Source: Fistulifera solaris
Lineage: Eukaryota; Bacillariophyta; Bacillariophyceae; Naviculales; Stauroneidaceae
NCBI GenBank assembly: GCA_030295235.1
Contig: AP026164.1
Coordinates: 1,488,001 to 1,552,000 of the forward strand
Length of the DNA: 64,000 nucleotides
Direction: 5' to 3'
Part shown: piece by piece, positions 1 to 64,000 of the stretch
How positions within the stretch are numbered: position 1 is the stretch's first letter
Layout: every line of letters begins with the position of its first letter
Program-made: the position numbers and the translations under genes
The notes under the pieces: model-generated
Databases searched by the model: none
What the model saw: the letters and a program-made list of their open reading frames with translations, nothing else
What the model was told of the DNA's origin: nothing

Positions 1-2451
1 TCGGCTTTCGTCGATCAGCTGTGCTAATGCATGCTGAAAGACCTCTTGCTCGACGCCCGCATTTTCTTCGAGATCCTCGACGCTGACAGTCTCTTGTTCT
101 TCGATACGCTCCCAAATGTAGTCTTTGACGGAATGAATCGGGTCTTGCCTGTCGCTACTTTGTGCATCGTTCTCGTCGTCGCTCACTCGAGCTCGAAGGT
201 TGTGCTCGTTCTCGGACGATTCGTTCCTTGTCTCATCGGAGAATGTTTCTCGCGTCCTCTTTCTGCTGACATTTTCGTGATATAGTGCAAAACTAAGAAT
301 GTCCATAGCGGCAGAACAGTCCGGCTCGGATTCAACAGTCTCGCTTAATCGAGCTTTCGCATGTGCAGTTGCCAGTCGGATGACTGTTTCCAAGCTACGT
401 GCAGTGATAGGTAGAGTTCGCTCGTCTTGACGAGCACGCATTTCCGCATACCGGTGCGCGATGAACTCTCTAGCGTCTTCGGTCAGTTTTGGCTGAATGC
501 GATGCTTGGCAAAATATAAATACTTCCGAAGGAAATCATGTTGTAGGACATCGCCGTCGTGGGGGTCTTCGTCATGTGAGGATCCCTGTTCCTCAACATA
601 GTGGCGATCGCGCTGCCATACGGAGTGGACGCGCTCTTCGCTTCGACCGAAGAAATCGTCTTCATCATCGTCATCGTCGTAATCACTGTCATGACCTGAT
701 GTCCCCCGGCCGCTGCGGTATCGATGCCCCCTAATGACATGTGATGCAATCCTCCGGTCCGTCTCCGGATCCATCTGATCAAGAACGACAAAAAGCAAAT
801 CGAAACGGCTCAGAAGTGAGTCGGGAAGACCGATGTTTTCCTGAATACGGCGGTGACGATCGTATTGTCCGTACACAGGGTTAGCAGCTGCAAGAACGGA
901 ACAACGCGCGTTTAAGCTAGCATGAATTCCGGCCTTGGAAATAGTGACAGTCTGTTGTTCCATGGCCTCGTGGATTGCAACGCGATCACTTTCCCCCATC
1001 TTGTCGAATTCGTCGATACAAACGAGACCACGATCGGCCAGCACCATGGCACCTGCCTCTAAGCGGCGCTCTCGAGTTTCTGGATCGGAAGTGATGGCCG
1101 CAGTAAGACCAACACCAGATGAGCCTTTACCAGTTGTTGAAACAGCGAGAGGTGCGATCGTCATAGCGGACCGAAGAAGTTGACTTTTCGCAGTCGATGG
1201 ATCTCCAACCATGAGGATATTGATATCACCTCGAAGATGTGTACCATTCTCTAAGTTTTTCTCCACCCCAGATAGCAACTGCAAAGCAAGAGCTTTCTTG
1301 ATGACAGCATGTCCGTGAATGGACGGACATATACTTCGTCCAAGTACCGACAAGATATCCGGACGTTCCGCCAAACCACGAATGTTTCGAATGTCTTCAG
1401 TGCGAATGTCCATTTGATTAGCATCTCTCCCCAAAATTTGAACGCTATTCACAAGAACAACGGTACGGAATACGCCAGATGAACTTTGTTGCCCTTGACC
1501 CCCCAGCGCAAGAGCTCTGTAGACTCCAACAATCATAACCCTATCGCCAGGCTTTACTTTGTCAACGAGATCATGATCCATAACCAATTCAACCGAGCGA
1601 GGTAATTGTCCCATCGGAGCCTTTTCCGGCATCTCTTGTAGCGTAATTGTTTGATGATCTTTGTATTGACTCAGACCAAACTCCGTCTCCAAGGGATTTC
1701 CGTCTTTATCTTTCGTGGGATAAATACCTGTTGTGATTTTCACGATTCGATCGATTTCCTGGCCACTGCTATCAACGTCGCGAAGACCAAGTCGGGGGTC
1801 TGTGGCATCAACATGCTCACGTGAAGTAAGGGAACCATTGTCGGGTCTGTAGTGCACCGATTTCACAACTTTGGGCTTAATCGTTGAAACCTTTGTAGCC
1901 ACACCTTCGACGCACACTAGTTGCCGAAGTGTGCTGGAAGTAAGGTCACGGGGAGAAGAAGCAGCTGCATCGACAGGGCCTTTGATAGATACTTTGATTT
2001 CTAGAAATGACGGTCGAGGGTAAGTTTCACTAGCGGTGGCATTTCGAATATTGAAAGAACCAATGGTGCACAAACATACCTTCTTTCAAACCACCCGGTA
2101 TTTCTTTCTCGGCCGCCTCTACACACGCTCGCTCCAAAGCACGCAAATGACGCAGGGGATCCAAGCGAAACTCTTGCCACAAGCTCGTATCATCCGCTGA
2201 ACGTAGCTCAACTGCATCGAAAACAACACGCACGCAACCTGTCGCTGCTGCCGGATTCGCTCGTTTTAAAGCATCATAATCACTAGCACTGGTCCTGATT
2301 CTTTCCCCGAATTGAAAACGCTGAATAATATCCAGAAAACCATGAGAAAAGAAAGTAATCGATGAGCAAAGCTGCTTTCATCGCGTTGACTCACATCATT
2401 CTCAACAAAAGCCGTATAGCGCTGCACCAAGTCTCTGTAGCTCTCCCCCAT
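1..2451 (-). CDS. MCM3: DNA replication licensing helicase subunit MCM3 (C-terminus beyond left edge)
   Basis: MCM3 is the ATPase subunit of the nuclear MCM2-7 replicative helicase. The start is taken as the ATG at 2451 (MGESYRDLV); an in-frame ATG at 2463 is the alternative. Two GT-AG introns restore frame: 2321-2394 (74 bp, GTGAGT donor) and 2001-2079 (79 bp, GTATGT donor). Visible motifs are Walker A GDPSTAKS (1182-1205), Walker B region CIDEFDKM (997-1020) and arginine finger SRFDLLF (about 791-812). THLRGDINILMVGDPSTAKS is the MCM3-type version of the AAA+ core, which argues against MCM2 or MCM4-7. An Asp/Glu-rich insert (about 650-690) and a winged-helix-like C-terminal tail follow. The frame is still open at base 1, so only the last residues are missing. 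The family is certain; the MCM3 assignment is strong. Confidence 0.93.
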
Positions 2452-3048
2452 TCTGAACACCAATTATAAATTATGTGCGCAATATGTCTTGTAAAATCAA
2501 CACGCTGTCGTTTTGTTTCACGACGGCTTGGTTGCATCAAGACAATCAAGTGAAAATAAACAAACAAGGTGCTTCTGTTTCTTCGTCGGCAATGCCCGCG
2601 TCTTCCATCCAACGATGTATGGCTGACATAGCCATCGGATTCAAACTAGAGTACATGTCAAGACACAGCTCTACTTACTTAAGTATTAGTCGTCCATACA
2701 TTAATGTAGTTGTGAACTGGCGCGCGTCTTAGTATCAGTATTTTGTACTTAGGAATTTAAATGACACACCCTGCCGTCCTGCCGTGCTCGCTTTCCCGAC
2801 CGGCTCGGAAGAGTACACTTTTGTATTTGGAAAGGGAACGATTGTGCGTGATTCAAGATTTTGTTTCAATCACAAGACTTTTTTTCGGATATCACGCCCG
2901 TGAATGAGAGCGCACTCGGGACATGATAAACAAGGATTTCGGCTGCGTTCGATCCAGATCAGCGGCTTCACTGCGAAAACACCATGATAATCGAGTGTTG
3001 TCTGTATGTATTACTTTACCCTGTCAGCAACGCTTTTAACGAAACAAA
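2452..3048. other. Divergent intergenic region between MCM3 and RPN10
   Basis: About 600 bp separates the start of MCM3 (minus) from RPN10 (plus), so it probably holds both promoters. I see no gene, RNA or convincing repeat in it. Short open frames inside it have no recognisable protein features. Confidence 0.5.
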
Positions 3049-4221
3049 ATGCCCCTTGAGTCATGTATGATCCTGTTGGACTGTTCCGAATACATGAGGA
3101 ACGGTGATTACATTCCGACGCGACTCGAAGCACAAGTTGATGCGGCGAACATGCTGGTCGGGGCCAAGACACAGTCGCATCCCGAATCGACTGTGGGCAT
3201 TAGCGCAGGAACTGAACTTTTATTGAGCCCAACGACCGATGTTGGTATGATGCTTCGAGCAATTCACGGTCTGAATTTCACATCAAGCGTAGACGATATA
3301 TGCGCCGCGGTACAGGTAGCGGGTCTCGCTTTAAAGCATCGTCGCAACAAAAATGGATCTCAGCGAATCATTGCGTTCGTCGGATCTCCTCTCACAGATG
3401 TAGAAACACGAGCACTTCAAAAGGTGGGTCGACAACTGAAGAAGAATAACGTTGCAATTGATGTTGTGGCCCTGGGCGAGCTTGAGACGAACGAAGAAAA
3501 ATTGCGTGAATTGGTGGATGCCGCCAATGGACGTTCGGATGATGGTGGAGATCGTACGTGTCACTTGGTCACAATTCCGGCGGGAGTTTTACCCAGTGAT
3601 GTGCTTGCCAACAGCCCCGTACTTGCGGCTGACGGGGGCGCTTACGCCGCTGCAGCGGGGGCCATGGCGACGAGCGGATTTGATGGTGGAAATCAGTTTG
3701 CCGAGTTTGGCGGAGTGGACCCCAATATGGACCCCCGAATTGGCTATGGCATTGCGTGTGAGTATGGAAGAAGAGCGCGTCCGACAAGAACGTGCCACCG
3801 CTGCGGCAGCACAAGAAGAGAGCAAAGACGCTGACATGGCGGGTACAGCTGCGGCTGATGCTGGTCTTTCGGAGGAAGATGCCCTTTACAGCAAGCATTA
3901 GCCATGTCAATGCAAGAGAATGATCCGGTACCTTCTGGGGACATAAAGCCGTCGGCTGCGGCTACCATGATGGAGACGGATGATGACGAAGATGCCGCCA
4001 TGCTCATGGCAATTCAAATGTCCATGCAAACAGAAGAGAATGATTCAAAACCATCTCAAGAAAGCACATCAAATCAGCAGTTTCAAGACCCTGCTTTTGT
4101 TAGCGAGCTCTTAGGATCGATGCCCGGTGTCGATGCGAACGATCCGGAAATTCAGGAAGCGCTAAGAAAGGCAGCAGCGAAGAAAGAAGACGAAGAGAAG
4201 GGCAAGAAAGGAGACAATTAG
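3049..4221 (+). CDS. RPN10: 26S proteasome ubiquitin receptor RPN10/PSMD4 (two frame breaks)
   Basis: This is a ubiquitin-chain receptor of the 19S proteasome lid/base interface. Residues 1 to about 190 form the VWA domain, with the family signature LDCSEYMRNGDY near the N-terminus. Three ubiquitin-interacting motifs follow: DPELAMALRVSMEEER (about 3737-3790), a second at about 3872-3915 ending QQALAMSMQ, and a third around AAMLMAIQMSMQ (about 3990-4030). The tail is acidic, then basic, as usual. The reading frame breaks twice. One break is at C5 (3732-3736), where one C too many separates the VWA part from UIM1. The other is at T3 (3885-3887), where one T is missing before UIM2. The shifts compensate, and the conserved protein sequence continues in the other frames. 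For an essential gene, homopolymer errors in the assembly are the likeliest cause; a pseudogene is less likely. Confidence 0.92.
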
Positions 4222-4824
4222 ATTCGTAAATTACTAGTTTTATCAAGTAGTTGAGAGCTCCTTCGTTTCACTTGCAATGACCATATAGACATGCACCGTC
4301 ATTCTTACCCCTTAAACAACTTCCTCAAGAGTACATTGACTAAATAAGATTTCGAACAAAGTTTGATGGGGATTCTCGCTCCTTCATAACAACATCCGCG
4401 TAGTAATTTTCAAGAATGCTCTGCAGCAACACAAGTATCGAGTAGTTAACCTTTGAAGAGACGAAATGCAAGAACCGATTATTCTTGTCGAATGGAACCC
4501 AGAATATGAGTTAAATCTTTAACCTTTGTCTATTATTTCTGGAGAATACTCGCTCAAATGATTAGATTCATGCTTGACAAGTAACACAAAGACGATTTTT
4601 TAAGGATTTCTTGTTTTATACGTTGAAAATCGTCCCGTGTCCTCGACAAAAGGTTACTATAGCACAAAGTGTTGTCCGTTTTTGGCCATGACTGGATTTC
4701 AGTCACGAAAGCGTTGAGAACTTCGCGAACAACACGGCGCGTATAAACAACCATGGTGTCGCCCCCCTGTTGAAGCAAAGAACATACCTATAACTTTCAT
4801 TTACATTTCAATTGATCTCAAACA
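4222..4824. repeat. Intergenic region with one copy of the 21-bp palindrome repeat
   Basis: There is no gene here. Positions 4687-4707 hold CATGACTG-N5-CAGTCACG, preceded by ACTATAGCACAAAGTGTTG. This is the same layout as the repeat units at 31640-32300, 41520-42010 and 63340-63600. The copy lies about 120 bp upstream of the next ATG. Confidence 0.6.
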
Positions 4825-5220
4825 ATGCTTCACATCGTGTACATGCTACACAATCTGGAAAAGCTCTTTCTCAAGATATATCACGCGCAAGACAAGCGTG
4901 TGATTATTGAAGAGTTAGGGATTTCCGGAAGCATCTTGTTCGTCATCGTTGTCGTGAGCATTATCTATTGTATCACATCACGTGTGTTCCGTCATTTCGA
5001 GGTTCGAGAATACGATGATTTGAGAGACTTTCTTCTCGAAGCTGGTGACAACGAAGTGGGTCACGTCCATGAAACAGATGAAGAAGGAGGGATTTTGGAA
5101 GCTTCTTTGGATGATTTATTCCCTAACGTTCTTTCGACGGAAAGAGATAAGAAGAAGAAACAGAAGAGGCAGCATAGAAGGAATGCAACTTCCGAAGAAG
5201 AGAAAGAAGGTGATGTTTAA
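4825..5220 (+). CDS. Small single-span membrane protein, unknown
   Basis: The 131-residue protein is not recognised. One strong hydrophobic segment (about residues 31-53, ISGSILFVIVVVSIIYCIT) lies between a short N-terminus and a charged C-terminal half. That half has an acidic stretch (residues 68-100) and then a Lys/Arg cluster KKKKQKRQHRR, ending in EEEKEGDV. It looks like a type II or III membrane protein with a charged cytosolic tail, but no motif gives a function. The start could also be the ATG at 4843. A palindrome repeat copy sits about 120 bp upstream. It could be a real lineage-specific gene; the clear membrane segment and biased charge favour that over chance. Confidence 0.5.
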   Translation: MLHIVYMLHNLEKLFLKIYHAQDKRVIIEELGISGSILFVIVVVSIIYCITSRVFRHFEVREYDDLRDFLLEAGDNEVGHVHETDEEGGILEASLDDLFPNVLSTERDKKKKQKRQHRRNATSEEEKEGDV

Positions 5221-5448
5221 GCACCAGAAGTTGCGGAAGAAAACGAGTAATGCAAAGAATCGGTGTGCATTAGCAAATAAGGAGCTGTCGAGAAAATGCG
5301 GTGTCTAAATCATAAATTTATTACTTCATCTAGCATTGCTCTTCGAGCCCATGTGCAATAAAAAATTCCGCCTCTATATCGAACTACCATTGTTTGATCC
5401 GTGAAGGACGCCATCCCTTTTCGTTCGTCTCAACCAGCACGAAGCACC
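5221..5448. other. Short convergent intergenic region
   Basis: The 3' ends of the 4825-5220 gene (plus) and the ankyrin gene (minus) face each other here. An ATAAA-rich stretch near 5309-5365 could serve poly(A) signals. Nothing else is seen. Confidence 0.4.
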
Positions 5449-6129
5449 TCATATCTCTATCTGAGACGACGCAAAAACCCCTCGCACACTTGTAGCATTA
5501 GATATTTCAGCTTCTCGTCGTCGAAAAATGTCCAAGGGAGTTTCAGAGGTTGTGTCTTTCATTTCGACAGCTTGTGGGGCAACTTCAAGAAGCTGGGACA
5601 AAAGTGCTAAAGGAATACAATCATGCCGCGCCATTAAATAATGCAACGGAGTCCTCAATTCCATAGTATCTGGCAGTTGCACCGCCGAACGGTTCGCGTC
5701 AACAATCCGCATCGCAATAGTCGTGTCCGAATTGCTATTCACTATTTCGTCGTTTCCTGACGTGACATAAAGCTCCATGCAAACAATGTGCAAAACGGTC
5801 CTACCAAAGCCATCCTTAACTGAGGTAATTGAATGATTCGCCTCGAGAATGCTTTCTACAGCGTTTCGCTTCCATTCCTGCATGTAACTTCGGGTCGTTT
5901 CATCCGCACAGCGCGTCGAATGTCGCAATAGGCGATGCAAGGCCGTATCATGGGGAGGATACTTGTGTACATAAAAGGTTTCTTTTGGATGAGATCGACA
6001 TCGTGCTGGAATTAAATCCCAATTATTTCCCGAAGATGCATATTTGTATAGTTTGGGCAACCGGAATCGTTCGTAAAAGGCGTAAGCGACCTGTTCGCGA
6101 TAGCAGCATTGCAATTGGTCGCCGGTCAT
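5449..6129 (-). CDS. Ankyrin-type repeat protein of diatom style
   Basis: The protein is about 227 residues from the ATG at 6129 (MTGDQLQ). Reading upstream to 6234 adds only a hydrophobic stretch that is probably 5' UTR. It begins with a block WDLIPARCRSHPKE followed by DTALHRLLR. Then come GRTVLHIVCMELY, TPLHYLMARHD and SETPLDIFRRRE, which match the TPLH/TxLH cores of ankyrin repeats about 35-50 residues apart. Diatom genomes carry many proteins that start with this W-x3-ARC-x2-HP block ahead of loose ankyrin repeats; their function is unknown. It is probably a cytosolic protein-binding protein. No frame break is seen. Confidence 0.72.
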   Translation of the reverse strand: MTGDQLQCCYREQVAYAFYERFRLPKLYKYASSGNNWDLIPARCRSHPKETFYVHKYPPHDTALHRLLRHSTRCADETTRSYMQEWKRNAVESILEANHSITSVKDGFGRTVLHIVCMELYVTSGNDEIVNSNSDTTIAMRIVDANRSAVQLPDTMELRTPLHYLMARHDCIPLALLSQLLEVAPQAVEMKDTTSETPLDIFRRREAEISNATSVRGVFASSQIEI

Positions 6130-6522
6130 GGTAGTAGAGATCCGCGAAAGGCTATTGAACGTGTATTGCTTGCTGAACAAGATGTAAGCTAAGGAACGTA
6201 ATTGTTGCGTGGCAATTGACTCTCTCAACATCAAACTTTCTTCCTTGTTCTACCAGGTACAAGTATTGTGAGTTTTTTTTGCCGTGTGGTGCACATTGCA
6301 CATGAAGGCGCGAACGTGCGACAACGATGACGTAATAATCAACTTACAGTAACAATGAGTGTCTTTTTCACGACTAAAATCTCTGTACGGTACCATTCCA
6401 AGTTCTCCAGAGTGCGAAATATTTTGAGTGCCTCAAAATGTGAGCAGGCCAGCATCAAATAGTACCGCTCCGACATATCCCCTTTCATTCACTTTTTCGT
6501 TCAAGGAGGAACGTGTTTCACC

Positions 6523-8312
6523 TCACTTAAAACAATCAACATCATGATCAGGAACAGGATGAGCCTGTGATTTTTCAAGTAAGCAAGAGAGATGTCCACC
6601 CAATGATCGGTATCGATGAATAAAACAGCATCGATCATGACGCTGGCAACTTTGAGATGCTTCGAATTCCGTGCACCATTGAGGATCTTGAATACGCAGT
6701 TTGAGCCAAGCGGAATGGGACAAAATTGGGGTGGCAGGATCGGTACTAGCTTCTTCGGATGCATTCGCATTCACCTGTCTGCGCGTGGAGAGCGAAACGC
6801 CTTCCGGCAAACAACCATTTATGTGACCCATTTTTGATTCAACCTCTTGAAGACGGCTTGGAGGTTTCGAAATCGGTGCGACAGCATCCTTCCGGGGGGC
6901 CTTGAGATAAACTTTTTGATCACAAACACAGGGTAAATTGCTATCCGGTAAAAGTGGGCAAGAAATACGCTCCGATACCAGCTCACCTTCCTCAAGATGG
7001 CCATCGATGAGACTCTGACACACCGTTAAGCTTCGCAGCGATTTCAGCGCATTATAGTAATCATTTGCTCAATCTGTGATTTCCGTAGCTGTTGAAGCTC
7101 ACCATTAGTGCCAGCAAGATGCTCTACTTTTGCTGAGCCATAGCAAAGGGGAACAAAACGGAGTTTTCAAAACGGGATCCGCACCTGCAGATAGAACTGA
7201 TTGAAATGCTGGCACGTCGTACAAAGCGATCGTGGCGTGAAGAAGTGCAAAGTGCTTTTCAGCACCAAAATGAATGTCCACTGAGAGTTTCGCTCCTTTG
7301 GATTCATCCAAATCATTGTTAAATGATTGAATTGAATTTACGCCCTCACGAATATACTTGAGTGCTTCATCCTTTTTCGCCTCTCATCTGGGGTGGCTTT
7401 TCGGGAGACGCTGAAAGTCTACGTGAGAAAGCCTCCCCAATTATCGTTGACGTCATTCTTGTGTAATCAGCACAATCACAACCCACTTTGAACGCAGATA
7501 GGCCAGATTCCAAAATTTCCACGGTACCCAAACATGTTGCAATGTTTACAGCGACAGGTCTCGCCATTATGCGAATTACAGTCTTCCTATTTGTTTCCAC
7601 GTATTTATTAAAGCTGATGGAGTAAGACAGATTGGATACTTGAATGACCTTCGGATTCCAAGGATATCGAAGACTTGTAGGTAATGTTAAGGTATCCCAT
7701 GCCGACACCTGGTCTGCTTCAAGGTAAATGGAACAATGACCATGGTTGATACTCTGTGGAAGTTGTAAGTTTCTTATTGCTACAACTTGGATATCGAATT
7801 TCTCCCAGAACCGAACGCTCGAGCTAAGTTAATAGCTCGAAGTGTTCGCGCGAATTTTTAATAACTTATCCTTCCTTTCCCGATCGCTGCATTCCTTTCG
7901 AGTAGCATGTCGAGCCTCGGCGAAATGCCTAACTGTGAGCTCATCTTTGTTTTCCATTCTTCTGCCCCTCTTATGAGCAGGATGAATATACTCAATCAGG
8001 GGCGTATATAGTGCCCCCTTGCTATTGCGCGTCTTCCAGACTAGCGAAACAAGAGTGACAATTAGAAGTGAACATGAGATCACTTTGTCGCCCTTGAGTC
8101 TCTTCGCTTGCATAAGTGCTACACTGCTCGTCAGAATTTCGTCTCGGTAAAATTTCCTTGTCGAGTCGAAACTATTAAAGTGTACTTTTCAGCGACGCTA
8201 ACCGTAACAGTAGACAGCTTCTTCTTGAGGGGAAAACAATCCGACTGTAAAAAACCATCCCAGCCTTTTAAGCTCGGCCCGTGCCACTCTCCTTCATCGC
8301 CCCATTGCGCTC
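6523..8312 (-). pseudogene. 3' half of the disrupted PDZ-C2-ANK-CCCH paralogue
   Basis: This is the downstream part of the left paralogue, cut off from its 5' half by the copia element at 8313-15407. Reading right to left it matches the intact copy at 21497-26757 in order: a helical region (about 7830-8080, with LIEYIHP and KDKLLKIRANT), the C2-like region (about 7430-7730, with YSISFNKYVETNR), an ankyrin segment (about 7110-7310, with HATIALYD and SAGADPVLKTPFCSP), and the first CCCH finger (about 6590-6650, with CQRHDRCCFIHRYRS). Several frame shifts and stops interrupt it. Similarity ends near 6523, just after PDHDVDCF, so the second CCCH finger of the other copy is absent. Confidence 0.85.
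8308..8312. repeat. Target-site duplication CGCTC, left copy
   Basis: The five bases CGCTC directly abut the left LTR and recur at 15408-15412 directly after the right LTR. A 5-bp duplication is typical of Ty1/copia integrases. Removing the element plus one copy restores a sequence that aligns with the paralogue near 23725-23745. Confidence 0.9.
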
Positions 8313-8766
8313 TCTCACGTATCGACGGACAGAAACAGAAATTCTGTCAACCAAGTCGCTACGTTTCGCAACAACAGAAGAGGAAGTATCTGGTAGAGCT
8401 AAGACGATAAACAGTCAAAGTTTTCCAAACAACAATATTATGAAGCCTTTACAAATCCGACAAATGAACAAGGTGGAATCTCACTGGGTGATGGTTCCGC
8501 CGAGAATGTCACTCTGCCATCGGACTAGGTCTTGTTTTATCTTGAAATTCTGAGCTCACGTATGTGGCTCTAACATTCTTGTATCGCGTTGCTTGCAAAC
8601 CTTTCACGCCTTCACGATCAACCCAAATCGTGCAAAGACCCTTGGGCCTCGCCCAAGAGGTTACACTCCGGATGCTTCCGATTTGGGGATCGGAATTCGC
8701 ATTAGGTCGTGCGGCCATATTGGCTGAGTCCCTAGTAGTCTGCCCGCTATCCGCATTTCCGTGACA
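8313..8766 (-). repeat. 3' LTR of the copia element
   Basis: 454 bp, nearly identical to 14954-15407. Differences seen: an extra CT near 8517, one C fewer and a TCC/CTC change near 8652-8675, and a GTGCGG/GCGGCGG difference near 8708. Confidence 0.93.
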
Positions 8767-11700
8767 CTCCCTCTCAGACGAAGAGGGACCACTTTCAACC
8801 CAACCCATTAACTTGTCTCGAAGATAGGTAAATGTTTCCCTAGGCATTCCTTTCGTCATGATATCTGCAAGCTGTTCTTTAGTGTCAATCTTGTTGATTT
8901 TCAATTCACCACTTTGAACATGTTGTCGGAAGAAATGATACTTCGTGCCGTAGTGCTTCGAGCGAGGGGTCATCCGCGGAATCGTAGCAAGAGTGAGCTC
9001 CATTATTGTCTTCAAATACATCCGAATGGGCAATGCTCTCGACTTGGTCTTCTCCAGTAATAGCCTTAGCAACAGCAGTAACAAGTCTTCGCATCGGCAA
9101 AACATCGCGCATGGCGGTACTCAATGCGACATATTCACTCTCCATTGTACTTAGAGAGATTTCAGACTGTAGCTTCGATACCCAAAGTAGGGGGCAATTG
9201 CCGAGCGTCAAAATATAACCAGTACGCGACTTCACACTTATCGGATCTTCAGGATCTTCAGCACCCCACAATCCGGCAAAGTCGGCATCAACAAAACAAT
9301 CAATTTTCAACTCTTTCGCCGGACGCATCACCAAACCACGATCTGCCGTTCCTTTTAAATAGCCGGACGATTCTCTTGATCGCTTTAGCATGACTTTGTC
9401 TTGGCGAATGAGTGAAACGAAGCACTGATGGACGGCAAATGCAATATCCGGTCGAGAGTTTGACGACAAGTAGAGCAACATTCCGACAACCGAAGCATAA
9501 TTCCAAGACTCGGCAAACGCAGCACCAGCCAAATCTTTTCCCAATGGCTTGTTTTCAGCAGGCGTGTCGCAAGAATTACAATCAGCCATGTCGGTGGCTT
9601 CGATGACGCGTTTAATGAGACCTTTCTGGGTCAACTCGATAGTATCTCCACGACGGGTAAACTGAATTCCCAAGAACGCCGGAAACATCTTTCGACTCCA
9701 CAGTTGAAGTTAAAACCTTGTCAATAGTGTCAATCATGTCATCCATGCACTTTTCATCGAGACTGAACCAAAGGCAATCATCGACATAAGTCAAACAAAT
9801 AATTTTCGTGCACGAACAGGCAAGCATCGATGTCGACCAACTGTTTGAAACCATGCTTCTCCAAAGTGTCCTTCAATAAGTTGAAGAATCGGAGAGGACT
9901 GTCGGACTTGCCGTAAAGCGTCTTTTGGAGCATCAAAACAGTATCTTCGCCATCGTCGTGAAATCCTTGAGGCATCTCGATGTAGCACTCTTCAGTAGGT
10001 GGCAAAGGAGCTTGAGCGAACGCATTGACATAATCAACTTGGCGGGTATGCATTCCGTGGACGATGGACATAATTAACAGCAACCGAACTGTGGACCACT
10101 GTACGACAGGAGAGTAGGACTCGAAGTAGTCTACTCCTTTTATCTCCATGTCGCCACGAACGCAAAATCTCGCCTTGTACTTTGTGGGTGTCCCATCCGG
10201 TGAACGTTTAAGCCGAAACGCCCAAGTGGATTTTATCACGCGCTTATTCGCGAGGTACTGAAGCTCGCGAATTTTCTTCCACGTCCCCATCATCTCCAAC
10301 ATTCGAATTTCTTTCACCATCGCCTCTTGCCATTCTCGATATTCGGCAGACGACATTGCTTGATGATACATTGGATAGTCGGGATCGGAACCTTTCTTTG
10401 GCTTCTTTGCACGCTGCATAGCGGCGAAAGCAACAGGGTCGCGCAAATCAAACTCGCCGATCTCCGAATCCCAACAAGCAACAAGGCCGGAATGAATCGA
10501 CGCAATAAAGGAGAAAGTTTCGCTAGGAATCGGGCGCAAGAACAACCGAAGCAACGTTTGTAATAAATTCGTTGAATCTCTTTGGAGCACGTCTCGCGAG
10601 TGGATCGGCGAGGTTCGGCAGGAACCGCTGGTGTCTTCTTCCGCGGCGAACTTGATGGAGGCTTGGCATCCACAGCAACCTTTGGAGCAGGAATCGGCTC
10701 AACCGGCTTTGAAATAGGCTCAGATAATTTAACAGGAGTAGTAACTGTCTTTTGTTCTGGCTCCCTCTGCAATGTAGGCTCGTTTGAACTCTTTTCAGTT
10801 GTAGGCTCGGCATCGGTTCGTAATCGCTGGTGCACTTTGTCGAAATCAACTGGAGGGCTAGCAGTGTCTTGGACGCTTCGAATTTTGCGAGATCGCTCTT
10901 GAATTCGAACATGCAACTCATCTTGACTCAACCATTCATCATCCAAGTCGATCGGATCATCCTCATCGAAAAATACCTGAAAGCGAGATGATGCGAAGAT
11001 GTCGGCCCAAGTCTCCGGATCGACAGAATCATCCTCATTAACAACATTCGAAACAGTGGCAAACCAATCATCAACAACAACATGGAACTGCGCGGAAATC
11101 CGGTTTGTTTCTAGGTTCAGAACGACAGGAACATTCGATGCATGCCGCTTTGACAAACCCAAGAAAACGCCGCGTCTCGAGCGAGGTTCAAATTTCGGAA
11201 TCTTGTGCCCATCTTGCAACTGAGGGTTCAAAATATAAGCGGGTGATCCCCATACATGCATATCAGCAAACACTTTCCGATCGGTCGTTGTTCTGAAGAT
11301 CATATCAGCCGGAGATGAATTATTTTCGCCGGGTCCGTAGTTGAAATTTTGAACGACATAATCGATCGCCTGAGGCCACAAATCCGAAGAAATCGCTTTC
11401 GGCCAACGCAGTTTAGCATGTAGCATCGTGGTGCGTGCGAGAGATATAATACTTCCGATCGCGCGCTCAGCAACAGCATTTTGGTGGTGAGCACCAGGTC
11501 CACTGAGAGTCATCGACTGGTAGTTCGTATCAATTTGCTTTGCGAACTCCTGCGCCCGTAAACGTGCCATTGTCGGTATGATATTGGACCACCGTGATGC
11601 CGTGATTAGCCATTGCACTTTCGAACTCCAACTTGGCGCGCAAAGCCTCGCCAGCAGTAAAATTCAAAACGTGAACGACATACACGAAGCCACTTGCATG

Positions 11701-13424
11701 ATCGACAAAAATAACAACGCCTTTGAACTTCTCATCATCCTTGGTACCACCGAAACCAGAGTAGAGACGACCTCTCGTTGAAACAGAGAAGTGATCCATT
11801 GAAACCTTCTGGCCCGGAATTAAAATATCCTTCGAGAGAACTTTGGATTGGCGATCGACGGTCAATTTCGCTCCAGTCGACTTGCGCTTTCCTTTTCCAT
11901 ACATACAAGCAGCGACTTGGGAATATCACAACGCGCCGCCGCTTTGACTTCAGCAGAATTTCCGAGAGCGCCGGTTTTGAGCAAGGCTTGAATATTTTTC
12001 ATGCTTCGGTGAACAAATCGGAAATGTAAGCGAAGAAGAAATTTCTGTGCTTCACTCAAGTTTTGATTCTCAGCCGCGGTCACACAGTTTCGAATCTTTG
12101 CAGCATTGAGAGCAACAGATTGTTTTCGGAACATCTCCAGAGTAGGCAAGTTGTTTTCCGGAGAGTAAACAATATCAAGAAAGTGGCCGTCCAACAGATC
12201 GACATGAATGAGGCTCGAGTCGCCTGAAAAACGCGGTTCGTCGTTTCGTTGCGCCTTCACCAATTGACAGTAGGACTGTGGGCTGAAGAGTCGGACATTG
12301 GCATCGGGCACATGTAATCCAGGGACCCGAAAAGTAAAGCCCTTGCCGTTGGACAGAGTAACAGTCCACTCAAGAGTGCCCGTGCCGGCAATCGAAGAAC
12401 CTGCAGCAAAGCCAGACAAAACTTTATCGCCAGTAGTCGGAGTGTAGGACGTGAAGTCAGCACGGTCGAAAGTAACAGCAACTGTGGCTCCAGTATCCCA
12501 AATAACCGGAAACAGATCCGCCATGGTAGGCTTTCCAGCGACATGCACTTGATGCAAAGCAGGGAGGGCATAAATAGACGGGGGCAGCTTCGCGTACGGT
12601 GCAAAGTAGGCTTTAGAGTTGTCTACACTATTATCTCCCTCTCGAAGCAACATCGTCTCACTTTCACTAGCAGCTCCCTCTGGAAAGAAATGCCCAGTGG
12701 GATAGCAAAACAGAAGAGAGTCGTCCAGTAGGTTCCAAGGCTTAGGATGCCCGTTCGGCGGACACGATAAATCTAAAGACTCGGTACACAAATGGCCATT
12801 GCTGTCAATCATATCCGGAAGCTCCAAGGCCCAACGAGGAATCGCTTCGAAGTCTTCGACGACGTTTGCTCCTCTCGCAGTTTCGACAAAACGATTTTGC
12901 TTGCGACGCCGAAAAACACCATCCTCACCATGCTGACAAGACGAATCTTTTGAAGATGAAGAAGGATCAGGAGGTCGGCAAACGTCGGCTGCGATCACTT
13001 GGATGAAACTGGTAGCAGCCATGCCAGGCGGGCACCAAGTTGACTCCATAAACAACACCGGGGGCGCCGAGCGTAGCGTCACTCGCCACATGCTCGTCAT
13101 GATCGAAGAAAGCACCATGAAACGACACGGGAGAGAGATGAGACGCTCGGGCAAAGGCGTGAATCGCGGCCGAAGACCAAGAGAGAAGCGATGAGCGGCA
13201 CTTTGGGCACGCAACCACTTCGAGATGGTCGCAGCAACACGGAAATGACGCCACCAAGAAAAGCACTCCACAATCAACCAGCAAAGAATAAAATGCTTGA
13301 AAGCTCCAACAATAAACGACCGATAAATATGGACAAAAGGCTCAGGAAGGGACCTCGATCGAAGGTTCACCTTGCCTGCCGATTTCCTATTCGAATCGCT
13401 GTCGGAACCCCAACAGAACTGCAA
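8509..13424 (-). CDS. pol: copia pol polyprotein: protease, integrase, reverse transcriptase, RNase H (frame-broken)
   Basis: Reading right to left: a long leader, then the aspartic protease with WDTGATVAVTF (about 12490). The pre-integrase region follows (LRLHFRFVHRSMKNIQALL, about 12020). The integrase core shows MDHFS, FVDHASGF and HTDNGTF (about 11780-11560) and the final Glu in HHQNAVAERAIG (about 11460). The RT contains KARFCVRGD, VDYVNAFAQAPL and the catalytic YVDD (about 9785). RNase H has CFVDADFAGLWG (about 9280), STMESEYVALS (about 9140) and a copia-type tail ADIMTKGMP (about 8855). The frame runs through the purine tract into the 3' LTR and stops at 8509. Frame changes lie near 11880, 11560, 10450-10580, 9810, 9690 and 8950. 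All catalytic residues listed are present, so decay is slight. Confidence 0.92.
8767..8776 (-). other. Polypurine tract
   Basis: On the coding strand GAGAGGGAG lies immediately upstream of the 3' LTR start TGTCACGG, the position required for plus-strand priming. Confidence 0.75.
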
Positions 13425-14878
13425 GGGTGCCGTCCAAGCTTGAGCAACATTAGCGGCAGGAGGGCGGGCTTGGCATCAGCGGGCTTCTCTTCTTTGCTCT
13501 TGTGCTCGTCGGTTCCATGAGTCTGGTTCCAACGCTTGCACTTGGCTAGCAATAATAGAAAGTCTTGCCGTACTTGGTCATGGTGGTGGGCTCGCCGTCC
13601 TTCGGTAGCGATGCGAAGTCCAACGAGTTTCGGTCGAACCACCGCTTTTCTTTCGCCATCACCACCGCTAGCCTTCGGAGCAGCCTTGTCTTTGTTCGCC
13701 TTCTTGTCTTTGGTCTTCGAGGAGGCAGTTTTAGTGCCGTTCGACTCGAATTTCGACTTGAGGGTCTTGAACTTCGGCTTTGAGACTCTTGATAGCCGCA
13801 GTATTAGCACTAACATCAGTAGCAACTCCTTTAGCCGGTCCCCAATCGTCCTTCAGGGTGCTGTAGAAATCTTTAGCTTCATGGAGAATGCGGCGATAGT
13901 TTGTATAACCGCTCATCCTTTCAGCAACTTCCTTCGACTTTCCGGCAGAGAGACGCACAAAGTCGGAGAGAGATGCCAACTTCGTGTGCCAGTGAACACG
14001 GAACGCCGACCGAACATTTGCACAGCTGCTGCTGCAAAATAATCAAGTGGTCGCTGAGGGAGCTGGTCATTAGCTTCCAACTCCTGCAAAGTCTCCATCT
14101 GCGCATTAGCCCCAAGCAGCAACATTCTCACCGGGAGTTTCAACCAACGTGGCGCCGTGAACTCCTCTCCGAGCTCTGAGACACGGCGAAATGCGTTGGG
14201 AAGAACTTCTTCGGTGATTTTCATCCAAACCAAAGGGCCAAAGCGGCATGGCCGGAACTCAAGGAAGTACGAATCGTGCGCTGGAAGGAGCTCCAACGAG
14301 TTGAGCAGAAAAGCAGCCGAATCGCTTAGCGAGTTGATCATGTACTGATCAAAGACACCGGACTTGATCATGTCTTCGAGATGCTTCGCGACTTCGTCGA
14401 AAGTGAACTTGCCATGGTACACGAAGAGATCGATGACACGACTGAGATCAGCAGGATCATTCATGTAGAACGGTATCGAGACCATGCGTAATACAATGGT
14501 TGAACGCTTCATCCGCGAGCTCAACAAGGCGGTAGTTATTCGCATTAGGACTGAACTTGGGGTCGAGACCGGCGATGCGATCCTTAAAACTTTTCTCAGC
14601 GCGATAAGGATTCGGATCTCGGAAGCAGTAGGGCGTCGCAGGCACAAGGTTAACACTGCGAGTAAAGTTTGCATCCGGAGGACCACCAATAGCTGGGATA
14701 GAACCTTGAACAAGGCCGAACTTTGGCGCGAGAACGGGCTCGGAAAAATGGCCTGAACATCCTTTTCGACTTTTGCGCTCGGTGAAACTGCGAGTCGAGT
14801 ACCGGCGGTCACCGGAGGAGGTTTCCTGTCATCAGTTTCGCTATCGGAAGACATATCGCGAATAACGAAAGACGACAA
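13367..14878 (-). CDS. gag: copia gag region (frame-broken)
   Basis: This is the structural protein region next to the 5' LTR. It starts MSSFVIRDMSSDSETDD at 14878 and contains a helical domain of retrotransposon-gag type (about 14510-13900: DQYMINSLSDSAAFLLNSLELL). A Lys-rich linker follows (about 13740-13650) and then a Cys/His cluster CKRWNQTHGTDEH (about 13560-13510) that sits where a nucleic-acid-binding zinc knuckle is expected. The frame changes at about 14760-14470, 13930 and 13800. The leader frame of pol overlaps its end. Assignment rests on position and composition, since gag proteins diverge fast. Confidence 0.75.
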
Positions 14879-14939
14879 AAGGGAGTAAGTAGGGCACGTG
14901 TATCAAACAACTGCAAAGACTGTACCAGATAGTGTAAAT

Positions 14940-14953
14940 CTGGGCTCGTAACC
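14940..14953 (-). other. Primer-binding site, possibly for a half-tRNA primer
   Basis: Directly adjacent to the 5' LTR the coding strand reads GGTTACGAGCCCAG. It lacks the TGG that would pair with a tRNA 3' CCA end. It matches, with one mismatch, the complement of a tRNA-Met anticodon arm (CTGGGCTCATAACC). Some copia elements prime from a cleaved initiator tRNA at this arm, so this is a plausible half-tRNA site. Confidence 0.6.
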
Positions 14954-15407
14954 TCTCACGTATCGACGGACAGAAACAGAAATTCTGTCAACCAAGTCGC
15001 TACGTTTCGCAACAACAGAAGAGGAAGTATCTGGTAGAGCTAAGACGATAAACAGTCAAAGTTTTCCAAACAACAATATTATGAAGCCTTTACAAATCCG
15101 ACAAATGAACAAGGTGGAATCTCACTGGGTGATGGTTCCGCCGAGAATGTCACTGCCATCGGACTAGGTCTTGTTTTATCTTGAAATTCTGAGCTCACGT
15201 ATGTGGCTCTAACATTCTTGTATCGCGTTGCTTGCAAACCTTTCACGCCTTCACGATCAACCCAAATCGTGCAAAGACCCTTGGGCCTCGCCCCAAGAGG
15301 TTACACCTCGGATGCTTCCGATTTGGGGATCGGAATTCGCATTAGGTCGCGGCGGCCATATTGGCTGAGTCCCTAGTAGTCTGCCCGCTATCCGCATTTC
15401 CGTGACA
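14954..15407 (-). repeat. 5' LTR of the copia element
   Basis: 454 bp, the partner of 8313-8766. It is flanked outside by CGCTC (15408-15412) and inside by the primer-binding site. Confidence 0.93.
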
Positions 15408-15412
15408 CGCTC
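15408..15412. repeat. Target-site duplication CGCTC, right copy
   Basis: Matches 8308-8312 exactly and joins directly to CCCAAAATCTG of the interrupted gene. Confidence 0.9.
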
Positions 15413-17797
15413 CCCAAAATCTGCTCCTAAATGAAGAAAAATATGGATTGTCGGAGTCATTAGCAAACCAGATTTCAAAGGGCAGCCTCTTCGTCCTAGC
15501 AGCCATCATGTGTCTTTTAAGATCTTGCGGACCCCAGATGTGTCGGACACCACAGCCTTCACTGATTTCGTCTCTGTGCGGCGGACGGCCGTCGTACTTG
15601 TCGGTCAAGTCGCTGAGCTGCAACTTTTCGATGAAAATTCCGATGATCATTGTTCCTGACTGTATTCGCTCGTCTTTTGAAGCCTGACCAGTCGGAGAAA
15701 CAGAAACGACTCTGCATGCGCTCAAAACACGATCGTAGATAGAATAAAATCCCAAAGGAAGCTCTGGGTCAAATTTATTTTTCAGGACTTCTTGATGACC
15801 AGTGTCGATATGATTGTCAGCGGTTGGTTCTAAAAAAGTGCTGCATAATATGGGTTCCTTCCTCATACTTCCATTTTGTCTCGTTTGTTGAGACATAGCT
15901 TGTATACGTATACTTGGTTCCTCACACTCTATAACTGGTGATGGAAGCTGGTTCTGTATCGACGCTCGGAGAGTGAAACTTCGTTTGTTCTAACGTCCTT
16001 GTTCACTTGTTCCACGGTCTGTGGGCCAATTCGATCACTTCGTCTCTCCGATTGCTGGTGTATTCGAGCGAGAGTGCTTGGCATAGACTTCGCCTCATGT
16101 GTAATTAGTTCCCTGTCTCTATACCCTGAATGCATCTCCTTTGTGTGCGACTTGCTTCCCTCGCCCCGTAGTGGAATCGCAAAAGCATCGGTTTGGTCCC
16201 CAAAACCAATATCACTTCGAAGTCGTTTATGCTGTAACATTTCTTCAACATGATCTGTTCGCCTCCTACTGCGTGAATCAGAAGTCGAAAAAGTCTCATT
16301 ATTGCTGGTTTTTCGTGGGGCGACGACATGACATTTGGAGTTCCAATCCTTCTTTCCCCAATTCTCAGTTGCAGTTCTTCGTTGCTCCACCGTCAAAGCA
16401 AAGTTACCCTCCGGAGGATACGGTAAAGTCTCGCGACTTGAGTGTTTTTCTGGCAAACAAACTATTAACCTTCGATCAAAACGCTTTAAATCGATAGAAG
16501 GCGCCAAACACAGCTTAATCTGGATGGTTTTTGCTCCTCGTTTGCGAACGTCTTCAATATGCTTTTTAAGCTCTTCGACAGTTTTACAATATGAGCCACC
16601 AGCTTCCACGATCATAGCCCCAGCAGTAAGGTTTTCTGGCGAAATGATGTCTGCAAGTTGACCCTTGAAAGCATTTTCCTTCAAAACTAACACCCCGATT
16701 TGCTGATCATCGAAGCTCTCCACTCTGACACCCAAACTTCGCGTAATGTCGACTTTTACCACCACTTCGATTCCCTCACTGTTCAAATGGTCAATATTAT
16801 ATCTTGCAATAAGTTCTCTGAGTTTAACCCCCAACGCGCAAAGAAAATTTTAACTAACTCTTTAGGACCTTCGACGACAAGCTTCCACGTATGCGGTCTT
16901 TCGTCGATTTTAAATAACTAAGTTTTCAGCTTGAGGCCCAATCCATTATTTATGTGTTCTTGGTTTTTAAAAAGCTTCGTGAAATTGGAAGAAAAAACGT
17001 CTTGTGATGAACTCTTTCGTACTTCCTGGTAAAAAAGCGCGGTACCTTTGATTCAGCCCTAATGATAGTATTCGCCTTTTCATCGATTGTTGACTTTTCA
17101 GACCGCCTTTCTATAGCAGCAATGCTGCTCTCTAGGCTCAAATCATTTGTCTCTCTTCTGCTCGACAAATTTTATCTTCTAGAGTACTGATCACCTCAAT
17201 CTCCTCAGCGCGACAGATGGACTCTTCTATCCGCTTCAACATATAATATTCCATTTTAGCATAGCATTCTTGCGGAGGTTTTGAGTCAAACGAAGGAGTA
17301 AGTTGTTTGGAGGAGTGGGATGAACCAGGAGACGAGACAATAGGATAGTCATCAGACCACTCAGCCTCCTCGTCAAACCGGAGACTTCCAATTTCGCCAT
17401 CCACGTATTCGTCAGCCTCCATCGCATTTTTATCTGCTGCGGCGGAAGAAGACAACCTAAGAATATTCGTATCGTGATGTTCTTGCTCATGAAAGCAAGC
17501 AATCGCCTGGTCATCGCTGGGTCTCGAATTATTCAAATGTGCATTCAGTTCGCGTTGCCAATTCTGTCGTTCCATCAAACCGTCGCTGCTATCCCCTTCA
17601 AAAGGTTGCTGTAGTTGCTCCTGACTGGTCCCTCAATGCAGTTCAGTACCCAACTGATTGTGAATTTGCTGCAAAGAATTGCTATCAGTTGCTTGCTCGT
17701 CGCCAACTCGAAGCCCCGACACGTCACGTTCTTCGTTTGCGACAAGTGTCCGATTCGATTCGACCCCAAGCGTAGGGTCATTTTCGTGGTTATCCAT
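15408..17797 (-). pseudogene. 5' half of the disrupted PDZ-C2-ANK-CCCH paralogue
   Basis: This is the upstream part of the left copy. The ATG at 17797 (MDNHEND) corresponds to MDDSALRV of the other copy. It shows the conserved acidic block EEAEWSDDYPIVSSPGSSHS (about 17390-17310), PDZ domain 1 (about 16770-16500, with SLGVRVES and EDVRKRGAKTIQIKLCL), and PDZ domain 2 (about 15820-15470, with LGFYSIYD and FEIWFANDSDNPYF). The copia element enters just after FRSRFWGA. An in-frame TGA lies at 17635-17633. Frame changes occur near 17155, 16830-16900 and 15900-15930. The linker between the PDZ domains is about 700 bp shorter than in the other copy. With the insertion, this is a pseudogene. Confidence 0.88.
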
Positions 17798-18688
17798 GAC
17801 ATACAAAAGCTAATTTTTGTATTATAAGCTTTTAAATTCCTGTTGTCAGGCACGCGAACCACCCCAGTCGATTTCACCGAAAGTTTTGTCAACGGTTTAT
17901 TATGAAATAAATACCTGGTACCTGGTACCGGTACCAGGTAATACGATGAACAATCAAAAACCAATATCCGGGTTTCCCCTAAATTTCCTGCGAGCGCTGC
18001 GTAAATTTTACGTAGACTTTTGAAGCATTGTATCGTCGCTCTTTCCTCAGTTATGATTTCGAATGGATTGTAAGCATCGTTTATTAGTGTGATTTATGGA
18101 TGCAGGGTCAAGTTTTTATATTTTCTGGGCATGAGAAAATATCACACGCTCATATTATCTGGGCACTCACAGATTTTCTGGGAACTTGAAAATACCACAC
18201 TGGCATATTATCTCTAGGTACGTGAAAACACAACAGGTCCAGATTTTCTGGACAAGCGTAAATAACACCCCCATATTTTCTGCGTACGTGAAAACTCCGC
18301 TCTCCCAGATTTTTTTAAGCAAGCAAAAATACCACTTTCCCAGATTTTCTGCGAGCGTGAAAGTACAACAGGTCCAGATTTTCTGATTATGTGTAAAAAC
18401 CACTCGGCCAACGTGAAACACCCCTTACCTGGTACCAGGTACACGCCCATAATTTTTTTGTGTTTCGACCGTAAAATGATGCGATAGATGTTTTTACTTG
18501 AACAAAAGAAGTTGTACTCCGTAGTTTTCTTGAAAGCATCTCTACTTCGACAGTGCTGCACCGCAAAGTAATAGGTCAATTTAGGTACAGCCGAAACAAT
18601 ACAAGAATCCCGGGCCGTATGTAATGTAGTACTTGACTGCCATCGTTGCGGCCATCATTTTTACTCTGCTTCTCGCGTCATATCCACC
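17798..18688. other. Intergenic region with GGTACC palindromes and a tandem array
   Basis: There is no gene. It contains a TACCTGGTA/GGTACC palindrome cluster (17913-17941), a 34-36 bp tandem array (18115-18410), a second TACCTGGTACCAGGTA palindrome (about 18425-18442) and TACTCCGTA (18515-18523). The last part is the promoter side of the PhyH gene. Confidence 0.6.
18115..18410. repeat. Degenerate tandem array, about 8 units of 34-36 bp
   Basis: The unit is roughly CCAGATTTTCTG-N5-CGTGAAAATACCAC-N6. Clear unit starts recur near 18173, 18240, 18270, 18307, 18340 and 18375. Units differ from each other at many positions, so the array is old. Both sides carry GGTACC-containing palindromes. It is not a CRISPR array: the repeats are imperfect and there are no uniform spacers. 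Confidence 0.65.
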
Positions 18689-19663
18689 ATGACGATGGAA
18701 AATTTTACCCCTTCCTTCTGTGTTTCCGTTCCATTAGATCATTCGGAACCGCATCAAACCAGTCTTCCACAGCATGTCATTAATAGCTTTCAGAAAAATG
18801 GCTTTGTTGTGTTCCCAAACGCTTTGTCGGTCCAAGATGTGAACGATCTTAACGAAGAGTTAGAGCGAGTTTTAGGCGGATATTACGATCGCGATCAAGC
18901 TCCGGATAAAATACCTCGAATAAAGAGCGGTTCAAATGAAAGCATTCTTACCAAACAATCCGGAAAGGTCATTCAAGTTATTAACGTCCACAAATCCAAT
19001 GCGCTTTTTCGTCGTCTCGCCTGTCATCCCACACTGGGACAGATTGTGGCCCAACTAGCCGGTTGGAAGCAAGGTACTCGGCTGGCACAAGATCAAATTT
19101 GGGCCAAACCTCCCGGAGCCAAGCCACTGGCATTTCATCGCGATTCACCGTATTTCATGTTTGCACCGAATGATGTTGTAACGGTGTGGGTTGCTTTAGA
19201 TGACATGACCGACGATGTCGGTCCTCTCGAATACGTGCGAGGTAGCCATTTGTGGCAGACAAAACAGCACGTGGGATCAGCAAAGCAATTCTTTCAGTCG
19301 AATGGTGGAATGAAACTTTTACACAGTGCTGCTTTACAAGCGGGTGTATTGGATGAACACTACGGGGAAGAGGAGTGTGCCAATAAGCTAGATTTTGTGA
19401 CCCTGCAAGGACTTCAGGCGGGTGGCATATCAATACATGACGGACGAACCTGGCATGGTAGTGGCAAGAATAAGACAACAAATCGACCGAGACGAGGGTT
19501 GGGACTGCATTTTGTGCCAGCAGAGGTTCGATTCACAGCAGAAGCGGTCAAAAGTTCCTTGTGGCGACAGTATGTCACAGACGATGTTGACCCTGCATCA
19601 ATCATTCTGCCACAAGAAGATTTTCCATTGACCTGGCAAACATCATCGGTATCAGAAGCCTAA
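18689..19663 (+). CDS. Phytanoyl-CoA dioxygenase (PhyH) family protein
   Basis: This 324-residue protein is an Fe(II)/2-oxoglutarate-dependent oxygenase of the PhyH family. The facial triad is visible: His-x-Asp in AFHRDSPYF (about residues 151-159) and the distal His in HDGRTWHGSGKN (about 251-262). An Arg suited to 2-oxoglutarate binding follows in RPRRGLGLHFVP. PEYVRGSHLW-like sequence (LEYVRGSHLW, about 175) is the usual family core. The substrate cannot be told from sequence; the family includes hydroxylases of lipids, amino acids and small metabolites. The start ATG sits in a good context (CCACCATGA), with an in-frame ATG two codons later. No targeting signal is obvious. The 3' end converges on the translin-TRAX gene only 47 bp away. 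Confidence 0.9.
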   Translation: MTMENFTPSFCVSVPLDHSEPHQTSLPQHVINSFQKNGFVVFPNALSVQDVNDLNEELERVLGGYYDRDQAPDKIPRIKSGSNESILTKQSGKVIQVINVHKSNALFRRLACHPTLGQIVAQLAGWKQGTRLAQDQIWAKPPGAKPLAFHRDSPYFMFAPNDVVTVWVALDDMTDDVGPLEYVRGSHLWQTKQHVGSAKQFFQSNGGMKLLHSAALQAGVLDEHYGEEECANKLDFVTLQGLQAGGISIHDGRTWHGSGKNKTTNRPRRGLGLHFVPAEVRFTAEAVKSSLWRQYVTDDVDPASIILPQEDFPLTWQTSSVSEA

Positions 19664-19710
19664 CAATAGTTTTATGATCGCGTATGGCAAATCATAATAG
19701 TGTTTATTTT

Positions 19711-21119
19711 TTAATCGTTTTGATTACCGTCGTCATCCTCCCCATGGTTGGAATCCGTCGTAGGAACAATGCGGCCGCCAGCGGCTTCTGACAGGCTCAT
19801 ATCGTAGAGCATACGCTCCAACTTCTCCTCCGTGCGACGGACAGCTTCCAATTTCTTTTGCACGGGGCATCGTTCCAGGCTTTGTAGAGCCGAAAGGACG
19901 GAGGAAACACCCTGTAGCGACAATTCAACGGCAGATTTGTCGCGAGCCGTACCACGTTGCACAGCGTAGCGTCCGATCTCACCCGTCAAATCACAAAGCC
20001 CACCAAGATACTCTTCCGGCTCTAGTGCCACCTCGGTAAAGTCCTCCATCTGGAGAAACACCCCAGAAACCTTGGAGTTACAAGTACCGTCAGAAAAGAA
20101 CGTATTACCGTATAACCAGGCTCCAAAGAGACGTGCCTCGACGTACTCCTCTAGCACACCAGTAAATGAACCAGCAGTTCGTAAAAATGGTTCCTCTCGC
20201 ACAATGGGCATCAATTCTTTTTGAATACAATCGCGGCACTCGTTCATTAAATCACGAGTTCGTTTCGTATCACCTCGATGGAGTGCAAAAATGGATTGTT
20301 TCGCCGCCTTTGACCGTCTCGACTTTTCTTAATCAACGATTCCCGCAATTCATCTCGATGATCCATACGCTCCTTGATACCTTGTAATTCTTCAGTGGGT
20401 ATGAGTGTAGTAGTCTCTGTCTTGATGCGTTTCGCTTCGGATGTTTCCGCGTAGGACGTATCTCCCAAAGTGGCTCCGGTGATAGATAGTTCGTAAAGCA
20501 ATGTTTCCAACGCTTGCAGGCTGTATTTGACGCCATCGTACTTTCTTCGAAGAGGACCGTTCCGAAAATCCATTTGCAGCAAAAAGTTTTGACATTCCGT
20601 CACCAAACTAGCTGCAGCCCTGACAGACGCAACATCCCGCACGGTCGCTCGCCCCAGCCCATAACGTCGAAGTTCTTGCGTCGATCCCATGACGGCGCCG
20701 GCTAAATATTCCTCATCCGTGAGAGTCGGATACGAACGAGTCAACTCGGAAAGTGACACGAGCGTCCCTGTTTCCAAAAAGTGCTGAAACGATTCGAGGC
20801 GAACAATATCTTCCATGCGATTCGACAAATTGGCCAAACGCGGTTCTCGCTCGAGAGCATTCAACAAAACGTGATGACACGTCTGTCGCAAGGATTCCAT
20901 CGCTCCCATCTCTCCCGCATGATCTTTGGATACATTCACAACGACTTGTAAATGTCGGGACAGTTCAAAGGCTTCCTGTCGTCGGGCTTCGACGGCCGTA
21001 ATTCGCGCCGACAAAGTGGAAAGATCCAGAGCATTTGCTGCAGCGTATTTGAGGGGAAGGCTCGGCATGTTCGAAAGGAAGCGAGTAATCGAATTGGCTG
21101 GCAAACAGCGTTTGGTCAT
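19711..21119 (-). CDS. Translin-TRAX fusion protein (C3PO-type RNase subunits), one frame break
   Basis: Two translin-family domains are encoded head to tail. The first (about 21000-20500) is translin-like: a conserved RLESFQHFLETGTLV helix and PLRRKYDGVKY followed by LLYELSI, the usual translin C-terminus. The second (about 20370-19770) is TRAX-like: KKSRDGQ, then FALHRGD, then LEEYVEARLF and YLGGLCDLTGEIGRYA. The latter two carry the Glu/Glu and Asp/Glu positions that form the endoribonuclease site of TRAX. In known organisms translin and TRAX are separate proteins that assemble into C3PO, which cleaves RNA passenger strands and processes tRNA. The frame breaks at A3 on the coding strand (20309-20311 in plus coordinates), where one A is missing; there is no stop between the domains otherwise. 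The linker is about 45 residues and charged. A separate TRAX start at MDHRDE cannot be excluded. Confidence 0.85.
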
Positions 21120-21496
21120 TCCAACAAATCTGCTTTCTGCTGTTTGACAACAGGGGACGTGTCTCGTTGTGCCCCTTCAATGATGAAAATGCCATCGCAC
21201 GAGGAAAAGATTTTTTTTGGTTGAAAGATCCGAAACACTATCGACGTACCGGTACCCGTTAAACAGATGTTTTAGTCGGCTCCCTTTATTAACGATATAA
21301 TATTCAATCAGTCACACGAAGATTCATGATTCATTCCGGACAAATCATCTACTCCGCATGTTTCGAAAATCTAAGGTTACCTGGTATAATTCAAAAGTCG
21401 GAGCATTGAGAATACCTGCAACTATAGTATGAGATATTCAAAGCGTTAGTATAAAATGCATGTCATCATTACCCTTAAATATTTAATATCATCATT
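21120..21496. other. Intergenic region
   Basis: This is the space between the start of translin-TRAX and the 3' end of the right PDZ-C2-ANK-CCCH gene, both on the minus strand. It holds one TACCTGGTA (21379-21387) and nothing else I can support. Confidence 0.4.
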
Positions 21497-24400
21497 TTAT
21501 TTGCTAGAGGCAATCGCTTCGTGAACTTTTTCCTCCGATTCAAACCAGAATAGCTCGTTCTTTTGATCAAAGAAACCTTCCCCGTTGTAGTCGGGGACGT
21601 ACCGCAGTGCATTATCACTCGAAAGCCTGTATCTAGCAGTGTAGTACAATCGACCTTCTCTCAAGTCCTTGCTGGTGTGAAACCGTACGTCATAAGGGGC
21701 GTCGCTTGAATCATGATGTTGATCGTTCGCTCGTACATTCTTATCCGAAGACTGATGGAATGGACCATACCCATGAAAATATCTGCACTTTTGGTCATTG
21801 TCTTTGCATCGAGGCCAGTACCTACAGTGACCTTTCTTCCTTTTCGATAAATTCGACCATGTGTTGGCAACAATTTCCATATCGACAAACTTTTTCTGAT
21901 GGTGCTGAACTGGCACTTTCTTCTGCTGAGCAGCCCAGTCATGCGCAGCCATTACTCTTGCAGCGCAAACAAAGCGCTTGCCTTCTTCGGATACCACCAC
22001 ACGTTCTGTGATGAAGGGACTCCATCCTGCCCCCCTTCTGCATAGAAGATCTGTTTCTCTCTTGTGTTAGAATTACTCAAGTAGCCACTGGTGAACCAAA
22101 CTTGTCCTGTCGAGGATTTCTCCTCCAAAAACACGCAGCAGCTGGTATCATGGTCCGGCACGATATGGTTACAAGACTTCTCAAGAATCAGATTTAGATT
22201 TTCACCAAAGGACCTGTACCTATGAATGAAATGACAATTACCATGACGCGGACACCTCTGAGATTTCTCAAAATATCTGCATAATTGGGGCTGTCGAACT
22301 CGTATGTCAAGCCACTTAGGATGATCTAAGATAGGGGTGATGTGCTCTGTCATAGATTCTTCTTCTGTTCTCATCCTGCCATCGATGGAGGGCAGGACAC
22401 CATAGAGGGGTCAGACACCCTTCCCGTTTCTTCTGCATAATTGACGTCTTGGCCTCTACCGCACTCGTTCATGAGCAGAATCATTTGTTCAATTACCGAT
22501 TTCCGTTGCCGATCGATCTCTTTAGCATCAGCCAACTGCCCGCTCATGTGCTGAGCCATATCAAAAGGTGAGCAATAAGGTGTCTTATAGAAAGGATTCG
22601 CACCTGCTGCAAGGGCTTTTTCCAACGTCGGTCCATCATACATTGCTATAGCGGCATGGAGGAGGGTTAAATGGTCTTCGTTGGTTGAGTGCATGTCCAA
22701 CGAAAGGTTGACCTCACTAGATTCACCGAGATCTTTGTTGAACGTCTGAATTGAATTCAACCCTTCATGAATATACTTTATCGCTTGATCCTTTTTCCGT
22801 CTTTCCTCTGGTGTTGATGTTCGAACCACACGAAAGTCTAAAAGAAAGGTTCTCCAACAATCGTAGATAAGGTCCTTGAGTAGTCGGTGGATTCACCATT
22901 TGCTGTGAAAACCGACAGGTCAGCCTCAGTAACATCAACTGTTCCCAGAAGAACTGCTGTTCCCGCACTGGTAGGTCTTGCCATCACTCTGATTTTGATT
23001 GTTCTGTTTGTCTCAATATATTTATTGAAGCTGATGGAATAAAACAGATCTGAGATCTCGATAGCCGTCGGATTCCAAAGGAACGATTGACTTGACGGAA
23101 GTGGTGCTGTATCTGACGCAGAAACTTGCTCCGCTTCAAGGTATACGTAGCAATTTCTATGCTTGATGCTGTGTGGTAATCGCAAACTTCTTATTGAAAA
23201 AACATGAATATCGAATTTCTCCCAGAATGGGAATGCTCGAACTAAGTTGATGGCGCGAAGCGTTCTCGCGCAGATCTTCAGTAGCTTATCCTTCATCTCG
23301 ACGTCACTTGGTGCGTTCGCTCTTGTCATACTACGAGCGTTAGAGAAATGCCTTTGCGTAAGTCCGTCTCTCATTTCGCTTCTTCCAAAAGGAAAAATAT
23401 ACTCAATCAAGTCGGACACAGTCCCCCTTGATATTGCATCTTCAAGGGTTTTGAATCGAAACTTCAGACTACTAGTTGAGATAGTGCATGCTTCATTGGT
23501 CCGGTGATTTTTGCCGTTCGACTCGCTCGTCATATTTTCTGTTCGGAAAAATATATGAGTGGAATCCTTACCACTGAACTCTACCATTCGTGAACGATCT
23601 GATTTCTTTTTGGCTTTATCATCTTCTGGTTGAAGAACACCATCTGACTTCTTTTTGGCTTCATTATCTTTTTGGTTCAAGTACACCGTCCCAGCCCGCA
23701 AAGTTCGGCCCTCGCCATTCTCCTTCATCTCCCCATTGCGCTTCCCGAAAACGGCTCTTAAATGAATTGAAATACGGATTGTCGGAATCGTTGGCAAACC
23801 ATACTTCAGCAGGCAGCTCCTTCTTCCTAGCAGCCGTCATGTGTGTCTTGAGATCTTGTGGACACCAGATGTGACGGACACTACTTCCTTCATCGACCTC
23901 GTTTATGTGTGGAGGAGGACCCGGGTACTCGTCTGTCAAGTCGCTGATCTCCAACTTTTCAAAGAAAATTCCGATAAGCTTCGTCCCCGGTTGTATTCGC
24001 CTATCTTTTGAAGCCTGACCCGTCTTACAAACAGAAACGACTCGGCAAGCTTTTGAAACACTATCGTAGATACAATAGAAGCCCAAAGAGAGTCCCGGGT
24101 CGAATTTAGTCTTGAAGACCTCTTGATCATCAGTATCGATATGAATATTTGCGTGCGTGTCGATGATAGCGCTCCCCTTGGGCGGAGAAGTTTCGCTCCT
24201 CGTACGCTCAGAAACTTGGGGGGATTGGGTCATGGAAATCCCATCGCTACAAGAACTATTGCCAACCGTCTGCATATCAGTTGTTGCTGCTTGCGCTGCC
24301 GCCTGCTGTGGCATCGACGAAGAATTGACTCCACGTGATTCTGGGCATGCTTGGTTAAAAGCTTGGCAACTAATTCGATTGGTACTGTTGTCACTTGCTG

Positions 24401-26757
24401 ACTGCCCAGCTACCTCTTCCCTGGCAGCCTGCTCAATTCTCGAACGCATTGTACTTGCTTCCCCAGGCTCTGTGTTCCGTGAAGGAGACTTTTCCAGTAA
24501 CAAATCGTCCTTTGAGTTTCCAACCTCCCACGAGAAAACACTTCTGTTTAGTCCGCCGTTTGTGTCCATTGACTTCGCGGTCGTCTCCCCACCTCCGCCA
24601 AATCGTTTTTTCGATTGCAGGCCATTTCGCGATTGCGTACTTGTTTCGTGAGCGTTGACTTTACCATCTCCATTCAGCGAGGGCGTTCGGGCAAACCCTA
24701 CCGAAACAGTTGTCCCTTTACCAGCAACATACTCTGTCCTGGAAATCAGGGTCTTAAATTGCTCGGTAACTCGCGAAAGAGGCCGCTTCGGGGAAACACA
24801 GGCGGTCAATCCACCATTGTTCCTTAAAGACTTCGTCGTCCTTTGCTCGCTTGTGGCATTCACGGGAGACATCTGGGCGGGATACCCTACGTTGCTGGCC
24901 GGGCGAGGTAGATCTAACGGCTTGTATCGAACACCGTACTTTGTGCTCGAGGTCAGAGTAACTGCTTGCTCGAGCTCCGTATTTCGCAACTTATTTACTA
25001 CCTTCACACATTGGCTCAATCCATCGTTCTTGTTGAGCGGCTTCGTAGTCCTTTGTTCATCATCGCCAATGGATTTAGCCGGCGGCTGACCACTTCGAAC
25101 ATACAAGCCTGAACGGGAGCTTGATCTTTCATTTAAGTTGTGTTTACCACCTTCATCCACAGACTGGATCTTCTTTTTGCTACTTTCGCCGACAGACCTT
25201 GAGAGGCGACCATCTGAAGAATCATTTTGATCATTTCGAACTCGTTTTTGCTGTAGGGCTTCGTCTGTAGCAATATCGTCTTCTTTTCGCTTCTTTTCCG
25301 CGAATCAGAAAAAGTCGGCGAAGTATCGGCGCTACTCGGCGCAGCCAGTTGAGGCTGAGCGGCTAAACCCTCTGGGACCCACTCTTCATCTTCCGGGTCT
25401 TTACTTGACGTCTGTTGCTGATTCCTCACAGACTTGAGTCGAAGGCGCCTTGCTACTTGTGGAAGTGAAATAGTCTTGCCGTTTGATCGGTCTACTGGCA
25501 AGGATACTACCGCAGTGTGATCGATCCTATTAAAATCGACGGTGCGGGCTAAACAAAACTTGATCTGAATCTCTTTCGCTCCTCTTTTCCGAACGTCTTT
25601 AATAAGTATTTTCAGCTCTTCGACACTCTTGCAGGATGCACCATCGGCTTGCAAGATAATAGCCCCAAAAGCAAGGTTCTGCGGCGAAACCACATCGGCA
25701 AGTTGTCCTTTGTAGCCATCTTCCTTTTTCAAGACAAGCAAACCTGACTGGTTGTTACAACTATCTACTCTAACACCCAAGCTTTGCGTTGCATCCAATT
25801 TCAGTGTTATTTCAATTCCCTTAAGAAGCAGTTGCTGAATTGTATGACTTGTAACACGCCTTCTAAATTCTTTTCCCCAGTGAACGAAAAAGAGTCTCAC
25901 TGCTTCCTTCGGGCCTTCCGCATTAAGAAGCCATGTCTGCGGGCTGCCTTTGACATCCGTTAAAGTTGTTTTCAACTTTGTCTCTTTCTTGATAGCCGCG
26001 CATTTTTGTCGGAAATTTGTCGTGCATTCGGTCAAAAACTCGCTTGTGACGAACTCTTTCTTGCTTCCAGGCAGAAGGCGGGGTACCTTTAGTTGAGCCC
26101 GAATCATAGAGTATTCCGTTTCTTCACCACGTAATTTTTCGACTTCTTTTCTACGTTCACGATACGAGTTTCCAAGTTTTTCAACAAATGCTTCTCTTCT
26201 GCACGACACAACAAGTCATCCAAAGTCTTGATCAATTCCTTTTCCTCGGCGAGACAAATGGACATTTCGATGCGCTCCAACTCATCCGATTCCAACTTGA
26301 CGTAGCATTTATCTTGGACTTTCGTTTCGAAAACAGGGGTGAAACGACTGGAAGAGTGAGAGGAACCAGGCGAGGAGACGATAGGGTATTTATCCGACCA
26401 TTCTGCCTCTTGATCGACGTGCATATTCCTCATTTCCTCATCAATGTCCTCATCGGCCTCCATTGGTTCATTGTTTGCTTGACCTTCTCCTCCAAAACCT
26501 CTATTCGCTTCTGCGTTAGTATCATGTTGCTCATTCTCAAGCTCCATCAAGCCCTCATTTCGTTCAAGTAACGGCTGAGCACCGAGTCGAATGTAATCTT
26601 GCAGCAAGGGATCACGATGGAGATCTTCCAAAGGAAATAATGCAATGTCTTGCTCACGGCCGAGACGAAGCCCTGATACTTGCTCGGTACGGTTGCGACG
26701 CTGTTCGTTCGCAACAATTGCCTGAATGAAGTTGACCCGCAAGGCCGAGTCGTCCAT
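21497..26757 (-). CDS. Large multidomain protein: PDZ-PDZ-C2-like-ankyrin-CCCH-CCCH (undisrupted paralogue, frame-broken)
   Basis: The protein has about 1,750 residues, read across about six single-base frame changes. The start ATG at 26757 (MDDSALRV) is conserved in the left copy. Order: acidic N-terminus with EAEWSDKYPIVSSPGSSHS; PDZ1 (residues about 313-403, 25819-25549, SLGVRVDS and DVRKRGAKEIQIKFCL); a linker with three internal repeats (TTKSLRNNGGLTACV type); PDZ2 (about 875-997, LSLGFYCIYD to VWFANDSDNPYF); C2-like domain (about 1185-1287, FDIHVFSIRSLRL to VLLGTVDVTEADL); one ankyrin repeat (about 1363-1404, LLHAAIAMYD); CCCH fingers C-x8-C-x5-C-x3-H (22293-22218) and C-x5-C-x6-C-x3-H (21823-21775). 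Frame changes: 26135-26139 (T5), 25284-25296, 23669-23673 (T5), 22840-22843 (A4), about 22375, about 21990. The architecture suggests a membrane- or scaffold-linked RNA-binding protein; the function is unknown. Confidence 0.8.
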
Positions 26758-27299
26758 GGTCGTAATATTTGTTCTTTTGCTTACTTCCTTTAAATGCTAT
26801 GTTGTTCATACAGAGTCGTCTTCACAGAGAAATGATTGACGCTGGTGACAAGCTAATGTAGCCCGGGTCCGGGAATAATGGCTTGATTATTATAACACTT
26901 CAACCCTCTCTTAGCAGTGACACGGCGTCGTTTGAATTGTGTTAACAAAGTATTCTTTGGTCACTTTGCTGCCTCCGCTGCGGAAGGTGTAGGAAATGGA
27001 AGGTCCGATAACTTGTACTGTACTATAGAGAATCCGTAGTAAGACTGGAAATACACTCGACCAAACAGAAAGTTTTAGGAGATTTCATTACCGTTACGAG
27101 TTCAGAAGTCAGGAGACGGATGAAGCAAGGACGGAAGAAACGGCAAAGGAAAAACCGAACACCGAGCCAAGGTGCAACGTGCAACCGCATCGAAACAACG
27201 ATAAACGACAAAACACTTTTGCTTCCGAAGGTCCCCTGTACTCCATTACCCAGCTCCCCGCATTCTTTTCACAATTCATAACCTCAAATAAAAGCAGAA
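26758..27299. other. Divergent intergenic region
   Basis: It lies between the starts of the large minus-strand gene and the small membrane protein. I see no repeat of the families found elsewhere in the window and no RNA gene. Confidence 0.4.
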
Positions 27300-27758
27300 A
27301 TGGCGCCGATTAATGTCGTAACAATGATGCTCATGCCGGTGTCGCAGGTCGTCTCGTGGCATATGATTCTGACACAAGAACTCTACCCCACTTTGTTCAA
27401 ATTGTCGTGTTTTTACGGAAGTTGGGCCATCTATAATGTTGTCACCGGAGGAAAAGATTTGGCATTTGTTAGTTTTGGTCTTTTGGCGTCCGCCGTTCAT
27501 TTTAAGAATCACAAATTCATTTTTGCGGCGAGTTCGTTGGTATTCGTCAATTACGCTTTGCCCTTTGTTTTTGTGGCTCGATGGAGTGCGGCTAAACTAG
27601 CGAAAGTGATCAAAAAAGCAGACGAAAGCACGCTGGCTTTGATGTGGGGGTACATTTACAAGCTGTACTTTGTCAGCAACATCTGTCTTTGGGCCTTTGT
27701 CATTTACAAAGTTTATACATCATTCGAAGGCTACCGAAGAATCAACGGAGTCCAGTAA
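27300..27758 (+). CDS. Small polytopic membrane protein, unknown
   Basis: The 152-residue protein is not recognised by family. Four hydrophobic stretches are likely membrane spans: about residues 7-30, 36-62, 70-92 and 120-142. A short charged loop RWSAAKLAKVIKKADEST precedes the last one. The N-terminus MAPINVVTMMLMPVSQVVSW has no clear cleavage site. The frame is clean and the start follows an A-rich leader. An ER or other endomembrane location is plausible but not shown. Confidence 0.7.
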   Translation: MAPINVVTMMLMPVSQVVSWHMILTQELYPTLFKLSCFYGSWAIYNVVTGGKDLAFVSFGLLASAVHFKNHKFIFAASSLVFVNYALPFVFVARWSAAKLAKVIKKADESTLALMWGYIYKLYFVSNICLWAFVIYKVYTSFEGYRRINGVQ

Positions 27759-27977
27759 TTTATGGGAAGTGCTGTTCATGCCTAATCAGGGCTCTATCTT
27801 TGTGGGAAATTCACTAGAGAGGGGAAGCTGTCGGCTAGGGAACGAAATTTATAGAAAAAGTAACTGAAGAGAATAGACGACGAGCCAAAATATTCTCTGT
27901 AACTTCATGCTCTAATGGACGACTTAGTATAGTTACTGTATGTAAAATTAGCCTTAGCGTGGCAAAAGGTTACAAAA
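27759..27977. other. 3' region between the membrane protein and the tRNA
   Basis: No feature beyond the 3' UTR of the preceding gene is seen. Confidence 0.4.
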
Positions 27978-28059
27978 CGTTGGCGACAGGACTCGAACCT
28001 GCGCGGGATAGACCCAAGTGATTTCTAATCAATCGCCTTAACCACTCGGCCACGCCAAC
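27978..28059 (-). tRNA. tRNA-Ser (anticodon AGA)
   Basis: The 82-nt gene has a perfect 7-bp acceptor stem GTTGGCG/CGCCAAC with discriminator G, a D arm GGCCGAGTGGTTAAGGC, anticodon loop TTAGAAA (AGA), a long class II variable arm as in serine tRNAs, and T loop GGTTCGAGTCC. The anticodon stem has one apparent T-C mismatch (second pair). No intron and no encoded CCA are seen. Confidence 0.95.
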
Positions 28060-28261
28060 CCTAATACAATTTTGGTGGGAATCAATTTACAAAGATTGCC
28101 TAAAGTTTTTGATTTGGTCATTCACCAAAAACTCGAAACAACCATTTTCACTCCAGCAAAGCGGTCAAGCCAACACTTAACATCGCCCTCTTTCATCGGA
28201 TTAGACCAAGAGAACACAATAACTTATGAATACGAATACCTAATAGAAGCGATAAACGAGA
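28060..28261. other. Intergenic region after the tRNA gene
   Basis: This is the leader of the sulfotransferase-like gene and the 5' flank of the tRNA. No supported site is seen. Confidence 0.3.
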
Positions 28262-29415
28262 ATGGACTCTTGCAGAGATTATCAGCGACATAACGCTCAA
28301 GCAAAAGGGATTCATTCGAGCCATGTCTTCATATTTCTGTGTTTCGGGCTCTCGCTTCTATTAACGGGCATGGAGTGGTCTTCTCTTTCACAGGATACGG
28401 TGGAATCCAATGTTGACAAAGGCATGTCGAATGATTTACTACTCGGGGTTCGTCCATTACTCAATCAACCGATTCATTTGAGAGACATCCCCTCGAACGA
28501 AACGAGGAACGTTATCCTCATCGAACCCGACATGCTGGCGACTGAAACTATCTTTAGATTTTCTTTCCACGCGGGCTGCTTTACAATGAGAAACAGGGAA
28601 ATGAGAAACAATTGCAACCGCAATGCTCCTTATACCAAACTAGACTCCATTCTCATGAACGTCAACGTGTTGTATCATCCCCGTTTCGGCGCTACCCGGG
28701 ACGCCACTACACTCTTCTTCAACTTGAGACATCCGATCGATCGACTCGTTACTTGGTACAACTATGCACACCCAGACAATTGTATAAATCAGTCACTTGG
28801 CTGTCTCACGAAACGAAAAATCGAAAAAGATCCGGAGGGCTGGGAGTTTCATTTCTTTCGAAGATGTTTTCCTGTGTTCGACGCTTTTATCGAGACTTTT
28901 CAAAAAACTTTACCGAAGAGTACACCGACAATTACAACTCAACATGTACCTATCTTGCGGAGAAACTAGTCAGTGGCAAGCGAGACGAGAACGAGATTGC
29001 TATTCATATGGCTGCAAACCTTCGCCACTATCACACAAATACTATAGCTCTTTATCCTTACAAGGAAATATGGGTTGTCCGAACAGAACACGTATACGAC
29101 GATCTCAATGCTCTCGAATTGCTATTAGGTGGCGAGAACAATCAGTATGGACTGAGTGAGTTCTTTTCAAGTCTGACGAAGCACGTAGACGAGTTTCTCG
29201 TAAAACAGGTGGTGCCTCAACCCACTGCAAAGCTTTTATGCTGTGTGCTCATAGATGATCTAATTGTGTACAGTGACGTGCTTAATCGAGCTGAGAATAT
29301 GGACGACATTTCTAAGCACGACGAGTGGAGCGATGTCATGCAAAGATGTGGCGTCGATGCATGGACCAAATTGAAACAAGACTGTAGTATGATAAGTAGA
29401 ATAAAGAACTTATAA
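28262..29415 (+). CDS. Type II membrane protein, sulfotransferase-like (one frame break)
   Basis: The protein has about 384 residues. A short cytosolic N-terminus is followed by one signal-anchor segment (about residues 22-38, HVFIFLCFGLSLLLTGM) and a lumenal domain, the layout of Golgi glycan-modifying enzymes. The sequence LFFNLRHPIDRLVTWYNY (about 28712-28765) resembles the R-x-P-x-x-R-x-x-S-x-Y PAPS 3'-phosphate loop of sulfotransferases. The N-terminal PAPS loop is not clear, so the family call is tentative. The frame shifts at A6 (28902-28907), where one A appears to be missing: FIETFQK continues as NFTEEYTDNYNSTCTYL in the next frame. Cys residues in both halves suggest an oxidising compartment. 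Large diatom families of this kind exist, with unknown substrates. Confidence 0.65.
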
Positions 29416-29482
29416 GTCGTAAGCGCTTGGCAACAATCGGTAGCAAGCGAATGACCAATGAGTTCTGTAAGTAAGTGTTTAT

Positions 29483-31180
29483 CTATGCATTCATCAACTC
29501 CATCAATTCTTTATCGGCTTCCCTCATCATGGCGTCCAATCCCGAAACGACGTCTTCCAATGTCATATCATCAGAACCGAGAGACGCAGTTGCGTCCGTC
29601 GAGCAATCTCCGTCCACCTTAAATTGCTCGAAATCCTCTTTGACTTCTTTCAGCAAATTATCAACGTTCCTTTCAAACTCTTTGTCGCTGAGCTTTTCCT
29701 TTTCTCGTGCATTGGGGTCTGTATCGTCACTAGCTAGCAAAAAAGCATTTCGCTCGAGTACTTCACCCTCTGGAATTTCTCCAGTTTTCGATGGCGATTC
29801 TTGATTCTCGCTTCGTTTGAAACTGCCATCAAGAATACTGACCGTGAGCGGCAGCGCTAAAAACTTGCGCATGTGAATAACAACCTCTTCGTGACGAAGG
29901 TCTCCAGCAGCTTCAAATCGTTCCGCAGCTTGACGGTACAAATCCATAATCTCATTGACCCTGTTAACCGTTGGGTCGTGCTTCAACGCCAACTCTTTTG
30001 TCTGTATTTCCTGCACCAGCTGCATCGCTTCGTTAATTGCTCGGTAGGCCGCTGCATTTGTGTGCTTACCCCTCACGCCATGGTCTTTCAAAACCGACTG
30101 AATTTGATGGACAGCATCTGCTGAATCGGGACACATATAAATCAAGGGTTCATCAAGAGCAGGCTTGAAGAAAAGAGAGAGAGATTCTTGTCTTCGGAAC
30201 TTCAATTTGGCGAGCATATCGATCGGAATGCAAAAAGTAACCGTTCCGTTTGTCGTTTGCAATTTGCTGGCTTTCAGTTCGATAATGTGCGTCTCCGTAA
30301 TCATGAGAAAAGTCTCTTCGATAATACTTCGAGCCGACTTTTGAAAGGAACGAAGCATAGCGCCCGCGCTTTTGAAAGATTTCTGCTCTTCTTTATGAGA
30401 TGCAGTCTGGATGATATCATCCACAAAAGTAGGTCGCTTAATGGCTTTGCACGAATATACACCTCGCGCATCGACCCAAGGTTCGTCCAGCAAATTGATG
30501 TCATCTCCTGCTTTAACATTACTAGGTCTTACAGCACTTTTTGTAGGTGTACCCTTTCCGCCTGTTGGCTCCTTGCTGCTAAACGCTTTGCTCAAGCCTT
30601 TCGTTACATTGTCGGCGAATCGTCTCGCCCCTTTCTGAAGCTCTTCCACAGGATCAATAATCTCACTACCTTCTGCTACCTCGAATGGTTCTCCTTCTTT
30701 AATGCTCTCTTTTACTTTGAGTGCGACATTCATGATAGCATCGGTTAGATGAAGACTTGGTGTCCAATCAATATCCATGGGGACGCGATTTCCGTCACGG
30801 ATCGTAGAACCAGACGGAAAGCAACCAGCGCCAGACTCTAAAATAACCACCGGAGGCATAAAGGGATACGATGGAGTCTCTGTGTCTAAACTTCCATCGG
30901 ATCTTTTCCGGAGCGAGGCATCCACTTTCACCACAATTACATGAACCATTTCCGAACGGGGTGCCAATTTCGTCACTAACTCGATTGCGAAATCGACGTA
31001 GCATATTCCTTCAGCAATATCCAATCTATGATCTTTGATTGTAACAAAACTAGGAATGACGGAACGAACTTCGTCGGTCGATTCCGCCGTGGCGTTGTCG
31101 GTCGTGAGCGCCAGGAGTTCGCGTTGGACCCGTGTCGACCAAATGTCCGCGTTGCTGTTGTGTTTCTCTTGTCCCGGCAT
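29483..31180 (-). CDS. E2-like (UBC-fold, no catalytic Cys) protein with PH-like domain
   Basis: The 565-residue protein has a clean frame. Residues about 15-170 look like a ubiquitin-conjugating fold: starting helix RVQRELLAL, strands around IAEGICYVDFAIEL, YPFMPPVVIL, then DGNRVPMDIDWTPSLHLTDAIMNV. The last stretch corresponds to the E2 active-site loop and following helix (in active E2s ICLDIL..WSP). It has no Cys there, so the domain should be UEV-like and unable to carry ubiquitin as a thioester. Residues about 265-370 resemble a PH/GRAM fold (TFLMITETHIIELKAS and CPDSADAVHQIQSVLK). The C-terminal half is helical and acidic. It was not matched to a named family. It lies head to head with another dead E2 (FTS), 1.3 kb away. 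Confidence 0.7.
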   Translation of the reverse strand: MPGQEKHNSNADIWSTRVQRELLALTTDNATAESTDEVRSVIPSFVTIKDHRLDIAEGICYVDFAIELVTKLAPRSEMVHVIVVKVDASLRKRSDGSLDTETPSYPFMPPVVILESGAGCFPSGSTIRDGNRVPMDIDWTPSLHLTDAIMNVALKVKESIKEGEPFEVAEGSEIIDPVEELQKGARRFADNVTKGLSKAFSSKEPTGGKGTPTKSAVRPSNVKAGDDINLLDEPWVDARGVYSCKAIKRPTFVDDIIQTASHKEEQKSFKSAGAMLRSFQKSARSIIEETFLMITETHIIELKASKLQTTNGTVTFCIPIDMLAKLKFRRQESLSLFFKPALDEPLIYMCPDSADAVHQIQSVLKDHGVRGKHTNAAAYRAINEAMQLVQEIQTKELALKHDPTVNRVNEIMDLYRQAAERFEAAGDLRHEEVVIHMRKFLALPLTVSILDGSFKRSENQESPSKTGEIPEGEVLERNAFLLASDDTDPNAREKEKLSDKEFERNVDNLLKEVKEDFEQFKVDGDCSTDATASLGSDDMTLEDVVSGLDAMMREADKELMELMNA

Positions 31181-32472
31181 GCTGTCCGCCCAAATCGTAT
31201 ATTCTATTCAATAAATTGCAATGGAAAAAGCACTGCAAGAAAATTAAGAAAGAATATCCAATACTGTGAGGAGGGGAAAGCAGGAAAAACTCAATGAAAG
31301 ATGCGAATGCAATTGCTGGACGGAGGTATCGCTGTCCGCCGAGGGTGGATCATAATTGTCCGCTGATTCTTATATTGCAAGAAGATCTCTTACCGGATGA
31401 GTTGGTTACTACTGATCATCTACTTTGAAAGGACTTAATTGCTTAGAGGTTGTACCCTTGTACCCTCTCTCTGTGTTCCTTATGTTGCACTGAGCAACGC
31501 GAAAACTGCCCCGCATTTTATTTTAGACTTCGCAGTCATCATGGCAGGGAAGTACGAGCATAAACAGTGCAAACATTGTAGTCCTACCGGTACCCAAGAC
31601 TGACACTCCGAGTGCGAAAAGAGCAACAATTCGAAAGATGAAACCTCCGTTCGTTGAGCTGGATTGTTAAGCTGAATTTCTTATCATTACAATGAAATTA
31701 TTTTTAGCATTACTAGCAGTTTGCGCCTCAAGTCGTGGCGTAAAGCGTAAAAACTCATTTCGATGTTTGTCTTCACTTTTACTATAGATCCTAAGTGTTG
31801 ACTTACCGTTACCACGACCCACGACTGCGTTTCAGTCATGAATCGTGATTTCTCCCAGCCAAATTGATACTTTGTATTGAACCTACCTTCGTTCTGGTAG
31901 TTTGGTGAGCTGAAATTGCAAGTCAATTATTTCTAGCAGCACTCGCAATGCGAGCTTCGATTCTTTACGTTGAAACTCTATGCGGATCGTTGAGTTGCAT
32001 ATTTACTGCAACCCAAAGTGTAGGCGGAACTTCACCATGACTGCATTTCAGTCATGAATAAGTCATTTTTCCGAGCCAGATTGATATTGAACTTCCCTTC
32101 GTTCTGCTATTTGGTAAGCTGAAATTGTATTATTGTAATAAAAATATTTCAGGATCATTTGCAAATGTGCGCGTCGATCGTTTACGTCGAAATTCGTTCG
32201 GATCGTTCTCTCTTGACTACTCACTGTACACCTCAAGAGTAGGCTGGACTTCACCACGACTGCTGTTTCAGTCACGAAAGCGTTAGCGATTGCCGAGATT
32301 CTGCTCGGCGCAAATAAAAAGAACGTGAAAAACACCATGGACATTAGTTTAACGCGTTGAAACAAAACACGTTGAAAACACCTCCGTTACTTAACCAACG
32401 CCGACTTGCTAAATTAAAAACAGGCCCAACAACTGCAACGTCCCACGAGAGCAATTTCGTTCGGAACAAGTA
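31181..32472. other. Divergent intergenic region carrying three repeat units
   Basis: This is the shared upstream region of the two E2-like genes. Most of its right half is the repeat array at 31640-32300. No gene is seen. Confidence 0.5.
31640..32300. repeat. Three tandem ~218-bp units, each with a 21-bp palindrome
   Basis: Palindromes lie at 31820-31840, 32036-32056 and 32255-32276, giving spacings of 216 and 220 bp. The middle one is CATGACTG-N5-CAGTCATG with perfect 8-bp arms. Each unit also holds TTCGTTCTG...TTTGGTAAGCTGAAATTG to the left, a Thr-neutral AT-rich block, then TTCA...ACT and a GTGTAGGC-like segment just before the palindrome, and TTTCC-GAGCCA after it. Units differ by many substitutions, so the array is old while the palindrome is conserved. 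Confidence 0.8.
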
Positions 32473-33492
32473 ATGATGAGTACACCAATCCGAAGGTCTC
32501 CGCGTCAACCTATTTCGCCTATTGCTTCTGAGGTAGGTTCTTTCCTCTTTGCACCGTGTCTCGTGTTTGTCCTATTAGTATCACATTAAAATGACGATGA
32601 AATCGAGTAGCAAAAGAGCTGGCAGAAATGCGTTATTCGATCCGTTTTGGCATCGTATAGTGCACGCTTGTCTCGAGCCTTCCCTGTCCACTAGCTATGA
32701 AGCAAACACAACGGAACGGATACTACCAGAGAACTCAAAACAATTGACAGGAGGAAAAATTATCATGCGGGAACCCGTTCGTCGCTCTTTTGGTCCACCG
32801 GAACCCATTGTCTCACGCGTTTCTCTTCATTCGGCGGATCTTGTCATTCTTGACGACATGCAGGAAGAAAGGGAGCAAGCACTTCGTGACTACAAGGTAA
32901 CGATCGAGTACAAACACCTTAAATCACATGCACCGGGTGGTGTGTACGTGATTCCGAGTTTGGACGATTTGCGAACCTTTACGGCATCATTTTTGTGCGC
33001 CGCGGTGTTTTTGCAAATGGTATCTTCAAATTCGTCTTGCGTCTACCACTGCTGTACAACGACGTGGATCAACACCCTCGCATTACGTTTCAGTCAGAAG
33101 TGTACAACCCGTACATCGACGAAACGACCGGTGAATTAGATATCAAGACGGCTTACCCAAATTGGGATCCATCCAAGCATTATCTTGTAACTGTGTTGAC
33201 GTTCCTGAAGAAAATATTTTACGCCAAATCCTTCGGGGATGCTCAAGCTAACATGGAAGCACGGCAACTTGCGGAGGAAAATATGGCCGTCTATAGAGCC
33301 AAGGTTGACGCATGTGTTAGTAAATCACAAAAGGACGTTTATGACAATGATCCAGAGTCGGTGGCAAAGTTCACCGAGGAGCAACTAAGTCACCGAGTTC
33401 TGAGGGACTTGTTGAAGGCAAATGTCAAGGACCCAGCGCAAGTGAGTAAAACGGCACTTTTGTCGATGATTTCAAAAGCGAGCAACGTTTAA
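32473..33492 (+). CDS. AKTIP/FTS-like ubiquitin E2 variant (one frame break)
   Basis: The UBC-fold protein most resembles AKTIP/FTS, which binds Hook and FHIP proteins in dynein-linked vesicle transport. Diagnostic stretches are EYKHLKSHAPGGVYVIPS, then IIFVRRGVFANGIFKF, and GELDIKTAYPNWDPSKHY in place of the active-site loop. As in FTS there is no catalytic Cys. A first exon at 32473-32532 (MMSTPIRRSPRQPISPIASE) joined over a 46-bp GT-AG intron (32533-32578, pyrimidine-rich) keeps frame; alternatively translation starts at 32591. One frame break lies at T3 (32978-32980), where adding one T joins LDDLRTF to the conserved GIIFVRRG. The C-terminus is helical with no known domain. The promoter region holds three palindrome repeat units. 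Confidence 0.85.
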
Positions 33493-33757
33493 TAGTGAAC
33501 GTCCTTTTCAGATCATGAATAAAGCATTCTGTTTATTTAAGTAATATATACACATCATTAGGTAGAGGGCAATATAATGACCTTTCTTTCAAATTACAAT
33601 ACGTGCCTGAGCAGAGTGAACGGTTGATAGATCACTGCTCGAAGTCATTTTAAAATGCGGAGTGTAGAAATGTCAGAAGGGACGTGCTGAGCTTTCGGAT
33701 CCATTCCCAGAACGTGAGAGATAGTCAACTCAACGACCTAAAATCAGCAATAGAAGC
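33493..33757. other. Convergent intergenic region
   Basis: The 3' flanks of FTS and the next minus-strand gene lie here. An AATAAAG-like signal occurs at about 33518. Nothing else is seen. Confidence 0.35.
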
Positions 33758-34429
33758 TCATTTCGGTTTCGGTTTCCATGACAAGATTTGAACAACCCTC
33801 CGTATAAGTCTTCCGTCCTTTGAACTCTTACGGCGCTGCTGGCGTATTGTCGCTACTTCTAAACAGGCCTCACGTAACTCCCGAAGCGAAAGCCCCGCGT
33901 CCAAAAGCTCATCTTGTCGACACCTGGAAGGCGTCAGCATTTCCATTCGAATACGACGCGGAGGCCGTTGCTGTTCATAATCATCAATGGAAACTTGAAT
34001 GTGTTCTACAGCTTGCCATCCGATCCCTACCGGAGGTCCAGTCGAAGGAACGCTGGCTCCGAGAACCTTTTCGTGTACGTGAATATCAATCGTGGACCAT
34101 CTTATGGCTGTCTTGCGATTGATGGTGTTTTCAATTTCCGAATTCCGGGCATCTACGGACGAAGGGGGTGTTAACCGGCCAAACGATGAGTCGAGTAAAT
34201 CAAGCGTGTGAGCTGCGCTATCGTTCCATGATTCGACAGGTAACAGCCTGCGGTTATTCTCTAAGCTTTTCTTCTGCGGGCACGTAGCTTTTTGATCCGA
34301 ATGGTCATTGGAGACGGGTAACTTGATGAGCCCTTTTTCCCGCTCTGGGGTTTTCTGCTGCGCACTTCTACATCGAAGCGTGGAAACTTTCCTTCTGGAT
34401 GGGCTCAAATATTGAACAGCGTTAGCCAT
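33758..34429 (-). CDS. Diatom-specific protein, unknown
   Basis: The 223-residue protein has an intact frame and starts at MANAVQYLSPSRRK. The first 100 residues are basic and low in complexity. A better-structured part follows: RWSTIDIHVHEKVLGASVPSTGPPVGIGW, then VSIDDYEQQRPPRRIRMEMLTPSRCRQDELLDAGLSLRELREA. I believe this STIDIHVH...GPP-GIGW block plus the DDYE-x3-RP-RR block recurs in many diatom proteins of unknown role, but I cannot confirm that here. There is no membrane segment or targeting peptide. A DNA- or protein-binding role is only a guess from the Arg-rich composition. Confidence 0.7.
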   Translation of the reverse strand: MANAVQYLSPSRRKVSTLRCRSAQQKTPEREKGLIKLPVSNDHSDQKATCPQKKSLENNRRLLPVESWNDSAAHTLDLLDSSFGRLTPPSSVDARNSEIENTINRKTAIRWSTIDIHVHEKVLGASVPSTGPPVGIGWQAVEHIQVSIDDYEQQRPPRRIRMEMLTPSRCRQDELLDAGLSLRELREACLEVATIRQQRRKSSKDGRLIRRVVQILSWKPKPK

Positions 34430-35175
34430 GGTTGTGAGTTGCGTAATGATAGAGAAGCTTTTATGATGATATCTTCGTCCCTAAGGATTCGATGAAATAA
34501 AACAAGCGACCCGTTTACAGAGCGTATGGGGTTTGATGAATTGCGACAGTTTGCAAAAATGATAGAAGGGACAAACAGCCAACAGCCAGCAGCCAACAGC
34601 AAACAGACTTCAATCTCGTATCTGTTGTCGGTCGTTCTTTTCATCCAGAATACGGACAAGAATTCCTTTCGCATCCAAAAACGACATTCAATCCGATACC
34701 AAGTACTGGTACCAGCAGTAGTGTCATGATGCTTCGTCTAAATCAGTCTATCGTAGCGGTACAGGTGTTCGGTCGTCGTAATTATGACTGTCAGAATTAT
34801 TGCAAAGTTCCTGTTGTCTGTTCGGAACTTTGTCAATCTTGTCGTGTTTCGTGTTTGAATTCGTTCGGTTGTTTTGTCTTAGCTTTGGCAAGAAAGCTTT
34901 ATCCTCAATGTTGAACATCACGCAACATTCAGTCCAATACAAACGAATGCACTGTTAATCCAAAAGGAGCTAGGTGAAAGCAGGGGCGATTTCGTCGTAC
35001 TACTTACGTGTAAGACTTGCAATCACGGGAACTAATTCGGAAACGAATGAGGTTAGGAGTAATGAGTAAATGGCAACGAATGTTAAACGTATTCGGACTA
35101 CGAGCGGCAAATCTACGTGAGACATCCATTTACTCTAGATTAGATTAGTCTGTGCAATAGCTAAATCATCTGCCC
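34430..35175. other. Intergenic region, no gene seen
   Basis: About 750 bp lie between the start of the 33758-34429 gene and the 3' end of EDC4. A short CAGCCAACAG-type direct repeat lies near 34575-34605. Open frames here are short and lack protein-like composition. Confidence 0.4.
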
Positions 35176-38175
35176 TCACATTTGCAAGCCACGAACAATC
35201 TGAAGTATGCGGAGAAAATCACGATTGCGATGAGTGTGCGTCCCCAGGTCGATCCGCTTGTTGATTGCACGAGTTAGTTCTTCGATAACTCGGGGTAAAT
35301 GCTGTCGAATCTCCCGGGCGGGAGGGTTAAGCGATAGCGCAATCTCTGCAACCATAATATTGAAATTTCCATCTCTTTGTCATTGTTCGTCCCATTGATC
35401 ACCTGAGTCAAGTGCTGCATGATACAGAGCAAAAATCAAAGCGGACAACTTTACTTTTTCACCGTTAAACACGGCTGTAATGTCAGCCTGTTGACAACAT
35501 AGAAATGTGAATCTATAATCGGCAGCCGTGAGAGCCAGATTGAAAGCTTCCTCGTACTTTCGAGCAGCACAGAATTGAACAATTCCATTGCGTATCTCAT
35601 CGGGTGACTTTTTGGGCGGAGACGTGGTCGCAGGTGAGCGTGCAGCTCGTTGGTGCGTTTCTACAGTTGTTCGTAGACTTTGGACTTCCGTCGTCAATCG
35701 GGCTACGAGCTCGGTCATGCGAGTCATCTGAGCCGACATGGTGTCGACCTTGCTGTCTCTGCTCTCTTTCAATGGAATCATGGACTGCTCAAGTTGATCA
35801 GATACTTGCTTGAAAACAAGTCCCATTGTAGATTCCAAAGCGGGAAGAATAGCTGTCTTGACGGTGTTTTGAAATGCCGCTCGAAGTACAACATCTGCAT
35901 TCTCAGCCACAGCTGATGCTAGTTTGTTTGTCTCTTGTGCACTCATTTCTCGTTTGGAAAGGTCAGAAATCGAAGCCATTATCGGACGAAGTGCCACCTT
36001 GTTTACCGCCTCATTGACGGCCTTCTCAACGAGCGGGCCTAAAAATGATTGAATTTCTTCTCTCACCACTCGTCTTAGATCATCCCCGTTACCTAGCTGT
36101 GTACTCGTCGTGACGGCATCGCGATTTCTGGGAGCTTTGTTACGACCGTCCGTTTTTGCTTTTCCCATTTCATCTCCTCGGTTCGAGATAGTAGGAGTTG
36201 CCTCTCGTGCTGTAGTTGAAGTGAATAAGGCATTCAGGATTGAAGCATTATCAATAGGCGCGAGCATGCTGTCTGCAGTGATGATTGCAGGGTCCTCTAC
36301 TGGCGGTGGGATGCTTATCGAAGTGATGATAGCTGGGTCAAATGGAGCTGGCATGTCCTCCGCAACGATAATGGCCGGGTCGATAGTCGGTGGCGGCAAA
36401 GCAACAGGTGGTAGCTCGAGAGCTTTGCTAGTAGCCAAGGGCGGTAGCGATGACGGCTTTTCGGCCGCTAGACTTCCCAGCCAATTTGAAAAAGGGTTGC
36501 TTCCATTTGACGTTCCGCCGATAATTCCCGGAGGAGGAGGAAGGGTAGAAACATCAGGAGCTACATCAAATTCCGGTTCCTCATCGTCGTCATCTTCAAC
36601 GTCGTACTCTTCGTCAAACTGTAATACTCCATCATCTGATCCAACATCCGAAACATGAGCAGAATGCACATCCGTCCACAGTCGCTCAACGCGAACTCCA
36701 TCCCAAGGGTCAACCCAAGGGGGAGGGCGGCGGAAGCAGCATCATACTTCTCAACAAAAGCTCTTGAGCAGCTGAGCTCTGAAAAGCAGAAATTTGAATA
36801 TCATAATAGATGAGATTGCTTGACGACAGATCTTCGTCGTCTTCCGTATCTATACTAGAAGCCTCCGTCCGCACCTGCCATGAGTACGTGGGAAACTTAC
36901 ACCGGAAGGGCACAACATAATCACAGCCTTCTAGTATCAACTGGCTTCCCTCCGGCTGGCCTGACTCACTGCGCCATGCACCCTTCAAATGCCACGCAAA
37001 ATTTTGCCGGCCGTGCGGTCGGCCATAACAACCATCGTCGAAGGTGGCGTTTTGGAAGGAACACCAGTCGGTGTGAGAGGCGGAGGTAGAATATAGCAAG
37101 CATCAACCAAGTAAGAGAGGGATGGATTTTCAAGACCAAATACTTGTAGTCGAGACGGCTGTTTTCCGTCGGTTGTGAACGGAGACCACAAGGTGATGGT
37201 CGAATTTTGCGCACTAGCCGTCAAGAAGCAACGGGTCAATCCCGTAGCCCCAGAAGAGTCGCGGGAGTGTGTATGAGGCAAAAATAGACATCTGGAAACA
37301 GAGCCGTTTTCTTGAACACGTCCCAATGCTGTTGCACTCGCATGAAAGTCGCCTTGTATGGCCTCCGGTTTCTTCCAGTCGTACAAAACAACGCTCCCGC
37401 CGTCATACGCCGCCAGCATGTGTCGTTCCGCAGTACGAGACCACGCGAGGTCTATCAAGTTACCCCCTGCTCCTTTGATTTGAACAGCGCCTTCTTTGAT
37501 GCAAAATTCAGAGGCAAAGGTGCATACATAATGACCTGCATCTGATCTGACCGAATTAATCGACTGCGTGCTAACATGGGTAGCAACGACCGTATTCTCA
37601 TGGTTTGTATGAATGACACACAGTTGCTTAATAACAGGGAAAAGTTGGGTTAGCGAAACTATCTCGACTGAAACCTAGCAACGCTTGACTCGTAGACTTA
37701 CATTCACATCAAATGGATGCCAAACGATTCGCAGCATAGCAAAATGTTCTGTTGTGAACTCCAGTAGAATCTGATAATTGATCATAAGTCCCTGTTGCGA
37801 TAAGCGACTCACGATGAGCGAAGATTCCTGACATTCTAAGGTGGGACCTCCGACACTGGCAAGCATATCATCTTGATTGAAAAACTGAACATCCGTAATG
37901 CGCTGTTTCGCGTGCTCTCGAATCAGTCCCTTCGCGCCAGTTTTGTGGCGATCCATGATACGTAACATTCCCGTCTTGACAACATACACAACAAACTTTC
38001 GATTGGTCTGCACCAACGAACCGTTGATCACATCGTCGAACCTTCGGGCCTCGAAGGACGAGACCATATCGGCTTCCGCTTCTTGCGCATCGCACTCCGC
38101 GTCGTTGAACCACACGCGGACAGGGCTGCCGGCAGAGGATATCGGCAGTGGCGCTGTTCCAGCAAATGACTCCAT
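35176..38175 (-). CDS. EDC4: Enhancer of mRNA decapping 4 (EDC4/Ge-1/Varicose)
   Basis: This is the scaffold of the DCP2-DCP1 decapping complex in P-bodies. The N-terminal half is a WD40-like propeller: VVYVVKTGMLRIMDRHKTGAKGLIREH and QRITDVQFFNQDDMLASVGG, then NLIDLAWSRTAERHMLAAYDGGSVVLYDW. An acidic stretch, a Pro-rich linker and a coiled coil (about 36090-35670, EEIQSFLGPLVEKAVNEAVNK) follow. The C-terminal helical domain includes NGIVQFCAARKYEEAFNLALTAADYRF and ends REIRQHLPRVIEELTR...LRILQIVRGLQM. Two introns: 37627-37701 (75 bp, GTAAGT donor) and 35346-35402 (57 bp; CAG/GTGATC to TTGCAG). The second is a multiple of three and contains an in-frame TGA, so it looks like a stop if unspliced. 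Frame breaks are seen at 36998-37001 (one base missing) and 36719-36723 (C5 on the coding strand, one base extra). Confidence 0.88.
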
Positions 38176-38797
38176 CCTTTTCTAAGGTATTGTAATAATA
38201 GTTGCAATCAATGATGGTAGTTGTAACGTTGGTTTCAGAGGAGATCAACGTTCGACAAAAGATCATTGCGAACGCCCCGGATGGACAGAAGGACGAATGA
38301 CGACGATCTAGGTCTAAGGTGTTTTAGCTTTTTAGGTTCTCAGGTCCTGGACCTGAGACTGGGACACTGGGACCCTTAAGAGCGACGTAGGGCTACGAAT
38401 TGCTAGTTGAGAAGTGGAGACGCGAAGAGATTAAACTATCAATATCACATAAATCACTGTCAATGATTGTTGCTGCGCGCTGCGAGTTGACTGTAAAACC
38501 TTGGTTGATACTCCATTAGCACTTTTTCGAAAGATACATTTCTACATGTTTGACTTGAAATAAAACGACTATGACTGTAAATCATTTGAATTGAATCTTT
38601 GAATTTTCACTCGTCGCTTTACCTGGTATTTTGAACAAGCAACAGCCACAACGGCGCAATGAAAAGTAACGACAATTAGCGCATCCATAACGTCTCAGCT
38701 CAAATCTCAAGACTGGCTTACATTAAAAGATGGTAACTTAATCTAAACAAGCAGCATCAAAAGAAAACATGAATCAACTTATAATGCTCCTATAGGA
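38176..38797. other. Intergenic region between RPL10 and EDC4
   Basis: It holds one TACCTGGTA (38620-38628), and a CTCAGGTCCTGGACCTGAG palindrome at 38338-38356. Nothing else is seen. Confidence 0.4.
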
Positions 38798-39451
38798 TTA
38801 ATCCTGGCCAGCCAAGAAAAGGGCGCTCTCTTCTAGAGGTCCACGGCGATTGTGTACCTTGACAATGTTTCCGTCTGCCGACAACTCTCCCGAACGGCGC
38901 ATTCGTACGTAGTCTTCACGAGGATATGCTGTGAATCCCCACTTCAGACTCTTCAGAATCTTCTGGCGGCCAGCAAACTTAAACTTTCCACGGCGGATGG
39001 CCTCAATCACATGTGGAGCATGGTTGTCCTTGGATCGTACCGAAATCAAGATTTGTCCGATATCGACACGGGCAGCAACACCAATGGGCTTTCCGTAACT
39101 GTGACGCATACCGGACGACAAGCGATCGGCACCGGCACAACTCAACATCTTGTTGGCACGAAGAACATGGAAGGGGTGAGCACGGATACGAATGTGGTAG
39201 TTATCCTTTCCGATGTGCTTCGTCAAGTGCTTGTTGATAGCAACACGGGCGGCTTCCAATGCCTCACTACTAATCTGCTGCTTTTCGTCGCAAACCAAGT
39301 GAGCAACGAAAGGGAACTGATCTACAGGAGCCTTCTTGGCACCCGTGTCGAAAATACGGATCTTCGAATCGGGCACACCTCGGCAAAAGCGCGACTTAAT
39401 GTACGGCTTGTTCTTTTGGTAGCGGTAGCAGCGAGCAGGACGACGACCCAT
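38798..39451 (-). CDS. RPL10: 60S ribosomal protein L10 (uL16)
   Basis: The intact 217-residue protein has the usual length for eukaryotic uL16. It starts [21 protein letters not shown] and shows [16 protein letters not shown], then [26 protein letters not shown], the strongly conserved loop region that reaches the ribosomal tRNA site. [21 protein letters not shown] and [13 protein letters not shown] follow. Cytosolic large-subunit assembly and late 60S maturation depend on it. The frame is clean and no intron is seen in the coding part. Confidence 0.97.
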
Positions 39452-39796
39452 GGTTACAGTGATGAATCAATAATAAAAAACAATGAAAGCTCGTCAATCG
39501 TAGAACTCGTTCCACAGACACAGATCAATTGACCTCGGATCAACTTCGACGACGAGCGAAAGTCCCACAAAACCGACGTAGACTCTAGTAAAATTCCCAC
39601 GTGAGAGTAACAAGTACATCGGTAAAGGTAAAGGGACGACGATCAAACGGTGATGACATCATCATGCAGAAACACCAACGCTAATCGAGCCATACTTTTT
39701 TTAGAATTTGCTGGATTTAATTGCTAAATTTAATTGCTACCAGGTAAACATAAACAGGTGCATTATATAATATCAAATTTTGATTTGCATGCACAT
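39452..39796. other. Intergenic region upstream of RPL10
   Basis: This is the RPL10 promoter side. One TACCAGGTA occurs at 39738-39746. No other feature is seen. Confidence 0.35.
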
Positions 39797-41017
39797 TCAT
39801 GGGTGAAGACGCGGTGATTTCTTGGCATCTTCGTCTTCCGAGTTGTTGTCGCGGTGCCCCATACACCCCACTTCCATTTTTCCAAGGATCCTATATTCGA
39901 TAGCCACTCCTTTTACAGTCTTGCAGCAAACACCACCGTCCTTGGTGAGAGCAACATTTCCTTTGCTTGAGAGACGGAGCTGTGAACGTTCGGGGTCCTT
40001 CTGTCGAGCGCGCTCGACATCTTTCGCCGCGCTTTCAATCCTCTTTCGTAACGACCACTGCTCTTTCAATCTCTTTACGTGCTCTATGCTGAAGAGACGA
40101 GTGTCATTATCCATTTGTTGTTGCAATGTCTCATATTGCATAACAAGGTCATGGTAATGTTTTGCCAAAAGATCCTTCACTGCGTGCGAGTGCGGACTGG
40201 TAGAAAAGTATCCACAGGTGCCATAAATCCGTCCAGCTGGTACAACGACGTCGCTCTTGTGATCTTTGAAGGTAAGATCCTCATCTAAAGTGATGTAGAA
40301 TCGTAAGATATCGGTCCCGGCTGGGCCTTGTCCTCTGGCAACTTGATATATTCCAGTCGCATCGGCCGGAAGAGCTTGCCTGCCAACGCTGTGCGATCCG
40401 ACTCCAGATGGAAACACAAAGCCGTCGACAACCTTGCATACTTTGGTAGGAGCTGAAGATGCCATGAAGAACTCGTCCGATGTGGCTGTAAACTCCGGTG
40501 TAAAGTCTAAAACGACTTGAAATCGCAGTCGATCTCCTGATGCTCCCCACTCTGGTGGCATCCATGTTCCTTTCTCACGTCCAATGTTGAACGCTATTTT
40601 CCAGCGGGTATCTTCAAGAAGATCTAAAGGAGCGTGAATGACAGATTCGAGTTCTTTCTTTTGCTCTTCTAGAATGGGCAAGGTTTGTTTCTCTACCGGT
40701 GCCTCGAAGAAGGCATGTGATTGGACCATTGGAGGCGGATTCGATTTCGGAGTTTTGGTTGGAAGTTCCGACCGTCCCTTCGTTTCGCTCTGCTTGTTCT
40801 GCATTGTTTCCATTTGGTGCTCCAGAGCTTCGAGTCGCTTCAAGGCTTCCTTTCTCATTTCCTCTATATCCTCGCGCATTTGGTCTGCTTGAGGAGATTC
40901 TTTCAAGCTCGCTGACAAGATCAACGTGGTTCGTCGCTGTGGTGGCGACGGACGCAGCCACGCGGACGAGAAGAATGGGATAGTGATAAAAAGGTTAGTG
41001 AGCAAAAAGAACTTCAT
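39797..41017 (-). CDS. Plastid-targeted protein, unknown
   Basis: The protein has about 406 residues from the ATG at 41017 (MKFFLLTNLFITIPFFSSAW). The N-terminus is a hydrophobic signal peptide. A junction SSAW-LRPSPP follows, which resembles the ASAFAP-type motif (aromatic at +1) used for import into complex plastids, and then a Ser/Arg-rich transit stretch. The mature part begins with a coiled coil (MREDIEEMRKEALKRLEALEHQM). The core has TRWKIAFNIGREKGTWMPPEWGASGDRLRF and VVPAGRIYGTCGYFST, which I do not recognise as a named domain. A helical C-terminus and KDGGVCCKTVKGVAIEYRILGKMEVG follow. An upstream in-frame ATG (41128) would bury the signal peptide and is unlikely. Confidence 0.78.
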   Translation of the reverse strand: MKFFLLTNLFITIPFFSSAWLRPSPPQRRTTLILSASLKESPQADQMREDIEEMRKEALKRLEALEHQMETMQNKQSETKGRSELPTKTPKSNPPPMVQSHAFFEAPVEKQTLPILEEQKKELESVIHAPLDLLEDTRWKIAFNIGREKGTWMPPEWGASGDRLRFQVVLDFTPEFTATSDEFFMASSAPTKVCKVVDGFVFPSGVGSHSVGRQALPADATGIYQVARGQGPAGTDILRFYITLDEDLTFKDHKSDVVVPAGRIYGTCGYFSTSPHSHAVKDLLAKHYHDLVMQYETLQQQMDNDTRLFSIEHVKRLKEQWSLRKRIESAAKDVERARQKDPERSQLRLSSKGNVALTKDGGVCCKTVKGVAIEYRILGKMEVGCMGHRDNNSEDEDAKKSPRLHP

Positions 41018-41519
41018 GACTAGCAGTTGATGATTTATATGATTGTTTTGGTTTGACAAGTTGATGGATCGTTGCTCGTCGTTTGCCGTGCAAAAGGCTG
41101 GCTTCTTTGTGTTCTTCGACGACTGCACTTTCCTCGTTTCACGGTTTCATCGGTTTGCGATCCTGACTTCAGTGAAATGCAACCAATCAGCAGCCAGCAA
41201 CCTCCGCAATTGACCAATCATAATTGAGGAGATCTGTTAATAGTGTCGAGGCGAATTGCATACTCGCAGAGTACTTTGTCGTTTCGGAAAGAGTACGATG
41301 AATTGTACGAAGTACAAGGTAAAAAGGCAAAGAAGATGGAATGTAGAACCTGTACTCTAATGCGAATGCAAAATTGGAAGGGGATGTGTCTGTCTATTTA
41401 CAAGTACTCCGTATTTTTGCAAGTTCTTTTGCCCTCGTCGACATCCACTACTCATATCTGGTAAGCTTCTTCAGCTACGAAGAGTGAAGGAGAACAGCTG
41501 CAAATGTTCCAATGAAATA
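41018..41519. other. Upstream region of the plastid-protein gene
   Basis: It holds one TACTCCGTA (41405-41413) and no supported gene. Confidence 0.35.
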
Positions 41520-42010
41520 GTAGCCCGAAATCTAAGATGTTGGCGATACTATGTGGCATTCCAGTCATGAATCAAGATATTTTCAAAGCCAGACGTTTTC
41601 CTTAACGTTCGTTCTGTTAGCTCGGTAAGCTTCATTTGTCAGAAAAATGATGACATTATTAATGTTTTTTTGCAATGCATGCATCTATGTAATATATCGA
41701 AAAGCCTTATGGAAGGATGCCTTCAAAACTACAATAGACCCTGGGTGTTGTGTCAACACTAGCAAGACTGCATCAGTCATGAAATAGTATCCTTCCGAAC
41801 CACACCGCTACGTCGTACCTACTTGCATTCGTTCTGCTATCTTTATTGTCACCATTATCTTTGACACGATGCAAATATTTTCAGCAGCATTTCAACTGCT
41901 AGCATCGATTCGTTACGTCAGAACTCGTTTCGGGTCGCTGTCTTCATTGCTCACTGTAAACCCCAAGAGGAGGCGCAACTTCACCACAATTGTACTTCAG
42001 TCATGAATAG
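41520..42010. repeat. Three diverged ~218-bp palindrome repeat units
   Basis: Centres lie near 41560, 41773 and 41996 (spacing 213 and 223 bp), the same period as at 31640-32300. The right arms CAGTCATGAA are kept; the left arms are decayed (for example GGCATTC). Flanking motifs recur: TTCGTTCTGTTAGCTCGGTAAGC, TTCGTTACGTC, TCACTGTAAACCCCAAGAG, and ACTACAATAGACCCTGGGTGTTG. There is no gene in 41130-42140. Confidence 0.7.
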
Positions 42011-42140
42011 TCTATAGTTTAGCCGGACTTGCCGTTTAGATTTAGCTGCTCAGCGTTTTGAGTTTTGACTCTTTAACTTTGACCTTCGACGACACAGGAC
42101 CGTCGTTAACGCACGCTCAGACACGCATTACGCGAACTTA

Positions 42141-43174
42141 GGCCGTTCCTAACCGGAGCACAAAAAATGGGTACCGGATGAAAATATCCCACGTCAGGTT
42201 TTTGTCACTTTTTACCCCCCAAAAAATAGGATTCATTTTTTCATCACACCTAACCGAAGATATTGAAAAAGTAAAGTCACAAGTCTGTCGCACCTCGCAC
42301 CAGCCAACCCCCGTGCAGTCTGCACTCCGCACTCTCCAGATGCACCATTTCCTCCCACCAACCTTCCTCCACTCTTTCTTCGTCCGACCCAACTTTCCTC
42401 CACTCTTTCTTTGTCGGAATAAATATTATATTGTTTCAGACATGGTTGGTTTTGCAGAAGTTATTGCCGAGGCAAAGTGTACTATCGCGTATCAGTGCTA
42501 CGCAATCAACAGCGAGCGCAAATGTCAAAGCAAACAAGAACAGATAGTCAACATCGAGAAACTGTATCACGGTGTGGCCGACGTAATTCCGTACGTGGAA
42601 GTCGGGAGCCTCAACATACATCATGTACCATGACGATTTCCGGGGATCACCTTCACTTAACTTCTTGCAAGATCGTTGTCGGACCTTCGGAGTTACTGTT
42701 GCAGGGGTCACATATTCTCGCTCGGATGCGATGGCATGCGTAACTAGCGTGTTGCGCATCACCAGGTTAAAGGCCGGCGAAGGCAATAAGAAATCCTTCT
42801 TCTTCTTCCTAGGCGGAAGAAAATCATTATCCTCCATTTCGAATTAACAGCAACGACGTTGAACAATGAAAAGTGAAATTGATGTTTGTTTTGTTTGTTT
42901 GAAATTTTCATTGGAAAGCCGGCAGGAACATTATTTAAAAGTCTCAAAACCGGAACGATAAACATTTCCATTTTTTTCATTGTTTGGAGGGAAAAAATGG
43001 AGCCTCCATTTTTCATTTCGAGCAAGAAAAGGAAGGACAAAAATGGATTCCATTTTTGGAGCCGATTTTTACCCCCGGTTAGGTGGCCATTTTTGATTTT
43101 TTGGGGCCTTCTGACGTGGAGTGACGTGGCTGACGTACCCATTTTCATTTTTTGGGCCCCGGTTAGGAACGGCC
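42141..43174. mobile_element. PIF/Harbinger-like TIR element (non-autonomous), 1,034 bp
   Basis: The ends are inverted repeats of about 29 bp with two mismatches, beginning GGCCGTTCCTAACCGG on both strands. The element is flanked by TTA on each side (42138-42140 and 43175-43177), the 3-bp TWA target typical of PIF/Harbinger. Subterminal DNA has CCAAAAAAT motifs at both ends and TGACGTGG/TGACGTAC repeats near the right end. A second diverged inverted copy of the end motif (CCCCGGTTAGGTGGCC) lies near 43072. No transposase is recognisable. An open frame at 42436-42837 (minus, EDNDFLPPRKKKKDFLLPSPAF) could be a captured or decayed fragment. The class is inferred from TIR and target length only. 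Confidence 0.72.
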
Positions 43175-43177
43175 TTA

Positions 43178-44360
43178 ATCCGTAATCTTAAATCTTACCA
43201 GGTACCAACGACGTGGCGTAGTCTATCGATTTTTGAATGTTACGGGTAAAAGTACTTGTACCTGGTAAGTCATCGCGGTCGCAGAGGCTTTCCGCTTCCG
43301 GTTCCGCTTTCCACTGTCCTTGTCCTTTGTACATTTCCCAGTCCCAGGCTAGGAAAGCCTCGACCCTGAAAACTAGGAGCTGGAACCTCGAAGCTCGAGG
43401 CCAACGGCTAACTGGCAAGGTGGCAGCTCGTAGACACCAAACTTTAATTTTTGCGCTTAGAACGTGGAGCTTGGACTGTTTTTGTTCAGTTCTTCCGTTC
43501 TTCATGCGTGCAATTTTCCTATGTGCGACGGTTTCGTTTTTCCCTCGTCCTTGGCCCTTGTACTTGTCTCGGTTCTCCGTTCCCGTCCTTTGTCAAGTGT
43601 CATTCCTCATCCTAAAGGCGAAACGACGCGCATCTATTAAAAGTTACGGAGTAAAAGCGTTGATGGGCAATGGGAAAAGTCACTGGGTCACACGTCACAT
43701 GGCAAATGGTACGGTACCTTACCGTACATGGTAGATGCTAGAGTCTCGAGACATCATATTATTTACTTGATGACTTATGACGAGTTGTGAAGCTTTTAAA
43801 GCTCTTCCTCTTGAGTGTTCACTCCTCACTCTTCATTTTGGTTTTATATCGATCTCTAGAGTACAACAATATGAAGGTTTTCCATCAATCGGGACTGGCC
43901 CTCTACTAGCGCACTAAGGCTAGAGAGTTAGAACCAAAGCTTACTCAGGGAAGTGTCAGACTGAAATATATGTGAATGAAAAGTGGAAAATTCAGTCGAA
44001 TGTCAAGATTAGATTCTGACGATTAACAAATTAGGAATAAAATGATAGTAAAAAAAAAAATTATTATGCATCACACACAGATCCTAAACCTCCGCCGGCC
44101 GCCGGCAGTACCTGGTACTGCGCTGGAGGAAAACACTTCAGAACAAACATTAGTAGACTACACCCAGAATGTACAATCTTCGGCGAATGAAACTCCTCGG
44201 CTCCTCGGTGTCAGATGTCAGGTGTCGGGCGTTTTTGGCTTTCCGGATCTGCGTTCGAGAAAAGCATTCGTCTTCCACAGTTTCATCATCAATCGTTTTT
44301 GGCATAAAAAAAATTACGGAGTATCTTCTTCATTACCGCACTTGCACGGGAGACAGCGAC
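43178..44360. other. Intergenic region with repeated palindromic motifs
   Basis: No convincing gene lies in about 1.2 kb. TACCAGGTA (43197), TACCTGGTA (43259 and 44109), a GGTACGGTACCTTACCGTAC cluster near 43708-43727, and TACGGAGTA (43645 and 44315) occur. Open frames on either strand have low-complexity composition. Confidence 0.45.
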
Positions 44361-46605
44361 ATGGGACGAATAACTCTTTTCACATCTCCTGACACATACT
44401 CGGTCTTTGTCAAGAAGGAACTTGACAAGCGGGGACTTCCGTTTCAAGAAATCAATCTCGCAGCTTACCCCTCGCGGCGCACTGACCTTGAATCTCTCAC
44501 CTCCAGCTCTGCTGTGCCTCAAGTCTTCTTCAATACGAGGCACGTCGGTGGAATCAACGAAACATTGGATGAACTGAAAAATGGGACAAATGTTCTCGTT
44601 ACGGCTCGCTATTGGAGCGTTACGAGGTTCAAATTGGCAAGATGCCGGACCCCAAGGACAAGCGACTTTTTCTACCAACAGAAAACGATACTAGGAGAAA
44701 TAGTTTTACTTCCGACCTTTACCTAAGAGAACGGGCTGTATTGGAGCTACCAGATGGAACGCTAACAACTGTTCTAGATATCACGGAAAAACTTCAAGAT
44801 GCTTTGCCAAGAGGCGAACACCGGTATAAGGACACCCTCTACCTTAATGCTTTTACAGGAAAAGAAGCTGTTGATGCGTTTCAAAACACCTAAACCTTTC
44901 CAGGAAAGGTGCGATTGCATTTGGCCGAGGATTGCAGAATGCAAATGTTCTGGATCATGTCTACCCAAGTATCAGCAGAAAATATGATTTTCAAGACTCT
45001 GCCGATGAGGTCTTCCGCCTTCAATGCTTTAAGAGTCCCGACGTACTCAACTCCTACCGGATCTGGGATGAGCCTGTCCTACACGACGCTTTCAAACTTG
45101 TATCGGATATGGATCGGATGCTTACCGTCATGGAGTTGAGCAGCATGGACAACGAAGGGAAATTCGATTATTTGTCCTTGGCTCGATCTGACTTTCTTCC
45201 AGCCTTTGAAGAAGCGACATGTCAGCTTCAAAAGATTGAATTCAAGGATATGGAAGAAGCCGAAAAGAAAGCCTTTTGCATCAATTTATACCGATTGATG
45301 ATGCGTTATGCCTTCGTTAAAGTCGGATCATTTACAAGTGCCGCCGACAAAAAGTCCTTTCTCCGACAGGTCAAATTCAATATCGGGGGTCGTCTTTACT
45401 CACTTCAAGAATGGGTTGACGGCATCCTTCGATGCAACCGCAAGTCGTCGGCGATGTCGAGAGCTCCCTTCGGCAGACTAGATTCACGACGAAAGTACCC
45501 CTTGAACGAGTTAGATAACAGAATTCATTTTGCCTTGAACGTTGGTCCAGCTTTTGCGTCAACTGGCAGCCTACCATTCTCGCAGTTCACGCCTAACAAC
45601 GTCGACGAAGAACTCGATATTGCTGCGCGCATCTTTTGCGATGATGATTCCAATGTATCCATCTCGTTAGAAACGGGAAAGGTCCGTCTCGGACACATAT
45701 TTTCCAAGTATCGCAGCGACTTCGCCAAGTCTGACAAAGGACTGTTGGAAAGTATACTGGCAAATCTTACCGGCTATAAGGCTTTGAATATGAGAAAGTT
45801 GCTGTCGTCGCGGTTTGGGAAGGTTGTCTTCGACGACATGAAGCTCGGCAACAGTGCGGCTAACTCTCCTGTCTACGATGCACACGGAGCAAAGACAGAG
45901 TTCAAGGGTCTCATTGCCCGCGTCACGCATCGATTCCAAGCGCCCAAAAACCCGGAGAACGAGCGAAGTCGAATGATCACGCTTCGTGAACTGAATCTCC
46001 TTGACACTCTTCCGGATGAGCGCTTCGATCGTATCACTCGAAAGGTACAAGAAGAATTTGAAGCACCCGTCGTTCTAGTGTCTCTCATGGATGAAGATCG
46101 CAACTGGATGAAATCGTCTCAATGGGTTTTCCCCGGTGAATGTCCGAAAGAATCTCCTCGAGAAATTTCTTTTTGTGGACATGCCATCAGTACGTGCACT
46201 GACGATATCTTTATGATCCCTAACGCGTTAGAAGATGACCGCTTTGCTGATAATCCCTTGGTAACTGGACCACTCGGTGTTCGATTCTATGCGGGCTTCC
46301 CGATTCGAGTTCCCTCTTTTGATGGTTCTGCGCCGGTGACCTTGGGAACACTGTGCATCTTTGATGTGAAGCCTCGCGATCTGTCGGACACACAGCTGGA
46401 CAAGCTTCGAGAGTATGGATCACTCGTCCGAAAAGAGATTCTTCGACAGGGGCGTCCGGGAAGTTATGAAAAGAAAGCTAGGAGCTCGGCGCATCAAGGC
46501 CAGCAATCTGTGACACCGTCGCGCGCTGGTGTATCGTCGAATCGCATCAAACCAACACTCCGGTCTTTGTTTTTGTTTAGTTTTTTGCACTTTACGCGAC
46601 TGTGA
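44361..46605 (+). CDS. Glutaredoxin-DEP-DUF547-GAF multidomain protein (two frame breaks)
   Basis: The protein has about 748 residues. Residues 1-75 form a glutaredoxin fold: ITLFTSPDTYSVFVKKELDKRG, with cis-Pro in SAVPQVFF and HVGGINETLDEL. The redox site C-P-Y-C is replaced by SPDTYS, so it should be redox-inactive. A DEP domain follows (about 44800-45010; KDTLYLNAFTGKEAVDAF to GAIAFGRGLQNANVLDHV). Then comes DUF547 (about 45230-45630; KKAFCINLYRLMMRYAFVKVG and NELDNRIHFALNVG), and a GAF domain (about 46000-46430; RITRKVQEEFEAPVVLVSLMDEDRNW and FCGHAISTC). Frame breaks lie near 44599-44600 and 44889-44890. In both, one added base joins the domains. The combination suggests a membrane-recruited signalling scaffold with a ligand-sensing GAF; the function is unknown. 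Confidence 0.83.
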
Positions 46606-47090
46606 GGGGACCTGTGACTCTCAGCGTGATTCTGAATAGTTAAAGTAGTTGCTGTTTTATCCTTTTTCACGCTCGAAGGTTCACTACGTATACGGCCAGG
46701 AGTTTTTACTTGTCGTGGTGGTCGTCATAGCGATTACATTCTTCGAACACTCGTCTGCGCCTTTAGCGATGATCGATCGGCGCATTTTGAACTCGAATAA
46801 CCACTTTAATTCATTCTTTAGGGAAAAAGGGATCGCAATCGTTCTTATGAAGAAAGATACTTGAGTATTTCAGAACTTTTATGACGATTATCGTCTCTCG
46901 CCTAATGTTTCGTGACTGAAATTAAGTCACGTGGTGTAAACGGTCGCCTTCACTTTGGCTGATAGTGACAGCATCATTCTTGTTGGGACTTGGGACCATC
47001 AATAAACCAGACACACAATCACTCAATAACGCCCACACAAGCGATTTTATCCTATCATAATCCGAGAACGTCTCAGGCAATTCGTAAAGC
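46606..47090. other. Upstream region of LTN1 with a palindrome copy
   Basis: Positions 46911-46931 hold CGTGACT-N7-AGTCACG, perfect 7-bp arms, a reverse-orientation relative of the 21-bp palindrome family, 160 bp upstream of the LTN1 ATG. No gene is seen. Confidence 0.5.
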
Positions 47091-50000
47091 ATGGTCAAAG
47101 AGAAACGAAAAGGTCGGCTAGACAAATCCGCAGGAGCGGCGCACGCTGAATTCATTGGCTTTTCTTCCTTTGCGAATAATGCCTCTGCGTCAGAGGCGTT
47201 GTCGCCCTCCTCCTCTTGGTCACCTATTTACACGGGAAGTGACGAAACGTTGCAGCTACTATTCCCTCGAATCAGTCAAAAGCGCGATGCCACCACCAAG
47301 ATCAAGGCGCTGCAGCAATTGCAATCGTTCTTGTCGTCGTCCTCGGATGCCGATGCGGATCGCCTATTGCGTCGACAACAAGTCGAGGCCATCCAGCATT
47401 TCGCGTGGTTGTATTACCAAAAATTGCACTTTGATTCGAGTCCCGTCGTTCGTGCGGCTGCCTTGGAAGTTTGGGTGCGAGCCTACAATCGCGTCCCGAA
47501 GGCGGTGGCGCAATTGGTGACCAGCGTGCAGCCCGAGCTGCTGGGAATGATGTATACGGCCAGTCACGCGGACCGAGGATTGCAAAGCCAACATGCGGCT
47601 TCCATTCAGCAGCTGATCGAACGTCAGCCGGATTGGCCGTGGGAACACGGTTTGGTAGAATTGTACGCATTTCGAATGCTGTCGTTTGGGCGAAGTTCGA
47701 CCATGTATGAGGCATTGTTTGCGAAGAAAAACACGAAAGTTGACGATCATTCGTCAATGGTCGAAACGTCGGAATCACACAAAGACGCAGCCGAGGAGCA
47801 GTTTGAACGTATTGTCGGAACGTGCATTGATGCGCTTCGAGTATGGGTATCCACAGCAGTGAAACAAAACGCGGAACTGGACACGTCCATCTGGTGGAAA
47901 ACACTGGCGTCTGGATTGCCCGCGTTACGCCTTAAGACTTTACACTTGCTGATGGCATGCTGTCAAAATGAAATTTCGATACCATCGCAAGTGACAAGTA
48001 TGCTCACCCAAGAGCTCTCGTCGGAGCGCCACGTCACCAATGTATCGGCTGCGATAAATGCCTTGGTCGCGTATCTATCGCTTCTCCGACAATCTCCTGA
48101 TGATAATGTGGATGTCTCATCGTTTGTGAAGCCGGTCACCAAGAGTTTGAAAAAGGCCTGCTACGGCGCGCCCGCCATCGATTGGGCACCGGCTTTATTG
48201 CCGCTGTCGTTTTTGCTCGGAACGGTCAAGCCAGAATACACAACCACAATTTTAACAGCGGCGTGGGATGGAAGAAGTCTAGTTCTTGGGGGAGACCGTG
48301 ATCGGTTTACACTGGGAAAAGCTTTGGCGGAATCTGCTTCTCATTGGCTACTGCTGCCGAGGCCATCCCTCACCGACAATCTCGAAGAGCAATCGACCCT
48401 ATCAAAACCTGCTCGAGGGTTAGTCTCGTTGTGGGCGGAGGCATTTCATTTTTCCATGTCGATTCGACTAGACTCATCGAAGGCATCACCTCTTGCGGTG
48501 GCCCAATCGGTCTTACTAGACCAGTTGTGCAGCGATTTAGTTCGATTCTATCAAGCAATTGATGGGAACGATAGTGCGTTTAAGTGTCTGATCGATCAGG
48601 ACATGTTCTGGACCGAGTCCTTCTCTATGGATGAGTATAATCTTGAGACGATGTCGGTCTTCTTGGAACGTCTTACAAATTTCAAAGGAAAAGTCAAAAT
48701 GATGTCACAAGTGCGAAAACTATTTCATGACACTCTCACACCTTACCAGCAGTCTTCGGGAGCCTCTCCATCGGAAAAAGCTTATCGTTTCTGTTGCTCG
48801 GCATTAAGATGTTATGAGGCGCATTGTCTGTTTTATGAGAACGACGAAAAGCTGAAAAAGTTTATCATGAATGATCTGTTGCGCTGGATGATCTTGCATA
48901 CAAGTCGTATTTCAGAAGTCGTTAAGTCGTCCTGGACTGTTGAACGCGATTTCGAGTTCTTGTATCATACTTTACGCGGCCTTCCTGGACGACAAGAGCT
49001 TTGGAATGTCATAGTGCATGAACTAGTTTCTGCAGAATGCGATCTGAAATACTTTACGATTGGTCTTGACTTTCTTCTTTCGACTTTCAAGGACGATACG
49101 TCCTGGATCGCCTGCTCCTTCCTTTCTCAATTTGCTGTGTCACAGGGGAAGTTTGTTAGTCAGCTTGATGAATTCGTTGACCATGAAGAAAGCGAGAACA
49201 AAGATGCGGGCGCTCTAGCACACGAAGAATACAGTTCATATCTTCACTTTTTCTTAACGTGCGTCGGAATCCCCGCCCAAAATAGAATCGGCGAAGAACG
49301 CTTTTTCGCATACTCCGACAAAGCGTATGTGTCCCAGCCTGCGCTGATAGGTCGAGACGACATCAAGGAGTGGATAGATTCAGCGACCTCTCATTCCCAT
49401 CCATCAAAGATTTCACCACTTCTGGAGACGCTCATGCATATGGTAGTAATAGGGAATAAGACGCCAAGACAAGCTGTACCGTTTCCCTTGTCAGAGGACG
49501 ACCAAGTAGGTATCTTATTACAAGCATGGAAAATCAGCGGAAATGACTTTGGTAGGTTTCTCGAACACCAACTTTCTCAAGACAGCTCGTTACAAGGTCG
49601 ATTCTTGACTTCTGCGTCGACGCATTTGTCTAAGGAGCTCTCTGATGTTCTCAAAAGCAATAAAAAATCTGGCAGGTCGTTTAGCCAATGGGTGTTGCAT
49701 GCGTGTCGTCTTTTCAGCCTTACCGAGGTGGCTGAGCAGGCAAATGCAAATCTAGCTGCACAAGTTCGACGTAATATACTGATCCAGTATGGCGACAATT
49801 CGGATCCGTTTGTACTTTGGAAAGCAAAGAAATCTCTGATGTGCAGTTGCGCTATTGCATTTTTTAACGAATTGCCATCTTTCTCGCAACGCATATCTGC
49901 TCTATTAGGTGATGCGCACGCTTTAGGCGGCGAAGCAAACATGGACACTATCCTTCTTCTTCTCATTCATGCAACTGAAACGTTCCAGCTCCCTTCATTG

Positions 50001-52459
50001 TGTTCATCATTGAATAGAAATGGAATGAGCAAACAACTTTTTCATTACTCGTCGGTAATGGAGGCTTAGATCGGAAATTTCTCCGGGCTGCTGCTGATAG
50101 ATTGATATTAGATTTGAACAAGAAACTCACTGGGGATAGCGGAGAAAACATCGATGAAGCACTGAAAATGTTTTCTCTTCTTTCCATGATAATAATGTGC
50201 TTGTTTGGGTCGCCCTATGACTTTTCGCAACTTTCGCCGGAAGATATTGTGGAAGGTGAAGAAGTCCAATACATTATGAATCCGGAGCAATCCAATAAAA
50301 CAGTCCCGGCCAAGATTAACAAAGTGCATTTCGACTCTCAAGCCGGCTATTACTATTCAATTACTATTGTTGATCAATCTGAGACTACTGAGCGGCAGAC
50401 GGTGCTCGAAAGATTACGCAAGGACAAGAATTTTATTGGAAGGCGAAGCAGTGTTCCCATACTTGCTGAGGCCGGCTCTCAAGCCGAGCGAGTTCACATT
50501 AGAAATATGATAATTTCGAAGCTGGTCAAACCTTTTCTCATTCCATCGGTAAACATCACATCTTTGGTGCCGCTACTTGCTGAATCTCTGACCCTTCTCG
50601 GGGGTTATGTTGGGTTGGGAGAAGAGAAAGGTATTGGGTCTCCAAAGTATGAAGTTCACCAAATTTTTACTTTGTGCCATTCAAACCTTCAAAAGTCAAT
50701 AGATTGCGACGATTACGACAGTGCAACGCGGCTTCTTTGGTTCTCGTCGCTAGGACTAGGATACGGTCTTTATTGTGATACCGTCAGATGGTCTCATCAG
50801 GTTCTCCAGCTCAGTTTTACTCACCCACTGAAAGCGATTGACATTAAATACAATTCAAAATGGCCTTCAGGGAATTTTGAATTTGATTGTGCGGTGCTAA
50901 GCTGGCTAAGCGGAATCTTGTTTCATATTAATAAGGAGAGCGTAGCACGCGGAGGAGATCCTGAGGTGCCCATGATGGTCTTGAATCTGATTTTCAAACT
51001 AGCGACAAATGTTCTTTCGGTTGCGATAGACGCCAAATACACCAACGCTGTTAGTATCGGTTCAGTTGCAATCGAAGAGAGTGCGAATATTATCAGTCGT
51101 TATCCGGAAGCAGTGATCCATGCATTGCCTATTGCAACAGATTCATTTAGCATGCTGATTCGGTGTTTCTGCTCTGAGACTAAAGGCACGACCAATTGGA
51201 ATATGTCAGCCTCATCAAGTTTGGAAAATGTTATTAATATATGTATGAACAGAGATACACTCTTCTCGTCTTTCGCTGCAGCTTGCAACGCACATTTTAA
51301 AGAACTACTGGCAGTGCTCTTCGATCGAGAGAAATGTTACGTTGCTTTCCGTCTGCTACAAATAGCATTGGAAATGAGGGCGGAATCTCAGATGTCTGAA
51401 CATGCCGCTTTTCCGAAATCAGTGTCGTCTCGTTTAAAAATGTGGTCGGTGGGACTATCCCCCGACGAGATCGAGGAGTTGGAGGAAGATATTCTCATCG
51501 TTTCGGAATGGATTCCTGAAAAGATGTTGACGACCATGGAACACTGGGCAACAGAAGATCTGGACGGGCTAAGTGAAGAACAAACAACAGGGCAGCTATT
51601 ATCATGGCTCATTTGTTTAAGAACGCTCGAGAAAGCAGCATCAAAAAGTTTTAGGAACCGACCGGCATTTGTATCATATCTTTCAAAGTGCGGAGTGTTC
51701 AGTCATATTCTCAATCTCGCTCTTTTGAACGAAGAAACGATTAACAGCGGAAAACGAATTTCCCCATCGCCTGTGCTTTTATTTGAAGATCTGCGATTCA
51801 ATGACGGCCACAATCCCTTGCCCGGTATAGCCTCAGTGGTACTGTTTCGAAGCATAGAAATACTTCCAGCTCTCGCAAAGAGATGGTGGGAAGAGGATTG
51901 TCCAAAAGTATACATATCGCCGGTGCAATCTTTCGTTGAAAAGTACGTGGGGCCAAAGATTCTGGAAAGAGAACTCGAACGGATCAGAAATGCGCCGGGC
52001 GTTTTTGGTAACATGAACGTTACCGCGAGCTCAGTTAGCCGCGAAATCAGAGCAGAGTACGTACAAGATGACTTTACACTCAAGGTCTCGATAAATCTTC
52101 CTGCTGCTTTTCCGTTCAGGAGTGCAGACGTGGACTGCAGCAAGACTCTTGGCGTTCCGCAAAATCGTTCGAAACGATGGAGCTTGCAGATCATGATGAT
52201 GTTGAATAGTCAAGGGGGGACCCTTATTGATGCATTGATTCTTTGGAAGGACAACGTTGATAAAGAATTCGAAGGAATAGAAGCTTGTCCTGTCTGTTAC
52301 TCAGTGCTGCATGTGAAGACTCATAAGCTCCCCGGCTTGCAATGCAAGACGTGCTCTAATCGCTTCCATACTGATTGCTTGATGGAGTGGTTTCGAAGCA
52401 GCGGAAAGAGCCAATGCGTTCTGTGCCAGCAACCGTGGGAAGGAACTCGTGTGCTTTGA
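47091..52459 (+). CDS. LTN1: E3 ubiquitin ligase listerin (LTN1), one frame break
   Basis: Listerin marks nascent chains stalled on 60S subunits for degradation in ribosome quality control. The protein has about 1,790 residues, near the usual length. The N-terminus (KGRLDKSAGAAHAEFIGFSSFA, then LFPRISQKRDATTKIKALQQL) is the conserved 60S-binding region. HEAT-like helices fill the middle. The C-terminus has the RWD-like part (about 52000-52260) and the RING variant CPVCYSVLHVKTHKLPGLQCKTCSNRFHTDCLMEWF...CVLCQQPW (52288-52440), with all eight metal ligands. The frame breaks once at T5 (50038-50042). One added T turns SKQLFHYSSVMEA-stop into SKQLFSLLVGNGGLDRKFL, which continues without interruption. 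Both halves are otherwise open over 2.3-3 kb, so an assembly error is likely. Confidence 0.95.
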
Positions 52460-52667
52460 TACCTTTCTGAATGAAGTAATAGAACTGCAATAGCTTACCC
52501 GTGAGCCTTGTTTCCTTATTTATCTTAATTAGTGTATTAGCGTTAAAGATACCCTCCACGGAAAAAATAATGTGAGGTGTGAGGTGTGCGAATTTTTTTG
52601 ATTGTCCCATCAAACGACGATGAATATGAATGGGCTACCAGGTACCGGTACCTTGTTTGAAAAGAAT

Positions 52668-53123
52668 ATGCACTCTAAATTGAGCATTTTATTGTTTCTG
52701 TTAAGCGCATACGTTTCTGTTCATGCTCTCGCAGGTCACAACAAGAGTCGTCCTCCACTGAAAACCGATGACCTGAAACGCTTTTCAGTCAATGGTTACA
52801 ACGATGACACGTTTGGTTTGGTGTTTCTTGGAAGTTTATTTGGAGGCCAGGACTACGTATTCGCATCCACCTTTGTTGGAGTCTCCGCCATTGCTGCTGC
52901 GGCAACCAACCTGGGCTACATTCCGAGCGAAGAGGCTCGAGTCCCAGGTGCTGTTGCCGCAGTGAATCTAGCGCTTTCCACGTTGCTCAAGCTGACCGTA
53001 TTAAAAGAAGTAGCTACCGATATTCTTCCTTCTGCTGTGCTCGCTGATGTAGGAGTTAGTACGGCTTCGGTTGCTTGGTCCTTTACAAAGTGGAAAATAT
53101 CGCAACAGAATGAGAAGAATTAG
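52668..53123 (+). CDS. Small signal-peptide protein with membrane spans, unknown
   Basis: The protein has about 151 residues from the ATG at 52668 (MHSKLSILLFLLSAYVSVHA). A signal peptide with likely cleavage after VHALA is followed by a short polar stretch. DTFGLVFLGSLFGGQDYVFASTFVGVSAIAAAATNLGYI and two further hydrophobic stretches (VPGAVAAVNLALSTLLKLTVL and AVLADVGVSTASVAW) come next. The pattern fits a small polytopic protein of the endomembrane system or plastid; no aromatic plastid-import junction is evident. An upstream in-frame ATG at 52620 lies in a GGTACC-rich leader and would hide the signal peptide. No family is recognised. Confidence 0.7.
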   Translation: MHSKLSILLFLLSAYVSVHALAGHNKSRPPLKTDDLKRFSVNGYNDDTFGLVFLGSLFGGQDYVFASTFVGVSAIAAAATNLGYIPSEEARVPGAVAAVNLALSTLLKLTVLKEVATDILPSAVLADVGVSTASVAWSFTKWKISQQNEKN

Positions 53124-54239
53124 AGGAAATAATCAAGAAGCGGCCGTGCGGAGAGCGAATCAATCTCGATGGCGTGCTTATACCGCTCATTGTCCATTCA
53201 CATCCTGTTTTGAGGAGGGATAGTTCAATGACGTCAGTTCTGCATGCTATAGCTGCTATAGATTGTGGAGTCTAGAACGCCCTAAAGCCATCACTTTGGA
53301 AACCATGGATGTTTGCAACACACTTGCAATGATCATAGTTGAATTGCTGTAATTGCCGTTGCCAATTCGGCAACAATGAGTTACTCTCAAGTTTTATTCA
53401 AATATTCATTCACTTCATTGTTCACTACCAAGTATCGTAAGTCGTAAGAGATTCAGCTTGAGGGAGACTTGACTCAACTCATGTCAGTCCCGGACAAAAA
53501 CACTACTCCGTACTTCTTTTAGAAAACTACTAGGCCTTACGCCCTAGCTACTGCTTTCTACTGTAGATATTTACAAATCACTTGCCATTGAACTTATCGC
53601 GTTGATGATATCGTAGAAAGAAACACAAACGTTGATTATTCTATTTCGATTGATCTGAGTCACTGTCCACTGTTTCGTAAAGGGTGCGAGTGACTTGACT
53701 CAATTCAAAATTCAGTCCCGAAAATCATTTACCGCGTTCATCAAGGGAAGTTTGCAAATCATGAGAAGATTGCTGTAGTTTTTGTTGGATATAATAGAAA
53801 AGTACTCCAGAACCTATCTCGAGCTATGACATCAATGGTCAAATATCGACAAAAGGGCAGGGGTAGTGGGAGCATTTCCACTTCCGGAAATCGTCGATGC
53901 ATAAAAAACGTTATGCCCCTAGTCTAGACACCAGACAAGTACTTTTTATACTGGATTATTTCAATGGTTCGTTGGCTTTTGACATCTCGTATTCGTACCT
54001 GTTACATTAAACTAATTTTGCGTTCATTTCAAGCGCTCTAGATAAGTTCTACCGGTACCTGGTACGTAGCTGGGATCCGCACAAAAGTCCTATTGGTACT
54101 GGTAGCCTGTGCCTGCGTCGTCCTCCGCACTATTATACGGAGTAGTATTTACCCTTTTTCTTGAAGTATGTGTTCATTTTCTTTATCACAATATCCTTTT
54201 TTATGGAAATTGCTGTCCGCAAAGAAGGTTTGATCGTCA
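53124..54239. other. Intergenic region, no gene seen
   Basis: About 1.1 kb of AT-rich DNA. Two copies of a GACTTGACTCAA...CAGTCCCG motif lie at about 53467-53492 and 53692-53720. TACTCCGTA (53504), TACGGAGTA (54136) and an ACCGGTACCTGGTACG cluster (54051-54066) are present. None of the open frames looks like protein. Confidence 0.45.
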
Positions 54240-54665
54240 ATGACTTCTCGGAAACGTAGTAGTGACACGGCCGTCATTCACACGGCGTCGGAGGCGCCCA
54301 TGAACAACAGAAAAGCTGAATCATCATCATTGCTCGCATTGAATGCCACCGCTCCCCGCGTTCGAGTCCGCATAAGACGCTTTCATGGTGTTGCGCACTG
54401 GAGTTGGAACGCGAACGATGAAGTTTGTGGAATTTGCCAGTCTGCTTTCGAAGGAACAGCGCCAGGCGTGAAGTATCCTGGAGAAGATTGCCCGGTTGTA
54501 TGGGGAAAGTGTGGACATGCATTCCATCTTCAGTGTGTATCCACTTGGCTAGGGCAAGCGACAAGCCGTAATTCGTGTCCTATATGTCGACAAGCATGGG
54601 AGTTTGGACAGAATCCTGTGAATACCGACAATCAGAGAGGAACTACTTCAAATGGGAGTGCATAA
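54240..54665 (+). CDS. APC11: Anaphase-promoting complex RING subunit APC11
   Basis: This is the catalytic RING-H2 subunit of the APC/C cell-cycle ubiquitin ligase. Starting near residue 42, RVRIRRFHGVAHWSWNANDEVCGICQSAF matches the conserved N-terminal strand and first Cys pair. GVKYPGEDCPVVWGKCGHAFHLQCVSTWL and NSCPICRQAWEFG complete the RING-H2 with the APC11-specific spacing and third zinc site. The family usually has about 85-100 residues; this one has 141 because of a 41-residue Ser/Ala-rich N-terminal extension and a short polar tail. A downstream ATG at about 54300 (MNNRKAES) is an alternative start. Confidence 0.94.
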   Translation: MTSRKRSSDTAVIHTASEAPMNNRKAESSSLLALNATAPRVRVRIRRFHGVAHWSWNANDEVCGICQSAFEGTAPGVKYPGEDCPVVWGKCGHAFHLQCVSTWLGQATSRNSCPICRQAWEFGQNPVNTDNQRGTTSNGSA

Positions 54666-54726
54666 TTATTAAAGTGATTAGTAGTAGATCTACAAGCTTT
54701 GAGAGAGCGAGAATCATAAAAGCAAA

Positions 54727-57700
54727 TTATTTTCTAGTCAGTGGATGCCAGCCATTCCATCCCTCTGGAGCGATGCCGCCGTGGCTATTCATGAAGTTCA
54801 TCAAGAAGATACTTGGTCCGTCACCATTTTCCCGTTTCAAATCGTCAGCAGCCTTAGTATAGTCCTGACCAGCAAAAATTTGCAGTTCATTGAACTCGTC
54901 CTCGAGGTAACCTTCTTCTACTGCAGTTTCAAACATTATATCATTCGCCCGACTCAGCAATTCTAATGCTTTCGGCCAGTCACCCTTCAAGTAAGATCGA
55001 TGCCCATCTCGGAAGTATCTCAAGAACTCTTCCGTGATATGTTGCCCCATTGCCTTCAAATCTTGATCCGTCGTCCATACGTGGCTTCCATATTGATGTG
55101 CATCCATATCTGCCTGGTCATCTGATCTTCCGTACAGAAAGAAGTCAACACCCTTGGCTTTGCAATCGAAAGTGTAAATCCTTTGTATGACCGATGACCC
55201 CTTCACCGAAACTGTATCAACGTGGCGCAATTGAGCGCGCGCCGCTTCGCTCATAAGTTCCTGAACGGCTTGACTCAGCATGATTGTTACACCGTACTGC
55301 TTACAGGCACCAGTCATTCGACTTGCCATGTTGACGTGTGGCGACAGATAGGTTGCATCAATCTTGTATTCACTTCCGACGGCCCCTTCTACCGCCCAAC
55401 CTGCATCCATGCCGAAAATCAACGATACGCGAAAGGCGTTGACTCCTGCTGACAGCCGGAAATCCTTGCTCCAGTCTAATACTTTTTGATCACGATAGAT
55501 ACCTGCAAATGATTTCAGCATGCCAATAACAGCCCTATCCGTAAACTCACTGATTCCGGGCAATGATTGCAGCGAAAGGCCCATCGCTTTCGTCGCGACT
55601 TGCCGGTTTTTGCTGTCTTCGATCATCTTACTCCTATAAAAATGAGAGCTTCGCGACTTGAGTGCACTGGCTCGTTTCGAAGAGCTTGGTGTTTGCCCAC
55701 TCCAAATCACGTCCTGTGCCTGCTCAAGCTTTTCTATCACCTCTTCAACAAGACCTATACGAAAAACCATCAAGAAGGCACTGCCAAGATTCTTATTGCA
55801 CTGACCGGAATCATTGAGACCCCAACGAAACACTTCGTCATGTAAAACTTTCGCAACGTCGTTAATTAGTTTCATGACATCTCGATTCAAATTGCGCAAT
55901 GCATGGTCAAAGCCGTCAATGGCGGCAAATGCGAATAAAGCGTAGACGCTCTTTCCGGGAACGGTTGGATTGAAAACACCTAGCGCTCCTTCTCGTGTTG
56001 CAAGATTTGTGGAAATGATATCAGCCCCGGCAACACCCCAACACTTTCGCAGCAAATCCGTGATGTTTGTCACGGCGGTGATTAGTTGCTCCGTCTCGTA
56101 ACTGCCAAGAGAATCACCCAGATCGGCCTCATTATCACTGTCTTCCTCGAAGTCATCGTCGTCATTTTTAACATTGGACGCCTTGCGATTCAGAATCCGT
56201 GTGTGAGTCCTTACCTTAGGCGGGACGAGTGGATTCATCGCATATCTTGCAACGATTTTCAACATGCGCCGCAATGGCCCGAGTACCAAAATCTCGGCAT
56301 CGCGACGTAGAAAAGATAGCCCTCCCAAAACAGAAAAGACGAGGAGCATTTGAAGGAATAGCGACGATAAAGACCTGTGCGAAGACTACCTGTGAGATAC
56401 GTACACTAGCATGTTCTTTTCCAGCAATACTTACGCAGTTTTGATCGAATGTGAGTGATTAAAGTTGGCAATCACAGAAAATTCGACCAACATCGACGGC
56501 GGGGTAGAGTTACCAGGTAAAGAGCCGGCCAATCCGAGATGAGTCTCAGCGTATTCTACAGTCGAGCCTTTCCTGATTCCAAAGGAAGTTGCGATTTCCT
56601 CGCCTTCTTCAAACAACATATTGTTTTGGTCGATATCACACCGGTATGGCTGCAAATCGACACTGAGCAGAAATGGATCCTCAAGCGAGTTCCCATAATG
56701 TACGCTCGAAACGCTTCTACTCCATGAGTTAATGCTTGAGAGCAGAAATTCGCATGTTGCATCAGAGGTGTCGTTCGCGAACATGTTGATCGACTGAAGT
56801 TGTTGCGTCATTTCAAGGCCAAGGGCATTGATAGCAGAGCTGCTGAGACTGATCAAAACAGGAAAGAGACCAGTAATGGCCCAAAGAGTAATGAGAGCTC
56901 GATAAGAATTTGTCACCATCAAGGCTGTGCCAATATTTGAAGCGTTAATCAACGTCAATTCCTTGATTTTTTCCTCTCTCTGATGGTCATCAAGTTGGTT
57001 ATGATGTGCAAGAGACTTTCGGTCGTGATATGTGCGCGACCCAAGCGAGGGAATGAGCATCGAAAATAGACCCGAGCGCTTGACTCTCCATTTCATGTTG
57101 ATAAATGTATTGGTTATCCACATGTTTCTCCAGTGACGAACTAGTCCAAATATTCTCAAACGAATGAGAGCCATGTATGCGCGTCCATAAAAGCAATCTC
57201 TCCTGCTTGGTCCAACAATGCCTAACAAAACCGCGTTATGAAAAGAAAAAGCATAACGCTTGCTGCAGGATTCAGAATTCCAAATACACAAAAACTCTGG
57301 AATGAACATCATGAGGCAGAATGTTTCCACGACCAGATGAAAATTGTTGATGTACCGCACTGTCGCTGGCGCGTATGCTTTGTCAGATATAGTAAGTCTC
57401 CGAAAGCCATCCGGTCGGATGAAAACTTCGGTCACTAGCTCGAAGACTAGTACAAGCCACACTGCAAAGTTGATTGTGGCGACAAGACTATCGGCTTCGG
57501 GTGCAAAAAACGCCAAGCGAGCCTGGTCTATGAAAACGAACCAAGTACTGCAAAAAGACCATGAGGTTGACCATTGTGAGTCTGAGCCTACAAATAAACG
57601 GCTCTCTTCCATTCAAAAGTAGCTTCGCCTTTGCCCTAGCAAATGCGCTCGCTCTTCTGAAGTTGGGATTTACGACGCGCACCCAAAACACGTAGACCAA

Positions 57701-58507
57701 ATCGTACATACAGATGAACGGAAACACCAGGACGTAACAGCAAAGCCGTAAACACCGAACCAAGTTGCTTTCGGGAACCTCCACCGATGGCTCGTCTTCG
57801 AGCGGATCCTTGGTCGTTTCATCCACACGCGCCGTCGCCGCTCGCTTCGCCGCCAGTTCCCCTTGCGGACTCCGGACCGGCTCCATAATCTCTTGATCCG
57901 CCCGTTGATCTGTTTTGGTGTCACAACGCGTGACCGTATAAAAGATGGCCGTTTCTTCGAAATGTTTGTGTTTGACGGTCGCTAGCACATAGGAATAAGG
58001 GCCTTTCTGTTCGTCGGACGATTCTCCCTCGCCCGGTGGGAAACCAAAGCGATTCACCAAATTGGCAAACTTGGATTGCTGTACACTAATGAGAACGAAA
58101 TCTCCGACGTTGTAATTTCGCAATAGTTTCGTCCGGCTGTCCGTCATTCCCTCATTTTGGGAGATCGAGCGTCCCAACCGACTGCGGAGCGGGCGCCGCG
58201 CAAAAGGACTGATCATCGATTCGCGTCGTTCTCCGGTTTGTGATGTTCCGCTATTCGAGCTTACACTGGAGCGTATGGATTGTCGGACGCTATCGGTGAA
58301 ATGGCGGCGTTTTCGAGTTGATGCCGGAGTCGACGCATAAGTTGTTGTATTCGAAACGGTCGGAGAAGAAAGAGAAGTAGATTGCGGTCGTTTCGTGTCA
58401 TCTAAAATTGCTTTTTTGAGAGTAGCCATTTTACTTCGCATATCAGATGAATCATTATGCAACTGAGAATCCTTCACAAAGTAATCATCAGGTTGTGGCG
58501 CACTCAT
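54727..58507 (-). CDS. Polytopic membrane protein with degenerate class III nucleotide cyclase domain
   Basis: The protein has about 1,235 residues. A Ser/Arg-rich cytosolic N-terminus (about 1-200) leads to a membrane region. It includes LRLCCYVLVFPFICMYDLVYVFWV, FAVWLVLVFELVTEVF, a second block TALMVTNSYRALITLWAITGLFPVLISL, a lumenal segment, and a last span LSSLFLQMLLVFSVLGGLSFL. The layout resembles the channel-like part of protist cyclases. The C-terminal cyclase homology domain (about 56020-55200) has YALFAFAAIDGFDHAL and NKNLGSAFLMVF, where the two metal-binding Asp of active cyclases read Ala and Ser. The later Asn and Arg remain in SPHVNMASRM. A 60-bp intron at 56375-56434 (GTAAGT to GCACAG) joins the last span in frame. 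One frame break lies at 57533-57536 (T4 on the coding strand, one T extra). Confidence 0.78.
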
Positions 58508-59142
58508 TGTAAAAGGGCGTCAGAACAGATCGGCTCGTCGTTTCGCGGAAATCGAATTGATTTAGATGGATGCAGCGCGAAATTTTATTGCTTCTATGAA
58601 ACCAAGATTGTGTGAAGAGACATTCATCAACAAGAAAAGAGATGATTCACTCTTTACAATGTCTTTCAGAGTTGCTTATTGCTCCGCGTTCATGCATTTT
58701 CAAAGAAGAAAGGCGACAACGATAAAAGAAAAAAAAGACCGCGCGTGCGGCACCACGCAAAAACCATAGTCACACCCGTTTTCGTATTTTAATACCTAAC
58801 TCTAATGAATAACTGTGTCTGGTGTACACATAAGTTGTTTATACCTGGTACTGTAGTACGTAGTACAGTGAAGTGAATGACCCTCTGAAATTTGAAACTG
58901 CAACATGCGGTACGGTACCGGTACCGGTACCGGTACCGAAATGGTTTCGTACTAAACTTAATCAAACCTTTTGAGTCGCGCTTCACTGTTTTCCGTGGCC
59001 TTCATCTCCCATGACCTTCACTATTTACGTTGCCCTTACCAAGAACTTGGTCTTTGCTCGTCGTTGCCCTTGTTCCTCTCCCAGTGTCCCCATAAAACAA
59101 AAGAAGCAGCTGAATAGCATTGTTAGCAATCTAAACAAAGTC
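58508..59142. other. Divergent intergenic region with a TACCGG tract
   Basis: It lies between the starts of the cyclase-like gene and the choice-of-anchor-B-like gene. It contains TACCTGGTA (58842-58850) and the TACCGG repeat at 58909-58938. No gene is supported. Confidence 0.45.
58909..58938. repeat. TACCGG hexamer tract (four units)
   Basis: The run is GGTAC, then GGTACC/GGTACC alternation read as four TACCGG units. It is self-complementary, so it can pair with itself; a similar tract lies at 63618-63646. Confidence 0.8.
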
Positions 59143-60984
59143 ATGCTGTCATTGAGCTTTTTTATCTTTCTTCTATGGTCGCAGGTTGGCGCCCAAAACA
59201 TCATGGAGAGGGCGAGAAGGCGTCGAAGTAAGTGTCGTCAAAACAGCTCAATGCCCTCTCTTTCGTTTGGGCTCAACTCGTCTTGTTCCTTTCGTAGGAC
59301 CAGCACGTGCAACCGCCATGTACAATGAAATGTGCCTCAGTAATAACCGAAATCCGTCGCATACTCCGTGTATGTGCGACTTTCTCCGGACGGTGGAAGA
59401 GGGAATCTACGACATGCCGTCCCATCGAGGATCCGAGATTCCTTGCATCAATAGCACCATCGATACTGGTGATTACCAGTATCCATGTCAAAACGTTGTA
59501 CTCTTGTCTATGGTAAGTTTGTCTGAACTTCTTCAGGGAGGCGACAATGAAGAGGGCAGTGACTGCTGGGGATGGACCGCATCGACGGGGGAAGAAATTG
59601 CCATTATCGGATTGGAGTCGATGGTGGGGTTCGTGGACATTACCGACCCGGTGAATCCCATTTATTTGGGTAGATTGCCCGCCCGTGGCAATCGTTCCTA
59701 TTGGCATGATATCAAAGTCTACGGCGACTACGCGTTCATCGTGTCAGAGAATAACAATCACGGAATGCAGGTAAGCTGGGCAGTGCTATGGTGAAAATAC
59801 AGTTCATTCGAGATTGCAGTTCTTACTTCGCATTTGATCGGACTAGGTTATTGAAATGACGCACATGGTGGGTTTGGATGTGTCTCAAGGACCCGTTATT
59901 TTCGCAGAGACGGTTCACTTTTCGAATTTCGCGACGGCCCACAACATCTTCATCCATGAAGAAACGGGCTATGCCTATGTGGTTGGCTCCAACATGTGCG
60001 AGAGTGGTCTCTACATCATTGATATCAAAGACCCTTTGTCACCGACATTCGAAGCATGTTTTAGTGAAGACGGATATGTGCACGATGTGCAATGTAAGTC
60101 GGCGATTCTTGCCCTCAATGAATGATTGATACGAATGTTTCTCACCCAAAGTTTTCTCTCTAGGTGTCATTTATAAAGGAGCCGACATTAGATACACCGG
60201 ACGCGAAATATGTTTCTCGTAAGTTGCAAATTCAATTTTACCTCCGCGGGTCGAAGCATCTCATGCTCGTTTTTCTAGGTGCAACACTGATACGGTCACC
60301 ATCATCGACGTGACAGACAAGTCGAATATGGTGATGCTATCCAGGACGACTTACGTCAACGTAGCGTACACACATCAGGGTTGGCTCACAGAAGACCACA
60401 ATACATTCTTCTTCGGCGACGAAAATGATGAAATGAATCATAACATGAAAACGAGGACGATGGTACTGAATGTGAAAGATCATCGAAATCCAATCGTTGT
60501 AGGGGCGTATACAGGCGCAACATCCGCAATCGACCATAATCTCTACGTTTTCGGCAATTATATTTATGAGGGAAATTATGCAAACGGTCTAGAGGTTCTC
60601 AGGATGGGTGACTCGATTGACCGAAAGGCCGATCTAAAACAGGTAGCACAATTTGATAGCTATCCAGAAGGTAAAGCTTCAACTTTCAACGGGGCATGGT
60701 CTGTCTTTCCGTATTTTGCCTCTGGAAATGTAATAATCAGCGACATAAATCGTGGCTTGATTGTAGTGAGAGTCGACACCGAAGGAGCCGATCCGCCTAT
60801 AAAGGCAGATTTAACTTGCTACAAAGCTGAGGCAAGCTGCGGTTTACTTGATAGGAGAAAAGGATTTTTTATGAACCGTCCTTCTTTCACAGGTCTTTTC
60901 TGTAGACGACGATGCATTCCCGAAGAAGATATCGAACGCCGTCTGTCAGCAGGTTGGAAATGCGGTCGATGTCGTGACGAGTGA
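59143..60984 (+). CDS. Secreted LVIVD / choice-of-anchor-B-like protein with Cys-rich tail
   Basis: There are five exons with introns 59228-59297, 59771-59846, 60094-60163 and 60219-60278 (60-76 bp, all GTAAG donors). The start at 59143 gives a clean signal peptide MLSLSFFIFLLWSQVGAQ. The body has LVIVD-type propeller repeats: CWGWTASTGEEIAIIGLESMVGFVDITDPVNPIYLG, WHDIKVYGDYAFIVSENNNHGMQ, HNIFIHEETGYAYVVGS, VTIIDVTDKSNMVML, HQGWLTEDHNTFFFGDE, and NGLEVLRMGD. Proteins of this type are annotated as choice-of-anchor-B family in bacteria and marine protists and are thought to be surface or secreted. The C-terminus adds eight or so Cys (CYKAEASCGLL...FCRRRCIPEED...WKCGRCRDE) instead of a membrane anchor. 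The role is unknown. Confidence 0.85.
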
Positions 60985-61040
60985 GATAAAGTTGTTGTCT
61001 GTCATCCTGCGAGCAAATCAACCAGCCACTGCTCAGAAAA

Positions 61041-61100
61041 GATTCACATCCACCATAAATCATATCACCAGATTCATATCCACCATAAATCATATCACCA
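61041..61100. repeat. 30-bp direct tandem duplication
   Basis: Two adjacent copies of GATTCAYATCCACCATAAAT plus CATATCACCA differ at one base (C/T). They lie in the gap between the convergent 3' ends of the two neighbouring genes. Confidence 0.85.
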
Positions 61101-61122
61101 GTACTTGGCTTTCCACGAGCCA

Positions 61123-62545
61123 TTATATCATGTCAAGCAAACGATCCACGAAGGATGAGACACGCTCAACTAAAGCTTTTGCATCGCGAAAGAACTGCAT
61201 GAGTTTTCGACCAGCTCGAAAGCATCCGAAAGGACTTCCGATAGCCACAATACACGTTTCGGATGTAACGTCTCCGGAAGAATTTCGGCGTATGCGCTTT
61301 CCTAAAAAAAGAGACCACAGGAATTCGAAAGCAATTGAGAAAATAGAGCTTGGCGCTGATTCAAGAATTGTTTTCTTCCAAATTTTTGACAGCTGTGGAT
61401 GTCTAATTTTTGGGGCCTGTATGCGGTAAACTGCTAGTACGCCATCTGTATCTAACCGGGCAACATATTGGCTTGGACGCCGGTCTCTCTGAAGGTCGGG
61501 TTCACTAACCCAAACAACATAACCTTCATTTTCAGCAACGGTGTACAGGAATAGCTGACTCGCTTGTAGCTTTAATCGACAATCGCTAAAAGCGCCGAAA
61601 TAAGGGAGTACTCTGACACTCTGGCTAAGCGACCATATTGGTTGCGGATCATTGTCGTCATTGATCGTACGATAAGAAACCAAGTCGCAATTAGACGAGA
61701 GCTCCACGTAATGTGACCCGCGGCGCATTGTACTTCCTTTCACTAAACTGACATCCGGCCACAAGGAAGAAGGGTCCATAAACTGAGGAATATAGCCCGA
61801 CTTACTTTCTGTCGTTGAACAATCGCCTTCAAACGCAAATGTCTCTTCGTGTAACACGATAGGAGCAATATGCAGCTGCTGAAACATAAATTCACCCGTG
61901 TAGAAATCCTGTTGCCGTACGTAATCTTGAGCAACGGTCTGCATGCGACCCTGATTGTTAATAAAATAGCTCGATGTTTCAATTTTCCGTAAGATTGTTT
62001 GTCCGTACTGGTCCATGAGAATTTCCTCCTCTTCGGCGAAACGATCGGGTGAACGACTTCCTTTTGAAATGAGTTGGTACCATACGCATTGTCCACATAG
62101 CTTGGCTGGTAGTACGATTCACTTCCGACGTAATCGCTCGAATAAAAATCACCAAACAAGTCCTGAAAGATGGCCCATGGATCAATCGGCTCATGAAACT
62201 GATGCCACGCCGTGTACATGTCGTCTGCACCGTCGGCAGACGGCGTACGCGAGAAGTCGTTGTGCGTTTGTTGATCGCGTCGTCGCAAATAATTGTCGTA
62301 TTCTTGCTTTTCTTTCGAAAGGACTTGATATGCTTCCGCGATACGCGCAAAACGATCATTGCCTTCCTGAGTCGTTGTCGTGTTGTCTCCCACCAGTTTG
62401 TCCGGATGCCATTGTTGTGCTTGCTTTCGATACGCTTTCTTGATCTCTTTTCACTGTAATCGACATTGCGATCGAGTCCTAGTATCTTGTAGTGATCCCA
62501 GTTCTCCCATTCGTATGTGTCATCCATCGCGGTAGAAGCAAACAC
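61123..62545 (-). CDS. DnaJ-domain protein (two frame breaks)
   Basis: The N-terminal J domain reads WDHYKILGLDRN, then after a frame change EIKKAYRKQAQQWHPDKLVG with the catalytic HPD (about 62410), then RFARIAEAYQVLSKEKQEYDNYL. J domains recruit and stimulate Hsp70. A Tyr/Asp-rich linker (DPWAIFQDLFGDFYSSDYV) and a second conserved part follow. The second part (EEEEILMDQYGQTILRKIETSSYF to SQYVARLDTDGVLAVYRI) has repeated beta-like segments reminiscent of a lectin-type propeller, not identified further. A C-terminal hydrophobic helix SSIFSIAFEFLWSLFLGKRIRR could be a membrane anchor. The start is the ATG at 62545 or, better placed, 62527 (MDDTYEWENW). Frame breaks lie at 62448-62451 and 62062-62065 (A4 runs on the coding strand, one A missing each). 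Confidence 0.85.
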
Positions 62546-63340
62546 ATGGCGCAGGGGTAAGAAAGGATACGGTGCAAACGTCTGCAGAAAAAAACCACCA
62601 GCTGATCAGAAACAGCCGTGACCGCACCGACATCATAGTGAATGCATGAAAGACAAGCACCACAAAGAGCCGAGAAAGCTTCGTATCATTCGTTTTGGTG
62701 ATTTACTTTTGCATTTAAGTTTCTTTTTACTGACAAGTGGCATGAGAAATGCTCCAACGCGGCGTGTGATGAAGCTAGAGCGACGAGTGTCTTGTGCACG
62801 CTCCAGAATTTCTGGGTCCGGTGTTTTGGGTCATACAGAAGAATTTGTGGACGTTCCAGAAATTCTGGAACGTCGGTGTTTTGCGTCACACAGATATTTT
62901 GTGGACGCAGAAATTCTGGAAGAATAAATAGCTTTAGTCATATTATGGTTGGCCCTATCCCTAATTTAATACACTCAAGTGTTTTCTTAAATCTGTCGAA
63001 GGGAATAAGCGTGTTTCTCCGTGATGGTAGGGACTGAAATACTCGGAGGTGTATGACGCTGGTTGGAAGGTTTCTATAGGCACTTTGAGATGACAAGGAA
63101 TATGAATTGTCTTCAGGTATGAAGAAATGCATTGGTTTGTCTATGATCGCCGACATCGACGAATGGCGATGTGTAGATACGGAGTACTTTATTAGTCGTA
63201 GCAGTAATTTCCATTATAATTAGGACCGTTTAGCCAGAACTGTTCGAGTTAATCCACATCACACGAGGTAGAAAACTGGCACTCTATCTTGGTGTAGATT
63301 CTTATTCTATTGAAAGGCTTTTACCTATTCGTTTATATCT
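62546..63340. other. Intergenic region with a short repeat cluster
   Basis: No gene is seen. A 54-bp repeat with a CCAGAAATTCTGG palindrome lies at 62798-62925, and TACGGAGTA at 63178-63186. Confidence 0.45.
62798..62925. repeat. 54-bp repeat with TTCCAGAAATTCTGGAA palindrome, about 2.4 copies
   Basis: Units carry CCAGAAWTTCTGG, then TCGGTGTTTTG-GTCA-ACAGA, then ATTTTGTGGACG. Copies start near 62800, 62852 and 62906. The central palindrome (62852-62872) has 10-bp perfect arms. Confidence 0.7.
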
Positions 63341-63600
63341 GACGTCCGACTGCTTTTGACGTACTACTATAGACCAAAGTGTACCCGTCTCTCAACTTTT
63401 CCACGACTGCATTTTCAGTCATGAAGCAAGGATTTTCGAGCCCCGCTGCTACCCACCCTGCTATCGTTTCTTAATGTTGTTGAATGAAATCCCTTTTTTA
63501 AACCTTTTTAGATCGTTGCCTTCCCTTGTTTACTATCTACCAGAGTGTAGACGACGTTTCTTCATGACTGCATTTCAGTCATGAGTTCAATTTTGCCGTG
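63340..63600. repeat. Two palindrome repeat units
   Basis: Palindromes lie at 63402-63424 and 63563-63583. The second matches the one at 32036-32056 base for base. Both are preceded by ACTATAGACCAAAGTGTA or TACTATCTACCAGAGTGTAG and the first is followed by TTTTCGAGCC, as in the other clusters. The spacing is 162 bp rather than 218. Confidence 0.75.
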
Positions 63601-63617
63601 CAAGCAAAAATGCAACT

Positions 63618-63660
63618 ACCGGTACGGTACCGGTACCGGTACCGGGGACCAGGTCCCCGT
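63618..63660. repeat. TACCGG tract plus GGGGACC palindrome
   Basis: Three to four TACCGG units run directly into CGGGGACCAGGTCCCCG, a second palindrome. It resembles the tract at 58909-58938. Confidence 0.75.
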
Positions 63661-63889
63661 ATGGTTCCAGGTATGTAACGTAATGTACCAAGTAGATGTT
63701 TTTGCCATGAAACATGAGGGTATTAACGAATGAGTGCAACAGTTCATAAGCTTGTATATTCTACTCTAAAGAACGAGTCGATTATTGAGCAGTTTGTATT
63801 TAAAATAGAAAATTTACACTGCACAATCTCATCGTGCTCAAAGCTGACAAGGACGACCAAGCGAGCGGTCAATACTCAGCATTCATGTC
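63661..63889. other. 3' flank of the right-edge gene
   Basis: This is AT-rich sequence downstream of the partial minus-strand gene. No feature is supported. Confidence 0.3.
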
Positions 63890-64000
63890 TCACCAGATGA
63901 GGTAGGCAAGAAGCAAGCCAACAATCATGCTAATCACAAACAAGACTCCTAATAGAGGGTATGATGCGCCGCTCGTTGCTTCACAACTGGCGTATTCACC
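63890..64000 (-). CDS. C-terminus of a membrane protein (runs off right edge)
   Basis: The last 36 codons are open from base 64000 to a TGA at 63892-63890. They read GEYASCEATSGASYPLLG, followed by a membrane segment VLFVISMIVGLLLAYLIW, and stop right after the segment. A C-terminal hydrophobic end could be a tail anchor, a last span of a polytopic protein or a GPI-type signal; the sequence available does not decide. Confidence 0.6.
   Translation of the reverse strand, partial: GEYASCEATSGASYPLLGVLFVISMIVGLLLAYLIW

Follow-up and report, generated by a model that had tools for sequence, protein, structure and literature searches.

A candidate RNA-binding scaffold combining PDZ-like and CCCH segments, and its decaying tandem duplicate, in a diatom-like genome

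The window, meaning the whole stretch of 64,000 nucleotides that was analysed, carries two related copies of one gene; on balance, though only just, the right copy (R) appears to encode a working, fast-evolving RNA-binding scaffold of about 1,750-1,850 residues, with the left copy (L) as an ancient duplicate that is being lost. Both copies lie on the minus strand, separated by a gap of 3.7 kb, and their common blocks follow the same order, in agreement with an original prediction of same-strand paralogues about 4 kb apart. The host genome contains a second, collinear R/L pair on contig C3 (DNA identity 83-90%), and the start codons are conserved from homoeologue to homoeologue, another point on which that prediction proved right. 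R would have a length of about 1,750 aa, provided that its frame breaks are assembly errors. The C3 pair, the LTR element splitting L and the lack of a second finger in L were absent from the original prediction, as were the coiled coil, the alpha/beta domain and the basic cluster of R. No relative was found to be encoded in the viral contigs and prokaryotic genome contigs of the collections searched. A LINE ORF1-like reading of the coiled coil and the alpha/beta domain was dropped, as five pieces of R found no match beyond the four copies themselves, which sit at two collinear sites. The features are collected in Table 1.

Table 1. Features of the right and left copies, in coordinates of the window
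Feature	Positions	Strand	Basis or remark
Right copy (R)	21497..26757	-	ATG 26757, stop 21497; no visible intron
Predicted coiled coil	26149..26289	-	AlphaFold helix 31-95 of C3R
Alpha/beta domain, possibly KH-like	25817..26107	-	AlphaFold order b-a-b-b-a
PDZ1 (putative), GLGF-like loop SLGV	25532..25819	-	own-genome PDZ profile
Basic cluster of bipartite type, putative nuclear localisation signal	25230..25295	-	counterparts in all four copies
PDZ2 (predicted)	23784..24146	-	own-genome PDZ profile, hhalign
C2-like segment, helical then beta-rich	22841..23449	-	strongest constraint among the long stretches of R, dN/dS 0.18
Ankyrin-like segment, about two repeats	22464..22670	-	own-genome ankyrin profile
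CCCH finger 1, C-x8-C-x5-C-x3-H	22222..22281	-	ligand spacing, PDB match
Aromatic tail after finger 1	21958..22107	-	strands then helix, low-confidence model
CCCH finger 2, C-x5-C-x6-C-x3-H	21773..21826	-	ligand spacing
Tail after finger 2	21500..21655	-	resembles tail of finger 1 by eye
Left copy (L), decaying paralogue	6529..17797	-	ATG 17797; nonsense TGA codon 55 near 17633
PDZ1 of L	16487..16774	-	own-genome PDZ profile
PDZ2 of L	15417..15818	-	own-genome PDZ profile
Copia-type LTR retrotransposon inside L	8313..15407	-	target duplication 5 bp CGCTC; LTRs 98.5% identical
L counterpart of C2-like segment	7421..7810	-	own-genome C2 profile
CCCH finger 1 of L	6616..6675	-	ligand spacing

Two PDZ domains had been claimed, and the evidence separates them. 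With a PDZ profile derived from 20 of this genome's own PDZ domains and a background of 156 pieces, all three PDZ2 sequences (C3R being outside this set) scored above every background piece, and profile-profile comparison with hhalign gave 72%; PDZ2 is thus supported as a predicted PDZ domain, and it carries an insert whose length differs between the homoeologues. PDZ1 is moderately supported as a putative one: 0, 1, 1 and 2 of the 156 background pieces scored as high as its four sequences, but it was missed by hhalign against own-genome profiles (0.9%), and its profile retrieved no PDZ entry among 12 weak PDB matches. Pfam PDZ gave no match up to E 10, and none of the genome's 90 listed PF00595 matches falls at this locus. 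Structure prediction, which had been proposed as a check, returned a low-confidence PDZ2 model in which only residues 21-40 reach pLDDT 76-77, and left most of the C2-like segment below pLDDT 50. Rat Mint2 (3suz), a tandem PDZ scaffold, was the top Foldseek row for the PDZ1-containing model, a weak match (E 0.015, prob 0.51, rmsd 20, TM 0.19); unlike in Mint-type proteins, the PDZ segments of R are far apart and are accompanied by CCCH modules.

The two predicted CCCH fingers are supported, as had been proposed, and the ligand pattern C-x4-15-C-x4-6-C-x3-H occurs twice in each R copy (C3R, C4R). Compared with the PDB, the second half of the protein matches best a CCCH finger of butyrate response factor 2 (1rgo, E 0.0044), the comparison of finger 1 with tristetraprolin (1m9o) reaching only E 0.79; finger 2, identical in sequence between two homoeologues, resembles Nab2-type fingers in Pfam below the cut-off. 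The zf-CCCH cut-off of 20.5 bits was missed by finger 1 of R (17.9 and 18.6) and of L (10.1). Indeed, no domain of R or L exceeds its Pfam cut-off, and weak matches below it, to phosphomevalonate kinase, PRP21 and others, were dismissed as chance. Butyrate response factor and tristetraprolin fingers bind RNA, and these proteins resemble R in the spacing of finger 1 and as its best PDB sequence matches; they are, however, far smaller than the large, multidomain R chain, whose fingers, 132 residues apart, form no tight tandem pair. Each finger is followed by a tail, and a duplication of the whole CCCH-plus-tail module is possible: BLASTP aligned the two modules with E 0.005, but hhalign assigned a probability of about 3%. 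The AlphaFold model from PDZ2 to the end has a mean pLDDT of 39.

Between PDZ2 and the fingers, one ankyrin repeat had been claimed; the segment looks moderately supported as ankyrin-like, with room for about two, and Pfam gave no ankyrin match. Against the own-genome profile, 4, 5 and 12 of the 156 background pieces scored as high as its three sequences, the four best of these pieces coming from an ankyrin-like gene nearby and from the C3 homoeologue of that gene. Among known designs, the closest is that of the plant ANK-RR-TZF proteins (CCCH subfamily IX, AtTZF group), from whose defining finger spacing R departs. These plant proteins have an arginine-rich motif, C-x5-H-x4-C-x3-H, ahead of their fingers. 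They combine ankyrin repeats with two CCCH fingers in intronless genes, finger 1 being C-x7-8-C-x5-C-x3-H and finger 2 beginning C-x5-C (PMC2267713, PMC8609832); finger 2 in full is C-x5-C-x4-C-x3-H, with a gap of 16-18 residues between the fingers (PMC8609832). R shares the presence of two fingers, here alongside an ankyrin-like segment, the spacing of finger 1, the C-x5-C start of finger 2 and the lack of introns; its finger gap of 132 residues and its C-x6-C in finger 2 fall outside the definition. The PDZ segments, coiled coil and alpha/beta domain of R go beyond this design.

At the other end of the protein, an acidic N-terminal region lies upstream of the predicted coiled coil. The alpha/beta domain that follows is modelled with pLDDT 60-89 in ten-residue blocks (model residues 101-190) and may resemble KH folds, such as those of FUBP1, hnRNP K and poly(C)-binding proteins, in its strand and helix order. 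Of the 50 Foldseek rows listed for the first-half model, KH domains account for 12 (best E 0.17) and MscS-type channels for 14, and nothing falls under E 0.001; the KH rows have target-normalised TM values of 0.51-0.63, the listing not stating which part of the model is aligned. KH type I domains have two helices where the model has one, and KH membership by sequence was rejected, with none of three sequences above zero under an own-genome KH profile and hhalign at 0.2%, so that only the structural likeness is retained. Searched against the PDB by profile, the 98-aa stretch gave one weak match. Farther along, the basic cluster, which has a counterpart in every copy, is a weak pointer to the nucleus; shuffling the four pieces in which it lies recreates the pattern in 31-52% of cases.

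R looks like a real, fast-evolving gene under purifying selection. In C3R, a single open frame of 1,325 aa runs uninterrupted from the linker to finger 2, taking in PDZ2, the ankyrin-like segment and finger 1, which supports the claim that PDZ and CCCH modules, an unusual pairing, lie in one chain. The claim of a real protein is supported for R by this frame, by purifying selection and by a background rate of frame breaks. The window's R is not one open frame, its projected frame containing one stop that adjoins an indel. A reading of R and L alike as pseudogenes, with the window showing what is left of a lost gene family, is very unlikely: it has in its favour the frame breaks found in all four copies and a dN/dS of R (0.35 [0.30-0.42]) three times as high as in the neighbours (0.11 [0.09-0.14]). 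However, the frequency of breaks in R (6 in 4.97 kb, 1.21 per kb) matches that of ten reading frames nearby (10 in 7.35 kb, 1.36 per kb), and the breaks are therefore probably assembly errors; the ten other counted indels of R are all multiples of three, the dN/dS does not exceed 0.42 at its upper bound, and the C3 frame is intact. It was thus on the indel-rate control and on dN/dS that this reading was judged unlikely for R, and readers of the present assembly should bear in mind that its frame breaks are often errors. Along R, dN/dS values, many with wide intervals, are 0.18 in the C2-like segment, 0.22 in module 2, 0.29 in both PDZ1 and the coil, 0.34 in the ankyrin segment, 0.35 in PDZ2, 0.36 in module 1, 0.37 in the alpha/beta domain and 0.63 in the linker; the 0.74 of finger 1 comes from 22 codons, with an interval too wide for reading. 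The comparison of L with R inside C3 gave, where computable (four of five stretches), dS of 0.78-1.6 and dN/dS of 0.18-0.32, from which both appear to have been long constrained.

As to function, R is probably a nuclear RNA-binding scaffold rather than the membrane tether of RNA that had been suggested. The predicted order would be an acidic N-terminus, coiled coil, alpha/beta domain (maybe KH-like), PDZ1, a long linker that contains the basic cluster, PDZ2, the C2-like segment with its strong conservation, ankyrin-like repeats and a pair of CCCH-plus-tail modules. RNA would be held by the CCCH modules, perhaps together with the alpha/beta domain, and protein partners by the PDZ and ankyrin segments; the coiled coil might form a multimer and the basic cluster direct it to the nucleus, so that the protein could assemble partners in RNA processing or mRNA decay on selected transcripts. 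A tether in which C2 and PDZ domains anchor at membranes or signalling complexes while the fingers hold mRNA seems quite improbable. The PDZ-like segments fit it, and no long stretch of R is more constrained than the C2-like segment (85% identity), its three sequences being the top three query pieces under an own-genome C2 profile; but 3, 9 and 9 of 156 unrelated background pieces equalled their scores, hhalign gave 1.8%, and Pfam C2 found no match. C2 domains carry a canonical aspartate ladder, which was not seen in the sequence of this segment. Neither the calibrated profile test nor hhalign supported C2 membership, the low pLDDT of its model also counting against the claimed domain, and the basic cluster in all four copies would point, weakly, to the nucleus instead. 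A chromatin or transcription scaffold, whose fingers act on DNA or other proteins with no role in RNA regulation, is also unlikely, if less remote; the basic cluster and the wide separation of the fingers would suit it, but the PDB CCCH match of finger 1 to butyrate response factor 2 and the Nab2-like character of finger 2, below cut-off as it is, argue for RNA.

If the nuclear RNA-binding scaffold is the right reading, the architecture of R would put known building blocks together in a new way, as a PDZ-based scaffold with its own RNA-type fingers, and R would be a fast-evolving candidate RNA regulator of a diatom-like genome; no described PDZ scaffold of this kind was found among the open-licence papers listed by the searches. 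More tentatively, and with chances well short of even, it might represent an undescribed class, perhaps confined to diatoms or their relatives, that brings PDZ partners to RNA on KH-like and duplicated CCCH-plus-tail modules in the nucleus, its dN/dS being roughly triple the value of the neighbouring genes.

L is an ancient duplicate now undergoing loss in both subgenomes, and is decaying rather than serving as a second working gene. This follows from the copia-type element inserted in it, the deletion of its 3' end at about 6509-6529, its nonsense codon, 18 frame breaks in 3.75 kb (4.8 per kb) and a dN/dS of 0.57 [0.45-0.72]. The locus clearly illustrates how, of two tandem duplicates, one is retained and the other disappears in both subgenomes. 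Finger 2 of L is deleted in the window and retained, with a broken frame, in C3L; C3 also presents the empty site of the copia-type element.

The right copy (R) of the tandem pair in the window is most likely a real gene, in which known modules are brought together in a new arrangement, lying beside one decaying duplicate, the left copy (L). The genome searched (51.7 Mb, 61 contigs) contains on contig C3 a region collinear with part of the window, with long blocks of 83–90% identity at the DNA level; a whole-genome search with five pieces of R, in which the best candidates were scored, gave matches only at R and L on the contig of the window (C4R, C4L) and at R and L on C3 (C3R, C3L). Protein identity is 77–80% between the R homoeologues and 80% overall between the L homoeologues, and R and L inside C3 share 47–64%. 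Since dS between R and L is 0.78 to 1.6 (four of five stretches, where computable), compared with 0.34 for R and 0.18 for L between the subgenomes, these substitution rates indicate that the tandem duplication predates the subgenome split. No orthologue of R was found in the viral contigs and prokaryotic genome contigs searched.

Positions of the features in the window and of their counterparts on C3
Feature	Window	Strand	C3
Collinear region	1-34946		1556001-1586000
Neighbouring ankyrin-like gene	5449-6249		1562860-1563657
L	6529-17797	-	
Copia-type LTR element in L	8313-15407		
Short tandem repeat (ORF 18214-18654)	18220-18386		
Two Translin domains	19711-21176	-	
R	21497-26757	-	

A 1,325-codon open frame in C3R takes in PDZ2, the C2-like and ankyrin-like segments and both fingers, from the linker up to the stop, and a second frame of 544 codons carries the coiled coil, an alpha/beta domain and PDZ1. 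The window version of this protein is spread across overlapping frames, apparently through single-base differences, most of them, as judged by eye, in short homopolymers. Frame-breaking differences between homoeologues number 6 for R (4.97 kb), 10 for a control set of ten neighbouring reading frames (7.35 kb in all) and 18 for L (3.75 kb). The R count omits the initial part of the N-terminal region, which in C3R contains an additional difference of 5 bases, and the junction of the C3 frames, at which the homoeologues are broken in different places. The projected R frame has one stop, adjoining an indel, and the remaining ten indels are all multiples of three. Pfam confirms some of the controls, namely PhyH and a pair of Translin frames that may belong to a single gene; the rest are long and conserved (dN/dS 0.01–0.29), one of them having a stop in its projected frame. 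Because conserved frames differ between homoeologues by single-base breaks, the assembly may contain many homopolymer errors. The Translin domains found by Pfam lie in neighbouring overlapping frames, with aligned frames in C3, and may make up a single fused translin gene that an assembly error has divided.

Both copies had been taken for a real protein; frame, break count and dN/dS bear this out for R, whereas L is decaying. The window L is interrupted by a young copia-type element with reverse-transcriptase matches (RVT_2), the LTRs of which are 98.5% identical over 458 aligned columns; the target duplication is CGCTC, and C3L has an empty site. About 0.9 kb is gone at the 3′ end, including the second finger, and codon 55 is TGA where the C3 counterpart reads on; C3L is likewise frame-broken.

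The dN/dS is 0.35 (0.30–0.42) for the whole R, roughly threefold the value for the ten neighbouring controls (0.11, 0.09–0.14), and 0.57 (0.45–0.72) for L. This value and those of the segments argue that R as a whole is under selection, several individual segments being indistinguishable from the linker. Finger 1 by itself gives 0.74 (0.10–3.22), its 22 codons being too short for a judgement; finger 2 does not differ between the R homoeologues, in both of which the finger ligands are intact. In C3R the linker contains a degenerate repeat (71-residue offset, 16 of 40 residues alike), and at one linker site C3R exceeds C4R by 213 bases.

dN/dS by segment of R (modules 1 and 2 are each finger plus the following tail)
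Segment	dN/dS	Interval
C2-like, including helical part	0.18	0.12-0.29
Module 2	0.22	0.11-0.45
PDZ1	0.29	0.14-0.60
Coil	0.29	
Ankyrin	0.34	0.12-0.88
PDZ2	0.35	0.19-0.63
Module 1	0.36	0.17-0.77
Alpha/beta domain	0.37	0.17-0.71
Linker	0.63	0.43-0.96

The architecture of R is moderately supported. Pfam matches of the copies to CCCH stayed below threshold, and PDZ, C2, ankyrin and KH gave none. Profiles were therefore built from domains that Pfam located in this genome (20 each of PDZ, C2, ankyrin and KH), and the scores of the query segments were compared with those of a background of 156 unrelated pieces plus 200 shuffles each. From the PDZ-PDZ-C2-ANK-CCCH-CCCH order of the original prediction, PDZ2 is supported together with the fingers: each of three sequences outscored every background piece (C3R, which carries a long insert, was outside this set), and profile-profile comparison (hhalign) with PDZ gave 72%. 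PDZ1 was equalled by 0, 1, 1 and 2 pieces in four sequences, but reached only 0.9% with hhalign. The C2 assignment is not supported, because 3, 9 and 9 pieces scored at least as high; hhalign gave 1.8%. For the ankyrin segment 4, 5 and 12 pieces were as good, the best four being parts of the neighbouring ankyrin-like gene and its homoeologue. That gene, which tops the background set with the ankyrin profile, has no Pfam match up to E 0.01. PDZ matches in the genome (PF00595, E up to 1) number at least 90, with clusters on C15 and C16 and on C11 and C12, which look like pairs of homoeologous contigs.

Against the PDB, the second-half profile matched butyrate response factor 2, also named TIS11d, at E 0.0044; two more CCCH entries followed at E 0.02 and E 0.041, then tristetraprolin at E 0.79 and an RNA polymerase subunit at E 1.4. 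Modules 1 and 2 match each other by BLASTP at E 0.005 and by hhalign at only about 3%, and may represent a duplication.

The AlphaFold model of the first half of C3R, from the coiled coil to PDZ1 (306 aa, 8 rows), had a mean pLDDT of 57, with a long helix at 31–95. Residues 101–196, omitted from the originally predicted domain list, form a better modelled b-a-b-b-a stretch (ten-residue blocks 60–89 up to 190, the last 42). Foldseek against the PDB gave nothing below E 0.001 for this model, the top row being rat Mint2 (E 0.015). The best 50 of 745 matches include 12 KH domains (target TM 0.51–0.63), 14 MscS-type channels (TM 0.09–0.27) and one ZO-1 PDZ3; two of the first seven rows are de novo designs. 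The fold suggests that the alpha/beta domain is the part aligned in the KH matches, the Foldseek rows giving no aligned region; it is possibly KH-like and is not called KH here, the own-genome KH profile having recognised it in none of three sequences. The second-half model (mean pLDDT 39; 896 aa, 16 rows) has helices whose pattern would be consistent with two ankyrin-like pairs.

A putative nuclear RNA-binding scaffold would fit the sum of these parts: both CCCH fingers, perhaps another RNA-binding fold, the pair of PDZ-like segments, the ankyrin-like segment, the coiled coil and a basic bipartite cluster. The cluster has counterparts in all four copies, though its sequence pattern by itself is common by chance. 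Among known designs the plant ANK-RR-TZF family comes nearest; it combines ankyrin repeats with two fingers of spacing types resembling those of R (PMC2267713, PMC8609832); RR-TZF proteins are there described as triggers of mRNA degradation (PMC8609832). In the plant family the fingers lie 16–18 residues apart, compared with 132 in R, so that R resembles the family and is no member of it. Among the literature matches listed, for diatoms or at large, no described protein joining PDZ and CCCH was found. Between L and R, the window also carries a short degenerate tandem repeat (period 69 bp, 2.5 copies), and related repeats occur in C3.
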